A DNA stretch of 64,000 nucleotides from Synechococcus elongatus PCC 11801 (GTDB lineage Bacteria > Cyanobacteriota > Cyanobacteriia > Synechococcales > Synechococcaceae). Below the pieces are notes generated by a model. It did not search any database. It worked only from the letters and a program-made list of their open reading frames with translations, and had not been told where the DNA came from. The stretch is taken from positions 1,550,001 through 1,614,000 of the forward strand of contig NZ_CP030139.2 in NCBI RefSeq assembly GCF_003846445.2, read 5' to 3'. Each line of letters starts with the position of its first letter. The first letter of the stretch is position 1. Made by a program: the position numbers and the translations under genes. Below are positions 1 through 64,000 of the stretch, piece by piece.

Positions 1-956
1 TGCGGGCGAGTTTTCAGCACGAGCATAGTCAGGCCTACAGTCAGCTCATGCCGCTCGGCGTGATTGCCTTTGTCTACGAAGCCCTGCCAGAGCTGGCAGC
101 GATCGCCACAGGACTCTGTCTACGGGTGGGCAACAGCATTCTGCTCAAAGGAGGGACGGAGGCCGTCCACACCAATCAGGCGATCGTGTCCGTTATGCAA
201 GAGGCATTGGAGTCGACGGAGCTACCGACTACCAGTCTGATTCTGCTGCCCGAGGATGATCCAGACACTAGTTTGTCGGCCCTAGTGACCCAAGATCAGT
301 GGATTGACCTCGTCATTCCCTACGGACGACCTGAGCTGGTGCAGCAGGTGGCGCGACTTGCAACGGCACCTGTGCTGCGCACCAGTATGGGCAACTGCTA
401 TCTCTACTGGGCCAGTGGTGGTGAGCTGGAAACGGTGCGCTGGATGATTCTGGATAGCCATGCCAGTGAACCGGATGCAGTCAATGCGATCGAGAAGGTG
501 TTGATCGATCGCGACTGCAACATCAGCAAGCTGACTGTGTTGATGGATAGCCTCCGCGGCAAGGGCTTTACGCTGAAAGGCGATGAGGAATTGGCGCAGG
601 AGATGCCCGATCTAGAACTGGCTAGCCATGAAGATTGGTCGCGGCCCTTCCTTAGTCGCACAGTTGCTTTTAAGCGTGTCGCTGGCCTAGAAGCCGCGAC
701 TGACTGGATCAACACCCACAGCAGCGGTCATGCCGACAGCATCGTGACGGACTCCTATGAGGATAGTCGTGCCTTCAGTCGCGAACTGAATAGTGCCATG
801 GTGCACGTCAATGCCTCGCCGCGCTTTAGCCGTAGCCCACGCCACAGCAATGAAATTGCGCTGGGCATGAGTAATCAAAAGGGCTATCGCCGTGGGCGGA
901 TCAATTTGGAAACCTTGACGACGATCAAGCAAGTTGTCCTCGGTTTGGGGCAGTAG
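1..956 (+). CDS. proA: Gamma-glutamyl phosphate reductase, 5'-truncated by window edge
   Basis: Reduces gamma-glutamyl phosphate to glutamate semialdehyde with NADPH, the second step of proline synthesis in the cytosol. The frame is open from base 3, so the N-terminus lies outside the window. Visible family features are the start of the aldehyde-dehydrogenase-like fold (PLGVIAFVYEA), the KGGTEA segment, and the C-terminal SGHADSIVT and HVNASPRFS stretches, where ProA handles the substrate and NADP. The partner kinase gene proB lies at 32362-33465 on the other strand, so the two are not one operon. The catalytic Cys appears replaced in the partial alignment I can make by eye (SMGNCYLYW is the likely equivalent), so I do not assign it. 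The gene ends 6 bases before the next start. Confidence 0.9.
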   Translation, partial: RASFQHEHSQAYSQLMPLGVIAFVYEALPELAAIATGLCLRVGNSILLKGGTEAVHTNQAIVSVMQEALESTELPTTSLILLPEDDPDTSLSALVTQDQWIDLVIPYGRPELVQQVARLATAPVLRTSMGNCYLYWASGGELETVRWMILDSHASEPDAVNAIEKVLIDRDCNISKLTVLMDSLRGKGFTLKGDEELAQEMPDLELASHEDWSRPFLSRTVAFKRVAGLEAATDWINTHSSGHADSIVTDSYEDSRAFSRELNSAMVHVNASPRFSRSPRHSNEIALGMSNQKGYRRGRINLETLTTIKQVVLGLGQ

Positions 957-962
957 GTTGGC

Positions 963-1949
963 ATGGCCAGCGGCTGGACCCTGTTGGCAGGCTTTGCGGG
1001 TGGTTTGACAATCGCCAGCCTGTTTCAAAGTATTCGTGACCTATCGCAGCCAGCGATCGCAGTTCCTTCAGCCGAGGCAGCAGCTCCCCCCGATTCTCCT
1101 GGCACTGCTGCAGACCCCCTGAATCCCGATCTTGAACAGCGTCTTCTCAACGCTGAGTTACAGACCACGTTGGCAGAGTTTCAAGCCGGTTATCTTGCCC
1201 GAGCAGCGCATGAGTTGCGATCGCCCCTCAGCACACTGATGAGCCTGAATCAGTTGATTCTGGCGGATCTGTGCGAAAGCCCGGCTGAGGAACGGGCAGC
1301 CGTGCAGCGATCGCAGATCGCCGCGAAACGACTGCTGCAGTTACTTGACCAGTTGATTGTTGTCTCTCAATGGCAGAGTGGGCGGCTACCCCTTCGGCCT
1401 GAACCCCTCGCGATCGCCCCAGTGCTGACGCGATTGCAAACAGTGTTGCAACCGATCGCCTCTGGACGGAACCTTGTCCTGCACTGGCCAGAGAACTGGG
1501 CTGACCTGCCCTCTGTGATCAGCGATCGCCAAGCCTTAGAACAGTGCTTGCTGCATTGGTTACAAGCTGCGATCACGGCACCGGGCTGCACGCAAGTGAC
1601 TTTTCAGATTCATCCGCAAGCAGCAGATGTTGTGTTTGACATTGACCACGACAGTCCCGCTTGGTCAGAGACACTCGCCCTTACCCAAAATCGAACAGAG
1701 CAAGGACTCGAAGTCCTGATGGGTCAACAGCTTCTAACACTGCTCCAAGGCCAGTTGGAGCTACTGACCACTGAATCAGGGCGATCGCGGTTACGGCTGC
1801 GGTTGTTGGGGGGGCTGGCGATCGCGCCGTTGAGTGGATCGGTTTTGGTAGCGGAGCAAGCCGTAGCCCCCGCCGATCAGGATCAGGAAAAGGGGGCTGT
1901 AGGCCAAGACCCAAACACCGACGACCAAGAGACCGCGCACGAGCAGTAA
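963..1949 (+). CDS. Degenerate HisKA-type sensor kinase-like protein
   Basis: 328 residues with one N-terminal membrane segment (about 5-21), a Pro/Ala-rich linker and a HisKA dimerisation helix carrying the phospho-acceptor motif AAHELRSPLS with His83. The region that should be the HATPase_c domain is badly eroded: the N-box is replaced by CLLHWLQAA (no Asn), and no DxGxG (G1) or GxG (G2) box can be found. The protein therefore probably cannot bind ATP and may act as a scaffold or phosphotransfer partner (inference). It follows proA by 6 bases. Its last 159 bases lie antisense to the 3' end of the DUF4349 gene, and the tail rich in D, Q and E may be a by-product of that overlap. Confidence 0.75.
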   Translation: MASGWTLLAGFAGGLTIASLFQSIRDLSQPAIAVPSAEAAAPPDSPGTAADPLNPDLEQRLLNAELQTTLAEFQAGYLARAAHELRSPLSTLMSLNQLILADLCESPAEERAAVQRSQIAAKRLLQLLDQLIVVSQWQSGRLPLRPEPLAIAPVLTRLQTVLQPIASGRNLVLHWPENWADLPSVISDRQALEQCLLHWLQAAITAPGCTQVTFQIHPQAADVVFDIDHDSPAWSETLALTQNRTEQGLEVLMGQQLLTLLQGQLELLTTESGRSRLRLRLLGGLAIAPLSGSVLVAEQAVAPADQDQEKGAVGQDPNTDDQETAHEQ

Positions 1950-2696
1950 CACCGACTGCGAGGACTGTCGCCAAGCGGTTTCCAGCTCAGGGGCGAAGGC
2001 AGGTAATGCGGTCTCGCCAAGAATTTGGGGCTGGAATTGCAGGGTAATTGTCGAATAGGCAACGCGAGTGCGGAGGTTGAGCTGCTCGGCTTTGAGTTGT
2101 TCAATTTGCTCCCGTGTACTGCTTAATCGCTCGGTAATTTTCAAAACGTCTTCGACCTTGGTGGCGCGATCGAGGATGGATTGGAGGGCTCGCTCTGTCC
2201 GTTCTAAATTGCTGAGTCGTGCCTGTAGATCCGTCAGTTGTCGTGCGACGTCTTCAGCCTGAACATTGACGTTATCGACGCGCCCGAGGGCTCGAAAGGC
2301 TGTGATCGCAGCATCTAGACGATCAGCTGGAATCCGAGCTTGGAGAGTCGCACTAGGGGCTTCACCAGTCGTTTCGTTCTGCTGCAAAACATCGCCGTTT
2401 TCACGCCTCACGATCGCCTCAGCAGCTTGAACTGCTTCCCGAATATCGTTAACGGCCAAGCGCATCGTGGCGGTTTTGGCGAGCTGTGGCCGAGGGGCAG
2501 CGGGGCGAGGTGCCTCATTCGTAGCTCCATCTTGGGTAGCTTCGGGAACGGCAAGAGCTGGAGTGCTGGCGCTGGGAACCGTTGAGACTGAAGAAGAACT
2601 ATCGCCCTCTGCGCAGCCCCCCAACAAAGCACCACTCGCAGCAAAGAGGGTAACGAGCGACAACGATAGAGAACGCTTCACAGGCCGAGACCTCAA
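1791..2696 (-). CDS. DUF4349 lipoprotein with C-terminal membrane anchor
   Basis: 301 residues. The N-terminus is a lipoprotein signal (RSRPVKRSLSLSLVTLFAA) ending in the lipobox LLGGC with Cys28, followed by a Ser/Pro/Ala-rich low-complexity stretch to about residue 70. The DUF4349 core follows (TATMRLAVNDIREA, then ARIPADRLDAAI). Next comes a probable coiled coil around residues 150-210 (RLSNLERTERALQSIL), then a hydrophobic segment around 250-275 and a basic tail. The family is usually an envelope lipoprotein of unknown function. It lies 39 bases downstream of the GNAT gene on the same strand and may share its transcript. Its 3' end overlaps the convergent kinase-like gene. Confidence 0.8.
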   Translation of the reverse strand: MRSRPVKRSLSLSLVTLFAASGALLGGCAEGDSSSSVSTVPSASTPALAVPEATQDGATNEAPRPAAPRPQLAKTATMRLAVNDIREAVQAAEAIVRRENGDVLQQNETTGEAPSATLQARIPADRLDAAITAFRALGRVDNVNVQAEDVARQLTDLQARLSNLERTERALQSILDRATKVEDVLKITERLSSTREQIEQLKAEQLNLRTRVAYSTITLQFQPQILGETALPAFAPELETAWRQSSQSVLLLVRGLLVVGVWVLAYSPLFLILIGGGYGLLRYQNRSTQRRDRQPPQQPQP

Positions 2697-2735
2697 GGAA
2701 GTGATCTCAGCCTGACCTAGGTCAATAACGACTGA

Positions 2736-3266
2736 CTAAGGGGTCTGTGGCAGTTCCACAACCTCTGTAATAGGCGATCGCTCGGCGCTGAGATCAGGAG
2801 TTTGACAGGAGACGGGCAGCTCTTGGTTGAACAGCACCATCGTCGTGGTGGGATTGACCGAAAAACCGACTTTTTCGTAGAAGCGCTGCTGGTGAGTGGT
2901 CATTAGATAGACCCGTTCCGCATGGCTGACATGGGGATGGCTGAGGACAGTTTCAACCAGTTTGCGGCCGATGCCTGCACCCTGAAAATCGGGATGGACA
3001 ATCACATCCCAAATGGTGGCGCGATAGACGCCATCCGAAGTGGCGCGGGCAAAGCCAATCAGTCGATCGCCGATGTGGGCACTGACAACGGGCTCACTAT
3101 TGCGAACGGCAATCTGGAGTTGCTCGATGCTGCGATCGCGACCCCAAAAAGCAGTCAGTTCAAACAGGCGGCGCAGTTGCTCAAAGTCCAAACGTCGGGC
3201 TGCACTGTGACCACCCCGAAACTCCTCTGGAGCATGGATTTGGTACACAACACGGCTGTTGTTCAT
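2736..3266 (-). CDS. GNAT-family N-acetyltransferase
   Basis: 176 residues. The acetyl-CoA binding motif A is clear: IWDVIVHPDFQGAGIGRKLV, with the Q-x-x-G-x-G loop, preceded by the beta strand GFARATSDG and followed by a motif B ending in FYEKVGF. The family transfers an acetyl group from acetyl-CoA to an amine. The FARATSD...ATIWDV arrangement resembles the plastid/cyanobacterial GNAT group that includes the NSI/SNAT enzymes, but the substrate here cannot be told. The C-terminus after residue 150 is unstructured-looking. Upstream neighbours are divergent (cytochrome c gene), so a promoter is expected in 3267-3426. Confidence 0.85.
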   Translation of the reverse strand: MNNSRVVYQIHAPEEFRGGHSAARRLDFEQLRRLFELTAFWGRDRSIEQLQIAVRNSEPVVSAHIGDRLIGFARATSDGVYRATIWDVIVHPDFQGAGIGRKLVETVLSHPHVSHAERVYLMTTHQQRFYEKVGFSVNPTTTMVLFNQELPVSCQTPDLSAERSPITEVVELPQTP

Positions 3267-3426
3267 AGGAACCTCGAAGGGACTGTCGGCAGCCCGAGAA
3301 CAGAGTATGGATTCTAACTCTCAGCATAGAGTCCATGCCGAATTTCAGGGCGATCGCCCGAGGCAATCGATAAGCTGGCTCTCAGCACTGCGGTGGAAGC
3401 GCGATCGCCCCTAGACTGGGACTGCA

Positions 3427-3939
3427 ATGATTGCTGTCGCTATGCCTCGGCGTTTCTCCTTGTTATTTGCGATCGCTTGTGCGGTCTGTCTGCTACTCGG
3501 CAGCGGTCTTGAGCGCCTGCAGGCTGCCACCTATGTTCCGGTGGATACGGTGGACCCCATTCAACCGCGCTACGCCCTGGGCCAGCAGGTCTACCGCGAT
3601 AGCTGTGGGGGCTGTCATGTGGCATTACCGCCAGAAGTGCTCCCGATTCAAACTTGGCAAATTCTCTTAAGTGAAACGCAGCACTACGGGACGACGCTGC
3701 AGCCCCTGGATGTGCCGACCCAGCGACTAGCAGCAAATTACCTGCGAACCTATACGCGATCGCTCGCTGTCGGTGAAACCGTTCCCTACCGCTTGCGCAA
3801 CTCCAGTCTCTTTCGATCGCTACACCCGCAAGTGAATGTACCAAGCACAGATCTCGTAAATAGCTGTGTGAGCTGCCATCCGGGTGCACCTCAGTTTTCC
3901 TATCGCCAACTCTCTCCTGAGTGGCAAAGCGATCGCTGA
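3427..3939 (+). CDS. Diheme cytochrome c, exported
   Basis: 170 residues with a signal peptide (basic MPRRF, hydrophobic core LLFAIACAVCLLLGSG, likely cleavage after LQA near residue 33). Two haem-binding motifs are present: CGGCH at 60-64 and CVSCH at 147-151, about 85 residues apart. This matches the small diheme cytochrome c (DHC) family of periplasmic or lumenal electron carriers; the electron donor and acceptor are unknown. A second in-frame ATG at 3442 gives a more typical signal peptide and may be the true start. It is a single gene, divergent from the GNAT gene, and followed by an AT-rich spacer. Confidence 0.88.
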   Translation: MIAVAMPRRFSLLFAIACAVCLLLGSGLERLQAATYVPVDTVDPIQPRYALGQQVYRDSCGGCHVALPPEVLPIQTWQILLSETQHYGTTLQPLDVPTQRLAANYLRTYTRSLAVGETVPYRLRNSSLFRSLHPQVNVPSTDLVNSCVSCHPGAPQFSYRQLSPEWQSDR

Positions 3940-4062
3940 ACCCTTTTTCCTGACAAGTGAAATATTTGCTTGAAGGCTCTGACTAAAATTCAAAGCTACT
4001 ACTTGCGCTCGTATTCAGTTAGCTAAAGGGCTGGCTAATTCAGTGCTTTTTTCCAAAAATAC

Positions 4063-4079
4063 GACAGCTGTACGCTGTC
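4063..4079. repeat. Inverted repeat GACAGC-TGTAC-GCTGTC before the MFS gene
   Basis: A perfect 6-base inverted repeat with a 5-base loop lies about 90-105 bases ahead of the MFS start, in an AT-rich 229-base spacer. It has no adjacent T-run, so it is a weak candidate for a terminator of the cytochrome gene and could equally be an operator. The rest of 3940-4168 shows no gene. Confidence 0.3.
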
Positions 4080-4168
4080 ATCACTATCAATTCTTAATAA
4101 GTTTTGGAGCTAACAACTTAGGCAGAAATCCAAAAGTATAGTGGGTGGTTGTTTCATCTCACTCGGCT

Positions 4169-5584
4169 ATGAGTTCCTCCATTGCCAAAAGTGTTCAGAG
4201 CCATATTGATGAAACGCCCCCGCGTCCTCTCAGCTCCATGCAGTGGCAAATCTGGAGTTTGGCGGCCATGGGAAAGCTGTTCGAAGGAATGGTGATTTTT
4301 ATTACTGGAGTTGCAGTTCCATTGATTGAGAGGGACTTCAATCTTTCCTCTGCACTCAACGGCTCTGTTGCAGCAGCAACCCTATTTGGAATCTTGATTG
4401 GGGCATCCCTGTTTGGCAACCTGGCCGATCGCTATGGGCGGAAGTTTGTGTTCGTCGTTGAAATGGCAATTTTTACAATTGCGATCGCCCTATCAGCGAT
4501 AGCTTGGAATGTCTCAGTCTTAATTTTCTTTCTTTTTTGTAGTGGCTTGGCTCTGGGAGCCGATTATCCTACTGCTCATATTATTGTGTCCGAGTCAATT
4601 CCTAGTCGATTTCGCGGCCGGATGGTGTTGGGAGCCTTTGCCTTCCAATCGGTTGGCTCTCTAGCTGGCGTTTTAATTGGGTTGCTCGTTTTGCGAGTGT
4701 ATCCAGAAGTGGGGGCTTGGCACTGGATGTACGCAGCCCTTGTGATTCCGGGAATCCTTGTCTTTTTGATGAGAACTAAACTACCAGAAAGCCCTCACTG
4801 GTTGGTCTCTCGAAAACGGTTTGAACTAGCTCATCGGGCTGCTAAAGAATTGCTGCAACGGCCGGTAGCGATTGCTCAAACTCACTCCGATGAGGGGAGG
4901 CAAAACTCCAGACTAGGCTACAGAAAATTATTGACACCTCGATATCTAAGAGCGACAGTCCTCGCCTCTTTTCCTTGGTTTCTTCAGGATCTGGCAACCT
5001 ATGGAATTGGTATTTTTACTCCCACTATTTTGTCGACTCTATTTACAAAAAATCAGCCTAATTTCGTCTTTCAAGACATGATTGCCACGGAAGGATCAGG
5101 ACTCATTGATCTGTTCTTGCTGATTGGGTTTGCAGTCTCTATCCCCCTAGTCGATAAGGTTGGGCGTATTCCTCTGCAGATCATCGGCTTTATTGGCTGT
5201 TTTGTTGGACTTGGCATTGCCTCTCTTTCAGCAGCAAGTATCCCAGAAGGTCATGAACTAAAAATTCTCTTTATTTTTGGTGGATTTATCATTTTTAACT
5301 TCATGACCAATCTAGGGCCAAATGCGATGACCTATGTTTTGGCAGGTGAGGTGTTTCCAACAGAAATTCGTGGCGTGGGAGCCGGCTTTGCTGCCTCATT
5401 TGCCAAAATTGGTGCGGTGGCTACGGCTTTCTTCTTTCCAATCCTGCGCGAGCAAATTGGGACTGTCTCTCTCCTGTACGGGTTAGCCGCAACATCGCTT
5501 TTGGGAGCCTTGGTAACATTCCTGTTTCGGATTGAACCTAATGGCCGAAGTCTGGAAGAATTAAGCGAGAAGCCTTTTGTTTAG
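4169..5584 (+). CDS. MFS transporter, sugar-porter-like
   Basis: About 471 residues with roughly 12 hydrophobic segments; inner-membrane proton-coupled or facilitative carrier. The diagnostic loop 2-3 motif is present (GNLADRYGRKFVF) and recurs in weaker form in the second half (PLVDKVGRIPLQ). Helix 4-6 residues (GLALGADYPTA, ESIPSRFRGRM) resemble the sugar porter / metabolite:H+ symporter subfamily; the substrate is unknown. I start at ATG 4169; an in-frame GTG at 4145 would add 8 residues. Base composition is AT-richer than the neighbours (one sampled 60-base line, 5041-5100, is 38% G+C) and only one HIP1 octamer was seen, which suggests acquisition later than its surroundings. Confidence 0.88.
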   Translation: MSSSIAKSVQSHIDETPPRPLSSMQWQIWSLAAMGKLFEGMVIFITGVAVPLIERDFNLSSALNGSVAAATLFGILIGASLFGNLADRYGRKFVFVVEMAIFTIAIALSAIAWNVSVLIFFLFCSGLALGADYPTAHIIVSESIPSRFRGRMVLGAFAFQSVGSLAGVLIGLLVLRVYPEVGAWHWMYAALVIPGILVFLMRTKLPESPHWLVSRKRFELAHRAAKELLQRPVAIAQTHSDEGRQNSRLGYRKLLTPRYLRATVLASFPWFLQDLATYGIGIFTPTILSTLFTKNQPNFVFQDMIATEGSGLIDLFLLIGFAVSIPLVDKVGRIPLQIIGFIGCFVGLGIASLSAASIPEGHELKILFIFGGFIIFNFMTNLGPNAMTYVLAGEVFPTEIRGVGAGFAASFAKIGAVATAFFFPILREQIGTVSLLYGLAATSLLGALVTFLFRIEPNGRSLEELSEKPFV

Positions 5585-5648
5585 TTCTTGACGATCGCTC
5601 GAATCGCTATCAATCGATCAGTGTCCATGAGCTTTTCTGGAGAGAGCT

Positions 5649-5664
5649 TAAATCAAATGATTTA
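5649..5664. promoter_or_regulatory. 16-bp palindrome TAAATCA-AA-TGATTTA
   Basis: Seven-base perfect arms around AA, 65 bases after the MFS stop and 60 bases before the CbiG-type start. It has the size and symmetry of a dimeric regulator site, but I do not recognise it as NtcA, LexA or Fur. Function is inferred only. Confidence 0.3.
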
Positions 5665-5724
5665 GATGTTATGAATATTGACTCGCAGAGTTGATCTGAA
5701 TTTTGCTTTGCTTTGACTTGACCC

Positions 5725-6165
5725 ATGATCACGGCTCAACGATCGCTCTGGATTGGGATTGGCTTTCAGCAAGCAGCTACGATCGCAGACTTGCAACAGG
5801 CGATCGCTCAAGCCTGTAATCAGATATCGATTCAACCAGAAGCGATCGCTGGCATAGCCAGTCTGAGCCATAAGATTCAGCAACTACAACTACAGGCGAT
5901 CGCGCAGCAATTTAGCTGGGAGCTACGAGGGTTTTCGGCTGCAGAGTTAGCTGCGATCGCAGTGCCCCATCCCAGTGCAATGGTTGCGGCGCAGATGCAA
6001 ACCGCGAGTGTGGCAGAGGCTGCTGCTTTGGCAGCGATTCAACCGCAGTCAGGCATCCTACTCTTGCCCAAACAAGTCTTTCGCCTGAACCAAACCGCAA
6101 TTACGGTGGCGATCGCAGCTCCGAGTCCTGACCCTGCGAGTGCTAGCATCCCGTCAAGTCTTTGA
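5725..6165 (+). CDS. CbiG/CobE C-terminal-domain protein (cobalamin synthesis)
   Basis: 146 residues corresponding to the C-terminal domain of CbiG, or to free-standing CobE. Visible landmarks are WIGIGFQQAATIADLQQAI at the N-terminus, the ASLSHK segment, FSAAELAAI, and VPHPSAMVA followed by TASVAEAAAL and LLPKQ. In the anaerobic-type B12 pathway CbiG opens the delta-lactone of cobalt-precorrin-5A. The N-terminal CbiG domain is absent here, so the catalytic role may belong to a separate or fused protein elsewhere. Its stop codon lies just ahead of the ABC gene start at 6174, so the two are probably co-transcribed. It holds five HIP1 octamers. Confidence 0.8.
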   Translation: MITAQRSLWIGIGFQQAATIADLQQAIAQACNQISIQPEAIAGIASLSHKIQQLQLQAIAQQFSWELRGFSAAELAAIAVPHPSAMVAAQMQTASVAEAAALAAIQPQSGILLLPKQVFRLNQTAITVAIAAPSPDPASASIPSSL

Positions 6166-6173
6166 GAGCGGGC

Positions 6174-7838
6174 ATGGCCGATCCACTCCTCGAAATTCGG
6201 CAATTGCAGATCAGCTTTGGCGACGCGATCGCCCTACAAGGACTGGATTTGATGGTTCAGCCTGGTGAATCGGTTGGGATTGTTGGCGAGTCGGGGTCTG
6301 GGAAATCGGTGGCCTGTTTGGCGATTCCGGGTTTGCTGCCCAAGACGGCCAGCCGCAGTGGGCAGATTGCCTTTCGTTCAGTTTCAGGGCAGCCCAGTCG
6401 CGACTTGTTGACGCTGCCAGAACGGGAGTTACGCCAGTTGCGGGGCGATCGCCTCGGCTTCATTTTTCAGGAGCCGATGAGTTCGCTCAATCCAGTCTTT
6501 AGCTGCGGCTTCCAGCTGTTAGAAGCGATTCAACAGCATTTGCCGTTGAGTAAGGCGGAAGCGCAGCAACGAGCGATCGCCCTGCTGCAAGAAGTGCAAT
6601 TGATTCGAGAACCGTCGCAAGCTGCTGCTTTATTTGCCCGCTATCCCCATCAGCTGTCAGGTGGACAGCGCCAACGCTTAATGATTGCGATCGCGCTGGC
6701 CGCCAATCCAGATTTGCTGCTGGCAGACGAACCGACGACTGCTTTGGATGCAACGGTTCAAGCTTCCGTCCTGAAGCTCCTACGCCACCTGCAGCAGCAA
6801 CGCCAGATGGCGATGATTTTTGTCAGCCATGACCTCGGCGTCATCTCCGAGGTGGCCGATCGCGTTGTCGTGCTCTATCGCGGTCAAGTGGTCGAGCAAG
6901 GGTTGGTGGCGGATGTCTTGCATCGACCGCAGCATCCCTACACGCAGGGACTTGTTGCCTGTCGCCCACAGATCAATCCCCGCAGTTGCTATCTGCCGAC
7001 CGTCGCTGATTTTCTGGAAGGCCACACCGAACCGCGATCGCTACCAGCCCGCTCCATCACCGAAGAACCACTGCTACAGATCAAAGATCTCTCAATTACT
7101 TATCGAGGACGGGGAACGGCTTTTACGGCGGTGCAAAATCTGTCGCTCTCTCTAACAGCTGGTGCAACTCTCGGTCTCGTCGGTGAGTCGGGCTGTGGCA
7201 AAAGTAGTCTCGCCCGCTGTTTAGTCGGCTTGGTGCCGCCGAGTCATGGTGAAATTTGGCTCGATCGCCAACGGCTCAATCCTCGTCTCAACCGCGATCG
7301 CCAGCGCCTGCGCCAGAGCATTCAAATGGTTTTTCAAGATCCGGCCGCTGCACTGGATCCCCGCTGGACGGTTGGCGCTGCAATCTTAGAACCGCTTCGC
7401 ATTGCCAAACGCTTAAGCGATCGCGCTGCTAATCAACGACTACTCAAACACTGGCTGCAGCGAGTTGATTTACCCATCGATATCGGCGATCGCTATCCCC
7501 ATGAATTTTCTGGGGGTCAACGGCAGAGGATCTGTATTGCCCGTGCACTCGTTCATCAGCCGCGCCTGCTGATTTGTGACGAGTCTGTGTCAGCGCTAGA
7601 TGTTTCAGTACAGGCGCAGATTCTCAACCTACTGAAGCAACTGCAAGCCGAGCTGGGTTTGACCTACCTATTTATCTCCCACGACCTCGCGGTGGTGCGC
7701 TACATGAGCGATCGCATTGTTGTGATGAATCAAGGCCAGCTCGAAGAAGATAGTCCGACAGAACAGCTATTTCAAAATCCACAGTCGAACTATACGCGCC
7801 GCTTGATTGCAGCCATTCCGGGCGAAGTCGCTGCCTAA
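6174..7838 (+). CDS. Double-ATPase oligopeptide-type ABC transporter subunit
   Basis: 554 residues made of two tandem ABC ATPase domains. NBD1 has Walker [10 protein letters not shown], signature LSGGQRQRL and Walker [16 protein letters not shown]2 has Walker [10 protein letters not shown], signature FSGGQRQRI and Walker [13 protein letters not shown]. Each is followed by the switch His ([16 protein letters not shown]) and by a C-terminal segment typical of OppD/OppF/YejF proteins. Such proteins power import of peptides, nickel or similar solutes across the inner membrane. No permease or binding-protein gene lies nearby, so its partners must be encoded elsewhere. I take ATG 6174 rather than TTG 6162. 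The gene converges on trmD with 10 bases between stops. Confidence 0.9.
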
Positions 7839-7848
7839 TCTTGAGTGG

Positions 7849-8553
7849 CTAACAGTTTGGCTCCGACTGCTGTGTCTGCCAAGTTTGGTAGAGATCCGGT
7901 CGGCGATCGCGGGTTCGCTCCATCTGTTGCTGCCGCCGCCAAGCCGCGATCGCACCGTGATTCCCCGACAGCAACACCTCTGGGACTCTCAGTCCTCGAA
8001 ATTCTGCCGGACGAGTGTAGTGCGGGTAATCCAGTAATCCGTCGCTAAAACTATCGCAGCGATGGGATTCTTCCTTACCGATCGTGCCGGGGCGCAGCCG
8101 CAACACGCCATTGAGCAAAGCGAGCGCCGGAATTTCGCCACAGGTCAGTACGAAATCACCCAGGGAAATTTCGCGATCAATCAGCGTCATCACGCGCTCG
8201 TCAATCCCTTCGTAATGGCCGCAAACCATCACCAACTGATCCACCGAGTCCGCTAGCTCTTGAAAGAGTGCCTGCGTCATCGGTTCGCCCTGCGGACTGA
8301 GATAAATCACTTGCCGCGCTGGCAGAGTGGGCAACGACTCCAGTGCGGCAAACAGCGGCTCTGGCTTGAGCACCATTCCCGCCCCGCCGCCATAGGGCTC
8401 ATCGTCCACTTTATGGTGGCGATCGCTAGTGAAGTCACGCGGATTCGTGCAGTGCACCTCTGCTAAGCCTTTCGCGATCGCCTTACCAATCAACCCAGAT
8501 TGCAAAGGGCTCTGAAAAAACTCAGGGAAGAGGGTGATCAGGTCAAAGCGCAT
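7849..8553 (-). CDS. trmD: tRNA (guanine-37-N1)-methyltransferase
   Basis: 234 residues. Methylates G37 of tRNAs with a G36-G37 sequence using S-adenosylmethionine, preventing +1 frameshifts. It starts with MRFDLITLFPEFF, typical of the family. The SPOUT trefoil-knot elements are visible: YLSPQGEP, CGHYEGIDERV, GDFVLTCGE, then LRPGTIGKEES. Translation could be extended upstream by 14 codons, but the conserved N-terminus fixes the ATG at 8553. It lies 5 bases downstream of ndhN, so both are likely on one transcript. Confidence 0.96.
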   Translation of the reverse strand: MRFDLITLFPEFFQSPLQSGLIGKAIAKGLAEVHCTNPRDFTSDRHHKVDDEPYGGGAGMVLKPEPLFAALESLPTLPARQVIYLSPQGEPMTQALFQELADSVDQLVMVCGHYEGIDERVMTLIDREISLGDFVLTCGEIPALALLNGVLRLRPGTIGKEESHRCDSFSDGLLDYPHYTRPAEFRGLRVPEVLLSGNHGAIAAWRRQQQMERTRDRRPDLYQTWQTQQSEPNC

Positions 8554-8558
8554 CGACT

Positions 8559-9035
8559 CTAAGCAGCCTCGGCCACAGCAGCCAAGGGTTTCCAAGAGAA
8601 GCTGCGATCGCCGCCCATTTCAATCACCACTTTGAGTCGGGGCTCCTGCTGTGGCAACGACACGAAGTAACTCAACTCTTGAGGAGAAAGCACGTGGCCT
8701 TCTAAAAGCCAGAGCACCAGCCCTTTGGCATTGGCCGGCAGGTTCTGCAAGGGATAGCCTGCTAAGGGCAATGCGAATTCGACGCGACCGACCGCTGCCT
8801 CGTTACCGATGGTTTGCTTGCCAAAGTGAGGGGGGCGGATTCCGTGAACGGCCATCAGGAACTGGGCTGGATCACCCAAGCCCCGTGCGCTGTAAGTCAG
8901 GGCGCTGTAGCCTTTGCTGCGCAGCCGCCGCAGATAGCGACCTTCATAGCCACCTTCCAAGGGGGCATAGACGGCTAGGGCACCCTCTTGTTCTAAGGCC
9001 CGCAGAAATTTGCCGCCAGTGGTGATCAATGCCAT
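8559..9035 (-). CDS. ndhN: NAD(P)H-quinone oxidoreductase subunit N
   Basis: 158 residues matching NdhN, a subunit specific to the oxygenic-photosynthesis NDH-1 complex of thylakoids (respiration and cyclic electron flow). Recognisable parts are MALITTGGKFLRALEQEGAL, PLEGGYEGRYLRRLR, ARGLGDPAQFL and VHGIRPPHFGK. The subunit lies on the cytoplasmic side, near the ferredoxin-binding arm. It precedes trmD with a 5-base gap and is transcribed away from the ribosomal cluster, so the 575-base spacer 9036-9610 should hold both promoters. Confidence 0.96.
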   Translation of the reverse strand: MALITTGGKFLRALEQEGALAVYAPLEGGYEGRYLRRLRSKGYSALTYSARGLGDPAQFLMAVHGIRPPHFGKQTIGNEAAVGRVEFALPLAGYPLQNLPANAKGLVLWLLEGHVLSPQELSYFVSLPQQEPRLKVVIEMGGDRSFSWKPLAAVAEAA

Positions 9036-9610
9036 TTAGACCTTCCTCGGGTAGCGTGATTGCTAGATGCAGTCGCAGTAACCTTGCTTATTGTGGCTTA
9101 GCCTGTGCTGACGCGGATCTCAGCCGCACCCAAAATCAGAATGACAATTTCTATCATCGCTATTGAGCGTATAGACACAGCAGCGCTTCAGGCTCCTGCC
9201 AAAACTCCTAGAAGCACTGCGATCGCACCGTTGTTAGTCGGATTACTGGGTCATCCCAAAAACTCCTAATCGTATCGGTAGACACGATTCAGGAAAATGC
9301 TGTAGTATTTATGATTGTCGCTCTGTTGCGGTAAGCACGACCCAACGCTCTCGTGCCTAGGCCGTTGCAAATCAGCGATAACTTCGTTGCCGACCGGAAA
9401 ACGCCCTGGCAATTTGCAAGCCTGTCTTGCAGCTCAGGATACTGAAGTCTTTTTACTTCAAGTCCTTGCCAGTCAGATAGCAGGTTTCACCAGCGATCGC
9501 CTCCAGCGTCGACACGAATAACACTCTGGGATGAAACCTTGGGTTTCGTCCTCTCGGGCTGCTTGGCAGTCTGAGGCCCTCGTAGCGTTGATGCAGGAGT
9601 CTCATTGACC
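9036..9610 (+). promoter_or_regulatory. Long leader / divergent promoter region before the ribosomal cluster
   Basis: 575 bases without a convincing gene between ndhN and rplC. A possible -10 element TAGTAT lies at about 9303-9308. If it is used, the rplC leader would be about 300 nt. Within the leader is a weak hairpin (TGAAGT ... ACTTCA, around 9450) and a strong one at 9528-9552: GATGAAACC, loop TTG, GGTTTCGTC, extended by two further pairs. Ribosomal protein operons are often controlled by a ribosomal protein binding such a leader hairpin, but I do not recognise this as a known class. One HIP1 octamer is at 9493. Confidence 0.5.
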
Positions 9611-10252
9611 GTGTCTATCGGCATACTCGGCACCAAGCTCGGCATGACCCAGATTTTCGATGAATCTGGTAAGGCAGTTCCCGTGACTGTCATTCAAGCT
9701 GGGCCTTGCCCGATCACTCAGATCAAAACTGTGGCGACGGATGGCTACAACGCCGTCCAAGTCGGCTTCTTGGAAGTTCGCGAAAAGCAACTGTCCAAGC
9801 CGGAACTTGGCCACCTTTCCAAAGCGGGTGCACCGCCACTGCGTCACCTCTTGGAATACCGCGTTGCTAACACTGATGGTCTAGAGCTGGGTCAAGCTCT
9901 CACGGCTGATCGGTTTGAAGCGGGCCAGAAAGTAGACGTTCAAGGCTACACGATTGGTCGCGGTTTTTCTGGCTATCAAAAGCGCCATGGCTTTGCCCGT
10001 GGTCCGATGAGCCACGGTTCGAAAAACCACCGTCTTCCCGGTTCGACGGGTGCAGGGACGACTCCTGGTCGCGTCTATCCTGGCAAGCGGATGGCAGGTC
10101 GCTATGGCAACGACAAAACAACGATTCGCGGCTTGACCGTGGTTCGAGTCGATGCAGACCGCAATCTGCTTCTGGTCAAAGGTTCGGTTCCGGGTAAACC
10201 AGGTGCTCTGCTCAACATCACGCCCGCCACTGTGGTCGGGCAACAGGCCTAA
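9611..10252 (+). CDS. rplC: 50S ribosomal protein L3
   Basis: 213 residues; early-assembling 23S rRNA-binding protein near the peptidyl-transferase centre. Starts with the family N-terminus [17 protein letters not shown] and has the central loop [20 protein letters not shown] and the KRMAGRYGN segment. GTG 9611 gives this conserved N-terminus. TTG 9605 lies closer to the AGGAG at 9595-9599 and would add two residues, so the start is not fully certain. First gene of a fused S10-spc-alpha cluster; rpsJ, which heads the Escherichia coli operon, is not here, as is usual in cyanobacteria, where it sits with tufA. Confidence 0.97.
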
Positions 10253-10296
10253 GAAGATGTGGGCGATTGCAGAACTGACTTGTTTGGTGCAGAAGC

Positions 10297-10929
10297 ATGG
10301 TTGATTACGTCATTCAGGATTGGCAGGGCCAAACCGCAGGCAACATCACGGTTGATTTGCGGGCTGCGAAAGAAGAAAGTGCTGCGGCGATCGTGCACCG
10401 CGCCTTGATCCGTCAATTGGCCAACGCACGACAAGGCAACCACTCCAGCAAAACCCGCTCGGAAGTGCGGGGGGGTGGCCGTAAGCCTTGGAAACAAAAA
10501 GGAACAGGGCGTGCTCGCGCTGGTTCAATTCGTTCTCCCCTCTGGCGGGGTGGCGGGGTTATCTTCGGACCCAAGCCCCGCGACTACAGCATCAAAATGA
10601 ACCGCAAAGAGCGTCGTTTGGCGCTGCGGACTGCTTTGGTGAGCCGGAGTGCGGATCTGGTGGTCGTCCAAGAGTTTGCCGACCAAATCAGCCGTCCCAA
10701 AACGAAAGATGTGGTTGAAGCCTTGACCCGTTGGGGTGTTGAGCCTGGCGTCAAAGTTCTATTGATCACTGCCGAGCGCGACCAAAACGTCGAGCTGTCA
10801 GTGCGCAACTTGTCCAACGTCAAGCTGATCACGGCAACCAATCTCAACGTCTTTGATCTGCTCAATGCAGATCGAATTGTCAGCACCAGTGCAGCGCTGG
10901 AGAAGATTCAGGAGGTCTACGGTGGCTGA
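10297..10929 (+). CDS. rplD: 50S ribosomal protein L4
   Basis: 210 residues. Binds domain I of 23S rRNA, and its long extension lines the peptide exit tunnel. That extension is visible as [19 protein letters not shown] followed by SPLWRGGG. The globular part ends with [19 protein letters not shown]. In other bacteria L4 represses its own S10 operon; whether it binds the leader hairpin upstream of rplC here is open. The coding end overlaps the rplW start by 8 bases, which points to translational coupling. Confidence 0.97.
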
Positions 10930-11224
10930 AGCGAATATTCGTGCACTCGCGGACATCATCCGTCGTCCGATCATCACTGAGAAAGCGACCCGGCTACTGG
11001 AAAACAATCAGTACACCTTTGAGGTCGATCCCCGTGCTAGCAAGCCTGAAATCAAGGCTGCGATCGAAGCCCTCTTCCAAGTCAAAGTGGTGGGTCTGAG
11101 CACACAGTTGCCACCGCGCAAAGCTCGTCGTGTGGGCCGTTTTGCTGGGCACCGTGCCCAAGTCAAGCGGGCGGTTGCTCGTTTGGCTGACGGCGATAGC
11201 ATCACGCTCTTCCCCGAAGTTTGA
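10922..11224 (+). CDS. rplW: 50S ribosomal protein L23
   Basis: 100 residues. Sits at the exit of the peptide tunnel, where SRP and trigger factor dock. Landmarks are [16 protein letters not shown], the [17 protein letters not shown] helix and [15 protein letters not shown]. The GTG at 10922 overlaps the end of rplD and is preceded by AGGAGG inside rplD (near 10910). Upstream in-frame codons exist but are not part of the family. Confidence 0.96.
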
Positions 11225-11253
11225 GTCGTCGCAAGTAGGAAATCACCAAGATT

Positions 11254-12117
11254 ATGGGAATCCGAGCCTTTCGGCCTTACACACCGGGAACCCGCGAACG
11301 CGTCGTCTCTGACTACGCTGAAATTACGCGCAACGAGCCTGAAAAGTCGCTGCTGGTTTCCAAGCATCGGCGTAAGGGTCGCAACAACCGCGGTGTGATC
11401 ACCTGCCGTCACCGGGGCGGCGGTCATAAACGTCTCTATCGCATCATTGACTTCAAGCGCGATAAGCGAAATATCGCCGGCAAAATTGTTTCGGTCGAAT
11501 ACGACCCGAACCGTAACGCCCGTATTTCGCTGGTCTATTACGAAGATGGCGAAAAACGCTACATCCTGACTCCAGCGGGCGTCCAAGTGGGCACCACGAT
11601 CATCGCTGGTGAGGATGCACCCTTTGAAGTGGGCAATGCTTTGCCTCTGCAGAACATCCCTCTGGGTACGACTGTCCACAACGTGGAATTGGTTGCAGGT
11701 AAAGGCGGCCAAATTGTTCGTGCGGCAGGTGCTTCGGCTCAAGTAGTTGCGAAAGAAGGCAACTATGTGGCCCTCAAGCTTCCCTCGACTGAGGTGCGCT
11801 TGGTTCGCAAAGAGTGCTACGCCACGATTGGTGCTGTTGGCAACGCTGAAGTCCGTAATACCAGCTTGGGCAAAGCGGGCCGCAAACGTTGGCTGGGCCG
11901 TCGTCCGGAAGTTCGCGGTAGCGTCATGAACCCGGTGGATCACCCCCACGGTGGTGGTGAAGGTCGGGCTCCGATCGGTCGCAGTGGCCCGGTCACCCCT
12001 TGGGGCAAACCAGCTCTGGGTCGGAAAACACGGAAGAAGAACAAGCAGAGCGATCGCCTGATTCAGCGTCGTCGCCGCAAGTCTTCCAAACGGGGTCGCG
12101 GTGGTCGCGACGCGTAA
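11254..12117 (+). CDS. rplB: 50S ribosomal protein L2
   Basis: 287 residues, full family length. Needed for subunit joining and peptidyl-transferase activity. The N-terminal part shows [15 protein letters not shown] and the RNA-binding [18 protein letters not shown]. The C-terminal part has the conserved [16 protein letters not shown] loop with the His close to the catalytic centre, and a very basic tail. Confidence 0.98.
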
Positions 12118-12148
12118 GGCTTCTGCTATTCACGGACGGAGTTGAATT

Positions 12149-12424
12149 ATGGCTCGCTCACTCAAAAAAGGTCCTTTTGTCGCAGACCATCTGCTGCGCA
12201 AAGTCGAAAAACTGAATGCTAAAGGCGACAAGCAAGTCATCAAGACTTGGTCGCGCGCCTCGACCATTCTTCCGCAGATGATCGGTCACACCATTGCGGT
12301 GCATAACGGTCGTCAACATGTGCCGGTCTATGTCACCGAGCAGATGGTGGGTCACAAACTGGGTGAATTCGCCCCGACCCGCACCTTCCGCGGTCATACC
12401 AAGGATAAGAAAGCCGGTCGTTGA
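12149..12424 (+). CDS. rpsS: 30S ribosomal protein S19
   Basis: 91 residues; binds the 3' domain of 16S rRNA in the head and contacts the A-site tRNA region. The family signature ends the protein ([20 protein letters not shown]), and the start [16 protein letters not shown] is typical. A GGAG ribosome-binding site lies shortly before the ATG. Confidence 0.98.
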
Positions 12425-12442
12425 GATTTCTGAGATAGATCC

Positions 12443-12796
12443 ATGGCTGTAGATACTGCAAACGAAGTCAAGGCGATCGCCCGCTATATCCGCATGTCAC
12501 CCAGCAAGGTGCGTCGGGTGCTCGATCAGCTGCGCGGACGTTCGTACCGCGAGGCACTGATCTTGCTGGAGTTCATGCCTTACAAGTCCTGTGAACCGAT
12601 CCTGAAGGTTCTGCGCTCGGCAGTTGCCAACGCTGAACACAATCAGGGTCTTGATCCCACCCAGTTGGTGATCAGTCAGGCCTACGCTGACATGGGGCCG
12701 TCCCTGAAGCGTTTCCGGCCTCGGGCACAAGGTCGTGCTTACCAAATCCGCAAGCAGACCTGCCACATCACGATTGCTGTGGCCCCGCAAGTCTAG
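12443..12796 (+). CDS. rplV: 50S ribosomal protein L22
   Basis: 117 residues. Its beta hairpin reaches into the exit tunnel and, with L4, forms the constriction. Visible: [20 protein letters not shown] at the N-terminus and the hairpin [20 protein letters not shown] near the C-terminus. It holds one of only five HIP1 octamers found in ribosomal protein coding sequence here. It lies 18 bases after rpsS. Confidence 0.98.
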
Positions 12797-12820
12797 GACG
12801 CGAACAGAGAGGGAATACCT

Positions 12821-13555
12821 GTGGGACAAAAGATTAATCCAGTCGGATTCCGCCTCGGCGTCACCCAAGAGCACCGCTCGCGTTGGTTCGCCGACCCCAA
12901 CCGTTATCCGCAACTGCTGCAAGAAGATAAGAAAATCCGCGACTACGTTCGCAAGAACCTCAGCAATGCCGGTATCGCCGACATTCGGGTGGAACGGAAA
13001 GCTGATCAGGTTGAGCTGGAAATTCGTACGGCTCGCCCTGGCGTGGTCGTCGGCCGTGGTGGTGCCGGTATCGACACCTTGCGTGAAGGTCTGCAAGCGC
13101 TGCTGAAAGATCCCAGCCGTCAAATCCGGATCAACGTCATCGAAGTTGAGCGGGTTGATGCTGACGCAGCTTTGCTGGGCGAATACATCGCTCAACAGCT
13201 CGAGCGTCGGGTTGCCTTCCGCCGCTGTGTACGCCAAGCCATTCAACGGGCTCAGCGTGCTGGTGTCCAAGGCATCAAGATTCAAGTGGCTGGCCGCTTG
13301 AACGGGGCTGAGATTGCTCGGACCGAATGGACGCGTGAAGGTCGAGTGCCGCTGCACACGCTGCGGGCGGACATTGACTACGCCTACACCACGGCCACCA
13401 CGACCTACGGGATTCTGGGAATCAAGGTTTGGGTCTTCCGGGGTGAAATCATCCCAGGTCAAGAAGACGCAGCTCCCAGCAACGTCGGTCAGCCGCGTCG
13501 TCGCAACCAACAGCGCCGTCGCCAGCAGTTTGAAGATCGCTCTAACGAAGGTTAA
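12821..13555 (+). CDS. rpsC: 30S ribosomal protein S3
   Basis: 244 residues; part of the mRNA entry channel of the 30S subunit. GTG start giving [18 protein letters not shown]. The type 2 KH domain has its G-x-x-G loop in [17 protein letters not shown], and the C-terminal S3 domain includes [16 protein letters not shown]. An Arg/Gln-rich tail ([12 protein letters not shown]) extends beyond the core, as in other cyanobacterial S3 proteins. Confidence 0.98.
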
Positions 13556-13563
13556 GAGTCACC

Positions 13564-13992
13564 ATGCTCAGTCCACGTCGTACCAAATTCCGGAAGCAGC
13601 AACGTGGCCGCATGACCGGCAAAGCGACGCGCGGGAATACTCTCGCCTTCGGTAACTTCGGTCTGCAGGCGCTGGAATGCTCCTGGATCACGGCTCGCCA
13701 AATTGAGGCTAGCCGTCGTGCCATGACCCGCTACACCCGCCGGGGCGGCAAAATCTGGATTCGGATTTTCCCCGATAAGCCAATCACGATGCGCCCTGCT
13801 GAAACCCGGATGGGTTCTGGTAAAGGCAACCCCGAATTCTGGGTGGCGGTGGTTAAACCCGGCCGCATCCTCTTTGAAATTGGGGGCGAGGTTGCTGAAG
13901 AGACGGCTCGTGAAGCAATGCGTCTGGCTTCTCACAAGCTGCCGATCAAAACCAAGTTCATCACTCGCGACAGCGAAGCTCAGGAGGCGTAG
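13564..13992 (+). CDS. rplP: 50S ribosomal protein L16
   Basis: 142 residues; organises the A-site tRNA region of the 50S subunit. Starts [19 protein letters not shown]; the conserved loop [20 protein letters not shown] is complete, as is the C-terminal helix [16 protein letters not shown]. It sits 8 bases after rpsC and 2 bases before rpmC. Confidence 0.98.
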
Positions 13993-13994
13993 AG

Positions 13995-14189
13995 ATGGCT
14001 CTGCCGAAGATTGAGGACGTGCGGAATCTCAGTGACGCCGACCTCGCTGAAAAAATTGCCGAAGCCAAACGGGAGCTGTTTGATCTCCGTTTTCAACGGG
14101 CGACCCGGCAACTTGAAAAGCCCCATCTTTTCAAACACACCAAACATCGTCTGGCTCAGCTGCTCACCATCGAACGTGAGCGCCAATAG
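13995..14189 (+). CDS. rpmC: 50S ribosomal protein L29
   Basis: 64 residues forming two helices near the tunnel exit. Landmarks are NLSDADLAEKIAEAKRELFD and the FQRATRQLEKP segment, followed by HLFKHTKHRLAQLLTIERE. Start codon two bases after the rplP stop. Confidence 0.97.
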   Translation: MALPKIEDVRNLSDADLAEKIAEAKRELFDLRFQRATRQLEKPHLFKHTKHRLAQLLTIERERQ

Positions 14190-14223
14190 GGTCGGAGTCA
14201 TCTAAGCGAGAGTTCAGGTTGCT

Positions 14224-14472
14224 ATGGCAGTCAAAGAACGCGTGGGCACCGTCGTCAGCGACAAGATGGATAAAACCGTCGTTGTGGCTGTCGAAGACCG
14301 TACCGCCCACCCCAAATACGGAAAGATCGTTGTTCGGACGAAGCGCTACAAGGCGCATGATGAGGACAATCGCGCCAAGACTGGCGATCGCGTCCGCATT
14401 CAGGAAACCCGTCCGCTGAGCCGCACCAAGCGCTGGACTGTGGCTGAGATTCTCGAAAGCGTCGGTGCCTGA
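14224..14472 (+). CDS. rpsQ: 30S ribosomal protein S17
   Basis: 82 residues, OB-fold primary binding protein of 16S r[23 protein letters not shown] and the [19 protein letters not shown] stretch are characteristic, as is the ending [16 protein letters not shown]. One HIP1 octamer lies within the DRV codons. Confidence 0.97.
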
Positions 14473-14483
14473 GGAAGCCATCC

Positions 14484-14849
14484 ATGATTCAGCAGGAAAC
14501 CTATCTCAACGTTGCCGATAACAGTGGCGCTCGGAAGCTGATGTGCATCCGCGTCCTGGGCAGCAACCGCCGCTATGCCGGCGTCGGCGATGTGATTATC
14601 GCCGTGGTCAAGGATGCTCTCCCCAACATGCCGGTCAAAAAATCGGACGTGGTGCGGGCTGTAATCGTCCGGACGAAAAAAAGCTTGCGGCGCGATAGCG
14701 GCAACGTCATCCGTTTCGATGACAACGCAGCGGTGATCATCAATGCCGATGGCAACCCTCGTGGTACGCGGGTCTTTGGCCCCGTGGCTCGGGAGCTGCG
14801 CGATCGCAACTTCACCAAAATTGTTTCGCTTGCTCCGGAGGTGATCTAA
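14484..14849 (+). CDS. rplN: 50S ribosomal protein L14
   Basis: 121 residues; forms an intersubunit bridge to the 30S subunit. [20 protein letters not shown] is the family start, and [14 protein letters not shown] the conserved C-terminal part. The TAA stop shares its last base with the rplX ATG, so the two genes are coupled. Confidence 0.98.
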
Positions 14850-15190
14850 TGGCTGTTCAAAAGCCAGTTCGCCACAAAGTTCACGTCAAAAAAGGTGACA
14901 CCGTTCAGGTGATTGCCGGCAAAGACAAAGGCACCGTGGGCGAAGTGCTCCAGGTCTTCCCAAAAACTAGCCGTGTGTTGGTCAAGGGCGTCAACCTGCG
15001 CACCAAACACGTCAAGCCTCGCCAAGAAGGGGAGTCTGGCCAAATCGTGGTTGAGGAAGCCTCGATTCACAGCTCCAACGTGCAGCTCTACTCCACCGCT
15101 CAAAAAGTGGCGAGCCGAGTGGCCTACACCTTCACGGAAGACGGTCGGAAAGTGCGCAAGCTCAAAAAGACCGGCGAAATCATCGATTGA
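14849..15190 (+). CDS. rplX: 50S ribosomal protein L24
   Basis: 113 residues; assembly-initiating protein with a KOW motif ([20 protein letters not shown]). The segment [20 protein letters not shown] follows. The start overlaps the rplN stop by one base. Confidence 0.97.
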
Positions 15191-15232
15191 TTCACCAGTC
15201 CCTGACCCAGCCCAGGGAAATGAGAGTTTTCT

Positions 15233-15772
15233 ATGTCCCTCAAAACCAAGTACCGAGACATCATCGTTCCGAAATTGATGAAGGAGTTCGGCTACACGAA
15301 CATTCATCAAGTTCCCAAAGTTGTCAAAGTGACGATTAACCGTGGCTTGGGCGAAGCAGCCCAGAATGCCAAGGCGTTAGAGTCCTCCCTCGCTGAAGTT
15401 GCTAAGATCGCTGGTCAAAAGCCAGTTGTCACTCGGGCGAAAAAAGCGATCGCAGGCTTCAAGATTCGTGCTGGCATGCCTGTCGGCTTGATGGTGACCT
15501 TGCGGGGCGATCGTCGCGATGCGTTCCTCGAACGGTTGATCAATCTGGCCCTGCCGCGAATTCGTGACTTTCGTGGCATCAGCCCCCGTAGCTTTGACGG
15601 GCGTGGGAACTACACCCTTGGTCTGCGCGAGCAGCTGATCTTTCCCGAGATCACTTACGACAGCATCGACCAGATCCGCGGCATGGACATCACCATTGTC
15701 ACCAGTGCCAACAGCGACGAAGAAGGCCGTGCGCTGCTGCGTGAGCTGGGCATGCCCTTCCGGGAGAACTAA
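15233..15772 (+). CDS. rplE: 50S ribosomal protein L5
   Basis: 179 residues; binds 5S rRNA in the central protuberance and contacts P-site tRNA. Landmarks: [37 protein letters not shown], and [17 protein letters not shown]. The 42-base gap before it is one of the longer ones in this part of the cluster. Confidence 0.98.
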
Positions 15773-15799
15773 GAGGCACTTCCAAGCGAAGAGGAAATT

Positions 15800-16201
15800 A
15801 TGGCGGTCAACGATCCGATTGCAGATATGCTGACGCGCATCCGGAATGCCAGCGAAGCGCGCCACGCGACCACCGTGGTGCCCGCATCCCGGCTTGCTCG
15901 CAGTATTGCTGAAGTGCTCAAGCGCGAAGGCTTCATCGCTGACTTTGAAGAAAGCGGCGAAGGCGTTCAACGTCACCTTGTGCTGAGCCTGAAATACAAG
16001 GGCAAAAATCAGCAGCCCATCATCAAAGCCCTCAAGCGGGTCAGCAAACCCGGCTTGCGAGTTTATTCCAACCGTCGTGACCTACCGCGCGTTTTGGGCG
16101 GTATTGGCATCGCGATTATCTCCACTTCCCAAGGCATCATGACGGACCGAGATGCTCGGCGTCAGGGAGTGGGTGGCGAAGTGCTCTGCTACGTCTGGTA
16201 G
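15800..16201 (+). CDS. rpsH: 30S ribosomal protein S8
   Basis: 133 residues; binds the central domain of 16S rRNA and in other bacteria represses the spc operon. Starts [20 protein letters not shown] and ends with the conserved [27 protein letters not shown] precedes the ATG. Confidence 0.98.
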
Positions 16202-16237
16202 TCGACCGGTTGTCGGAGTCCCCACAGGAGCAGTCCA

Positions 16238-16777
16238 GTGTCTCGTATTGGTAAACGTCCCATCCCTATCCCCGCGAAGGTCAGCGTGGCGATCGACGGT
16301 CGTTTGGTGTCTGTCAAAGGCCCCAAAGGCGAACTGAGTCGCGAGCTACCCAGCGGCGTTGTCGTGACTCAAGAAGACGGCAACATCATCGTGTCGCGCG
16401 CCGATGAATCGCGCCTTGCCCGCCAACGTCACGGCCTGAGCCGGACGCTGGTTGCCAACTTGGTTGAGGGCGTCGATGCCGGCTTCCAAAAGCGCTTGGA
16501 AATCATCGGTGTTGGTTACCGGGCCCAAGTTCAAGGCAAGACCTTGGTCTTGAATGTCGGCTACAGCAACCCTGTGCAAATTGAACCGCCCGATGGCATT
16601 CAGTTTGCAGTCGAGAACAACACCAACGTGATTGTTAGCGGCATTAGTAAAGAAGTCGTGGGTAACACGGCTGCCCGCATCCGCGCCGTGCGGCCCCCTG
16701 AACCCTACAAGGGTAAAGGGATTCGCTATGCAGGCGAGGTTGTCCTCCGTAAGGCTGGCAAGACAGGTAAGAAGTGA
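16238..16777 (+). CDS. rplF: 50S ribosomal protein L6
   Basis: 179 residues; two-domain protein near the sarcin-ricin loop and factor-binding site. GTG start with AGGAG upstream gives [15 protein letters not shown]. The C-terminal signature [18 protein letters not shown] is complete. Its TGA stop overlaps the rplR ATG by one base. Confidence 0.98.
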
Positions 16778-17139
16778 TGAAAGTAAGTCGTCGCGAATCC
16801 ACCCGTCGCAGACACCGCCGTGTTCGCCGCACGATTGTCGGCACGCCGGCTCGTCCGCGTCTGTCGGTGTTTCGCTCCAACAACCACATCTATGCGCAAG
16901 TGATCGACGATGCTGCGGGCCACACGTTGGCTGCTGCATCCAGTCTCGATCCGGATCTGCGCCAAGCATTGACGTCTGGTGGCAACCAGCAAGCTTCGGC
17001 AGCCGTCGGCAAGCTGATTGCCGAACGGGCTCAAGCCAAAGGCGTTACGACTGTCGTGTTCGATCGCGGCGGCAACCTTTACCATGGTCGCGTCAAGGCT
17101 TTGGCCGAGGCGGCCCGCGAAGCTGGACTGGAGTTCTAG
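16777..17139 (+). CDS. rplR: 50S ribosomal protein L18
   Basis: 120 residues; binds 5S rRNA together with L5. Begins [20 protein letters not shown], with the core [19 protein letters not shown] and the ending [20 protein letters not shown] use ATG 16777, which overlaps the rplF stop; a GTG three bases earlier is also in frame. Confidence 0.97.
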
Positions 17140-17142
17140 GTG

Positions 17143-17685
17143 ATGGCTGAAGAGAAAGACAAGAAGCAGTCTTCCCGTCGGCGCAGCAATCGTCGCACCG
17201 AGAAGGAAAGCGAGTGGCAAGAGCGGGTGGTTCAAATCCGCCGTGTCACCAAGGTCGTCAAGGGTGGTAAGAAACTCAGCTTCCGGGCGATCGTGATCGT
17301 TGGTAACGAGCGCGGTCAAGTGGGTGTTGGTGTGGGCAAAGCCAGCGACGTGATCGGTGCTGTCCGTAAGGGCGTGGCCGATGGCAAAAAACACCTCGTC
17401 AGCGTGCCCTTGACCCGTGATCAGTCCATTCCTCACCCCAGCACTGGGGAAGGCGGGGCTGCTCAAGTCCTGATCCGTCCTGCAGCGCCTGGTACTGGTG
17501 TAATTGCCGGTGGTGCTGTCCGGACTGTCTTGGAGCTGGCTGGCGTCAAAAACGTGTTGGCGAAACGCTTGGGTTCCAAGAGTCCGCTCAACAACGCCCG
17601 TGCTGCTTTGGAAGCCCTGTCTAGCCTACGGACCTTCCAAGAGGTTGCTCAATCCCGCGATATCCCGGTTGAGCAGCTGTACTAG
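17143..17685 (+). CDS. rpsE: 30S ribosomal protein S5
   Basis: 180 residues; part of the mRNA entry site and the decoding fidelity network. The N-terminal extension is very charged ([18 protein letters not shown]). The dsRBD-like part follows ([20 protein letters not shown]), and the C-terminal domain has [22 protein letters not shown] 17143 is preferred over the GTG directly before it. Confidence 0.97.
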
Positions 17686-17722
17686 GCCGTTTTCTTTGCT
17701 CTTGGTTTCAAGGTGATGGTTC

Positions 17723-18166
17723 ATGAAACTCGATAATCTCGCTCCGCAACCGGGAGCGAAAAAGCGTAAGCGCCGAGTGGGCCGGGGCATTGCCGCTGGC
17801 CAAGGCGCAAGCTGTGGTTTCGGGATGCGTGGTCAAAAGTCGCGCTCGGGTCGTCCGACTCGGCCTGGCTTTGAAGGGGGCCAAATGCCTCTTTACCGCC
17901 GCGTGCCCAAGCTGAAGCACTTCCCGCTGGTCAACCGCAAGTCTTACACGGTGGTTAACGTCGGTGCGTTGGCTGATTTGGCCGCTGGCACTGAAGTCAC
18001 TCTGGACAGCTTGATGGCTGCCGGGATTGTGACCCAGAACGATGGCCCGCTCAAGATTTTGGGTGATGGCGATCTCGCCGTGAAGCTCTCGGTGACTGCT
18101 GCAGCCTTCACCGCAACCGCTCGCCAAAAAATTGAAGCGGCGGGTGGCAGCTTCACCATTGCTTGA
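17723..18166 (+). CDS. rplO: 50S ribosomal protein L15
   Basis: 147 residues; late-assembling 23S rRNA-binding protein. The extended Gly/Arg-rich N-terminus ([20 protein letters not shown]) and the C-terminal signature around [19 protein letters not shown] are clear. rpmD (L30), which precedes rplO in many bacteria, is absent, as is usual in cyanobacteria. Followed by two hairpins before secY. Confidence 0.97.
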
Positions 18167-18185
18167 ATCAGCGATCGCTGATTCC

Positions 18186-18240
18186 GTGACCGAAAGGTTA
18201 CGTCAGATGGGGGCAGTCACCTGCCCCTCTTCTGTTGTTT
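18186..18240 (+). terminator. Two hairpins between rplO and secY, probable attenuator
   Basis: First hairpin GTGACC-GAAA-GGTTAC (18186-18201) has a GNRA tetraloop and one wobble pair. The second, GGGGCAG-TCAC-CTGCCCC (18210-18227), is followed by a U-rich tail TCTTCTGTTGTTT. The second looks like an intrinsic terminator with an imperfect tail, which fits partial termination so that secY and adk are made at lower levels than the ribosomal proteins. This is inferred from sequence only. Confidence 0.55.
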
Positions 18241-18287
18241 AAGCTGGCTTTAGCTCGGGGCCTTCGTGTCCCCTTCGGAGTATTGCT

Positions 18288-19607
18288 ATGGTCGTCAGTC
18301 GCGGGAAGACTCCCAACGCCCAAGAAACCTTTTTACAAATGGCTCAGGCCTCAGGTTTGAGAGGGCGAATTCTGATCACAGTGGGCCTGTTGATTCTGTG
18401 CCGACTGGGTATTTTTATTCCTGTTCCCGGCATCGATCGGGTTGCGTTCAGCAATGATCTGCAGGGGAATGCCAACTTAGGCGGCGTGATCGGCTTTCTC
18501 GATATTTTTTCGGGGGGTGGCCTGTCCGCCTTGGGTGTTTTTGCTCTTGGGATTTTGCCCTACATCAACGCCTCGATTATTTTGCAGTTGCTGACGGCGG
18601 CGGTTCCGGCGCTGGAAGATTTGCAGAAAAACGAGGGCGAAGCTGGACGGCGCAAAATTGCACAGTTGACGCGCTACGTCTCGCTCGGCTGGGCCTTGCT
18701 CCAGAGCATTGTGATTGCCGTCTGGGTAACCCGCTACGCAGTGACACCGGGGCCGCTGTTCACGATTCAAACAGCGCTGGCCTTGGTGGCTGGTTCCATG
18801 TTTGTGATGTGGATCAGTGAGCTGATCACCGAACGCGGTATCGGGAATGGCGCTTCACTACTGATCTTCCTCAATATCGTGGCGACCCTGCCGCGCTCGC
18901 TGCAGCAGACTTTGGAGCTAGCCCAGAGCGGCGATCGCAGCACCGTGGGTGGCATTGTCATTCTGCTTATCGTCTTCCTCGCAACAATTGTCGGCATCGT
19001 CTTTGTCCAAGAAGGGACAAGAAGAATTCCGGTTGTTTCGGCGCGTCGGCAGGTGGGCAATCGGGTCTACAGCGAGCGCAGTAGCTACCTGCCGTTGCGG
19101 CTGAATCAAGGTGGCGTCATGCCAATCATCTTCGCCTCGGCGATTTTGGTCCTGCCGTTCTCCTTGGCTAACTTCACCAGCAATGAAGTGGTGCTACGGA
19201 TTGCCAACTACCTCAGCCCCAACGGTCCAACACCCTGGCTCTATGCCCTCTTCTACTTGGTGTTGATTGTGGCGTTTAGCTATTTCTATTCGTCCCTGAT
19301 CCTCAACCCTGTGGACTTGGCGCAGAACCTCAAAAAAATGGGGTCAAGCATCCCTGGCGTTCGTCCTGGTCGGGCAACCAGCCAGTATGTCCAGGGCGTC
19401 CTCAATCGCCTGACGATCTTGGGGGCAGTGTTCTTGGGCCTAGTGGCCATCATCCCCACTGCGGTGGAAGGTGCGACTCGGATTCGGACCTTCCAAGGTT
19501 TTGGTGCAACCTCGCTGCTGATCTTGGTTGGTGTCGCGATCGACACGGCTAAGCAGGTGCAAACCTACGTGATCTCGCAGCGCTATGAAGGAATGGTGAA
19601 AGACTAG
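18288..19607 (+). CDS. secY: Preprotein translocase subunit SecY
   Basis: 439 residues with about ten membrane helices; the pore subunit of the Sec translocon. In cyanobacteria it works in both the plasma and thylakoid membranes with SecE, SecG and SecA. Visible: the plug region ([20 protein letters not shown]), the helix 3 border [12 protein letters not shown], and the cytosolic loop [18 protein letters not shown] that binds SecA and the ribosome. Stop overlaps the adk GTG by one base. ftsY (59787), which delivers nascent chains to it, is also in this window. Confidence 0.98.
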
Positions 19608-20167
19608 TGACGCGACTCATTTTTCTCGGACCACCCGGAGCTGGCAAAGGCACACAGGCGGTTGTTGTAGCTGGGAAGCTACAACTGGCCCATATCTCAA
19701 CGGGCGATCTGCTGCGGGCCGCCGTTGCTCAGCAAACCCCTCTAGGGGTTGAAGCTCAGGGCTATATGGATCGAGGTGAGCTGGTTCCAGACTCCTTGGT
19801 TCTTGGCCTTGTGCGCGATCGCCTTCAGCAACCAGATACGGCCAATGGCTGGATCTTGGATGGTTTCCCGCGCAACCGTAGCCAAGCTGAAGACCTCAAT
19901 GCGCTGCTGGCTGAGATCGATCAACAGATCAATCAGGCCGTCAATCTCGATGTTCCCGATCCGGTGATCATCGAGCGAATGCTGGCTCGGGGCCGCGCTG
20001 ATGACAATGAGGCGGTGATTCGTCGTCGCCTCGAGGTCTACCGCGAGCAAACAGCACCGCTGATCAACTTCTTCCGCGATCGCCAACAACTCCTTGAGAT
20101 TGATGGCAATGCCGCCGTTGAAGTGGTCACCGATCGCTTGGTCAGCGCGCTACAGGTTACGGCCTAA
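19607..20167 (+). CDS. adk: Adenylate kinase, short-lid form
   Basis: 186 residues. Catalyses ATP + AMP = 2 ADP in the cytosol. P-loop [11 protein letters not shown] at the N-terminus; AMP-binding region [12 protein letters not shown] and [13 protein letters not shown]; the lid is the short form ([20 protein letters not shown]) with no zinc Cys. GTG start inside the secY stop codon (one-base overlap) indicates coupling to secY. Confidence 0.97.
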
Positions 20168-20239
20168 GCGACGACCACCCTACCCAGCCTTGTCGAACTG
20201 TGGTAGTATCAAAACTTTGGAGTCTTGCCGAATACTGGC

Positions 20240-20353
20240 ATGAAAGTAAGAGCTTCTGTTCGCAAAATCTGCGAAAAATGCCGCGTCATCAAACGTCGCG
20301 GTCGCGTCATGGTCATCTGCAGTAACCCCAAGCATAAGCAACGCCAAGGCTAG
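20240..20353 (+). CDS. rpmJ: 50S ribosomal protein L36
   Basis: 37 residues, the smallest ribosomal protein. [20 protein letters not shown] with the zinc-binding C-x2-C ... C ... H set: CEKC, then IC and NPKHK. Typical family ending KQRQG. It is preceded by only 72 bases after adk, so infA, which lies between the two in some other cyanobacteria, is missing here. Confidence 0.96.
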
Positions 20354-20507
20354 GCGATCGCTCGCTCCCCGTTCGCGAGTGCCCTGCTGTTGGCTTCTGC
20401 TATCGGAGCTTCAGACCAGACTATCCTCAGGCGATTCGCGCCTGTCAGCATCATCAACTTTTGCATTGTTTTACCTCACGAGTAGCCAAAGATAGGGAGT
20501 AGAGAGC

Positions 20508-20885
20508 GTGGCACGGATTGCTGGCGTGGATCTGCCCCGCGACAAGCGGGCTGAGATCGGCCTTACCTATATCTACGGAATTGGTCCGACTCGGGCCAAA
20601 GAAATTCTCGCCAAAACTGGCGTGAGCCCGGATACCCGCATCAAGGATCTCAACGATTCTGAAGTTGCGGCTCTCCGCCAAGTGGTCGAGAACGATTACC
20701 AGGTCGAAGGCGATCTGCGCCGTTTGGAAGCCATGAGCATCAAGCGCCTCATGGACATTGGCACTGTTCGCGGTCGTCGCCATCGGGCTGGTTTGCCGGT
20801 ACGGGGTCAACGGACTCGGACCAATGCCCGGACTCGCCGGGGTGCTCGTAAGACCGTCGCTGGTAAGAAGAAAGCGACCCGTTAA
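20508..20885 (+). CDS. rpsM: 30S ribosomal protein S13
   Basis: 125 residues; head protein that contacts P-site tRNA and bridges to L5. GTG start: [19 protein letters not shown]. The helix-two-turn-helix region [15 protein letters not shown] and the basic tail [20 protein letters not shown] are complete. A 154-base gap lies upstream (20354-20507). It holds a HIP1 octamer and a short GC hairpin, and may carry an additional promoter. Confidence 0.97.
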
Positions 20886-20901
20886 GGTCTTTCATCCCTC
20901 T

Positions 20902-20931
20902 GCTGTTGAGCATTCTGCTCATCAGCTTTTT
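20902..20931 (+). terminator. Strong intrinsic-terminator-like hairpin between rpsM and rpsK
   Basis: Stem GCTGTTGAGCA (20902-20912), loop TTC, stem TGCTCATCAGC (20916-20926), with a single T-T mismatch in 11 positions, followed at once by TTTTT. By form this is a standard Rho-independent terminator, yet it lies 16 bases after rpsM and 24 bases before rpsK, inside a run of genes on the same strand. It may work as an attenuator, or a separate promoter must drive rpsK-rpoA. Confidence 0.75.
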
Positions 20932-20954
20932 GTCTTGCTCAGACGAGGTTTACT

Positions 20955-21347
20955 ATGGCTCGCCCCACTAAAAAATCAGGGCCCCGCAAACAGAAGCGCA
21001 ACGTTCCTAGCGGTGTCGCCCACATCCAATCCACTTTCAACAACACGATCGTTTCGATCGCTGACCCCACTGGCGAAGTCATCTCTTGGGCTTCTGCTGG
21101 TTCCAGCGGTTTCAAAGGCGCAAAGAAAGGCACTCCCTTTGCAGCTCAAACTGCGGCAGAGGCTGCTGCCCGTCGCGCGATCGACCAAGGCATGCGCCAG
21201 CTTGAAGTGATGGTGAGTGGCCCTGGCTCCGGTCGTGAAACGGCGATTCGCGCCTTGCAGAGCGCTGGTTTAGAAATCACTCTAATCCGCGACGTGACGC
21301 CGATTCCTCACAACGGCTGCCGTCCGCCCAAGCGTCGTCGCGTCTAG
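20955..21347 (+). CDS. rpsK: 30S ribosomal protein S11
   Basis: 130 residues; platform protein near the E-site and the Shine-Dalgarno helix. Visible: [19 protein letters not shown] and the C-terminal [20 protein letters not shown], which carries the site commonly isomerised to isoaspartate in S11. First gene after the terminator-like hairpin. Confidence 0.98.
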
Positions 21348-21392
21348 ATCGCGATCGCTCCGTCTGCATTTCGAGATCCCCGAGGAACCCCT

Positions 21393-22322
21393 GTGACATT
21401 TCAAGTCGAATGCGTCGAGAGCCGCACTGAAGCCGACCAAGGGCAATATGGCCGCTTTTCCATCGAGCCTCTGGCTCGTGGACAAGGCACAACGGTTGGC
21501 AATGCGCTCCGGCGTGTGTTGCTCTCCAACCTAGAAGGAACAGCCGTCACAGCTGTTCGGATTGGTGGTGTCAACCACGAATTCGCGACCATCCCTGGCG
21601 TTCGTGAAGATGTCCTCGACATCTTGCTCAACGTCCGTGAGTTGGTTGTGCATGCCCACAGTCCTCAGCCCCAGATTGGTCGGCTGCGGGTAGTGGGTCC
21701 GGCAACCGTTACGGCTGCTGATGTGGACTTTGGCCCCGAAGTTGAAGTCATCAACCCTAACCACTACATTGCTTCGCTCTCTGAAGGTGCCACCTTGGAG
21801 ATGGAGCTGAAAGTGGAGTGGGGAACGGGCTACCGTGCCATCGATCGCAGCCATGACGAAACGACCGCCCTAGACTTTTTGCAGCTGGATGCTGTGTTCA
21901 TGCCGGTTCGCCGGGTGAACTACAGCGTTGAAGATGCGCGTGTCGGGGAATCCACCGCCATTGATCGCCTCGTCCTTGAGGTTTGGACCAATGGCAGCAT
22001 CTCGCCCCAAGAAGCCCTGAGCCAAGCGGCTTCTTGCTTGGTTGCGCTGTTTGAGCCGTTGAAAAACGTCAGTGTCGGCAGCACCCATACTGTTGATCCT
22101 GAGCCCACTCCCGAAAGCCAAACGCCGATCGAAGATCTGCAACTTTCGGTTCGGGCTTACAACTGCCTGAAGCGGGCGCAAGTGAACTCCGTTGCTGACT
22201 TGCTGAGCTACACCTACGAAGATCTGTTGGAGATCAAGAACTTTGGCCAGAAGTCGGCTGAAGAGGTGGTCGAGGCTCTCGAGCGCATCGGCATTAAGCT
22301 TCAGGAATCGAAAGTTTCCTGA
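21393..22322 (+). CDS. rpoA: RNA polymerase alpha subunit
   Basis: 309 residues. The N-terminal domain (about 1-228) dimerises and nucleates polymerase assembly ([38 protein letters not shown]). The C-terminal domain (about 240-305; [38 protein letters not shown]) binds UP elements and activators. GTG start gives [10 protein letters not shown]. rpsD, which precedes rpoA in E. coli, is not here. Confidence 0.98.
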
Positions 22323-22357
22323 GTCTGTCCGTCTGTTTTGCGAACACGGTTTCTCCC

Positions 22358-22708
22358 ATGCGTCATCGTTGTAATGTCCCCCAGCTGGGCCGCCCAGCTG
22401 ACCAGCGCAAAGCTCTGTTGCGCTCTCTGACCACCGAAATCATTCGGAACGGTACGGTTACGACCACCAAGGCTCGTGCCAAAGCGGTCCGCTCTGAAGT
22501 TGAGCGGATGGTCACCTTGGCTAAAGACGGCAGCTTGGCTGCACGTCGCCAGGCCTTGGGCTATCTCTATGATAAACAGCTAGTTCACCTGCTGTTTGAA
22601 CAAGCACCTGAGCGTTATGCTCAGCGCCAAGGTGGCTACACCCGCATCTTGCGGACTGTTCGTCGCCGTGGTGACAATGCTGAAATGGCCATCATTGAGT
22701 TGACTTAG
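22358..22708 (+). CDS. rplQ: 50S ribosomal protein L17
   Basis: 116 residues; near the tunnel exit. Typical start [20 protein letters not shown] and ending [20 protein letters not shown]. The TAG stop touches the truA start region, so rplQ and truA are coupled. Confidence 0.98.
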
Positions 22709-22710
22709 TG

Positions 22711-23595
22711 ATGGCGCTCGCAGAAGAACCCGCTCAAGAGCCTGAACTGCAGCGCATTGCGCTGGTGATTCAGTACTTGGGTCAAGGCTTCTGCGGCTGG
22801 CAGCGTCAACCGCGCCAGCGTTCCGTGCAGGGCGAGCTAGAAGCTGCGATCGCAGCGATCGTGGGCCATCCTGTTTCTGTTCAGTCTGCTGGCCGAACCG
22901 ATACCGGTGTCCACGCTGCCGCTCAAGTAGCGCACTTCGAGACCACCAGCCCGATCCCAGCCCATCGCTGGCCTGCGGTTTTGAATGGACGTCTCGCCCC
23001 GGATCTCAACATTCGGGCTGCCGCTACGGTTCCTGCCAACTGGCATGCGCGCTTCAGCGCAAGCTATCGCCGCTACCGTTACACGATCTACACGGATTCC
23101 TGTCCAAACCTGTTTTTGAACTCCTATGTGTGGCACTACTACCAAGCGCCACTCTGCGAGCACCGAATGCAGGCTGCCCTTCAAACCCTTGTGGGACATC
23201 ACCACCTCGCTGCTTTTCAGCGATCGGGTTCAAAACGACAGCATGCTTGGGTTCATGTTCAAGAAGCTTGGGCCCGGCGTCGGGACTCCTTAATTGAGAT
23301 CGAAGTTCAGGCCAGCGGTTTCCTCTACGGCATGATTCGCCTCCTCGTCGGCTTGCTGGTGCAAGTTGGGGAAGGCAGTCACTCCCTAGAGTCGTTCACG
23401 GACATCTGGGTCAATCAGCGCCGCGATCGCGTGAGGCATGCTGCTCCTCCCCAAGGACTTTGCCTGCTGCGCATTGGCTATCCGGACTCCCCGTTTCCGG
23501 TAGACGCATGGTTTGATACCCAGCCGCTGTTCGTGCTCCCCGCATCCCGCAACGATTCAGAAGTTCTGAGTCCGTGCGCGGTTTCCCTTGGTTAA
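22711..23595 (+). CDS. truA: tRNA pseudouridine(38-40) synthase
   Basis: 294 residues. Converts uridines 38-40 of the anticodon arm to pseudouridine. The catalytic Asp is in SAGRTDTGVHAAAQ; FCGWQRQP at the N-terminus and the C-terminal FLYGMIRLLVG motif complete the family pattern. ATG 22711 is preferred over the GTG 22708 that overlaps the rplQ stop. About 30 residues after the core are poorly conserved. It lies between rplQ and rplM. Confidence 0.96.
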   Translation: MALAEEPAQEPELQRIALVIQYLGQGFCGWQRQPRQRSVQGELEAAIAAIVGHPVSVQSAGRTDTGVHAAAQVAHFETTSPIPAHRWPAVLNGRLAPDLNIRAAATVPANWHARFSASYRRYRYTIYTDSCPNLFLNSYVWHYYQAPLCEHRMQAALQTLVGHHHLAAFQRSGSKRQHAWVHVQEAWARRRDSLIEIEVQASGFLYGMIRLLVGLLVQVGEGSHSLESFTDIWVNQRRDRVRHAAPPQGLCLLRIGYPDSPFPVDAWFDTQPLFVLPASRNDSEVLSPCAVSLG

Positions 23596-23610
23596 TCCGA
23601 GTCTCTCCCC

Positions 23611-24066
23611 ATGAACAAAACCTACCTCCCAAGCCAAGGCGCGATTGAGCGCAACTGGTACGTGGTGGATGCGGCCGATCAGCGTCTCGGTCGTCTAGCT
23701 ACGGAAATTGCCCGTGTTCTACGCGGCAAACACAAACCGACCTACACCCCCCACATGGATACGGGCGACTTTGTCATCGTGATCAACGCTGACAAAGTGA
23801 CGGTGACCGGTCGTAAAGCGTCCCAAAAGCTCTACCGTCGTCACTCGGGTCGTCCGGGCGGCATGAAGGTTGAAACCTTCGCTCACCTGCAGCAACGACT
23901 GCCTGAGCGCATCATCGAGCAAGCCGTCAAAGGGATGCTGCCGAAAAATGCTCTCGGTCGCCAACTCTTTACTAAGCTCAAGGTCTATCGCGGTGCAGAA
24001 CACCCCCATCAGGCGCAAAAACCTGAGGTCTTGAGCATCCAAACCTTTGCTGGAGATGACAACTAA
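23611..24066 (+). CDS. rplM: 50S ribosomal protein L13
   Basis: 151 residues; early assembly protein. Visible: [37 protein letters not shown], and [20 protein letters not shown]. Stop overlaps the rpsI start by one base. Confidence 0.98.
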
Positions 24067-24473
24067 TGACGGACTCTTCTGGACGCGTTGTTTACTGGGG
24101 CACCGGCCGTCGTAAAACGGCAGTTGCTCGGGTTCGCTTGGTGCCCGGTAGCGGCAAGTTGATCATCAATGGCCGCGAGGGTGATAACTACCTCAACTAC
24201 AACCCGGCTTATCTGAACGCCACCCGTTTGCCCTTGGAAACGCTGGGCTTGGAAGGCGATTACGACATCCTGGCTAACGTCCATGGTGGTGGTCTGACCG
24301 GGCAAGCTGACGCGATTCGTTTGGGTGTGGCACGCGCCCTGTGCGAACTGGCCCCCGAGAACCGCAAGCCCCTGAAAGTTGAAGGCTTCCTGAGCCGTGA
24401 CCCTCGCCGCAAAGAGCGGAAGAAATACGGTCTCAAAAAAGCTCGGAAAGCACCTCAGTTCTCCAAACGCTAA
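24066..24473 (+). CDS. rpsI: 30S ribosomal protein S9
   Basis: 135 residues. The C-terminal tail reaches the P-site tRNA anticodon stem and ends in the conserved [22 protein letters not shown] and [17 protein letters not shown] are family landmarks. Confidence 0.98.
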
Positions 24474-24503
24474 TTTTTTATCCTTGTTCGTGAGGTCTAC
24501 ACG

Positions 24504-24737
24504 ATGCCTAAAGCTGATATCCATCCGGAGTGGTACCCCGAAGCCAAGGTCTTCTGCAACGGCGAAGAGGTGATGACCGTGGGCTCAACCCAACCCGAGC
24601 TCCACGTCGATGTTTGGTCGGGTAATCACCCCTTCTACACCGGCACGCAGAAGATTATTGACACCGAAGGTCGGGTCGAGCGCTTCCTGCGCAAATACGG
24701 CATGCTCGAAGGCGACCAAGCCAAGAGCGAAGCCTAA
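24504..24737 (+). CDS. rpmE: 50S ribosomal protein L31, zinc-free form
   Basis: 77 residues; intersubunit bridge protein near the central protuberance. MPKADIHPEWYPEAKVFCNG with only one Cys in the whole protein, so the four-Cys zinc site of the C+ type is absent. QPELHVDVWSGNHPFYTGTQ is conserved. Last ribosomal gene; a strong terminator follows 17 bases later. Confidence 0.96.
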   Translation: MPKADIHPEWYPEAKVFCNGEEVMTVGSTQPELHVDVWSGNHPFYTGTQKIIDTEGRVERFLRKYGMLEGDQAKSEA

Positions 24738-24754
24738 ATTCTGTCCGTGTAATG

Positions 24755-24785
24755 GGAAGCCCCAAATTGGGGCTTCCTTTGTTTT
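24755..24785 (+). terminator. Intrinsic terminator of the ribosomal cluster
   Basis: Perfect stem GGAAGCCCC (24755-24763) with GGGGCTTCC (24769-24777), loop AAATT, then TTTGTTTT. It marks the end of the cluster that begins at rplC. Confidence 0.92.
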
Positions 24786-24790
24786 AGTGA

Positions 24791-25945
<1,155 letters not shown>

Positions 25946-25957
25946 GCCTAGTCGCCA

Positions 25958-25980
25958 GTTGAGTGCGTGAATCACTCAAC
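25958..25980. terminator. Hairpin between convergent prfA and HNH genes
   Basis: Perfect 8-base arms GTTGAGTG / CACTCAAC with a 7-base loop, exactly between the two stop codons. There is no T-run on either side, so this is a terminator candidate only by position. Confidence 0.35.
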
Positions 25981-26477
25981 TAAGCACCAATGACATACTT
26001 GCGCCACTCTTGATGACTGCCTTGGTTGAGGTAGCGAGAGATCTCAAAGTAAAGACTGCTGACTGGTTGGCGAGGGGTACTCATCAGGGGCATTCCCGCT
26101 TCCTTGGGAGTGCGATTGCCCTTGTGAACGTTACAGCGCATGCAGGCCGTAATCACGTTCTCCCAGGTATCGGCTCCCCCCCTCGATCGCGGCACGATGT
26201 GATCAAGGGTTAAATTCTCGCCGTGATAGCCGCAATACTGACAGGAATGGCCATCACGATGCAGGACATTACGACGGGTCAGTGGGATTTCGTTGTAGGG
26301 AATGCGGATGTATTGACGCAGTCGAATCACTGTGGGGAGTGGAAGATCGGGCAGGATCATTCGACCGTTGTGCTCTAAGCTTTCAGCCTTATCTTTCAAA
26401 AGCAAGATCACCGCTCGCCGCCAGCTCGTAATGTTGAGTGGCTCGTAGGAAGCGTTGAGCACTAAAACCTTGCCCAT
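25980..26477 (-). CDS. HNH endonuclease family protein
   Basis: 165 residues. Full HNH/beta-beta-alpha-metal site: Cys79 and Cys82 in CQYCG, DH at 92-93 in LTLDHIVPRSRGG, Asn107, and Cys112/Cys115 in CMRCN. The N-terminus MGKVLVLNASYEPLNITSWR is the one shared by a large group of stand-alone cyanobacterial and actinobacterial HNH proteins. Whether it acts in repair, restriction or as a domesticated homing nuclease cannot be told; no partner methylase or intron is nearby. Convergent with prfA. Confidence 0.88.
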   Translation of the reverse strand: MGKVLVLNASYEPLNITSWRRAVILLLKDKAESLEHNGRMILPDLPLPTVIRLRQYIRIPYNEIPLTRRNVLHRDGHSCQYCGYHGENLTLDHIVPRSRGGADTWENVITACMRCNVHKGNRTPKEAGMPLMSTPRQPVSSLYFEISRYLNQGSHQEWRKYVIGA

Positions 26478-26601
26478 AGGGCTTGAATGGGCTTTTCAAA
26501 AGTTTGCCCAGATGGTAACACAACCTTCAGAAAGGCTTCGGCACCCTAGGGTCTGCTCAGTGTTTGGAAGCGATTAGGATGCAAGGTAGCTGTGGTGGTG
26601 A

Positions 26602-27822
26602 GTGACTGTGAAACCCATTGATCCCCAACATACTCACCGTTGGCCAACGCGACGGTTAGAACAACTTTCCTATCAGCGTGCTTGGGTCGAAATCGATCAG
26701 GGAGCGATCGCTGCTAACACCCGTCAGGTCCGCCAGCTCCTCGCACCCAACTGTGAATTGATGGCAGTTGTGAAAGCAGATGCCTATGGTCATGGCGCAG
26801 TTGCGATCGCCAGTACGGTTTTAGGCGCCGGAGCCACAGCGCTTGGTGTTGCCACCATCCCCGAAGGCGTGCGACTACGAGAAGCCGGGATCACCGCGCC
26901 GATCCTGCTGCTGGGGTCAATCCATAGCCCTGATGAGGTGCAGGCGATCGCCCAGTGGCAGATTCAACCCAGTCTCAGCACTCCCAAACAGGCTTTGATC
27001 TGCGCTGAAGTGTTGGAACGTTTGGGCCAGTCATTGCCTGTTCACCTCAAGTTGGACACGGGCATGGCTCGGTTGGGAGCGCCTTGGCAAACCGCACTGG
27101 AGTTTTTACAGCTCGTTCACAGCCTACCGGCTCTTCAGCCGGCTAGTTTGTACTCGCATTTTGCGACAGCAGATAGTCCAGACCTAGCGCCATTGCAGCA
27201 ACAACATGCTGCTTTTAGGCAGGCGATCGCCCAAATCCGAGCCGCAGGATTGCCAGTTCCTAAGCTTCACATTGCCAACTCTGCGGCAGCCCTGCTCGAT
27301 CGCAGTCTCCACTATGACCAAGTCCGTGTCGGGCTAGCGCTGTATGGTCTTTACCCGGCCCCGCACCTCAGCGATCGCCTGTCGTTGTATCCTGCGCTAT
27401 CGGTGAAAGCACGGGTGACGCACGTCACGACCCTGCCCGCAGGCCAAGGCGTTAGCTACGGCCATCGCTACGTCACCCAGCGCGAAACTCCCATCGCAGT
27501 CGTCGGGATCGGTTATGCCGATGGCGTACCCCGTACCCTCTCCAATCAGATAAACGTGCTCTACCGCGGGCAGCGACTACCGCAAATTGGGGCGATCACC
27601 ATGGATCAGATGATGATCGACATTTCGGCCATGCCCCAATTGGCACCGGGAGATGTTGTCACCCTGCTGGGGCGATCGGGATCAGAACAGATCACCGCCG
27701 AGGATTGGGCCGAGCGCGCCAACACGATTAGCTGGGAAATTCTCTGTGGCTTTAAAGATCGACTGCCGCGCTTTGCGGTCGCTACAGATTGGCCATCCAA
27801 TCAAGTCAGTGTCAGGTCTTAA
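26602..27822 (+). CDS. alr: Alanine racemase
   Basis: 406 residues. Makes D-alanine for peptidoglycan with pyridoxal phosphate. PLP Lys58 lies in AVVKADAYGHGA. The second catalytic base Tyr286 lies in GVSYGHRYVT. TMDQMMIDISAM near the C-terminus is also typical. The start is a GTG at 26602; a second GTG two codons later is equally possible. The first 25 residues are not conserved. Followed 38 bases later by tRNA-Ser. Confidence 0.95.
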   Translation: MTVKPIDPQHTHRWPTRRLEQLSYQRAWVEIDQGAIAANTRQVRQLLAPNCELMAVVKADAYGHGAVAIASTVLGAGATALGVATIPEGVRLREAGITAPILLLGSIHSPDEVQAIAQWQIQPSLSTPKQALICAEVLERLGQSLPVHLKLDTGMARLGAPWQTALEFLQLVHSLPALQPASLYSHFATADSPDLAPLQQQHAAFRQAIAQIRAAGLPVPKLHIANSAAALLDRSLHYDQVRVGLALYGLYPAPHLSDRLSLYPALSVKARVTHVTTLPAGQGVSYGHRYVTQRETPIAVVGIGYADGVPRTLSNQINVLYRGQRLPQIGAITMDQMMIDISAMPQLAPGDVVTLLGRSGSEQITAEDWAERANTISWEILCGFKDRLPRFAVATDWPSNQVSVRS

Positions 27823-27860
27823 CGCGGCGTGGAAGTTCTGCTACGATAGCGAAACCGCTT

Positions 27861-27949
27861 GGAGAGATGGCTGAGTGGTCGAAAGCAGCACATTGCTAAT
27901 GTGCCGAGTCGTGTACGCGGCTCCGAGGGTTCGAATCCCTCTCTCTCCG
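27861..27949 (+). tRNA. tRNA-Ser(GCU)
   Basis: 89 nt. Acceptor arms GGAGAGA and TCTCTCC pair perfectly, with discriminator G. D-arm region GGCTGAGTGGTCGAAAGCA, anticodon GCT in a loop closed by CACAT/ATGTG, a long variable arm as expected for a class II tRNA, and T-arm GGGTTCGAATCCC. It reads AGC/AGU. CCA is not encoded. Confidence 0.95.
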
Positions 27950-27964
27950 TTGAATGAATCACCT

Positions 27965-27978
27965 TGTCATTAATGACA
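27965..27978. promoter_or_regulatory. 14-bp perfect palindrome TGTCATTAATGACA
   Basis: Lies 16 bases after tRNA-Ser and 93 bases before the cupin gene. The symmetry suggests a dimeric regulator binding site for the cupin gene. It is not a recognisable NtcA, LexA or Fur box. Confidence 0.3.
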
Positions 27979-28070
27979 GTCTGCGATCGCAAAGATTGCA
28001 GTTTTGTTATGCAAGCCAGCGATCGCGATCGGGGTTTCTAGCCTAGAGGCAGCACTGGGCTAAAACCTGC

Positions 28071-28562
28071 ATGAGTGGCAACTGCTGCGTCCTTCCCCAA
28101 ATTGCCTCACCAGCAACCTTGCCGGTCTATCGCCTCTGTCCGCAGGGGAGTAACCGCTTTGCTATCTTGTTCGACCCAGAACAGGCAGGAGTCTCCTTGG
28201 TTGCCTGCTTTGAGATTTTTGATCCGGGCGGAGCGACGCCCCCGAATCTCCATGGCCGAGCGATCGAATTTTTCTATGTGATTGCGGGTGAAGGCGAAGC
28301 CTACTGCGATGGCAAACGCACCGCGATCGCGGCGGGTGACATGCTGCTGATTCCCGCAACGGGTCTGCACGAGATTCGCAATACCCATGAGGATCAACGC
28401 CTCTACGTGTTGACGCTGATGATCCCCAATGAGGCTTTCATTGAGCTGATTCGCGCTGGGGTGCCCGATCGCCTCGATGAGTCCGATCTGGCTGTGCTGC
28501 AGCAGTTACGCACGATTCCACGGATCCCATCCCCAGCCAGAGTGACCGCCGCGATCGCCTAA
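28071..28562 (+). CDS. Small cupin-domain protein
   Basis: 163 residues with a single cupin_2 barrel: the first metal motif is approximated by HGRAIEFFYVIAGEGEAYCDG and the second by GDMLLIPATGLHEIRN. The first motif's His pair is only partly kept (one His, then Glu), so metal binding is plausible but not certain. The N-terminal 40 residues have no clear homology. Possible roles are sugar or small-metabolite binding; no function is assigned. Upstream lies the palindrome at 27965, and dnaE follows 57 bases downstream. Confidence 0.75.
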   Translation: MSGNCCVLPQIASPATLPVYRLCPQGSNRFAILFDPEQAGVSLVACFEIFDPGGATPPNLHGRAIEFFYVIAGEGEAYCDGKRTAIAAGDMLLIPATGLHEIRNTHEDQRLYVLTLMIPNEAFIELIRAGVPDRLDESDLAVLQQLRTIPRIPSPARVTAAIA

Positions 28563-28619
28563 CTGCACTCAACCAGTCGGATAGGATGCTGGAACAGCCC
28601 TTTTGATTTGACTGCTTCC

Positions 28620-31232
28620 ATGTCTTTTGTTGGCCTGCACATGCACAGCGACTACAGCCTGCTGGATGGGGCGAGTCAGCTACCGGATTTGGTGGCACGG
28701 GCCAAAGAGCTGGGAATGCCCGCGATTGCCCTAACGGATCACGGTGTGATGTATGGTGCGGTCGAACTGCTCAAGGTTTGTAAAAATCAAGGTGGCATTC
28801 GGCCGATCATCGGCAACGAAATGTATGTCATCAATAGCCCGATTGATGATCCCAATCCCCGCGTTCGCAAATATCACCAGATTGTTTTAGCCAAGAATAA
28901 AAAAGGCTATCAAAATCTTGTTAAGCTCACTTCTATTTCCCATCTTCAAGGGTTTAAAGGACGAGGAATTTTTGCCCGTCCCTGTATTGATAAAGAACAT
29001 CTCGAAAAATACCGAGAAGGCTTAATCATTACCAGTGCTTGCTTGGGCGGCGAGATTCCCCAAGCAATTTTGCAGGGGCGCCCTGATGTGGCTCGACGGG
29101 TCGCCGCTTGGTATCAAGAACGCTTTGGCGAAGACTTTTATCTAGAAATCCAAGATCACGGCTCACCAGAAGATCGGATTGTCAATGTTGAGATTGTTCG
29201 AATTGCTCAAGAACTTAGCATTGAGCTGGTTGCCACAAACGACAGTCACTTCATTTCCTGTTTTGATGTCGAAGCGCATGATGCCTTGCTTTGTATCCAA
29301 ACGGGCAAACTGGTCGTCGAAGATAAACGGCTGCGCTACAGCGGTACGGAATATCTCAAATCTGCTGAGGAAATGCATCAGCTGTTCCGCGATCACCTGC
29401 CGGATGATGTGATTGCCAAAGCGATCGCTAATACCCTTGTGATCGCCAGCAAGATCGAAGACTACAACATCTTGGGTGAGCCCAAGATCCCGACATTCCC
29501 TGTCCCTGAGGGCTACAACGAAGAAACTTATATGGCGGAAGTGGCCCGTCAAGGTTTGGCTCAACGCTTAAACTGCGATCGCTATGAAGACTGCGAAGAA
29601 GTTTATCGCGATCGCTTAGAGTACGAAATCAAAATGATGCATGAAATGGGTTTTGCTGCCTATTTCTTAGTTGTTTGGGACTACATTAAATTTGCCCGTG
29701 ATAACAATATTCCCGTAGGGCCAGGTCGGGGTTCTGCCGCTGGCTCACTGGTTGCCTACTGTATGGGAATCACCAATATTGATCCCGTTCACCACGGCTT
29801 GCTGTTTGAGCGTTTTCTTAATCCCGAACGGAAGTCGATGCCAGATGTTGATACGGACTTCTGTATTGATCAACGGGATAAAGTTATTGACTATGTGACT
29901 GAAAAATACGGCGAAGATCGGGTCGCTCAGATTATCACCTTTAACCGTATGACCTCCAAGGCGGTACTGAAGGATGTAGCGCGCGTGCTGGATATACCCT
30001 ACGGCGAAGCCGATCGCATGGCGAAGTTAATCCCTGTCGCACGGGGTAAGCCTGCCAAGCTCAAAGTGATGATTTCTGAGCAAACCCCCGCGCCAGAATT
30101 CAAAGAAAAATATGAGAAAGATCCCAGGGTGAAGCACTGGGTGGATATGGCAATTCGGATTGAGGGGACAAACAAAACCTTTGGCGTCCATGCTGCGGGT
30201 GTCGTGATTTCAGCAGTCCCACTCGACGAAATCGTGCCGCTCCAACGCAACAATGATGGCCAAGTCATTACCCAGTACTACATGGAGGATATTGAAGCCT
30301 GTGGCCTTTTGAAGATGGATTTCTTGGGCCTCAAGAACCTCACGATGATCCAGAAGGCGATCGATTTAGTTCAAGAGACGAGTGGTCAAGCCATTGATCC
30401 CGATCGCTTACCAATGGATGATCCCAAAACCTATCAGTTACTGGCAAAAGGCGATCTGGAAGGCGTTTTCCAGCTGGAATCTTCGGGGATGCGGCAAATT
30501 GTCCGCGATCTGAAGCCATCTAACCTCGAAGATATTTCTTCAATCTTGGCGCTCTATCGTCCGGGTCCTTTAGATGCTGGACTGATTCCTAAATTTATTA
30601 ACCGTAAGCATGGTCGAGAAGCGATCGACTATGCCGATCAGATGCTTCAGCCCATCCTGAATGAAACCTACGGAATCATGGTTTATCAGGAACAAATTAT
30701 GAAAATTGCCCAAGACATGGGTGGCTACACACTCGGAGAAGCTGACTTACTCCGGCGGGCCATGGGCAAGAAAAAAATGTCGGAGATGGTTAAACACCAA
30801 AGCACCTTTGTGGAAGGTGCGAAGAAGAATGGTGTCGCTGAAAAAGTCGCAGCTGAACTCTTCGATCAGATGGTGCTGTTCGCAGAATATTGCCTAGGAG
30901 CGGAGACAGAAATTCTCACTGTTGAATACGGCCCGATCGCGATTGGAAAGTTGGTCGAAGAAAATATTCGTTGCCAAGTCTACTGTTGTAATCCTGATGG
31001 TTATATCTACAGTCAGCCGATTGGGCAGTGGCACCAACGCGGTCAGCAGGAAGTCTTTGAGTATGAACTCAGTGATGGTCGCGTGATTCGAGCAACCGCT
31101 GACCACCGCTTTATGACTGCAGCAGGTGAGATGCGATCGCTGGATGAGATCTTCGAACAATCACTCGAACTGAAGCAGATTCCAATACCATTGCTGGCGA
31201 TCGCCCAACCATCCCCGTTAGCGACGGCGTAA
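28620..31232 (+). CDS. dnaE-N: DNA polymerase III alpha subunit, N-terminal extein plus split intein N
   Basis: 870 residues. The first 757 are the N-terminal part of the replicative polymerase: PHP domain starting [17 protein letters not shown], then the palm with [18 protein letters not shown] and the catalytic Asp pair in PDVDTDF (Asp411 and Asp413). The frame then enters the N-half of a split intein and stops. The C-half intein and extein must be encoded elsewhere and are joined by protein trans-splicing. ATG 28620 fixes the conserved start; TTG 28608 is also in frame. The last 15 bases overlap the convergent NurA-domain gene. Confidence 0.97.
30891..31229 (+). other. Split DnaE intein, N-terminal half (113 residues)
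   Basis: Starts at the Cys codon after FAEY. Block A is [14 protein letters not shown] with nucleophile Cys1. Block B is [14 protein letters not shown], with Thr69 and His72 at the same positions as in the well-studied Npu DnaE intein. The tail after residue 100 ([13 protein letters not shown]) is longer than in Npu. The half-intein needs its C-terminal partner (about 36 residues, with Asn and +1 Cys) to splice. Confidence 0.95.
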
Positions 31233-32348
31233 CTTGCTGACTAACTTGCGCGAGAGGCTGAGATTCAAGCCTTCTTGCTCACACCATTCCTGCAAGAGAC
31301 GATAGAACAATTGGCGGTCGTCGCTGCGAAGAACAGCCGCTTGATCCGCGGTTTCGATCGCGTAGGGATAGCCTCCGCCTGCAATCACTTCAGCGCGCAG
31401 CCAGTTCAGCACCGTCTCATGTCGTCCAGATTCCACTAGCCACAAGGGCAATTCAATCCGAACAGGATTGCCATCGTGGGTTTTGAGATAGCAATAGGCC
31501 AAGCGATCGCCCTGTTCTGCATAGACTTTGAGAATACTTCTGCGGCAGCGTAGCAGGGGTGTGCGATCGCCCCAGCGTAATCCCTGCGCCACAATTTGAG
31601 CATCGACGAGCGATCGCGGCTCGGGTAGCTCCTCAAACCAATCCTGCAGTAATTCGGCTAAGTCTTTTGCTGAAGAAGTGTCGATATAAGCGATGAGGGG
31701 AACGCGACTGTTCTCACTGGCTCGGAGAAGCCGGACTAAACAATCGATGTAAACTTGCTGGGTTTCCGCCTCAAATGCTTCAGCAAAGGTTGCCACCAAG
31801 GAACCATCTAAAAAAGCACAGCAGTTAGGCTGACCTGCGTGACTCTCGAGAAACTGAACAAGGCGTTCTGTCTCCATCTGGAAGCGACGCATATTGACCA
31901 GTCGGTCGAAGTTTTCTGGCGATAGATCCTGAAAGTCTGCAGGGGCCAGTAGATCGACCGCAATATCTTTGGTGTAGGGCTGATTCAGTTGGTGAGGGTT
32001 CTCAAACCAAGCGATTTGAACCAGGGCGATCGGCAGTGAGAAATCTTTGCTGGGATAAATCTGCGATCCATCGACGGCAAATGTGGTGACGCCCTGAATT
32101 TGCGATCGCACCCAATCAAGACTGGCTTCTCGATGGGGCCAACGTTCAGGGAAGCGCCAAAGACTTCCATCAAGACTGAGCGGCAGATCCAAAAGATGAC
32201 CATCAGTCCAGCTATCAGGCAGCCTTACCAACTGCCGAAAGGCATCTCGATAGAGCTGCAGCAAGCTTTGAAACTGGTCGTCTGCGCGATTAAACTGATG
32301 CCGTTTACTCTCGAGCAAACGCCGAATTTCACTGGCACGAGTGGGCAT
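31218..32348 (-). CDS. NurA-domain 5'-3' nuclease-like protein
   Basis: 376 residues. NurA nucleases cut single-stranded DNA and 5' ends; in archaea they work with the HerA helicase. Seen here: the first acidic site Asp93 in [13 protein letters not shown], the second Asp181 in [12 protein letters not shown], and the later [15 protein letters not shown] and a C-terminal [13 protein letters not shown] helix. These fit the NurA RNase H-like fold. No herA-like gene is in the window. It converges on dnaE-N with a 15-base overlap and runs in the same direction as proB, 13 bases downstream of it. Confidence 0.75.
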
Positions 32349-32361
32349 TGAATCAGCCTGA

Positions 32362-33465
32362 TTAGCTTAAAACTAAGTTGTCACGATGGACGATCGTTTC
32401 TGCACCTTCGTAGCCTAGGATTTGAATAATTTGATCACTTTGACAGCCACGGATTTGCTGTAGTTCTTGACTGTCATAGTTGACTAATCCTCGAGCAATT
32501 TCAGTGCCGTTGAGATCACAGAGCTGGACCGCATCTTGGGCCTCAAATTCACCTTCGATCGCCTGAATCCCAGCAGCCAAAAGCGACTTTCCACCCGATT
32601 GAATCGCTTGCACTGCACCGGCATCCAGCAATAGTTTGCCAGTCGGCACGAGACCATGGGCAATCCAGCGTTTGCGGGCATTCACAGTGGCGGGTTGCGG
32701 CTCAAACCAAGTCCCGATCGCCTCGCCAGCCAAGATTTTCAGCAGATTGTCGGGCGATCGCCCTTGGGTGATCACGGTACGAACGCTGGCTTGGGTGGCA
32801 ATCTTTGCCGCCGTCAATTTCGTGGCCATGCCGCCCGTGCCCCAACGGCTGCCCTGCCCACCCGCTTGAATCGATTCCAGCTCGGAGATGTCGCGAACGA
32901 TCGTGATTGGCTGGGCACTCGGATCTTGGCGCGGATCAGCCGTATACAGGCGATCGACATCGGTCAAAAGAAACAGCCATTGTGCTTCGACGAGGCTGGC
33001 GACCAAGGCCGACAGCGTGTCATTGTCGCCAAATTTCAGTTCTTCGACGGCGACTGTGTCGTTCTCGTTGACGATTGGCACGACACCCAAGTCAAACAGT
33101 TCCTGAAAGGTCTGATAGGCGTTGATATAGCGTTGCCGTTGCGCCAGATCCCCCCGCGTCAGCAGGACTTGCGCGATCGGCTGCCCCAAGGTCGTAAACA
33201 GATCGTCGTAGGTACGCATCAAGCGACCTTGCCCGACCGCTGCGATCGCTTGGCGTTGGGCAATTCGGCTGGGGCGATCGCGCAGCCCAAGGCGGGTGCA
33301 GCCAACTCCCACAGCTCCCGAGGAGACCAAAACGACGTTGTAGCCCTGCCGGCGCAGTTGGCAAATCACTTCAACGAGCCCCGCAATCGTCGAGAGCGCC
33401 AAGCCCGGATGGTGGGGATTGGTCAGACTGCTGGTGCCAATTTTGACCACAAGGGTCTCGGACAT
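32362..33465 (-). CDS. proB: Glutamate 5-kinase with C-terminal PUA domain
   Basis: 367 residues. Phosphorylates glutamate at the gamma carboxyl, the first and feedback-regulated step to proline. Visible: [51 protein letters not shown], and the AAK kinase segment [19 protein letters not shown] domain occupies roughly residues 275-360. ATG 33465 is chosen because the conserved N-terminus begins there, although the frame is open upstream. Divergent from the FecR gene. Confidence 0.95.
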
Positions 33466-33602
33466 GGGAGCCACAGACCGGAAGAACGTCTCTAGTATCT
33501 TGCCTCTGGGGGGTTGCAAGCGATGACAATCACTCGGCTGGTGGCTTGCTGTTTCCCGAAACTTGGGGCAGCTTAGGGCAGGACTGAAATGGAGTCATCC
33601 CT

Positions 33603-34295
33603 ATGTGGCGGGCGATCGCAGTGGCGAGTGTGGTGCTCACAGCTTGCACGCCCACGCAGCAGCTTCAGGCTGAAATTCAAGAAGTCGCAACGTCACCCGT
33701 CTTTGCCAGCCAGCCCAATCAAGCAGAGCAACCGGCTTCTGAAGGGACTGTCGTCATTCAAGGCGGACAAATCCGCACCGAGAGTCCTGGCAAAGCCCAA
33801 ATTCAACTCAGTGATGGTCTGCAGTTTCGACTCGGCGGCAACGCCTTGCTGAAAATTGAGCCTGAACTCCAGCTCGATCGCGGTCAGATTATTGCTTGGC
33901 TAGGGCCGGGACAACAGCGCGATCGCCCGCTGCAAATCCGCACCCCGACAGCGACAGCGGCTATTCGTGGCACAACGGTCTTCATTGAGCAAACCGCAAC
34001 CCAGACCTTGATTCTGAGTTGGGAAGGGCTGGTCGAAGTGCAGCTGCCCTCCGGTGCTTCAACCCAGCTCACCAGCGGCCAAGTGCTGCGGCAGAACAGC
34101 GTTTCCAGAAGAGTTTGCTGCTCAACGGCTTTGCCACACCGATGGAAACCCTGCCTGAAATTCGTCGCCAACTGCTGGGGCCGTCCTAGTCCATGGCGAT
34201 CGCTCGTCGGCTGGGTTGGCCGTTGCCGGTGGCGCTGGGTGGGGCGATCGCCATCGCGGGGTTATTGCTCTCGCCGTTGGCAATCAGTCCACTGA
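33603..34295 (+). CDS. FecR-domain lipoprotein, probably frameshifted near its 3' end
   Basis: Begins with a lipoprotein signal, lipobox LTAC with Cys15, and a FecR-type core: VVIQGGQIRTESPGKAQIQL, FRLGGNALLKIEPELQL, and TPTATAAIRGTTVFIEQ. The frame as it stands ends at 34295, 103 bases inside the cyclase gene, with an Arg/Trp/Cys-rich tail that looks non-native. In the other frame, from about 34097, the codons read QRFQKSLLLNGFATPMETLP and stop at TAG 34187-34189, 3 bases before the cyclase ATG. This suggests loss of one base, perhaps an A at 34095-34096. FecR domains usually sense or relay envelope signals. Confidence 0.75.
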   Translation: MWRAIAVASVVLTACTPTQQLQAEIQEVATSPVFASQPNQAEQPASEGTVVIQGGQIRTESPGKAQIQLSDGLQFRLGGNALLKIEPELQLDRGQIIAWLGPGQQRDRPLQIRTPTATAAIRGTTVFIEQTATQTLILSWEGLVEVQLPSGASTQLTSGQVLRQNSVSRRVCCSTALPHRWKPCLKFVANCWGRPSPWRSLVGWVGRCRWRWVGRSPSRGYCSRRWQSVH

Positions 34296-36118
34296 CGCAG
34301 CCGGGTCGCTGGCTGGATGCGGTGTTATTGAGTGCGGCCTTTCGGTTGCGGGGCCCCCAAGCACCGGATCCCGCGATCGCGATCGTGGTGATCGATGAAG
34401 ATTCGCTGCGACTGGGTGAGTTGTTTACGGCAGCGGAGTTAGAGGCTCGTTCCCCTCTTGTGGATCTTCAAGATTGGCCTTGGCCGCGCCGCATTTACGC
34501 CTTGGCACTCCAGCGTTTGCGAGCCGCCGGGGCGCGACGAGTCATTTTCGATATTGTTTTTGCCACTCCCAGCCGCTTTGGGCCAGAAGATGATCGCCGA
34601 TTTGCGGATGCGATCGCCCAAGCCGGATCGTCCGTGACGCTGGCTGGAGAACTAGAGCAGGTTGATCGCAGCGCCGGACTCAGTCAGGCCAGCCTCGCCC
34701 AACCAATCTATAAGCATCCCTCTGGCTTGGCCAATTTAGTTGCTGGAGCCGATGGCAGCCTGCAAGCGATTCCTGGTCAAGACTGGCTTCAACCCTGGCA
34801 AATCCTGCAAGCCCGCGATCGCCCCCCTCTATCCAACCTTGCTAGTGCGGCTCTGGGGCAAGCTCCGTCGCCGCTCTCCTTGGGCATCAACTACAGCGGC
34901 CCCGAGGGAACCTATCCGCGCTGGCCGTTTTGGGCGTTGTTCGATCCGGAACTCTGGCAGGGACCGTTGCAGCAAGGCGCCGTCTTTCGCGATCGCGATG
35001 TTTTGATTGGGGCGAGTGCCAGCAGCCTGGGCGATCGCCATGCCACACCCTTTGCAGCCAGCATGGCCGGCGTCGAGATTCAAGCCAATGCGATCGCTAC
35101 CCTCCGCAGCCAACGCGGTTTGCGATCGCTGCCGTTGTCTTGGCTAGCCCTGCTAGTGATTCTGGTGGCAGCCGTGCAGAGCAGCATTATCAGCCGCTGT
35201 CCGAGTCCCCTCGCGAAAGGAATCTGGCTCCTTGGCAGTAGTGCCGCTGTGCTGCTCGCCTGCTTCGTGGCTTTTCTACAAACTTGGCTGGTGTCACCCA
35301 CGGCGTTGTTGCTGGTGCCGCTGCTTGTGGGAGTAAGTGACAGTGCCAATAGTGCTTGGCAAATCCAACGGGAACGGCGATCGCTACGACGCGCTTTAGC
35401 GCTGCGCGTCTCACCAGCCTTGCTCAGCACGATTCTGGCGCAGCGAGATGCGGTGGCCAATCAGCTCGGTGGGCATAGTTGCGAAGCGGTGATCCTGTTC
35501 TCGGATCTGCGTGGGTTTACGCAGTTGTCCAGCCAAATTGACTCAACCGTTTTGGTGGCGTTGCTCAACCGCTACTTTGAGGCGATGGCTCAACCAATTC
35601 TGGCGACGCAGGGGTTGATCGATAAATTTGTTGGCGACGCGATTATGGCGGAGTTTGGGCTGCCGCTCAGTCGGGGCACCGCGATCGAAGCCCAAGCAGC
35701 GATTCAAGCGGCCCTTGCAATGCGGCGATCGCTGGCCCATTTACGTGCTGAACTAGCGGCAGAAGGCTTGCCGCTGCTCTTTCACGGCATTGGCCTGAAT
35801 CTGGGAACGGTGGTGGCGGGCAATCTCGGCGCTCCCGAGCGGCTGGAATACACCGTGATTGGCGATGCGGTCAATGTGGCTGCCCGTCTGGAGGGACTGA
35901 CCAAGACGCTGGGGCACGACATCGTGATTTCCCAAGCGCTCTATGAGCAGGTGAAAGAGTGCATTGAGGTATTGCCCTTGGGATTACAGCCAGTGACTGG
36001 GCGATCGCAGCCAGTGTTCACCTATGCTGTCTTGGATGAGCGGGGCGGTGATGGGCAGTTGGCCCGTCAAGTCCAGCAAGACTATCAGGCGTGGCAACAA
36101 GGGATAAATTGGACGTGA
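34193..36118 (+). CDS. CHASE2-domain class III adenylate cyclase
   Basis: 641 residues. Order: an N-terminal membrane helix (about 10-30); an extracytoplasmic CHASE2 sensor (about 40-290; IVVIDEDSLRLGE, RRVIFDIVFATPSRFG); three membrane helices (about 310-385); then the cyclase catalytic domain. Catalytic residues are complete: metal Asp438 (FSDLRGFTQ) and Asp482 (DKFVGDAIMAEFG); base-selecting Lys478 and Thr554 (YTVIGDAVN), the pair seen in cAMP-making cyanobacterial enzymes; Asn561 and Arg565 for the transition state. It should make cAMP in response to an outside signal. FecR plus CHASE2 in tandem suggests a shared sensing role. Its stop overlaps the next start by 4 bases. Confidence 0.93.
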   Translation: MAIARRLGWPLPVALGGAIAIAGLLLSPLAISPLTQPGRWLDAVLLSAAFRLRGPQAPDPAIAIVVIDEDSLRLGELFTAAELEARSPLVDLQDWPWPRRIYALALQRLRAAGARRVIFDIVFATPSRFGPEDDRRFADAIAQAGSSVTLAGELEQVDRSAGLSQASLAQPIYKHPSGLANLVAGADGSLQAIPGQDWLQPWQILQARDRPPLSNLASAALGQAPSPLSLGINYSGPEGTYPRWPFWALFDPELWQGPLQQGAVFRDRDVLIGASASSLGDRHATPFAASMAGVEIQANAIATLRSQRGLRSLPLSWLALLVILVAAVQSSIISRCPSPLAKGIWLLGSSAAVLLACFVAFLQTWLVSPTALLLVPLLVGVSDSANSAWQIQRERRSLRRALALRVSPALLSTILAQRDAVANQLGGHSCEAVILFSDLRGFTQLSSQIDSTVLVALLNRYFEAMAQPILATQGLIDKFVGDAIMAEFGLPLSRGTAIEAQAAIQAALAMRRSLAHLRAELAAEGLPLLFHGIGLNLGTVVAGNLGAPERLEYTVIGDAVNVAARLEGLTKTLGHDIVISQALYEQVKECIEVLPLGLQPVTGRSQPVFTYAVLDERGGDGQLARQVQQDYQAWQQGINWT

Positions 36119-36459
36119 TCGCTCAGGGTGGAACGCTGCTATTCCTGTTGATTGCTGGCCATTTTTTGGGTGATTTCGGTCTGCAATCCGACACGATGGC
36201 GCGGGAAAAATCGCGTCATTCGACGACGCCACTGCAGAGAAGTGTGCCTTGGTATTGGTGGCTCTCGGCCCACACCTTAATTCATGGCGGCATCGTCACC
36301 CTTCTGACTGGTTCAGGCTTGCTGGGCATGATTGAAGTAGGGATTCATGCGATCGCCGACTGGCTGAAGTGTGAAAACCGCACGACGCTCCTGCAGGACC
36401 AAATCCTGCATCTCCTGACAAAATTGGGCTTCTGGTTGTGGCTCCTGCAGACGATGTAG
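36115..36459 (+). CDS. DUF3307 small membrane protein
   Basis: 114 residues with about four hydrophobic stretches. The DUF3307 pattern is clear: LLIAGHFLGDFGLQSDTMA then HTLIHGGIVTLL, and the ending IEVGIHAIADWLKCENRTT. The conserved His/Asp pairs inside the membrane are reminiscent of metal or lipid-modifying proteins, but no function is established. The GTG at 36115 overlaps the cyclase stop in a GTGA, a typical coupling. Its 3' end overlaps the HD-GYP gene by 22 bases. Confidence 0.8.
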   Translation: MIAQGGTLLFLLIAGHFLGDFGLQSDTMAREKSRHSTTPLQRSVPWYWWLSAHTLIHGGIVTLLTGSGLLGMIEVGIHAIADWLKCENRTTLLQDQILHLLTKLGFWLWLLQTM

Positions 36460-38129
36460 AGCCAACGCTCATTCCTGATCTCGCTGCGGTTGGTGCTGCG
36501 ACCACCCTACTGGAGCGATTGCTCGCGATCGGAATTGCGCTCTCTGCTTGCCAAGATCCCGATCAGTTACTCGACTTGATTTTGCAGAGCAGCCGTGACC
36601 TAACCTGTAGCGACGGCGGCAGCTTGTACCTCGTCGATCGCAGTGACCCGCAGCAGCCCTGTCTCCGCTTCCAAATCTTCCAGAGCGACAGTCTGTCCAG
36701 CTCCATCGAAGCTCCGCCCCCTTTGCCCCTCGATCGCCACAGTTTGGCGGGCTATGTGGCAACGACCGGAGAAACCCTGAACTTGGCGGATGTCTATGCC
36801 TTGGATGGGCAACAGCCGTTTCATTTCAATGCCAGTTTTGATCAGCGCTTCAACTACCGCACCTGCTCGATGTTGGTGCTACCGATGCTCGATCAGACCG
36901 GCAGCGTAATCGGCGTGCTGCAGCTGATCAATCGCAAACGCCAAGCCGGTCTGAAGCTGACGGCGGCGATCGCGTCGGAACAGACGCAGCCCTATAGCCC
37001 TGACGAAGACACCCTGTTGCGATCGCTGGCGGGTCAAGCGGCGATCGCGATCGAGCGGACGCTATTGCAGCGCAGTATCGAGAACTTGTTTGAGGGCTTT
37101 ATCCGCGCCGCCATCAAGATTATTGAATCTCGCGATCCCTGCACGATGGGCCACTCAGAGAGGGTCGCCCGCCTCGCGGTTCGGCTCGCCGAGCAAGTCC
37201 ACACTACGGATCAAGGGACGCTGGCGATCTATCAGTTCAGCAGCGCTCAACTGCAAGAGCTGCACTATGCCTCCCTGCTCCACGACTTTGGCAAAGTGGG
37301 GGTACCCGAGGCGATCCTGAACAAGGCTCAGAAGCTGCACCCAATTGAACAGCAGGGGCTGCACTATCGCCTGCAACTACTCCAACAGCAACTGCAACTG
37401 GAGCAAGCCCGTCGTTGGTTGGCACCGACCCTGACCGAAGCTGTCCAACGGGCCGGACTCGATCATCCTGCGGACTGTACTTGGTGTCAGCAGTTGGGCA
37501 GCGAGGCTGACCTTGAAGCGACGATCGCTCGACTCCAACGAGCTGGATCCCTGCTGCAGGATCTCAATCAGCCGCAAATCCTAGCAACGCCGGCCTACCG
37601 CGATCGCTTGGCGGAAGTCGAAGCAGAGTTACAGTGGCTGGCTTCGCTGCAGGTGACTGACTGGGATGGCCAGGTGCGATCGCTACTGACACCCGCAGAA
37701 CAAGAAAAACTGCTGATCCCGAAAGGCAGTCTGACTGAGCAGGAACGTCGGGCGATTGAGTCGCATGTTCAGCACACCTTTGCCTTTTTGCAGGAGATTC
37801 CTTGGACGGGGCCGCTGGCGCAGGTGCCGCACATTGCCCATGCCCACCACGAGCGTTTGGATGGCAGCGGCTATCCCCTCGGGTTAGAGCAGGCGCAAAT
37901 TCCGATGCAGGCGCAAATTATGGCAGTTGCGGACGTCTACGATGCGCTGACGGCTAGCGATCGTCCTTATAAACGCCGTGTTCCGATTGAAAAAGCGCTG
38001 CAAATTCTGGAATGGGAAGCCCGCGATCGCAAACTGAATGATCAGCTTGTTCAACTGTTTCAGCAGCAGCAAACCTTCCAAGTCCTCGGTAATCAGCTTC
38101 AGCACGAGGAAAGCTCTTTGATTGGATAA
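36438..38129 (+). CDS. GAF / HD-GYP protein with a large insertion in the HD-GYP domain
   Basis: 563 residues. A GAF domain at about 25-205 (LYLVDRSDPQQPCLRFQIF, GVLQLINRKR) precedes an HD-GYP phosphodiesterase domain. The HD pair is His282-Asp283 (LLHDFGKVGVPEAIL), and the GYP site is His470-His471-Glu472 to DGSGYP (475-480), followed by VADVYDALTASDRPYKRR. Between the two halves sit about 125 additional residues (303-427), mostly Gln/Leu-rich helix with a CTWC pair at 347-350. HD-GYP enzymes break down cyclic di-GMP. GTG start inside the DUF3307 gene. Confidence 0.9.
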   Translation: MAPADDVEPTLIPDLAAVGAATTLLERLLAIGIALSACQDPDQLLDLILQSSRDLTCSDGGSLYLVDRSDPQQPCLRFQIFQSDSLSSSIEAPPPLPLDRHSLAGYVATTGETLNLADVYALDGQQPFHFNASFDQRFNYRTCSMLVLPMLDQTGSVIGVLQLINRKRQAGLKLTAAIASEQTQPYSPDEDTLLRSLAGQAAIAIERTLLQRSIENLFEGFIRAAIKIIESRDPCTMGHSERVARLAVRLAEQVHTTDQGTLAIYQFSSAQLQELHYASLLHDFGKVGVPEAILNKAQKLHPIEQQGLHYRLQLLQQQLQLEQARRWLAPTLTEAVQRAGLDHPADCTWCQQLGSEADLEATIARLQRAGSLLQDLNQPQILATPAYRDRLAEVEAELQWLASLQVTDWDGQVRSLLTPAEQEKLLIPKGSLTEQERRAIESHVQHTFAFLQEIPWTGPLAQVPHIAHAHHERLDGSGYPLGLEQAQIPMQAQIMAVADVYDALTASDRPYKRRVPIEKALQILEWEARDRKLNDQLVQLFQQQQTFQVLGNQLQHEESSLIG

Positions 38130-38249
38130 GAGACAAGGCTCACTTGATGATCGACGACCTGTCAAAATCACCTACTTTGCAGTTGTGGCGGGCTGGATAG
38201 CTATCAGTGAAAAGTTGGTTCAAACTCTTGATGAGCCTAGGAAACAGTG

Positions 38250-38945
38250 ATGTCTTTTAAGACGATTCTGGTGGCAGGAGCCAGTCGTGGCATCGGTCTT
38301 GCTGTTGCAGAACACCTCATCCACCAGTGCGATCGCCTTGTGGCAGTGTCGCGAACAGCGGCTCCGGTGAGGGAGTGGATTCAGGCAGATTTATCTGAGT
38401 TAGCGGGAATCAAAACGGTGGCTCAAGCGATCGGGGAGGATTCCCTCGATGCGCTGCTGTACATGGGTGGAACTTGGGAAACCCATGCGTTTACACCCCA
38501 ATATGACTTTGAAACCTGTTCGGATGAGGATATTGCTCGGGTTATTGCGGTCAATCTCCTTGCGCCGATTCGCTTGGTGAAAGCATTACTGCCTGCGCTG
38601 CGGCGATCGCATAATCCAAAAATTATTTTTATGGGCGCTCTTTCGGGTCGAGATAATTTCCCTGCTAGAGAGGTTGCCAATAGCGCGTCGAAGTTTGGGC
38701 TGCGGGGAGTCGTTCACGCCTTGCGGGAAGAATTGCGATCGCAGCAAATTGGGGTCACGGTGATTAATCCGGGTAATGTGGGCACCCCAGAAGTATTAGC
38801 GGATCTTGCAGCAGCCCACTTGACAGGCAGCGAGGCGATTCCCTTGAGTGATCTTCTGTCGATTCTTGACTGTGTTCTCTCTTTGTCGCGAGCCACCTGC
38901 ATCAAAGAGATTGATGTACCAGCCATGCTCGGGAGAGGGGCTTAG
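38250..38945 (+). CDS. Short-chain dehydrogenase with catalytic Tyr replaced by Asn
   Basis: 231 residues with a Rossmann fold. The cofactor motif is ILVAGASRGIGLAVAEHL, and N in AVNLLAP is kept. At the active site the usual Y-x-x-x-K is ANSASKFGLRG: Asn144 stands where Tyr is expected, while Lys148 and a plausible Ser132 remain. NNAG is also altered (LYMGGTW). The protein may bind NAD(P) without reducing a carbonyl, or use other chemistry. ATG 38250 is preferred over GTG 38247; AGGAAA lies upstream. It may close the signalling operon, though 120 bases separate it from the HD-GYP gene. Confidence 0.82.
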   Translation: MSFKTILVAGASRGIGLAVAEHLIHQCDRLVAVSRTAAPVREWIQADLSELAGIKTVAQAIGEDSLDALLYMGGTWETHAFTPQYDFETCSDEDIARVIAVNLLAPIRLVKALLPALRRSHNPKIIFMGALSGRDNFPAREVANSASKFGLRGVVHALREELRSQQIGVTVINPGNVGTPEVLADLAAAHLTGSEAIPLSDLLSILDCVLSLSRATCIKEIDVPAMLGRGA

Positions 38946-39181
38946 GACTATGGTCTCTAGTGCGGGGGTGTTTTCACGATCGCAACTACTACCAGTCGTC
39001 ATAACTATTCCCAACTCTGATCCTAGAGCTTGAGTAAGCCTCCCTGTTAGGTTGAAAGTCCTCAGCACAAGAGCTATGGCAGTTAGTGAAATCCAGTCTA
39101 GGCAAGCACAGAATCAACATACAATAAAACATCAAGATAAAGTAAAATTCAGTTTGGCGTTTTGAATTCTGTTTGCAGTTT
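38946..39181. other. Spacer at the left edge of the AT-rich island
   Basis: No gene seen. G+C falls sharply after about 39080. A short inverted repeat AATTCA / TGAATT lies at 39146-39168, just before the start of the HExxH protein gene. No HIP1 octamer, integrase site or tRNA is visible. The composition change, not a repeat, marks the edge. Confidence 0.4.
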
Positions 39182-40549
39182 ATGAAATTCTCAAATTTCA
39201 AGGAAATATCTAAACAATGGAATTGTTTTTCTGCAACAGATACGCTAGGTTCATTTGATTTTTATACGACAATAGTTTCTCTAGACTCCCTTACGCTACC
39301 AGAGATAAGAATTGCCAAAGAAAAGCTTTCTGAGTTTTATCAACATTCGCTCCAAGATCCAAACACTTTGCTAGATGAAAACTCATATCATCCCATAGCC
39401 AAGGTTTTTCCTTTGGCAGTACATGAATACACTCATTTTATCGATGCAACATCGACAATTTGGGGCCTTAATTATTTAAAAATAATGAAAGAATCTTATG
39501 AGTCAAATAATGTTAGAGGAGGTCGAGAATCTGATTTTCATAAAGCCAAAAAACATTATGATTTTATAAGAAAACTCAGGCTTCCTGAGTACTATACCCT
39601 TAGAGAACCTAACACTCTTAATGTTCGGCCATGGCGATATAAACTCACTACAGGCTTACTTTTTGATCAACAGGGCAATCCTTCTGACAGAGCAGTTGCT
39701 TTCACCCAGTTTATGAATGCAAAAAATGAGTTCTTAGTGAGATCTCCTATATCTATGGTTGCACTACTTGAGATGTCTGCAATGGCGCAAGAAGTGTTGA
39801 TGAATATATTTTTATTAATGTCTACTAATACTGAATTTCAATCAATTGAAGGTAGCCAGTACTCTAATGTACTAATGGAATATTTATACAATCCAGATAT
39901 TACCGAGTATTCTGTATGTGTTCATCTTGTAGCTAACTTGTTAAGCCTTGAGGATCCAGCACTAGCATTCAGAGTCTGTGCTGTCTTATCCAGAATTATA
40001 CTTAATGTCCCAATAAATTATTTTTCTAGACTATCCGAAAGCTGTCCGATTCAAAATATTTTAAGACTTCATGAGAATGATAATGCTGTTCAATACTTTA
40101 GAAATGGACTATCTTCCTGCGACTATGGAACATTATTTTATTTGATGTGTCATGCCCTTCCAAAAGGTAACTATGAGTCGGCGCAAGCAATTCAATCATC
40201 TGTAGAAGCATCTATCTCAGAACTTGGAATTAACCTCGAGGAAATGCAGTCTGATATGACTCGAGAAGCACAAGATCTTTGTCAACAGATTGTGACATCT
40301 AAAATTCCTGAGATACAACAACTAGCCAAAGCTGGATACCAAAACTTTCTTAAAATTAAAGCTAACAACCCTCGTATAACACTCGAACAGCTCAATCTTC
40401 CACCAGTACTTTTGTCTGATTCAGAATACCTAAGCATATTCCCAAACGCTAATAATCTATTGTCAACTTTTAATATTGATTCTGCCTTCGAAGAACTATA
40501 CTCGAAAGGTCAGGCTTGGGTTGAGCGATTTTCTGAGGCATGCGTATGA
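39182..40549 (+). CDS. Unknown protein with HEYTH (HExxH) zinc-protease motif, AT-rich
   Basis: 455 residues, no family recognised. FPLAVHEYTHFIDATSTIWG carries an HExxH motif at about residues 81-85 in a hydrophobic helix, the hallmark of zincin metallopeptidases. A candidate third ligand is Glu197 or Glu204 in ALLEMSAMAQEVL, about 112-119 residues later. The rest is mostly helical with no signal peptide or membrane segment, so it is probably cytoplasmic. Three sampled 60-base lines are 27, 27 and 35% G+C, against 58% in a line of gltX, and no HIP1 octamer occurs in it. Codon use (many AAA, TTA, AGA, ATA) differs from all neighbours. Recent transfer is likely. ATG 39182 preferred over TTG 39173. 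Confidence 0.8.
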   Translation: MKFSNFKEISKQWNCFSATDTLGSFDFYTTIVSLDSLTLPEIRIAKEKLSEFYQHSLQDPNTLLDENSYHPIAKVFPLAVHEYTHFIDATSTIWGLNYLKIMKESYESNNVRGGRESDFHKAKKHYDFIRKLRLPEYYTLREPNTLNVRPWRYKLTTGLLFDQQGNPSDRAVAFTQFMNAKNEFLVRSPISMVALLEMSAMAQEVLMNIFLLMSTNTEFQSIEGSQYSNVLMEYLYNPDITEYSVCVHLVANLLSLEDPALAFRVCAVLSRIILNVPINYFSRLSESCPIQNILRLHENDNAVQYFRNGLSSCDYGTLFYLMCHALPKGNYESAQAIQSSVEASISELGINLEEMQSDMTREAQDLCQQIVTSKIPEIQQLAKAGYQNFLKIKANNPRITLEQLNLPPVLLSDSEYLSIFPNANNLLSTFNIDSAFEELYSKGQAWVERFSEACV

Positions 40550-40873
40550 TTAAACTTAGTTTTGTTTTTACTAGCAGTAGCAATTAATAGTGCAAAGAAT
40601 AATTTCTGTCTTGTTTTAGCCTTGTCACAAAGAACGTAAAACAAGAACCTAGTAATGAAGGATTCCATTAGTTTCTAAAGGAAACTTTATTGTGCTTTCT
40701 AGCTGCTATAGAAAATATTGCAAATATTTACTACCCAATCTTTGGTTTTCAATAAGATGCCTAATCAGTAACCTCTCTACGGATGTCAACATTGAGAATA
40801 ATTGCTCTAGTTGGGGATTAATCAGCTGCCGTGACGCCGTACGATCGAGAACTGCAGCCCGTTGGAAATCACT
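40550..40873. other. AT-rich spacer between the island gene and gltX
   Basis: 324 bases without a credible gene; low G+C up to about 40790, then normal composition. It holds a nested inverted repeat at 40611-40646 (described separately) and presumably the gltX promoter. A possible short reading frame here overlaps gltX in another frame and is rejected. Confidence 0.45.
40611..40646. repeat. Nested inverted repeat downstream of the HExxH gene
   Basis: Outer arms CTTGTTTTA (40611-40619) and TAAAACAAG (40638-40646) are perfect; the 18-base spacer holds a second small palindrome TTGTCACAA. It lies 62 bases after the stop. It could be a terminator with the T-run inside the stem, a protein binding site, or the trace of an inserted element. 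Confidence 0.5.
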
Positions 40874-42319
40874 GTGTCAGTTCGCGTTCGCATTGCTCCT
40901 AGCCCCACCGGCAACCTCCACATCGGCACGGCACGCACCGCCGTCTTCAACTGGTTGTTTGCGCGGCGGCATCAGGGCCAGTTCATCCTGCGCATCGAAG
41001 ATACGGACCTCGAGCGATCGCGATCGGAATACACCGACAACATCCTGACCGGCCTCAAATGGCTGGGCTTGAACTGGGACGAAGGCCCGTTCTACCAAAC
41101 CCAGCGGCTCGACCTCTATAAAGCCGCCGTGCAGCAATTGCTCGACAGTGGCAAAGCCTATCGCTGCTACTGCACCGAAGCTGAACTCGAAGCCCTGCGC
41201 GAGTCGCAACGCGCCCGCAACGAAGCCCCGCGCTACGACAACCGCCACCGCGATCTGACGCCAGAGCAAGAAGCCGCGTTTCAAGCCGAAGGACGCGAAG
41301 CCGTGATTCGCTTCCGCATTGATGACGATCGCGAAATCGCTTGGACAGACTTAGTGCGCGATCGCGTTGTCTGGAAAGGCAGTGACCTCGGTGGCGACAT
41401 GGTGATTGCCCGCCGCAGTCCCGCTGGCACCATCGGCCAGCCGCTCTACAACCTCGCGGTCGTGGTCGATGACATCGACATGACGATCAGCCATGTGATT
41501 CGTGGCGAAGACCACATTGCCAACACCGCCAAGCAAATCCTGCTCTACGAAGCGCTGGGTGCAGCGGTGCCCAAGTTTGCCCACACGCCGCTGATCCTCA
41601 ACAAGGAAGGTCGCAAACTCTCCAAGCGCGATGGCGTCACCTCCATCTCCGACTTCCAAAACTTGGGCTATCTCCCCGAGGCGATCGCCAACTACATGAC
41701 CCTGCTCGGCTGGTCGCCCGTCGAAGGCATGGATGAACGCTTCAGCCTTGCCGATGCGGCTGCCGTCTTCGACTTCGATCGCGTCAACAAAGCCGGTGCC
41801 AAATTCGACTGGGACAAACTCAACTGGCTCAACAGTCAGGTGATCAAAGAGAAATCTGCCAGCGAGTTGGTCGCACTGCTACAGCCATTTTTGATCGGAG
41901 CGGGTGTCGATACAGCAGCCTATCCTGCGGCTTGGCTGGAAGAATTGGCGACCCTCTTGGGTCCCAGCCTCGTGACCTTGGCCGATGTCGTCGCCCAAAG
42001 CCAACTCTTCTTCAGTCAGAGCATTGAGCTGCAAGAAGACGCGATCGCCCAGCTGAGCCAAGAAGGTAGCAAAGCGGTTCTGCAGCAAATCCTTGAGGCG
42101 CTACCGAGTGAGGCGCTGACCCTCGAAGCCGCCAAAGGCTTGATCGATCAAGCAGTCAAAGCGGCGGGCGTCAAAAAAGGTATCGGCATGCGATCGCTGC
42201 GCGCTGCCTTGATGGGTTCGATGCAGGGTCCCGATCTGCTCACGAGCTGGGTGTTGCTGCATCAGGCTGGGCAAGCTCAACCGCGTCTGCAGGCTGCGAT
42301 CGCGGCAGCTCAGGGCTAA
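40874..42319 (+). CDS. gltX: Glutamyl-tRNA synthetase
   Basis: 481 residues, class I synthetase. [20 protein letters not shown] holds the HIGH-type motif (HIGT), and [10 protein letters not shown] the KMSKS-type motif. The C-terminal anticodon-binding helices end in [14 protein letters not shown]. In cyanobacteria it is usually non-discriminating, charging tRNA-Gln with Glu as well (family knowledge), and supplies Glu-tRNA for tetrapyrrole synthesis. GTG 40874 gives [16 protein letters not shown] 40862 would add four residues. The last 80 bases overlap the antiporter gene on the other strand. Confidence 0.97.
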
Positions 42320-44018
42320 CCCAAGCGGCAGGCCAATCCTGCCATTCCAGCCCGTCAATCGCTAACTGGCGATCGCGACTCAATCCCCAAAAGCGATCGC
42401 CAGTTTCGGCCACAGCGGGTAACAGCGCCAGTTCCCAGCCTTCCCCACGTTGGTGCAGCAACGGCAAAATCTGATCGGCTTCCAGCGCCTGCTGCCACTG
42501 CTGTACCGTCTGGCGATCGCTCAGCTCGATTTGGAAGAGTTCGCAGCGTTGCTCCTGCAACCGTTGCTGCCAGAGGTCGGCGCTGATTTGGGTGCTGTAG
42601 AGATGGGCGCGATCGTCGAGTGGGCAGAGGTCTACCACGGTCAGCCCTGTTTGTTCGGCAGGAGTCGGCTGATCGCGACCGAGTAGCAGCGTGATGCTTT
42701 CGCTTTCCCAGGCGGGTTCTGCTGGCACTTGGGCGATCGCCTGATGAGGCTGCTTGTTTTGCGCCAACAAGATGGTAAGAAGTCGTAGCTCAAGGTCATC
42801 ACCAACCAAAACAATTTGCTCGGGTCGATCCAAAACACCGAGTTTTTTCGCCACGGTCTTCGCTGAAAGTCCCTGCAAAAAGACCGTCATCAAAATCGTC
42901 AAAAACACCTGCGCTTTAATGGCTGCGCCACCCGCTAAGCCGCGATCGGTCAGCAGAATCGCAAACAGCGAGGCCACCGACGCCGAAATAATCCCGCGCG
43001 GTGCAATCCAGCTCAGAAAGGCTTTTTGTGCCCAGTTGAGGTCGCTGCCCCAAGTGCAGAGGCCAATGCTGAGCGGGCGCACGACCAGCATCAGCGCCAG
43101 CACGGTCAAGGGGCCGCCCCAACCCAAAGCGAAGAGACTAGCGATCGAGAGATCCGCTGCCAGCAGCACAAACAGGATCGAGATTGCTAAGGTCGTCAGC
43201 TGTCCCTTGAAGGTTTTAATCGCCTCCAAATCGGGAATCGCCACAGCCCGTAGCAACAGACCCGCAATCACCACCGCCAGCAAGCCTGCCTCGCTGATCA
43301 CTGCTTGAGCTGCGCCAAAAATTGCCCAGAGTGCGGCTAAAACGACGAGGGTTCGTAGTTCCTCCGAGAGGAAGCGGACTTGGCGCAAAAATAGTGCCAG
43401 CAGACCGCCACCGAGACTACCGGCGATCGCCCCAACGACCAGCCGCAGGATCAGTCCTTCCAGCACCAACCCCACATCCTGACTGCCACTCAGGACAAAG
43501 TTAAGAACGACCACCGCCAGAATCGCGCCGATCGGATCGATCAGGACGCCTTCGCCTTCTAGCAGGGTCGAGACCTTTGGATCAGCTTGAACTTGCCGTA
43601 ATAGGGGCGTCGTCACCGTCGGGCCGGTTACCACCACGATCGCACCGTAGAGGAACGCCAACGGCCAAGGAAACTCACTGAAGCTGTGAGCCGCGATCGC
43701 ACCGCCCAGAATCGTAATTCCTGCGCCTAGCGTGATCAGATTGCGCAGGCTGCCGGAAACTTGGAGAAGATTGCGCAGATCAAGGCTCAGTCCGCCTTCA
43801 AACAGGATCAGCGCCACACTGAGGCTGACCAAGGTTTCCAGCCCTTCCCCCAGTTGCTCAGGCTGCACCCAGTTCAAGCCATCAGGCCCCAGCAGCAAGC
43901 CGGTCAGCAACAGGAAGACAATTCCCGGTAACTTTGCCCAACTGGCCAAGACTTGAGCTGCGATGCCTGCAGCCACAGTCACGATCAGCAATAGGGTCGT
44001 GTCGAGTCCAGAATCCAT
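42240..44018 (-). CDS. Na+/H+ antiporter with C-terminal regulatory domain
   Basis: 592 residues: an N-terminal membrane part of about 12 helices (to about residue 390) and a soluble C-terminal part. The ion site region is [20 protein letters not shown], in the position of the CPA1 ND motif but with Ile in place of Asn (IDP). [13 protein letters not shown] and [11 protein letters not shown] are also typical of CPA antiporters. The C-terminal part starts like a TrkA-N fold ([20 protein letters not shown]). It exchanges Na+ or K+ for H+. Converges on gltX; the last 26 residues are coded antisense to gltX. Confidence 0.88.
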
Positions 44019-44071
44019 GCAAACGGGCCAGACTGTCCTAACAGCCTAGCCCTGACGCGATCTCCTCAGCC

Positions 44072-44323
44072 CTAGAAACGCTCAACGCTGGAGTTAAAGA
44101 TCGGCTCGACCCGCATCGCCAAGATGCTGCTGGGGCGCGCCACCATGTACTCGCCTTGAATGTTCTTAATCGGAATGTTGATCAGTTCCTTAGACTCATG
44201 CTTCGGCAAAAAGTCATTGCTGTACCAGCGTTGGAACTCTTGCAGATTGTGGAAACGGATTTCTTCGCGGTGACCGCCTTCAAAGAGCAGGTGGATAGCG
44301 TACTCGTTCGGCGTTCTCGGCAT
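44072..44323 (-). CDS. Conserved cyanobacterial protein of unknown function
   Basis: 83 residues. MPRTPNEYAIHLLFEGGHRE, FHNLQEFQRWYSNDF and EYMVARPSSILAMRVEPIF resemble a small family I know from other cyanobacteria as an unnamed conserved protein. It is soluble, with a mixed alpha/beta pattern. It stands alone, 53 bases ahead of the antiporter on the same strand. No function is known to me. Confidence 0.8.
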   Translation of the reverse strand: MPRTPNEYAIHLLFEGGHREEIRFHNLQEFQRWYSNDFLPKHESKELINIPIKNIQGEYMVARPSSILAMRVEPIFNSSVERF

Positions 44324-44579
44324 AGACAGCGCTCTAAAAGGTCTGTGTCAATAAAAGTATGGCTTGCCAAGGACTCACGAGTCTTGCCCGCATGACACTC
44401 TGCCGCTGCTTACCTGGCAGGTCCAGTGCAAGATAGACAGATCTGCCAATTCCTCACGTTAAAAGAGGTGCTGCCCTAGGACAGCACCTCGGTTTTTTAT
44501 CGGTTAGGGCGTTTATCTTGGCTCGCCCCATTTCATTCGGTATCTAAGATCTCAAACTTTGCACCCTGCAGAGACGTTT
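44324..44579. other. Gene-free spacer, possible small RNA
   Basis: 256 bases between two minus-strand genes with no credible protein gene on either strand. It contains the hairpin terminator described below, which has its better T-tail on the plus strand, where no gene precedes it. A plus-strand small RNA roughly within 44340-44500 is therefore possible. Confidence 0.4.
44465..44499 (+). terminator. Hairpin terminator with plus-strand T-tail
   Basis: GAGGTGCTG (44465-44473) pairs with CAGCACCTC (44482-44490), loop CCCTAGGA, then GGTTTTTTAT. On the minus strand the stem is followed only by TTTTAAC, so it could also serve the YqeG-type gene ending at 44580, but less well. Confidence 0.7.
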
Positions 44580-45131
44580 CTAAGATTTACTTAACATCTC
44601 TGGCCGAGCCAGGGGACTGGGATGGAGCTTCGCCCCAAGAACCCGCGAAATTTGGACTTCTAGGTTGCGCCACCAGTGGCTGCGCGGCAGCGATGAGGGT
44701 AAAACCATCGGCTCGACCAAGACCGTGAACACACCAAGACGGTTGCCCGCCAAGACATCGGTAAACAGGCGATCGCCGACCACTCCCACCTTTTCCAAGG
44801 GCAGCCCCATCTCATCTGCAGCTTGACGGATTTTGCGACGGGAGGGTTTGCGAGCTGCCAGAAAGTAGGGGATATCGAGGGCTTCAGCGATCGCGCTGAT
44901 CCGAGACTGACTGAGGTTATTGCTCACCAGCCAGAGAGAGAAGAACTGCCGCATTTCAGCAATCCAGTGCTGCAGCTCCTCCGAAATTTCACGGCTCATG
45001 GTCGGAACAAGCGTCTCATCCACATCGAGGATTAGACCTTGCAAGCCTGCAGCAAGCAATGGTTCTGCTGGGAGCCGCAAGATCGAGCCAGGAACGACCA
45101 GATCAGGTTGCAGTAAATGGTCGCGGGTCAT
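44580..45131 (-). CDS. YqeG-family HAD phosphatase
   Basis: 183 residues, HAD superfamily subclass IIIA. Catalytic DxDxT is in LILDVDETLVPTM; motif II Ser/Asn in WLVSNNLSQSR; motif III Lys in ARKPSRRKI; motif IV in VGVVGDRLFTDVLAGNRLG. The family includes phosphatidylglycerophosphate phosphatases in plants and yeast; the substrate here is not proven. It follows the DUF3727 gene by 3 bases. Confidence 0.88.
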   Translation of the reverse strand: MTRDHLLQPDLVVPGSILRLPAEPLLAAGLQGLILDVDETLVPTMSREISEELQHWIAEMRQFFSLWLVSNNLSQSRISAIAEALDIPYFLAARKPSRRKIRQAADEMGLPLEKVGVVGDRLFTDVLAGNRLGVFTVLVEPMVLPSSLPRSHWWRNLEVQISRVLGAKLHPSPLARPEMLSKS

Positions 45132-45134
45132 CGC

Positions 45135-45662
45135 TCAGGACATCCGCTCATCAAGCTCGGCGGTCAAGCGCTCTTCGATCGCCTCAAACTCTTCCGGAGA
45201 GAGTAGCTTGGCTTCGCCATCGACTAGCTTTGCCACCACGTAGATCGGCTCGAGTGGCACGAAGAAGGAGTATTCCTGCTCCTCGTGGTAGAAGCTGACC
45301 AGATGAATGAATTCTTCTTCAACTTCGCCGTCTTCCTCGAAGTCCGACTCGTCTTCTTCGTCCTCTAACTCAGGCAACTCCCCTTCAACCGTCAGCGTCA
45401 CAGCTGAATGGATCAGCGTCAGGTTTTGCTCTTGAAGAACTGCACTAGCAGTCGGCCATACAATTTCAATCTCTTCTTCATCCTCGACTAAGCGAGGAGG
45501 CGCATCCTCATCTTCATCATCCCAAGCGAAGAGGGAGACCGGCGTATCAATCGGCATGAGCAAGGCGTACTCTTGCCCATCGATCGGCACGAGATGCTCT
45601 AGATCGCAGAGCAGCGTTCGGCCAGCGTCATCCTGAACTAAGAGCGTGGGGACGTCTTCCAT
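45135..45662 (-). CDS. DUF3727 acidic protein
   Basis: 175 residues, strongly acidic, with runs such as ELEDEEDESDFEEDGEVEEE in the middle and two similar halves: an N-terminal DUF1292-like strand pattern (LLVQDDAGRTLLCDLEHLVP) and a C-terminal one (YVVAKLVDGEAKLLSPEEFE). DUF3727 occurs in cyanobacteria and plastids. ATG 45662 is used; the frame is open upstream into ruvX. It is 5 bases downstream of ruvX and upstream of the YqeG gene, so the three are likely one operon. Confidence 0.8.
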   Translation of the reverse strand: MEDVPTLLVQDDAGRTLLCDLEHLVPIDGQEYALLMPIDTPVSLFAWDDEDEDAPPRLVEDEEEIEIVWPTASAVLQEQNLTLIHSAVTLTVEGELPELEDEEDESDFEEDGEVEEEFIHLVSFYHEEQEYSFFVPLEPIYVVAKLVDGEAKLLSPEEFEAIEERLTAELDERMS

Positions 45663-45667
45663 GGAAC

Positions 45668-46117
45668 TCAGTGTTGAGTGGAACCGAAGCGGCGGGGCTC
45701 CCGCTGCTCGTCCAACCATTGTTGCAGAATCAGCGCCGCTGCCTTGCGATCGATCGCGCCTTTATCACGAGAGGGCGATCGCCCCTCAGCCTTGATCAAC
45801 TCTTCCGCTTCAAAGGAGGTCAGCCGCTCGTCGACGTAGGTAATTGGCAATTGCAGTGCCTTGCTGAGACGCGTGGCAAAGCGTTGAGTCTGCTTGGCCT
45901 GGGAACCGAGGCTGCCATCCATCGAGTAGGGCAGGCCAATCACCAACAATTCCACCTGTCGTTCTTGGGCGATCGCGCCGATCGCAGCGACATCGCTGGC
46001 AAAATCACGCCGAACAATTGTGGTCAGCCCTTGAACAGTAATGCCCAAGCGATCGCAACCCGCCACACCAATTCGGCGGCGACCAACATCTAAACCTAAA
46101 GCAGCGTACTGGGGCAT
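45668..46117 (-). CDS. ruvX: Holliday junction resolvase-like YqgF/RuvX
   Basis: 149 residues with an RNase H-like fold. Asp10 in ALGLDVGRRRIGVAG, Glu in VIGLPYSMDG region and YVDERLTSFEAEELI, and IDRKAAALILQQWLD carry the acidic site. In E. coli YqgF acts in 16S rRNA 5'-end processing; resolvase activity is reported in some species. Start MPQYAALGLDVG. Followed at once by the DUF3727 gene. Confidence 0.92.
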   Translation of the reverse strand: MPQYAALGLDVGRRRIGVAGCDRLGITVQGLTTIVRRDFASDVAAIGAIAQERQVELLVIGLPYSMDGSLGSQAKQTQRFATRLSKALQLPITYVDERLTSFEAEELIKAEGRSPSRDKGAIDRKAAALILQQWLDEQREPRRFGSTQH

Positions 46118-46124
46118 CGAATGA

Positions 46125-47303
46125 CTAGAGAACGGGCGGCAGATCCCAACCCGTGCTCAGCAGCGGTTCTGCATTGCGGGTACGGATCGGAACTGGAGCC
46201 GTGCTACCAATCCGACCGGGTGCAGGGGCACGTCCTGGCTGCAAGCCATTAAAAACATCCGCGAGCTGCAAGCCTTCCAGCGAAACAAAGCGCGTTTCCC
46301 GCAGCTTGTGCCAAACCGATCGCGCCATCAGGAGTCGCTGTCCCTGATGCTCTGCCCCAATCTGTTTGAGGTATTCTTCCCGCTCCGGCTGGTAGTCCGC
46401 TGAGGAAAGGTGCAGATCAGCCGCCGGACAGGCAGCCAACAGACGGGCCATGTGCGCAATCAACTCGGGATAGAGCCAGGTGTAGGCCGGATGCACCGTC
46501 AAACGGGCTACGTGGTTCTGGCTGCTGTCTTCGGCAATTTGAAGATGGAAATAGGCGATCGCGGCTTTGCGCTGCGGTTCAAACACATAGCCACTGCAAC
46601 GATGGTGGCCATTTAACCACTGCCAAAAACCGATACTCCAGCGGCGCAGCAAGCCGATTCGGAAATCATCGACGTGGCGATCGAAGGTTTGCCGCAGCAG
46701 CGGTGGCATCGAAACAGTATCGAGCTGATAGAGCAGTCCCGCATCGACATTGCTGACGGGCAACAGATTGGGGAGATCCGGTTCCCGCAGCGCTAGGGTT
46801 GCTAACTGCGCAGGCGACAAGCTCCAGTGGTTGAGCTGAGCGAGGGGCTGAAATCCGGTTTGGCGATAGAGCGCAATCAGTGATTGATCGCTGCTGTCCA
46901 CCTCACCAATCCAAGTGCGGGCTTCCCAAACTGTTTCCAAACAGTGGCGTAGCAGCCGAATGCCCACATCCTGAGCGAGAGTCATCGACTGGCCATCACT
47001 GAGGCTGGGCAGAAGTGCCAAGACGCGATCGATTCGCCACGTACTGCGGCTGTGGTTAAACGGACTCATTTGAATCGCGCCACAGGGCTTTTGCCCCGAT
47101 TCCGCCACTGCGATCGCGGCCAGATGGCGAGCCGGATTGGGGAAAGTGCTGAGTAACTTCAGCAACGGAAACCAGCGCTGCAGTGCATCCCAACTAATTC
47201 CACCGCTGCGATCGCCCTGCCAGTAGGGTTCCAGCCAAGTGAGATCGCGGTATTGGAGCGGCCGAATTTGCACTGATTCAGCGTTGTTGATCAGAGTTGA
47301 CAT
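46125..47303 (-). CDS. Large GNAT-related protein of cyanobacteria
   Basis: 392 residues, about twice a single GNAT. The N-terminal half has the acetyltransferase pattern (IRPLQYRDLTWLEPYWQG, GIRLLRHCLETVWEARTWIG, LYRQTGFQPLAQLNHW), and the second half a weaker repeat (VARLTVHPAYTWLYPELIAH, YLKQIGAEHQGQRLLMARS). The acetyl-CoA Q-x-x-G-x-G loop is not well kept. The C-terminus is Pro/Arg-rich. Substrate unknown. It lies 7 bases upstream of ruvX on the same strand and may head that operon. Confidence 0.7.
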   Translation of the reverse strand: MSTLINNAESVQIRPLQYRDLTWLEPYWQGDRSGGISWDALQRWFPLLKLLSTFPNPARHLAAIAVAESGQKPCGAIQMSPFNHSRSTWRIDRVLALLPSLSDGQSMTLAQDVGIRLLRHCLETVWEARTWIGEVDSSDQSLIALYRQTGFQPLAQLNHWSLSPAQLATLALREPDLPNLLPVSNVDAGLLYQLDTVSMPPLLRQTFDRHVDDFRIGLLRRWSIGFWQWLNGHHRCSGYVFEPQRKAAIAYFHLQIAEDSSQNHVARLTVHPAYTWLYPELIAHMARLLAACPAADLHLSSADYQPEREEYLKQIGAEHQGQRLLMARSVWHKLRETRFVSLEGLQLADVFNGLQPGRAPAPGRIGSTAPVPIRTRNAEPLLSTGWDLPPVL

Positions 47304-47360
47304 CAGTGGTTTGACAGCGCAGCTTGACCCTGATCTTAGCTTGTGGATCCGGGGCGATCG

Positions 47361-48518
47361 CTAGCGAGGCCGCACCAGCACAATCGGCGTTTGCTCATCA
47401 GCATTGCCAGCGGGGTTATCCCGTAGCGCCGATTCAAGAACGGCTGTGGGCAAGCCCGCACTCGCCGCCAAAATCTTCACGGCTTTTAAGTCATTGACGT
47501 CAACGATCGCGGTTTTCAGGCCGGTCTCCCGTTCAATGCGATCGACAACCGCCTGTGGATCCTGCGGTCCCAGCACCACGAATTGATCGTAGGGCGGCAA
47601 ACTGCCGGTCACATCATCAATGAGCCGCGCTTGTTCACCAGCCAAGATGTAGAAGCCACCACGCTTGCCAACGAGGCGCAGCAAAACGCCACCAAGGAAC
47701 GCCCCGAAAACTCGCCAAGGTCCGACTGCATCGACCAGCGTTTGCAGTCCGACTGCCGTCGCCAAGCTGGAAGTGGGTTGAAAGTAGTAGCAGACGTGGC
47801 GCGCCACCCAACCGGGTTTGATATCGCGGGGATGACGGAAGCGCTCCTGCATAATCGCCAGCGGTGTTTCGCCGATCGCCAGCAGGTCGCCGGGCTGACT
47901 GTAGGGCAAGACATAGCGTTTGACGACTTCCACAGGATCATCCTGCGGCGTCAGTAAATGGGTTTTAATCGGCAAGCGCTCAGTTTGAGACAGCGATCGC
48001 CAAGTTGGTGCGGTGTCGAGTTCCAGCTCTTTCAGCGCCAAGACAATATGTTTGCGCCGTGGAATTCGCCCCTGAGGGCCATAGGTGACGTAGCGAATTT
48101 GCAGCCAAGCCGATTCCAGCGCCGCGATCGCTTCTTCCGGCCCCTCGATCGTGAGTTCAACCCGAATTGTGGTGCGCTTTTTGACGATGTAGGCAAACCA
48201 ATAGTCATCGGTACGGGCTGCCGCATCTTCATGCTCCGGCACAACCCGCGTTTGCCAACGAATCCCTTCCAAACTTTGCTTGGAGAGGAGCCGTGCTTTG
48301 GCCACCAGCTCCGGCACCATAATTTCCAGCTTGCGGGTGCGGTTGATCAGCGCAATCCGGCCGGTCAGCTGCAAGCGACCCGGACTGCGATCGGTCTGCC
48401 ACTGACCGTTGGTGACTTCGAGTTTGTTGCCCTCGCGCCGTTGATACTGCACTTCGAGGCCAACCCCGATCGCGGCGATCGCGACTCCGACTCCAATCAG
48501 TCCTTCCAGCAGTGGCAC
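47361..48518 (-). CDS. CofE-like (F420-0:gamma-glutamyl ligase-type) membrane-anchored protein
   Basis: 385 residues. One N-terminal membrane helix (MPLLEGLIGVGVAIAAIGVG), a beta-rich middle, then a region like the F420-0:gamma-glutamyl ligase fold (QPGDLLAIGETPLAIMQERF and TAIVDVNDLKAVKILA). Cyanobacterial members are commonly annotated this way, yet most of these organisms do not clearly make F420 by the standard route, so the real reaction is open. Single gene; an A-rich/T-rich terminator of hspA lies just upstream of its start. Confidence 0.65.
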   Translation of the reverse strand: MPLLEGLIGVGVAIAAIGVGLEVQYQRREGNKLEVTNGQWQTDRSPGRLQLTGRIALINRTRKLEIMVPELVAKARLLSKQSLEGIRWQTRVVPEHEDAAARTDDYWFAYIVKKRTTIRVELTIEGPEEAIAALESAWLQIRYVTYGPQGRIPRRKHIVLALKELELDTAPTWRSLSQTERLPIKTHLLTPQDDPVEVVKRYVLPYSQPGDLLAIGETPLAIMQERFRHPRDIKPGWVARHVCYYFQPTSSLATAVGLQTLVDAVGPWRVFGAFLGGVLLRLVGKRGGFYILAGEQARLIDDVTGSLPPYDQFVVLGPQDPQAVVDRIERETGLKTAIVDVNDLKAVKILAASAGLPTAVLESALRDNPAGNADEQTPIVLVRPR

Positions 48519-48581
48519 GGCACCCTCTTGAACTTGCTGCGATGTCTAGGTCAATCTACGGCAGTTCGGGACTGGAAACCA

Positions 48582-48611
48582 ACAAAAAATGGGGCTTTAA
48601 CCCAAAGCCCC
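48582..48611 (-). terminator. Intrinsic terminator of hspA
   Basis: On the minus strand: GGGGCTTT, loop GGGTT, AAAGCCCC, then ATTTTTTG. It follows the hspA stop by about 38 bases and is placed ahead of the CofE-like gene, so the two are separate units. Confidence 0.85.
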
Positions 48612-48648
48612 AGAAGATGACGAATTGCAGGACTCAACGCAGACGGTG

Positions 48649-49140
48649 CTATTGCTCGCTCGCCTCCGCGTTCACTGGCGCAGCAGTGAGATGACCGAGA
48701 TCGACCTTGACGACTTTGTGTAACTCTTCGTCGCGTTTCGGCAGCGTCAGCACCAAGATGCCGTTTTGATAATCGGCTTGTGCTTCGGTGTTTTTGACCT
48801 GAGCGGGCAGCGGAATTACCCGTTCAAAGGAGCCATAGCGGAACTCGGTGCGCAGCACACCTTCGGCTTCGCTCCGTTCTTCGCTGCGGCGTTCGCCTTT
48901 GAGAACAACGGCTTCAGCCGTGACTTGCAGGTCGAGATCCTTTGGATCAATCCCCGGCAACTCAACCCGAAGTTCGATCGCTGCATCCGTTTCTTTGACC
49001 TCAACCGCTGGTGCAAAACTCAACTCTTTCAGTTCTGCTTCGGTCCAAGGCCACGGGTGTAAGAAGCGGCTCATTTGCCGTTGCAACGTGCCCAATTCAC
49101 GATCAAGTTCGTAGAGCGGACTGAATCGAACGAGTGCCAT
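48649..49140 (-). CDS. hspA: Small heat shock protein (Hsp20 / alpha-crystallin)
   Basis: 163 residues. ATP-independent chaperone that holds unfolding proteins and, in cyanobacteria, associates with thylakoids under heat. The alpha-crystallin domain spans about 45-145 (VELPGIDPKDLDLQVTAEAV, FRYGSFERVIPLPAQV, ADYQNGILVLTLPKR). The N-terminus ALVRFSPLYELDRELGTLQR is that of cyanobacterial HspA. No CIRCE repeat is visible upstream (49141-49308), so control by HrcA is not supported. Confidence 0.95.
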   Translation of the reverse strand: MALVRFSPLYELDRELGTLQRQMSRFLHPWPWTEAELKELSFAPAVEVKETDAAIELRVELPGIDPKDLDLQVTAEAVVLKGERRSEERSEAEGVLRTEFRYGSFERVIPLPAQVKNTEAQADYQNGILVLTLPKRDEELHKVVKVDLGHLTAAPVNAEASEQ

Positions 49141-49308
49141 TTTGAGGTCTCCCTAACGGACTGCTCTCGACACCCTCACTCTAGGAAGGCGATCGCTTAG
49201 GGGCGGTTCGGTTTCAGGAACGAAACGAGGACGGATTTCGCACCGAACGACCGTACCCAAACAACCGAAGCCGCTAGGCTGAACAAGGGTCTTTTTGCTA
49301 GTCACACC
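49141..49308. promoter_or_regulatory. Divergent promoter region hspA / agmatine deiminase
   Basis: 168 bases holding a HIP1 octamer (about 49189). I find no CIRCE inverted repeat and no clear -10/-35 pair that I would defend. Heat regulation of hspA must act by another route. Confidence 0.35.
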
Positions 49309-50355
49309 ATGAGTCAGGGCCAACATCGCGATCGCCGTTTTCCGGCTGAATGGGAAGCCCAAGATGGCGTCTTGATCGCTTGGCCCCATGCGGACAGTGA
49401 CTGGCGATCGCTATTAGATCAGGTCGATCGCGTCTATCGCGACTTGGCGGAAGCGGTGACACGCTTTGAGCAACTAATGATCGTGACACCAGAGCCCGAT
49501 CGCGTGGCGGAACAACTAGAAGAGACGACCGCGAATCGCGATCGCATCCAAATTGTCGAGTTGCCGACCAACGACACTTGGAGCCGCGACTTTGGGCCGC
49601 TGACGGTGGAAACCTCCAACGGTCTCCGGCTATTGGACTGGGGCTTTAATGGCTGGGGCTTGAAGTTTGCCGCTAATCACGACAACCAAGTGACACGGCG
49701 ACTCTGGCAGCAAGGAATTTTTGGCAGTACGCCACTGGAAACGGTGCCGCTGATTTTTGAAGGTGGCAGCATCGAAAGCGATGGTCGCGGGACATTGTTT
49801 ACGACCAGCCAATGCCTGTTGGAAGCGAATCGCAATCCAGGTTTAAGCCGAGAGGCGATCGCGCAGATCATTCAGCAGCAGTTGGGTGGCGATCGACTGA
49901 TCTGGCTGGAGCATGGCCATTTGGAAGGCGATGATACGGATGCCCACATCGACACACTGGTGCGGATCGCGCCCAATGACACGCTGATCTATGTTGCCTG
50001 CGATGATCCCAGCGACAGTCATGCGACCGAACTGGCAGCACTCGAAGCGGAACTGAAAGCGCTACGCACAGTCGAAGGCCAGCCCTACCACTTGATTCCG
50101 TTGCCTTGGCCGCAACCTTGCTTCGACGAGGATGGCCAGCGCTTGCCCACCACCTACGCCAACTATTTAGTGATCAACGGCGCAGTTTTGGTGCCGACCT
50201 ACGGCGATCCGGCTGATCAAGAAGCGATCGCGGCGATCGCCGCTGCTTTCCCCGATCGCGAGGCGATCGGCATCAACTGTCGGCCACTGCTGGAGCAACA
50301 TGGCTCATTGCACTGCATCACCATGCAACTTCCTGCTGGGCTCCTCAGTCGCTAA
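49309..50355 (+). CDS. aguA: Agmatine deiminase
   Basis: 348 residues, peptidyl-arginine deiminase superfamily. Converts agmatine to N-carbamoylputrescine and ammonia, part of arginine breakdown to polyamines. Visible: LIAWPHADSDW, NDTWSRDFGPL, the substrate loop FEGGSIESDG, HGHLEGDDTDAHIDT with the catalytic His, and the catalytic Cys in HGSLHCITMQLP near the C-terminus. Single gene. Confidence 0.93.
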   Translation: MSQGQHRDRRFPAEWEAQDGVLIAWPHADSDWRSLLDQVDRVYRDLAEAVTRFEQLMIVTPEPDRVAEQLEETTANRDRIQIVELPTNDTWSRDFGPLTVETSNGLRLLDWGFNGWGLKFAANHDNQVTRRLWQQGIFGSTPLETVPLIFEGGSIESDGRGTLFTTSQCLLEANRNPGLSREAIAQIIQQQLGGDRLIWLEHGHLEGDDTDAHIDTLVRIAPNDTLIYVACDDPSDSHATELAALEAELKALRTVEGQPYHLIPLPWPQPCFDEDGQRLPTTYANYLVINGAVLVPTYGDPADQEAIAAIAAAFPDREAIGINCRPLLEQHGSLHCITMQLPAGLLSR

Positions 50356-50451
50356 CGGCCTCAGCGCAGGCTTTATGACGGATTGCTGCTCGACCCGAGT
50401 GGGGGCGCGATCGCTTGATAGAGTGAGGGCGCATTTCTGCCGAGACTGTTT

Positions 50452-50571
50452 ATGGATCGCCTGCGCGATGTCTTCAATGTCGCTCTCTTTGTTGTTTTGC
50501 TGGGCTTCATCAGCTTCAGTGGCTATCGCCTGATTAGTGCGCTGCTGCTAAAAGCTCACGTCCTTTCCTAG
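50452..50571 (+). CDS. Putative 39-residue membrane peptide
   Basis: MDRLRDVFNVALFVVLLGFI is followed by SFSGYRLISALLLKAHVLS: a positive-inside start and one clear membrane helix. It sits alone between aguA and the DUF2470 gene. No strong ribosome-binding site is seen. It resembles small thylakoid or membrane peptides in form but matches none that I recognise (not PsaM or PsbX). Confidence 0.5.
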   Translation: MDRLRDVFNVALFVVLLGFISFSGYRLISALLLKAHVLS

Positions 50572-50662
50572 CGATCGCTCCAGCTCTTTCTAGGACTAGA
50601 GACAGAGCAGCTGAGGACCGGTCTAAGATCGCTTCTAAATGACCTGAGCAAAGGAAAAAACG

Positions 50663-50947
50663 ATGGCTGATCCACTAACTCCAGCGGTGAGCGATCGCAT
50701 CTGTCGCCACATGAATGAAGACCATGCGGATGCGGTGCTGGTCTATGCCAAAGTCTATGGCGGTGCCACAGAAGCAACGGCGGCAACCCTAACGGGGATT
50801 ACATCGGCGGCAATGGTTTTAGACGTGGTGGAAGCCGCAGGATCGCGATCGCTACAAGTCAGCTTCGATCACGAGCTGCAGGATTCTGAAGACGCGCACC
50901 AAACTTTGATTGCCATGCTGCGATCGGCCCGCGCCAGCAAAGCCTAG
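50663..50947 (+). CDS. DUF2470 protein
   Basis: 94 residues. RICRHMNEDHADAVLVYAKV is the DUF2470 core, the domain found at the C-terminus of haem-oxygenase-like HugZ and pyridoxamine-phosphate-oxidase-like proteins. Here it is free-standing. A haem- or tetrapyrrole-related role is possible. GGAAAA precedes the ATG. Confidence 0.85.
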   Translation: MADPLTPAVSDRICRHMNEDHADAVLVYAKVYGGATEATAATLTGITSAAMVLDVVEAAGSRSLQVSFDHELQDSEDAHQTLIAMLRSARASKA

Positions 50948-51005
50948 TCGCTGTTGCCGATCAAGCATTTTGGGGCATTCTCCCCTCAAGTTTGCAGGGG
51001 AGGCG

Positions 51006-51784
<779 letters not shown>

Positions 51785-51796
51785 TTTTTGAAAGCC

Positions 51797-52192
51797 TTAT
51801 AGCCGTCTAGACTGAAGCTCTAGATAGCTCGTTTCTGAATCGAGCTGGCGCTGAAATTGCCAGTCCGTCAGACTCCCAATGACTAACTCTGCTGTGGTGT
51901 AAACGCGACAGCCTTCCAGCAGATGGCCGCCCCAGACCTGACCCTTGGCAGCGGCGATCGCGAGATGGAGGTGCAGTCCATCCAAGCAAAGCGTGCCACT
52001 CAAACTCAGAATTTCATGCGGGCCTTGCCGGTGCAGTTGGCGATCGCCTCCGGCTAATCGCAGGCAAACCGTGTCCAAACTGCCGACTGCGCTAAGCAAA
52101 CAGGCTGCACTGGGGCGGCGATCGCGCGTCCAATCCCAGAGTGCTTGTTTGAGATCCTGCCCTGGTCGCAACCGCAAAACCTCAACTTCCAT
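51797..52192 (-). CDS. PPC/DUF296-domain protein
   Basis: 131 residues covering one PPC (DUF296) domain: LSLSGTLCLDGLHLHLAIA, KGQVWGGHLLEGCRVYTTAE and LVIGSLTDWQFQRQLD. In plants PPC is joined to AT-hook DNA-binding proteins; bacterial single-domain forms are of unknown function and form trimers. It may bind zinc through the conserved His pair. Divergent from thiO. Confidence 0.82.
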   Translation of the reverse strand: MEVEVLRLRPGQDLKQALWDWTRDRRPSAACLLSAVGSLDTVCLRLAGGDRQLHRQGPHEILSLSGTLCLDGLHLHLAIAAAKGQVWGGHLLEGCRVYTTAELVIGSLTDWQFQRQLDSETSYLELQSRRL

Positions 52193-52249
52193 GGCCTGAC
52201 CTCTCGAGAACCGCCGTCATACTAGGAGATTGAGGATACGGAAGGCGAA

Positions 52250-53389
52250 ATGGCGTTCGAGGTAGCCGTCTTTGGGGGCGGCGTCATTGGCTTGGCGATC
52301 GCGCTAGAACTGCGATTGCGGGGCGCGATGGTTCAGGTCTACAGCCAAAACAGTCAGGCGGCGGCAGGCCGAGTCGCGGCGGGGATGTTGGCACCCCAGT
52401 CGGAAGGCATCGAAGTCGGGCCCATGCTGGATCTGGGGCTGCGCAGCCGATCGCTCTACGCCAGCTGGACGCAACAGATTGAACAGCTCAGCGGTCAAGA
52501 CAGCGGCTACTGGCCCTGTGGCATTTTGGTGCCGCTCAGTGATGCTGCCAATCGCGATCGCTATCCTCACCCGGCAGAATCGCCGGGACAGTGGCTCTCG
52601 GCAGCAGACTTACGAGACTTTCAGCCAGCTCTGCGCTCCGATTTAATTGGTGGCTGGTGGTTTCCCCAAGAAGGACAAGTCGACAGTCGCCGCGCGCTCT
52701 ATCCCGCTTTACGAGCTGCCGCGATCGCCAGTGGCGTCATCCTCCACGAAGGCGTTGCTCTTCAAGAGTTAGTAGTGACGGGCGATCGCCTGCAATCGGC
52801 GACGACGGAGCAAGGCCCAGTTCAAGCTGATGCCTACGTTCTGGCAACAGGTGCTTGGTCCGGTGACTGGCTGCAACTGCCGGTCTATCCCGTTAAGGGT
52901 CAAATGTTTTCGCTGCAGGCGCATCCCGATTTGCTGCGCCACGTCTTGTTTGGGGAGCAGGCTTACATCGTGCCGCGGCGCGATGGCCTGATTGTCGTCG
53001 GTGCCACCGTAGAAGCAACAGCTGGCTTCAGTCCCGGCAATACTGCTGGGCCGCTACAGAGCTTGATGGCTGAAGCGATCGCGCTTGTTCCGGCTCTGGC
53101 GGACTGTCCGCTGGTTGAAACGTGGTGGGGCTATCGTCCCGCAACTCCGGATGAATGGCCGATTCTTGGGCAAGGCCCCGCTGAAAACCTATTCTTGGCG
53201 ACCGGCCACTACCGCAACGGTATGCTGCTCGCCCCAATTACCGCTCAGCTGCTCGCTGACCAAATTCTCGACCACCGCACGGATCCACTGCTTCATGCCT
53301 TCCGCTACGACCGCTTCTCCATCCATGACTCCAGCACCCATCAACCCTTACCCGCTCTTGCAGGCTTGTCAGCGTCAACGAGTCAGTGA
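52250..53389 (+). CDS. thiO: Glycine oxidase ThiO
   Basis: 379 residues, FAD-dependent (DAO fold). Oxidises glycine to iminoglycine, the precursor for the thiazole of thiamine in cyanobacteria. FAD site VAVFGGGVIGLAIALELRLR, second motif GRVAAGMLAPQSE, GWWFPQEGQVDSRR, and the C-terminal TGHYRNGMLLAPITAQLLAD. No thiG is adjacent; in some cyanobacteria ThiO is fused to it. Its end overlaps the next gene by 65 bases in another frame. Confidence 0.93.
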   Translation: MAFEVAVFGGGVIGLAIALELRLRGAMVQVYSQNSQAAAGRVAAGMLAPQSEGIEVGPMLDLGLRSRSLYASWTQQIEQLSGQDSGYWPCGILVPLSDAANRDRYPHPAESPGQWLSAADLRDFQPALRSDLIGGWWFPQEGQVDSRRALYPALRAAAIASGVILHEGVALQELVVTGDRLQSATTEQGPVQADAYVLATGAWSGDWLQLPVYPVKGQMFSLQAHPDLLRHVLFGEQAYIVPRRDGLIVVGATVEATAGFSPGNTAGPLQSLMAEAIALVPALADCPLVETWWGYRPATPDEWPILGQGPAENLFLATGHYRNGMLLAPITAQLLADQILDHRTDPLLHAFRYDRFSIHDSSTHQPLPALAGLSASTSQ

Positions 53390-54137
53390 CGGGGCGATCG
53401 CGCCAATCCTCACCGATACGGAAACTGCCGATCGCCTACTGGTGTTGATCTGGCCGCAGTTGGGCGATTTCGACAGCTTGGAATATGCCCAGTGGTTGCA
53501 GCGCCAGCAAGCAGAACTGCAAGCCGCAGGAATTACGGTTCGAGCAGTTGGCATTGGCGATCGCGACTCAGGCCAGCGCTTCTGTGAGTTCACCGGCTTC
53601 CCCGCCGATCAGCTCTTTGTTGATCCCACAGCTAGCCTGCATCGAGAACTGCAGCTCTATCCGGGGCTACAGTGGTCACTTCCCGGTTTTTCGCCCGCTG
53701 CCAAAGCTTGGCTGAATCTGCTGCTGATGTGCGCGGGCATTGGGAGTCACGGCACCTTGGCAGAAGTATTTCGAGGGTATCGCGGCGATCGCACTGCGCC
53801 CCAACTGATTGGCGCGGAAGAAAGTGTTCAGGCTTTCCCGCTACCACCGATCAAGGGCAACTTTTTTAACCTCGCGGGCGGCTCTGGCTTCCAACGACCG
53901 ATGGAACTGGCCACTCTGCGCCTGCGGAATATGGCGGAATCCCTCGGTCATTGGCGCACCTACGTTCCCGACGCCAGCTACATGACCCAACGCGGCGGTA
54001 CTTTTCTCTTCGATCGCGATCGCCAATTAATTTATGAGCACCGCGATCGCGGCATCCTTGGCTTTTCCGCCACCATGAATCGCCCGCTCAGTTTCCTAGA
54101 AGCGCTGCCGACTGCATCCGCAACGCCAGTGGCCTGA
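53325..54137 (+). CDS. AhpC/TSA_2-type thioredoxin-fold protein
   Basis: 270 residues, related to the peroxiredoxin-like (PRXL2/AhpC-TSA_2) group: TDTETADRLLVLIWPQLGDF at the N-terminus, then PTASLHRELQLYPGLQWSLP and RDRQLIYEHRDRGILGFSAT. The CxxC active site of that group is not seen, so redox activity is doubtful. The only plausible ATG that leads the conserved part is 53325, inside thiO. A longer frame upstream gives a nonsense extension. The start is coupled to thiO by overlap. Confidence 0.7.
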   Translation: MTPAPINPYPLLQACQRQRVSDGAIAPILTDTETADRLLVLIWPQLGDFDSLEYAQWLQRQQAELQAAGITVRAVGIGDRDSGQRFCEFTGFPADQLFVDPTASLHRELQLYPGLQWSLPGFSPAAKAWLNLLLMCAGIGSHGTLAEVFRGYRGDRTAPQLIGAEESVQAFPLPPIKGNFFNLAGGSGFQRPMELATLRLRNMAESLGHWRTYVPDASYMTQRGGTFLFDRDRQLIYEHRDRGILGFSATMNRPLSFLEALPTASATPVA

Positions 54138-54148
54138 CCAGCCCCGTC

Positions 54149-55015
54149 CTAGGCCAAGCCGAGATGCGCTTTGAGCACCGATCGCATCGTGTCGATGGGA
54201 ACAGATTCTGCGCCAGTCCAAATTTTGAGGCCAGCCGCGCCTTGCTGAACGAGCATTTCCAGTCCATCGATCGCTTGGCATCCTTGTGCGATCGCCTGCT
54301 GCAAAAAGCGAGTGGGGCTGGGCGTGTAAATCAGGTCGTAGGCGATCGTGTCTGACCGTAATTGTTGAGCGGCTTGGTCATCCAAGGGCGATCGCTCAAT
54401 GTGCGGGTCCATGCCCAGCGGTGTGGTGTTGACAATCAAATCCGCAGAGCTGAGTAAGTCTGGAATCTCAGACCAATCATGAATTGTCAGAGAATCAGCG
54501 CGATCGCCCCAACTTTGCTGAAAAGCTGACCCTTTGTGGGAATCACGGACGACCGTTGCGATCGCACGGCAACCTAGCTGGAGGCAGCCAGCAACAACAG
54601 CTCGGGCTGCACCTCCACATCCCAAGAGCACAACTCGACAACCCGACCAATCCGATCGCAGAGCTTGTAAGGGTGCGAGGAAACCCAAGACATCAGTATT
54701 CGTACCTGCCCAGCCCTCAGCCGTGCGCCAGACGGTGTTGACGGAACCCACCGACTGCGCCAGCTCCGAGACTTCACTCAGCAGTGGCATCACCGCTTGC
54801 TTGTGGGGGATGGTGACATTGAAACCCTGCACCCCAACCACAGCTAGGCCCGCCAGGGCAGTTGCCAGATCAGCCCCTTGCACCGGAAAGGGCACATAGC
54901 AATAGTCCAAGCCCAGTTCAGCGATCGCAGCGTTCTGAATCAGAGGCGATAGTGAATGTTCGATCGGATCGCCAATGATGCCGAGCAAGCGAGTGCGACC
55001 GGTGAGAGCAGCCAT
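54149..55015 (-). CDS. aroE: Shikimate dehydrogenase
   Basis: 288 residues. NADP-linked reduction of 3-dehydroshikimate in the aromatic amino-acid pathway. Shikimate site IIGDPIEHSLSPLIQNAA, catalytic Lys in GFNVTIPHKQAVM, NADP loop VVLLGCGGAARAVVAG and NTTPLGMDPHIERSP. Divergent from dnaK. Confidence 0.96.
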   Translation of the reverse strand: MAALTGRTRLLGIIGDPIEHSLSPLIQNAAIAELGLDYCYVPFPVQGADLATALAGLAVVGVQGFNVTIPHKQAVMPLLSEVSELAQSVGSVNTVWRTAEGWAGTNTDVLGFLAPLQALRSDWSGCRVVLLGCGGAARAVVAGCLQLGCRAIATVVRDSHKGSAFQQSWGDRADSLTIHDWSEIPDLLSSADLIVNTTPLGMDPHIERSPLDDQAAQQLRSDTIAYDLIYTPSPTRFLQQAIAQGCQAIDGLEMLVQQGAAGLKIWTGAESVPIDTMRSVLKAHLGLA

Positions 55016-57099
<2,084 letters not shown>

Positions 57100-57127
57100 A
57101 TCCTCATCTAGCAGTTTGGGAATGAAC

Positions 57128-57153
57128 AGCCGGGCCGCAAGGTCCGGCTTTTT
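57128..57153 (+). terminator. Intrinsic terminator of dnaK
   Basis: AGCCGGGCC (57128-57136), loop GCAA, GGTCCGGCT (57141-57149), then TTTTT; one G-T wobble. It is 28 bases after the dnaK stop. Confidence 0.92.
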
Positions 57154-57290
57154 GCATGACAGCCATGGGATCAAAAGCGGCGATCATCCCAATGCCTGTC
57201 CTCGGACTTTCGACTCTTGATCCCGTGCGATCGCGGTTCGAGCGCCCCGTCCAAGGGATACACTGAGCCTGTTCTTGCGAAAGATGATCG

Positions 57291-58061
57291 ATGGCTGCTG
57301 CACCGAGTTCCGTGGCACCGTTGGCTGCACGAGCCTTGCGGTTAGTAGGTCTTGTCCTCGTTCTCTCTGTCCTTGTGGACTATGTGGCTAGCCTGGTGGG
57401 CGCCAACTGGAGTGAACCGCGCTGGTACGTAGCCACGAGCAGCCAGTGGATCGATCGCGGCGTGGTGCCACTCGTCGGTCTCACCCTTTGGTTTAGTGGG
57501 GATTGGCTTGCCCAGCAACTCGACCCACTCGCAATCACTCAGCAAAAGCTCGTGCGGGCGATCGCACGGATCTTGCCCTTGGTGCTCAGCGTCATTTTTA
57601 TCCTGGCAGTGCCCATTCACCTCAGCAATGCCTTCACCAGCCAAGCCCAACGACTCGCAGAAGTCCAGCAGCAAGCGCAACAGCAACAACAGGCACTAGA
57701 TCTGCAATTTCAAGCAGCGATCGTCCAGCAGAAGCAACAACTGAAGCAGCTGTTTGGCACTCCGGGGCTATTTGAGCAAGTGAAAGCGAGCGGTCAAATT
57801 CCACCTGACCAAGTCGCTGACTTCGAGAAATTGGTAGGGAAACCGGAAGCGGATATCGATCGGTTCGTGGATCAGCGGGCAGCAGAGGCTAAGCAAAAAC
57901 AGGAGGCAGAGCTTAAAGCCAATCAAGACAAGCAAACCAGTGCGATTCGGCGGGAAGTCACCGCCAACACCGTCCGGACTTCTCTTCTTGGTCTCTTGCT
58001 GGTCATTGGCTATGGCGGCATCAGCTGGGGCATTCTGCGCCAAAATCCAGCCAACGTTTAG
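57291..58061 (+). CDS. HpsJ-like cyanobacterial membrane protein
   Basis: 256 residues. Hydrophobic helices at about 17-35, 60-70, 95-108 and 235-250, with a Gln/Lys-rich coiled coil between the last two (QRLAEVQQQAQQQQQALDLQ). This layout matches the HpsJ family, named after a hormogonium polysaccharide secretion gene in filamentous cyanobacteria. In a unicellular organism the role is unknown. Single gene. Confidence 0.65.
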   Translation: MAAAPSSVAPLAARALRLVGLVLVLSVLVDYVASLVGANWSEPRWYVATSSQWIDRGVVPLVGLTLWFSGDWLAQQLDPLAITQQKLVRAIARILPLVLSVIFILAVPIHLSNAFTSQAQRLAEVQQQAQQQQQALDLQFQAAIVQQKQQLKQLFGTPGLFEQVKASGQIPPDQVADFEKLVGKPEADIDRFVDQRAAEAKQKQEAELKANQDKQTSAIRREVTANTVRTSLLGLLLVIGYGGISWGILRQNPANV

Positions 58062-58259
58062 AGCAGTTGCAGCCTTCCACCTTCGCAATCCGTGTCTGTA
58101 CGCGATCGCCCCGATCTCTAGCCGCGATCGCGGGGTCGGCGGATTGTGTCACAGTGAAGCAAGTTCTGGCTGTCAGCGATCGCCTGTTACGACTGGAATC
58201 TAGCGCTGACTCAGCCCCAAGTTCTGTGCTGTGACCCTTTGCCTCATTCCCCCAAGACC

Positions 58260-59024
58260 ATGCCTGAAGCCCCCGATCGCAGCCCCCTCAGTTTTTGGCA
58301 ACGGCTGCGGCAGGACCTCAAAAATGACTTGATTGCGGGTCTGCTGGTCGTCATTCCGCTGGCAACCACCATCTGGCTGACGGCGATCGTCTCGCGCTGG
58401 GTTGTCAACCTGCTAACGGGCATTCCTAAGCAGGTCAATCCTTTTAATGACCTTGACCCTTTCCTGAGCAACCTGATTAATCTCGGGGTCGGTCTGACGG
58501 TGCCACTGCTGGCGATCTTGGTGATCGGGTTGATGGCCCGCAACATCGTTGGCCGCTTCCTGCTGGATTTTGGCGAACGGACACTGCAGGCCATTCCCCT
58601 AGCAGGATCGGTCTACAAAACACTTAAGCAACTGCTGGAAACCGTGCTCAAGGACAACGGCACACGGTTCCGACGCGTGGTGTTGGTCGAGTATCCCCGC
58701 AAGGGGCTCTGGTCCGTCGGCTTTGTCACAGGCAATGTCAGTGAAGCCATTCAAGCCAAACGCCCTGATGCGGCCCTAGTCAGCGTCTTCATCCCCTCAA
58801 CCCCAAACCCCACCACCGGCTGGTATGCAGTGGTCTGCGAGGAAGAGTTACAGACCTTGGAGATGTCGGTTGAGGACGCCTTCAAAATTCTAATTTCAGG
58901 GGGCATCGTGGCACCCAAGGGTAATCCTGTCACCCCAGCGCTCAGCAGCTTGCCAGAGGCAGTCGAAAAAGTGTTGGTAGAAGCCACGGGGACTGGCAAG
59001 AGCGAAGAGGAGAGCCGCTTGTAG
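58260..59024 (+). CDS. DUF502 membrane protein
   Basis: 254 residues, two membrane helices (about 28-50 and 72-95) and a soluble C-terminal part: FWQRLRQDLKNDLIAGLLVV, IPLAGSVYKTLKQLLETV, VEYPRKGLWSVGFVTGNV, VFIPSTPNPTTGWYAVV. DUF502 is widespread in bacteria and plastids, where members (e.g. COV-like) take part in membrane or Golgi traffic in plants. ATG 58260 preferred over TTG 58239. Followed by nusB after 106 bases. Confidence 0.88.
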   Translation: MPEAPDRSPLSFWQRLRQDLKNDLIAGLLVVIPLATTIWLTAIVSRWVVNLLTGIPKQVNPFNDLDPFLSNLINLGVGLTVPLLAILVIGLMARNIVGRFLLDFGERTLQAIPLAGSVYKTLKQLLETVLKDNGTRFRRVVLVEYPRKGLWSVGFVTGNVSEAIQAKRPDAALVSVFIPSTPNPTTGWYAVVCEEELQTLEMSVEDAFKILISGGIVAPKGNPVTPALSSLPEAVEKVLVEATGTGKSEEESRL

Positions 59025-59130
59025 GGGCGATCGCCTTCCGTCGATTCAGTAGGGCGGTTGAGCAGCAAAACCCGGACTCAGGGAGGCGACAAGTTAGAGT
59101 GAGGATTGGCCTTTTGCCTCTTGCCGACCT

Positions 59131-59772
59131 ATGCAACCCCGCCGTATTGCTCGTGAACTGGCCTTGCTCAGTTTGAGCCAGCTGCCAGCGAAAGCCGAGC
59201 TGCCTTCTGATCAGGTGCTCTCAGAATTGTTGTTGGCGGCAACCCGGACCCTCGCTGCTGAAGCCCGCGACCACCTCGAAGCAGCCTCTGCAGAACTCAA
59301 GCAGAGCAGCGATCGCCTGTTGCTGAGCACTTTAGGATCAGCGGACCTTGAAAGCTCGCGGGCAATGCTGCAAGAGGCGATTGAAATGACCCAAGCCGCA
59401 ATCAACCGTACAGGCGTTGCCCTCGATTTGCCCGAGTGGGTGCAACTGACTGATCGCGAAGAGGTCCGCAAGTTTGGGGCGCGACTCGTACACCAAGTGA
59501 ATGGCAACCGTGAACGCATCGACAAAACCTTGAACGAGGTGATGGTGGACTGGCAGCTGCACCGTGTGCCTCGCATCGATCAGGACATTTTGCGACTGGC
59601 CACTGCCGAAATTCTCTTCCTAGGCACGCCCGAGCAAGTTGCCATCAACGAAGCGGTGGAATTAGCCAACCGGTACAGTGATGAAGAAGGCCGCCGCTTT
59701 ATCAATGGGGTGTTGCGCCGCCTCAGCACCACGCTTGGCAAAGCCGCTCGTGAAGCCCGCCCATCTTCCTAA
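59131..59772 (+). CDS. nusB: Transcription antitermination factor NusB
   Basis: 213 residues. Binds boxA RNA with S10 (NusE) in rRNA antitermination complexes. The family fold is seen in QPRRIARELALLSLSQLP at the start and RIDQDILRLATAEILFLGTP, AINEAVELANRYSDEEGRRF and INGVLRRL later. About 60 residues longer than E. coli NusB owing to a middle helical insertion, as in other cyanobacteria. 14 bases ahead of ftsY. Confidence 0.95.
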   Translation: MQPRRIARELALLSLSQLPAKAELPSDQVLSELLLAATRTLAAEARDHLEAASAELKQSSDRLLLSTLGSADLESSRAMLQEAIEMTQAAINRTGVALDLPEWVQLTDREEVRKFGARLVHQVNGNRERIDKTLNEVMVDWQLHRVPRIDQDILRLATAEILFLGTPEQVAINEAVELANRYSDEEGRRFINGVLRRLSTTLGKAAREARPSS

Positions 59773-59786
59773 CTTCTGCTGTTCCT

Positions 59787-61346
59787 ATGGTTTTCGACTG
59801 GTTCCGCCGTCAGTTCAATCAGCCTCAGGCTCCATCCACGGCAGCAAGCGAAGCTGTCACGGAGTCGAGCGAGTCGACGGACGATGCCGCTCGCTCCACT
59901 ACAGAGGCCGTTGAGGAACCCCAAACGGCTGCAATAGCGGAACCGCCCCCTGCAGAGCCTGCTCCCGCGATCGCCGAGGACTATCTCGCTTGGGCAAAGG
60001 CAGCCTACCAAAACCTCAAACAGCAGGAAGCACCTGCCGAGACATCTACTACGGCTGAGGCGATCGCAGCGACTCCGGCTCTCTCAGATGCCCAGCTTGC
60101 AGAGGAACCAGCAGGCGCTGAAGCTGCTAGCTCCCCTGAGGAGATCAGCACTGAGACAGTTGCTGAGCCGGAACCCGAACCCCAACCTCCAGCCGAGCCA
60201 GCGTCTTTCTTCGATCTCGCTGCCAGTGAACGGGAAGCTCGCCTAGAGCAACTGGCAGCAGAAGCGATCGTTGAACCGGAGCCAGAGCCGGAACCCCAGC
60301 CCCCTGCGATCGCAGAACCGGCAGAGCCTCAAGGACTAGTTTTTGATGACGACTTTGTTTGGTCTTCAGAGGTCCTCGCCGCCCAAGGCCGTCGTCCTGA
60401 AGAGATCTCGATTGAGGAAATCGACTGGCTGAGCAGCCTGCGGCGTGGGCTAGATAAAACCCGCCGCAACCTCGTTAACCAGCTCAAGGCTGTAGTGGGG
60501 CAAGGCCCGCTCAGTGGCGAAGCTGTAGAGACAATCGAAGCCCTACTCTTACAGGCTGATGTTGGGGTGGAAGCTACCGATCGCATCCTCAGCCAATTAC
60601 AAGACAAGCTCCGCCAAGAAGCTCTGCCACCGGAGCAGGCGATCGCCTACCTCAAGTCCTTGCTGCAACAGCTCTTGGATCAACCACTGGAAGAATCGGG
60701 TCGCTACATCTTGGCCCCTGAAAAGGGTCGTCTCAATGTCTGGCTGGTTTGCGGCGTCAATGGCGTTGGTAAAACCACCACGATTGGCAAGCTGGCTCAC
60801 CTTGCGACCAAGTCGGGCTATCGCTGTCTCATTGCGGCGGCTGATACTTTCCGAGCTGCAGCGGTCGAGCAAGTTAAGGTTTGGGGCGCTCGCAGCGAAG
60901 TAGAAGTGATTGCTAACCCCGGCCAAAATACCGATCCGGCTGCAGTTGTGTTTGATGCGATCGCGGCAGCACAAGCCCGTGGAACAGAGCTGCTGTTAGT
61001 GGATACGGCAGGCCGACTCCAGAACAAAAAGAACTTGATGGATGAGCTGGCCAAGGTGCGGCGGATTATCGACCGCAAAGCCCCCGATGCGATCGTGGAA
61101 TCGCTGCTCGTTCTCGATGCCACACAAGGACAAAACGGCCTGCGTCAAGCCCAAGTTTTTTCCGAAGCCGCACAGCTGAGTGGTGTCGCTCTGACCAAGC
61201 TGGATAGCACTGCGAAGGGAGGCGTGGCTCTGGCGATCGCCCAAGACTTACGGCTGCCAATTCGCTTCCTCGGTGCGGGTGAACGGATTGAAGATCTCCG
61301 ACCCTTCTCCAGCTATGAATTTATTCAAGCGCTGCTGGATGGCTAA
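59787..61346 (+). CDS. ftsY: Signal recognition particle receptor FtsY
   Basis: 519 residues. The SRP receptor GTPase that brings nascent chains to SecY. An acidic, Ala/Pro/Glu-rich A domain fills residues 1-205 and has repeats such as EPEPEPQPP; after a short N domain comes the G domain with GVNGVGKTTTIGKLAHLA (G1), AADTFRAAAVEQ, LLVDTAGRLQNKKNLMDEL, TKLDSTAKGG, and the end LRPFSSYEFIQALLDG. The A domain is likely the membrane-targeting part. secY is also in the window (18288). Confidence 0.97.
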   Translation: MVFDWFRRQFNQPQAPSTAASEAVTESSESTDDAARSTTEAVEEPQTAAIAEPPPAEPAPAIAEDYLAWAKAAYQNLKQQEAPAETSTTAEAIAATPALSDAQLAEEPAGAEAASSPEEISTETVAEPEPEPQPPAEPASFFDLAASEREARLEQLAAEAIVEPEPEPEPQPPAIAEPAEPQGLVFDDDFVWSSEVLAAQGRRPEEISIEEIDWLSSLRRGLDKTRRNLVNQLKAVVGQGPLSGEAVETIEALLLQADVGVEATDRILSQLQDKLRQEALPPEQAIAYLKSLLQQLLDQPLEESGRYILAPEKGRLNVWLVCGVNGVGKTTTIGKLAHLATKSGYRCLIAAADTFRAAAVEQVKVWGARSEVEVIANPGQNTDPAAVVFDAIAAAQARGTELLLVDTAGRLQNKKNLMDELAKVRRIIDRKAPDAIVESLLVLDATQGQNGLRQAQVFSEAAQLSGVALTKLDSTAKGGVALAIAQDLRLPIRFLGAGERIEDLRPFSSYEFIQALLDG

Positions 61347-61526
61347 GTTTTCCTGAATATTGATGCAGGTTAATCGCACGGGATGAGTTGTGGCTGACTT
61401 CTGTGCGGAGCGTTTGCAGCAGGAAGTCTCAATTTAGGTTGGGATTTGCACGAATCCAGAAAGAAGGTGCTATAACCGTTGGGAACTTTTCTCCCATCGC
61501 TTTTTAGCGTAGCTGGCCGTCCTTTT

Positions 61527-62915
61527 ATGACGACGCTTCCCTACTTCCAACCAGCGGCTTCGCCAGTTTCAGCGGGGGAAAGTTCGGCTGGCCTTTCACC
61601 AGTCACAGCCCTCAAAGATCTGGTGGCGCGACTCGATCGCGAACAGCGCAAGGCCCAAGAATTGCTGGCCTCCCTAGGGTTTGCCCTGCGCAGCTTCACT
61701 AATTTAGGGCAGTTCCTTGAACTGATCCCGCTGATAGCCAGTCGGGTCACGGATACCGAAGGCAGTCTATTGCTGACCCTTCGGCCCGATGGTCGCTTTT
61801 GGCAAGCTCAACTCCATTGCACCGATCCCCAGCTCAAAACTGCTCTCCAGCGGATTACCGCTAGACTTCCGACTGAAACTGCTCCCGTCAGCTCACCCAC
61901 GGAGGCGATCGCAGCCATCGATCGTCAAGTTCAGCGCTGCCTAGGCCGAAACGCCCAGTTATTTGCAACCGCTGTTCTCGTTCGCAATCAAGCACGGGGG
62001 CGGCTCTATGTCTTCAGCTTGGATAGCCGTTACACCTGGAATGAATCCCGTCAAAAGCTGGTGCGTTTGGTTGCGGATCAAACCGCTGTTGCCATTGAAA
62101 ATGATGCACTGACCACTGAGCTGCGCCAGAAAGAACGTCTCGATCGCGAGTTAGAAATTGGGGCTGAAATCCAGTTGCAATTACTGCCCAGCCAATGTCC
62201 TGCCATTGAGGGGTTAGAAATTGCAGCTGCCTGTCGCACGGCCAGTCGCGTCGGAGGCGATTACTACGACTTCATTCCCACTCGCACCCACAGCGATGAA
62301 CAAGGGCGATTGCAACCGGATGCTGGTTCCCCTTGGGCGATCGCAATCGGCGACATCATGGGCAAAGGGGTGCCTGCTGGCCTGATTATGACGATGCTGC
62401 GCGGCATGCTGCGGGCTGAAGTCCTCAATCGGCACCGGCCCAGCCAAGTCTTGGCCCACCTCAATCAGGTGATCTACGCCGACCTAGAGCATTCCAATCG
62501 CTTTGCTACCCTCTTCTACTCGGAATACGATCCCAGCACGCGATCGCTGTCCTTTAGTAATGCAGCCCACAATCCGCCCCTACTCTGGCGGCAAGCTACG
62601 GGTAACCTGCACCGGCTCGATGCCTTTGGCATGATGATTGGCCTAGAAGCCGACAACGCCTATGCGGAACAGCAGGTGCAACTACAGCCGGGCGATGTAG
62701 TTCTTTACTACACCGATGGCTTGACCGACGCCTCCGATCCGCGCGGCAACCGTTTTGATGAAGAGAATGTGGCGATCGCTTTTCGGGATGCCTGTCGGCG
62801 TCGACTCTCGGCCGATGCACTCCTTGCGGATCTCTTCAATCGAGTCCAGCGGTTCATTGGTCCCGATCGCCATAACGAAGATGACATGACTCTCGTCGTA
62901 CTGCGAGCCGTTTAA
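61527..62915 (+). CDS. GAF / PP2C SpoIIE-type serine phosphatase (RsbU-like)
   Basis: 462 residues. A helical part and GAF-like domain (about 35-210; GQFLELIPLIASRVTDTEGS) precede a PP2C SpoIIE domain (about 225-460): RELEIGAEIQLQLLPSQCPA, VGGDYYDFI, AIGDIMGKGVPAGLIM, HNPPLLWRQ, LYYTDGLTDA, NEDDMTLVV. The metal Asp residues are all kept (GGDYYD, GDIMGKG, DGLTD, DD). Such enzymes remove phosphate from anti-sigma antagonists. A possible -10 TATAAC lies at 61471-61476 with a weak -35 19 bases before it. ATG 61527 chosen. No partner kinase or antagonist is next to it. Confidence 0.9.
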   Translation: MTTLPYFQPAASPVSAGESSAGLSPVTALKDLVARLDREQRKAQELLASLGFALRSFTNLGQFLELIPLIASRVTDTEGSLLLTLRPDGRFWQAQLHCTDPQLKTALQRITARLPTETAPVSSPTEAIAAIDRQVQRCLGRNAQLFATAVLVRNQARGRLYVFSLDSRYTWNESRQKLVRLVADQTAVAIENDALTTELRQKERLDRELEIGAEIQLQLLPSQCPAIEGLEIAAACRTASRVGGDYYDFIPTRTHSDEQGRLQPDAGSPWAIAIGDIMGKGVPAGLIMTMLRGMLRAEVLNRHRPSQVLAHLNQVIYADLEHSNRFATLFYSEYDPSTRSLSFSNAAHNPPLLWRQATGNLHRLDAFGMMIGLEADNAYAEQQVQLQPGDVVLYYTDGLTDASDPRGNRFDEENVAIAFRDACRRRLSADALLADLFNRVQRFIGPDRHNEDDMTLVVLRAV

Positions 62916-62968
62916 CGAGACAATTAAGCCCTAAATCAATCTGTGCACAACCTTGTGGAAGCGCAACG

Positions 62969-63130
62969 ATGCTAGAAGCTGTCTGGTTCGCGATTGATGT
63001 CAGCAATAGTGATGTCATTCAAAACATCCGTCAATCTTGGGATGGATTTGTGAGTTCTGGTCAAGCGTGGGCAGCGCTGTTTGGCGTGGCTTTTGGCTAC
63101 TTCGTCGCCAAATTCACGAGCTATGGCTGA
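62969..63130 (+). CDS. Small 53-residue protein with C-terminal membrane helix
   Basis: MLEAVWFAIDVSNSDVIQNI, then RQSWDGFVSSGQAWAALFGV and AFGYFVAKFTSYG. The second half is a Gly/Ala/Phe-rich helix. It has its own ATG 53 bases after the phosphatase gene and ends 107 bases before argH. Not a family I recognise. Confidence 0.6.
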   Translation: MLEAVWFAIDVSNSDVIQNIRQSWDGFVSSGQAWAALFGVAFGYFVAKFTSYG

Positions 63131-63237
63131 AGCACAATGAGTGGCTACCGTAGCTGCTCGACTCACTCCCTGAAATCTCACTGCGGAAGGGACAGGCAGG
63201 GCTATGATTGCCTGTGGCCTTCCCTACACAGAGTCTG

Positions 63238-64000
63238 GTGACCCAAGCTGCTGCCCCACAACCTTGGAGCGATCGCTTCGAAACAGCACTCCATCCGGCG
63301 ATCGTGGTTTTCAACGCCAGTATCGGCTTTGATTTGGCGTTGATCGAATATGACCTGACGGGGTCGCAGGCCCATGCCCAAATGCTGGCAGAGCAAGGCA
63401 TTATCAGCCGCGAGGAAGGGGAAGCGATCGTTGCGGGGCTCGAACAAATTCGCAGCGAGTATCGGGCGGGTCAATTCCAACCGGGACTCGATGCAGAAGA
63501 CGTCCATTTTGCTGTCGAACGGCGGCTGACGGAACTGCTGGGTGACGTCGGTAAGAAGCTGCACACCGCCCGATCGCGCAACGACCAAGTCGGAACAGAT
63601 ACAAGGCTCTATCTGCGCGATCGCGTCGATCGCATCCGGCAGCAGCTGCGGGAGTATCAGCGGGTTTTGCTGGCGCAAGCTGAGCAGCATGTTGAGACGT
63701 TGATTCCTGGCTATACCCACTTGCAGCGAGCTCAACCCTTGAGCTTGGCGCACCATCTCCACGCCTATTTAGAAATGGCAGAGCGTGATTGGGAGCGGCT
63801 AGGCGATCTGCGCAAGCGCCTGAATACGTCTCCTTTGGGTGCGGGTGCCTTAGCGGGGACGACCTTCCCAATCAATCGCCAACGGACGGCGGAATTACTG
63901 GGCTTTGAGCGGGTTTATGCCAACAGCTTGGATGCCGTCAGCGATCGCGACAGCTTAGTCGAATTTTTGGCAGCAGCCAGCTTGATCATGGTGCACCTCA
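63238..64000 (+). CDS. argH: Argininosuccinate lyase, 3'-truncated by window edge
   Basis: About 254 residues present of roughly 460. Splits argininosuccinate to arginine and fumarate. Visible: [31 protein letters not shown], the [20 protein letters not shown] segment, [17 protein letters not shown], and [17 protein letters not shown]. The fumarase-type signature with the catalytic Ser lies beyond the window. GTG 63238 start; no ATG fits the conserved N-terminus. Confidence 0.96.

Follow-up and report, generated by a model that had tools for sequence, protein, structure and literature searches.

A stem-loop followed directly by a U tract lies between rpsM and rpsK in the long ribosomal protein gene cluster of a Synechococcus elongatus-type genome, and it is a real hairpin, conserved at the level of the genus. 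It probably acts as a leaky intrinsic (Rho-independent) terminator inside a long ribosomal protein operon, a reading preferred on the grounds of published RNA data, according to which transcription should pass the hairpin. The window, i.e., the whole stretch of 64,000 nucleotides analyzed here, corresponds to positions 1,550,001-1,614,000 of contig C1, in a genome of 2.80 Mb and 7 contigs, and the coordinates below are counted from its first base.

Gene neighborhood

The hairpin is preceded by rpsM, encoding S13 (20508-20885; PF00416, E 3.9e-30), and followed by rpsK, encoding S11 (20955-21347; PF00411, E 4.1e-50), rpoA, encoding the alpha subunit of RNA polymerase (21393-22322; PF01000, PF03118 and PF01193), and rplQ, encoding L17 (22358-22708; PF01196, E 5.8e-35), all on the + strand. 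These genes belong to a co-directional + strand cluster from rplC to prfA (9605-25945, delimited from ORFs and crude gene calls), flanked on the - strand by ndhN (8559-9035) and an HNH gene (25980-26477), both assigned with Pfam. Nine proteins were checked with Pfam (S13, S11, RpoA, L17, L36, Adk, RF-1, NdhN and HNH), while the remaining gene names in the cluster are those which we presume from the translations. The distance between the divergent start of ndhN and the hairpin is 11.9 kb with 22 genes, and the remaining part up to the end of prfA covers 5.0 kb with 8 genes.

The rpsM-rpsK hairpin

Read from the sequence, the stem-loop (20902-20926, + strand) pairs the arms 20902-20912 (GCTG-T-TGAGCA) and 20916-20926 (TGCTCA-T-CAGC) around a TTC loop at 20913-20915, the 11 stem positions consisting of ten Watson-Crick pairs and one T.T mismatch. 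A run of TTTTT (20927-20931) directly abuts the stem and is followed by GTC. The tail, TTTTTGTC, contains 6 T in its first 8 bases and is a U tract of the intrinsic-terminator type, defined as at least 4 U in the 8 bases right after the stem. In the intergenic gap of 69 bases, 16 bases lie between the stop codon of rpsM and the stem, and 23 between the T run and the start of rpsK. A first-pass annotation of this DNA had described an 11-position stem with one mismatch, a 3-base loop and TTTTT between co-directional ribosomal genes, a description which is exact.

The 30 nts from 20902 to 20931 fold at -14.2 kcal/mol, an energy reached by none of 200 shuffles, with a z-score of -4.69 that is overstated because the segment was chosen for being a hairpin. 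The signal fades with context, to z -2.73 for the 69-base gap (1 of 200 shuffles as good) and to z -1.60 for 121 bases (15 of 200). A Rfam search of 18000-25000 with E up to 1 returned no match.

Conservation in a sister species

The comparison within the genus relies on one other species, genome G001, which aligns over 9257-28500 at 90% identity and is 93% identical to the window genome in the rpsM-rpsK region. The gap itself is identical at 62 of 69 positions (90%), with seven differences and no indels, and is less conserved than most short gaps of the cluster. Two of the differences precede the stem and one falls in the loop. In the stem, the changes A20912 to C and T20916 to G form a compensatory pair, from A-T to C-G, and C20918 to T converts a G-C into a G-T with pairing kept. 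The last change, T20927 to A, allows pairing with T20901, which lengthens the stem by one pair and shortens the T run to four (ATTTT). The 27 bases that follow (20928-20954) are identical. If three changes fell at random among the 20 paired positions, the probability that all ten pairs survive would be 0.016, and the pairing-keeping changes in this one species pair speak for selection on the fold. The first-pass annotation had recommended a comparison of related strains, and in this one the pairing is kept with a T run of four, not five; S. elongatus PCC 7942 should carry the same four-T form.

Three other hairpins were noted in the cluster. A stem of 11 perfect pairs lies between rpmE and prfA (24754-24778; TTGTTTTA; -19.8) and is identical in G001 except for one loop base. 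The hairpin between rplO and secY (18204-18234; -18.6) is G+C-rich with a poor T tail; it is largely kept in G001, though the scan did not pick the G001 copy, and a terminator-like loop after rpl15 was predicted in Synechocystis too (PMC6037674). On the - strand, an antisense hairpin followed by TTTTT at the rplX-rplE boundary (15169-15200; -15.0 here and -15.7 in G001) is possibly the end of an antisense RNA.

Distribution among cyanobacteria

A survey of 125 loci with rpsM upstream of rpsK, corresponding to 117 distinct gaps, revealed a hairpin-T site at -12 or better in 5 of the 117 gaps, with 0.225 expected from shuffles, while the other 112 have none. The search of genome contigs with S11 had given at least 591 stretches in at least 586 relatives; among the 80 kept, 19 cyanobacterial loci were used and 61 were left. 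Two of the five gaps are from the Synechococcus-type genus, two, alike, from genus g35 (L155 and L151, the latter on the same contig as L036, Phormidesmis priestleyi; two of the four g35 genomes) and one, L167, from another family. The hairpin is lineage-specific, apparently with more than one origin.

At the same threshold, a comparison among gaps of the cluster found sites in 4 of 115 rpsM-rpsK gaps (0.28 expected), 1 of 104 rpsK-rpoA gaps (0.17) and 1 of 63 rpoA-rplQ gaps (0.12), the gene-pairing rules leaving 115 rpsM-rpsK gaps and dropping L167. At -10 or better, sites occur in 5 of the 63 distinct rpoA-rplQ gaps (L135, L012, L027, L020 and L018) versus 0.25 expected, and therefore the rpsM-rpsK gap is not unique within the cluster. 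Three of these five rpoA-rplQ sites have stems of the CCGA..TCGG type, then at least six T.

Frequency of such sites in the genome

Compact hairpins with a dG of -13 or better and TTTT within the first five tail bases were counted in 928 kb of strand, comprising both strands of the window and of 400 kb of the same genome (twenty 20-kb stretches). The scan found 26 sites versus 8 per shuffle (40 over five shuffles), the rpsM-rpsK site standing exactly at the cut-off (-13.0 under the scan settings). Ten of the 26 lie after a gene facing an opposing gene, the placement which terminators should show, while 5 separate co-directional genes, 7 fall within genes and 4 are located elsewhere. Only the rpsM-rpsK gap and one other hold such a site among 135 co-directional gaps of up to 100 nts, as counted from a crude gene caller that missed at least rplW and rpmJ. 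Furthermore, 10 of the 14 TTTT sites between convergent genes of the genome sample have a stronger hairpin than the rpsM-rpsK site. From the site counts and this comparison, the rpsM-rpsK site is therefore a genuine terminator candidate, though a rather weak one and unusually located.

The compact-hairpin scan replaced an earlier one with long loose stems, which was dropped, being near background (758 real versus 687 in one shuffle at -8); a simple terminator scan was also at background (22 found versus 19.5 expected). Terminator D scores, to which no weight is given here, were 12.9 for the rpsM-rpsK site, 3.1 for its G001 counterpart, 19.9 for rpmE-prfA and -15.2 for rplO-secY.

Transcription across the hairpin

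In S. elongatus PCC 7942, one transcript of 17,158 nts and 31 ORFs, encoding mainly ribosomal proteins, was reported (Vijayan et al. 2011, PMC3219970). We infer that the rplC-prfA cluster is the operon meant. Because neither side of the hairpin has room for 31 ORFs or 17 kb, this transcript must cross it; hence, by the arithmetic of a sister strain and not of the strain of the window, transcription must continue past the hairpin. Such a crossing tells nothing on the fraction of polymerases that stop. By ORF count, the transcript may also pass the stronger rpmE-prfA hairpin. The first-pass annotation had called the site a full terminator: the anatomy of an intrinsic terminator, with a pairing kept in G001, holds, but a full stop is very improbable, since the PCC 7942 transcript crosses. 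Continuous coverage, which the same annotation had set as evidence against a terminator, is largely what this transcript suggests for a relative whose hairpin would be followed by four T, not five.

The reading preferred for the rpsM-rpsK site resembles the E. coli rplL-rpoB attenuator, a leaky intrinsic terminator of an operon that encodes both ribosomal proteins and RNA polymerase. The attenuator belongs to another operon and directly precedes rpoB, whereas here rpsK separates the site from rpoA. An archaeal comparison system differs in its termination machinery, and its site, directly before a polymerase gene, was tested by mutation. The closest likeness is found in the genus itself, as terminators between ORFs of one PCC 7942 operon were reported to leak and to lower downstream transcription (PMC3219970). 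In the phycocyanin operon, for example, a hairpin and T run lie between co-directional genes and the transcript continues, with the difference that a 6:1 mRNA step was measured there (PMC3219970), whereas a step at the rpsM-rpsK site is predicted. The rpl3-rpl31 cluster of Synechocystis PCC 6803, which is the same gene cluster, gives nested transcripts, rare ones of 16 kb and abundant ones of 4.7 kb and shorter, and internal terminator-like loops were predicted in it; the loops were placed behind rpl15 and secY rather than in the rps13-rps11 gap (PMC6037674).

A recent study of PCC 7942 indicates that ends with a hairpin and U tract behave as intrinsic terminators, that more U means less readthrough and a weaker U tract more, and that two such ends stopped the S. 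elongatus RNA polymerase in vitro in a reaction stimulated by NusA (Cascino et al. 2026, PMC13289151). According to the same study, ends of this kind are present at only 22% of the transcription units (PMC13289151). In the 400-kb sample and the window, 27 hairpin-T sites (-8 or better) lie between convergent genes for 72 convergent pairs called, which is in line with hairpin-U ends being a minority in the genus. Literature searches by gene name found no direct study of the rpsM-rpsK site in S. elongatus.

Promoters, Rho and antitermination

The first-pass annotation proposed that a working hairpin would leave S11, alpha and L17 dependent on a separate promoter or on antitermination. This requirement is not supported, given that the PCC 7942 transcript crosses and that intra-operon terminators leak in that strain; a private promoter or antitermination is not required because a leaky site lets transcription through. 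A scan limited to sigma-70-like promoters found no match on the + strand in 20508-20955, and 3 in 19 kb versus 6.2 expected by chance; a promoter inside rpsM is possible. The 154-base rpmJ-rpsM gap (20354-20507) is identical to G001 at 151 positions, above the third codon positions of rpsM (87%) and rpsK (73%). It is a candidate for a leader or promoter region serving rpsM-rpsK-rpoA.

Rho (PF07497) is absent from both genomes (0 of 2) and was found in 9 of 14 control genomes, which rules against a Rho-dependent terminator. The annotation had also pointed to nusB in the window, where a NusB-domain gene is indeed found (59455-59724), 38.5 kb from the hairpin; a second one is present in the same genome (C1:903278-903649). 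The word GAACCTTGAAAA, which we take to be the boxA of the rrn spacer, matches the genome exactly once, next to tRNA-Ile and tRNA-Ala, and nowhere in the window; its reversed control also has 1 match in the genome. The E. coli-type boxA, GCTCTTTAA, has no match with up to 1 mismatch in 9605-25945, and with 1 mismatch it has 13 in the window versus 12.8 expected. The boxA-like GGTCTTTCA (2 mismatches) just before the hairpin and GGTCTTTAA (1 mismatch) in G001 were spotted by eye. NusB/boxA antitermination is not supported, there being no boxA match in the cluster.

Proposed mechanism and alternatives

As a leaky terminator, the site would act on a polymerase that, having passed rpsM, meets the hairpin and its short U tract just after the stop codon. 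A fraction of polymerases would stop and the rest would continue into rpsK-rpoA-rplQ and the genes behind, so that mRNA levels would drop past rpsM independently of the promoter state, with less S11-RpoA-L17 mRNA. A further possible role is protection of the shorter mRNA at its 3′ end. Against this reading, the ribosome needs S13 and S11 one to one, and translation would have to compensate for any drop between the two. That polymerase stops at the hairpin, in what fraction and for what purpose, is what we infer; a hairpin energy at the weak end of the convergent-gene terminators fits leakiness. Against a leaky terminator, about 8 of the 26 such sites may be background, 7 of the 26 lie inside genes, the fold signal is weak at 121 bases and conservation comes from one species pair, with a shorter T run in the other species; moreover, 112 of the 117 cyanobacterial gaps have no such site.

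The hairpin could instead hardly stop polymerase and shield from exonucleases the 3′ end left by cleavage or trimming of an mRNA with rpsM, the U run being incidental. G001 indeed keeps the stem better than the T run, and terminator hairpins were reported to prolong mRNA half-life in a cyanobacterium (PMC7843447), but in both species the U run directly abuts the stem, which stability does not need, and this alternative is unlikely. A functionless hairpin that stands next to a T run by chance would agree with the 8 sites per shuffle for 26 real ones and with the lack of a site in most cyanobacteria surveyed; it is rather improbable in view of the pairing-keeping changes between the two species within a less conserved gap. 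Least probable of all is a full terminator, at which upstream transcription would end and rpsK-rpoA-rplQ would be expressed from a promoter inside rpsM or the gap, or through antitermination. It is very improbable even though internal starts, termination and possible antitermination were proposed for the same cluster of Synechocystis PCC 6803 (PMC6037674) and the method of the 2011 study, as described, did not look for starts inside ORFs (PMC3219970). The 17,158-nt transcript speaks against it, as do the lack of promoter-like matches in 20508-20955 and of boxA matches in the cluster, and the abundant 4.7-kb Synechocystis transcript is compatible with initiation at rpl36, which precedes rps13 (PMC6037674).

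A regulated attenuator, in which an alternative fold, a ribosomal protein or the translation of rpsM shifts the balance between stop and go, also has a low probability. In its favor, TGCTCA at 20937-20942 is an alternative partner for the 5′ arm, and the GAGG ahead of rpsK is covered by a small hairpin (20928-20948, -4.4 kcal/mol) that shares the T run. On the other hand, the best fold with the 3′ arm unpaired reaches -11.5 versus -20.4 kcal/mol, the pairing of the 5′ arm with TGCTCA is lost in G001 (one relative), and there is no Rfam match. The alternative, antiterminator fold was rejected as weaker than the hairpin and not kept in G001. In the small hairpin, GAGG is paired with the T run and the bases next to it; its sequence is identical in G001, and the hairpin might dampen rpsK translation. 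In the most far-reaching version, of similarly low probability, a tunable attenuator would set S11-RpoA-L17 against the upstream proteins and tie alpha supply to rpsM translation or growth in a Rho-less lineage, similar hairpins having evolved separately in this gap in at least two further lineages of cyanobacteria.

Implications

As a leaky terminator, the rpsM-rpsK site most likely joins the intra-operon sites known from the genus. If so, it would add one more means, independent of promoters and achieved without Rho, by which expression is graded over the length of a very long operon of ribosomal protein genes. Because hairpin-U ends are present at only 22% of the transcription units of PCC 7942, sites that look canonical and yet are read through would be useful for establishing rules of terminator strength in the genus. 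In this operon, the grading point would be located just ahead of the gene encoding the alpha subunit of RNA polymerase.

Follow-up and report, generated by a model that had tools for sequence, protein, structure and literature searches.

An unnamed HExxH protein family in phage-defence sites and a candidate, probably horizontally acquired, single-gene anti-phage factor in Synechococcus elongatus

A 455-codon gene lying between a short-chain dehydrogenase (SDR) gene and gltX in Synechococcus elongatus PCC 11801 encodes a protein with an HExxH motif, and it raises the question of what such a gene does and how it came to occupy this position. We examined it within the 64-kb stretch of DNA that contains it (64,000 nucleotides, referred to here as the window), among its homologues, and by structure prediction. 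The reading that we favour, and to which we give somewhat better than even chances, is that horizontal transfer brought in a member of an unnamed HExxH family that acts alone against phages, that the SDR-gltX gap which houses it is a swap-in slot, and that metal-dependent peptidase activity is the likely mechanism. Coordinates of the features are listed in Table 1.

Table 1. Features of the SDR-gltX locus, in positions of the window.
Feature	Position	Strand	Basis
455-aa member of the HExxH family, predicted to be a metal-dependent peptidase; candidate single-gene anti-phage factor	39182..40549	+	ORF, homologue family, AlphaFold pLDDT 92
Strain-variable segment	38922..40821	.	Homology to sister breaks off at 38921 and restarts at 40822; unrelated AT-rich HEC-04-like gene in sister
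Left flank, SDR gene, last codons inside variable segment	38247..38945	+	Pfam adh_short 8.6e-27; alignment end
Right flank, gltX, start taken as GTG 40874 (listed ORF from 40862)	40874..42319	+	92% DNA identity with sister
HEYTH, residues 81-85, in predicted helix 66-90; then D88, T92	39422..39436	+	Invariant in tblastn homologues; AlphaFold helix
E197, candidate third metal ligand, predicted helix 192-213 (ExxAxxxE)	39770..39772	+	Invariant; AlphaFold helix
E204, second invariant Glu of helix 192-213	39791..39793	+	Invariant in alignments
Y243, possible catalytic or structural residue	39908..39910	+	31/31 rows
L274-N275, conserved LN pair, N in 28/31	40001..40006	+	31-row alignment
C454 of C-terminal FxxAC tail, Cys in 22/31	40541..40543	+	31-row alignment

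The gene had been described from its sequence as AT-rich, AT-biased in codon use, and unlike its surroundings, and all of this is borne out: its G+C content is 35.8% with a GC3 of 27%, whereas gltX has 59.3% and 71%, and the SDR gene 53.1% and 52%. Of all 1365-bp stretches in the window, the one with the lowest G+C lies here (35.0% at 39401); stretches of this size average 55.5% (sd 4.0%), and nowhere else do they fall below 45.0%; an earlier figure of 27-35% holds for sampled lines of sequence, and not for the gene as a whole. The second lowest region of the window is at 3801-5400, with 43-46% G+C. The reading frame starts with an ATG at 39182 (an alternative TTG start is at 39173), and was open in none of 2,000 base shuffles. 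Absence of the HIP1 octamer had also been pointed out, and the HIP1-free gap around the gene is real (38735-41014, 2279 bp); it is, however, only the third largest in the window, after those at 15446-18171 and 9493-12050, so the absence says little alone and, in this DNA, does not reliably mark foreign sequence. Promoter and terminator scans gave nothing better than chance. The simplest reading is that the protein would be cytosolic, no signal peptide being evident by eye.

The locus was compared with one sister genome, no further genome of this genus being in the comparison. The SDR gene and gltX are 89% and 92% identical in DNA sequence between the two, and the HExxH gene is missing from the sister genome. 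A comparison had been suggested to see whether the SDR gene and gltX adjoin each other where the segment is absent; they do not, and the sister slot (L147:4023-5483, G001:C1) holds an unrelated 486-aa gene of 36.6% G+C, which has AAA domains, is of the AAA/TOPRIM type, and matches the PADLOC HEC-04 profile at 1.8e-52. HEC-04/IbfA is an ATPase-TOPRIM protein with experimental anti-phage action (PMC12111858). Judged by these two genomes, the SDR-gltX gap appears to be a swap-in cargo slot that has received two unrelated AT-rich single genes, one of them of a proven defence type. No convincing terminal repeats or att-like sites were found at the slot edges, nor a recombinase near the slot in the window. 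On plasmids, the sister HEC-04/IbfA relative has its best homologues (51-41% identity) in Acidiphilium, Rhodovastum, Rhodococcus, and Streptomyces.

No family had been recognised for the protein at the outset, and database profiles agree. Pfam and PADLOC 2.0.0 returned no families at E-values up to 10, the single NCBIfam row is a sub-threshold chance match, and PHROG matches were rejected as weak and local. Eight homologues with 19-30% identity were nevertheless found by tblastn against plasmids, in Cyanobacteriota, Pseudomonadota, and Bacillota, all annotated as 'hypothetical protein'. Single-protein scans of genome contigs and viral contigs with the window protein gave no matches. Wider recovery used a back-translated DNA pattern for HExxHxxDxxxTxWG followed by confirmation with an HMM, and true members were thereby identified at nine of ten loci in viral contigs and at 30 of 120 in genome contigs. 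These extend the family to Bacteroidota, Campylobacterota, Hydrogenedentes, and, with a fragment, Acidobacteriota. Many of the false matches brought in by the pattern are from a His-rich protein family of gut Firmicutes; a match in genome G393 was also rejected, being an HD-GYP protein. About 45 homologues from several bacterial phyla were found altogether, with members both on plasmids and in viral contigs, and the family is unnamed; four members sought by accession or locus tag were named in none of the papers searched.

Only three of 386 cyanobacterial genomes have a family member. In the tree, the window protein groups with those of Thiobacillus and Paraperlucidibaca (support 97/97 and 97/92), inside a mainly Pseudomonadota group and apart from the other cyanobacterial members. 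These results indicate a sporadic distribution and acquisition of the gene by horizontal transfer. The Trichormus copy (L088:6298-7689; G059:C83) is probably decayed, since it has an in-frame stop near its start. On Calothrix plasmid AP018291 (L008:7977-8855) a truncated copy of 293 aa is followed by a transposase gene, a further sign of rapid turnover.

In the tblastn set, which was gathered independently of the motif, H81, E82, H85, D88, T92, P189, S191, E197, A200, E204, Y243, L274, and N275 are all invariant, and E197, E204, Y243, and L274 are invariant across the 31 rows of the larger alignment although none is part of the recovery pattern. The sequence-only reading had placed HEYTH in a hydrophobic helix and a possible third zinc ligand within ALLEMSAMAQE, at E197 or E204. 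HEYTH occupies residues 81-85 and ALLEMSAMAQE residues 194-204, the glutamate positions are correct, and the ligand proposal fits because HExxHxxD..T, E197, E204, and Y243 are invariant. AlphaFold2 run on the 31-row alignment gave a confident model (pLDDT 92.0, pTM 0.92), in which HEYTH belongs to a helix spanning 66-90 and E197/E204 to one spanning 192-213, with three strands at 152-189; a model of the catalytic domain (residues 20-285) has confidence equal to that of the whole protein. The HExxH is therefore both strictly conserved and predicted to be helical, as in peptidases of the gluzincin type (clan MA), and the two glutamates of the predicted downstream helix are candidates for the gluzincin third ligand. 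Most likely, H81, H85, and E197 would hold the metal and E82 would activate water.

A search for a zincin fold had been suggested, and its outcome is mixed. Confidence in the model is high and it puts HEYTH in a helix, yet Foldseek did not confirm the fold: it found no significant match in the PDB for either the whole protein or the catalytic domain, and none among viral models for the whole protein. The best VIA-align rows for the catalytic domain are M49 zincins, both fungal DPP III—5yfc_A with Z 4.5 (5.8 A over 146) and 5yfb_A with Z 3.8 (4.8 A over 136)—and an M1 peptidase appears for the whole model at Z 3.4, all weak and below the level that VIA-align calls meaningful; other rows are 14-3-3 and GPCR proteins. 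The conserved residues make a zincin fold likely. A more ambitious reading of the model, which we hold only tentatively, is that the family represents a widespread class of one-gene anti-phage metallopeptidases whose zincin topology is new to solved structures. The arrangement in question comprises a sheet of three strands separating the HExxH helix from the Glu helix, a His-to-Glu distance of 112 residues, and the C-terminal FxxAC tail, which might serve as a latch.

Genomic context points to a role in defence, since family members turn up again and again within or next to recognised defence genes and hotspots. A copy with 98% DNA identity to the Klebsiella member occurs in ten of 5,426 E. 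coli genomes, and in all ten listed genomes it is beside an integrase; in both of the annotated E. coli regions viewed, the gene follows a P4-like satellite integrase at tRNA-Sec and precedes psu. The psu-int locus of P4 satellites is described as a reservoir of antiviral and anti-phage systems, with largely anti-phage cargo (PMC9122126). In Hydrogenedentes the gene lies between PglW and PglX on the same strand, in cyanobacterium UBA8803 hsdS and hsdR flank it on the other strand, and in Sphingomonas it lies between JukA-like and NERD-UvrD genes with AbiJ nearby; it adjoins QatA in Colwellia and follows an LlaGI-like type ISP restriction enzyme in Cypionkella. Pooling gives 131 neighbours with matches to 272 PADLOC profiles at 1e-10, and 131 control neighbours with matches to 16, these being counts of PADLOC profiles and not of independent proteins, with the controls taken from other taxa, mostly gut Firmicutes MAGs. 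Some loci have ordinary neighbours, including sulfatase, HypD, and AcrB-type genes.

Almost no neighbour family recurs across these loci, near-identical copies aside, from which we take the unit to be one gene. This accords with the initial proposal of a single-gene accessory function, of the kind found in toxins, phage-related genes, and defence systems, for which no partner was seen. On Rhizobium plasmid pRetIE4771b (L007:5469-7934), only 21 nt separate the HExxH gene from the end of a preceding gene for an Mrr-like plus NACHT protein; the two may share a transcript, a pairing not seen at other loci. In E. coli NZ_CP027462 the HExxH gene shares the P4-like int-psu slot with an oppositely oriented gene for a hypothetical protein of 429 aa (L154:9476-10765), which at the Klebsiella locus is replaced by shorter reading frames.

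The family is thus real and uncharacterised, with a strong defence context. Because a defence-type gene occupies the sister slot and relatives of the window gene lie inside phage-defence sites, this gene makes a good candidate for an anti-virus weapon that needs no partner. We infer metal binding, peptide cleavage, a trigger, a target, and phage protection, in the following way. The protein would be a cytosolic metal-dependent peptidase, the metal probably being zinc, and would be latent in healthy cells; infection would trigger cleavage of a host or phage protein, in the simplest reading an essential one, and phage production would stop, possibly via shutdown of the cell. By analogy, its mode of action would functionally resemble that of Lit.

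An HExxH motif is no proof of peptidase activity, because alpha-ketoglutarate-dependent HExxH RiPP oxygenases exist (PMC12636437), and the protein could be a defence factor of another chemistry, with HExxHxxD...ExxAxxxE binding iron or two metals for redox or other reactions. Its two histidines and up to four invariant acids (E82, D88, E197, and E204) could hold more than one metal, and the models have no peptidase fold match. However, none of the 31 members matches TIGR04267, comparing profiles with one TIGR04267 member showed no relationship, and there is no conserved precursor peptide or RiPP gene nearby; we regard this reading as unlikely.

Two other alternatives concern whom the gene serves. 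Members on plasmids, in viral contigs, and beside the integrase of P4-like satellites would suit a selfish or inter-element gene—a toxin, or a superinfection exclusion or counter-defence function—serving plasmids, prophages, and satellites and not host immunity. An antitoxin-like partner is absent, though, members occur within BREX/Pgl and type I restriction operons, three queries against 50,697 phage records gave no match, and the cargo reported for the P4 locus points to anti-phage functions, so that we give it a similarly low probability. Less probable again, and in our judgement quite improbable, is that this is an accessory enzyme unrelated to phage that arrived in variable slots by chance: several loci have the ordinary neighbours noted above, but several independent and recognised defence settings, together with the defence-type gene in the sister slot, argue against it.

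If the single-gene anti-phage reading is true, an effector type would be added to defence annotation, and the SDR-gltX gap in this Synechococcus would be a cargo slot in which single defence-type genes replace one another. The family spans several phyla and is met repeatedly in P4 satellites and in BREX/Pgl and restriction operons, yet has no entry in Pfam, NCBIfam, or PADLOC; the E. coli member (WP_001406847, from P4-like satellites) is at hand for laboratory tests.

Stand-alone anti-phage protease effectors are rare, and the classic case is Lit, which acts in phage exclusion. Lit (peptidase U49, of the E. coli e14 prophage; annotated as 'cell death peptidase Lit') resembles members of the window family in being an HExxH protein that works as a single gene and resides on a mobile element. 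We rejected homology between them, as profile comparison shows no similarity beyond the motif (hhalign probability 1.3%) and the window protein has no Pfam match to PF10463; Lit has 297 aa with EREAD about 18 residues after HHEISH, whereas in the window protein the invariant Glu is 112 residues after H85. The M49 dipeptidyl peptidase III structures (5yfc, 5yfb) have an HExxH-type motif and a Glu helix in common with the catalytic domain, but they differ in size and Glu spacing, with no sequence similarity and the low Z scores given above. The TIGR04267 enzymes also have HExxH outside the classical peptidase families, and identity with them was rejected on the profile and RiPP-context results. 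The main text of PMC9122126 names no HExxH or metallopeptidase system among those of the P4-satellite hotspot, and the E. coli member of the family sits in that same int-psu locus. HEC-04/IbfA, an ATPase-TOPRIM protein unrelated to the window protein in sequence and mechanism, is nonetheless the same type of single-gene anti-phage cargo, with a member in the very same slot of the sister genome.
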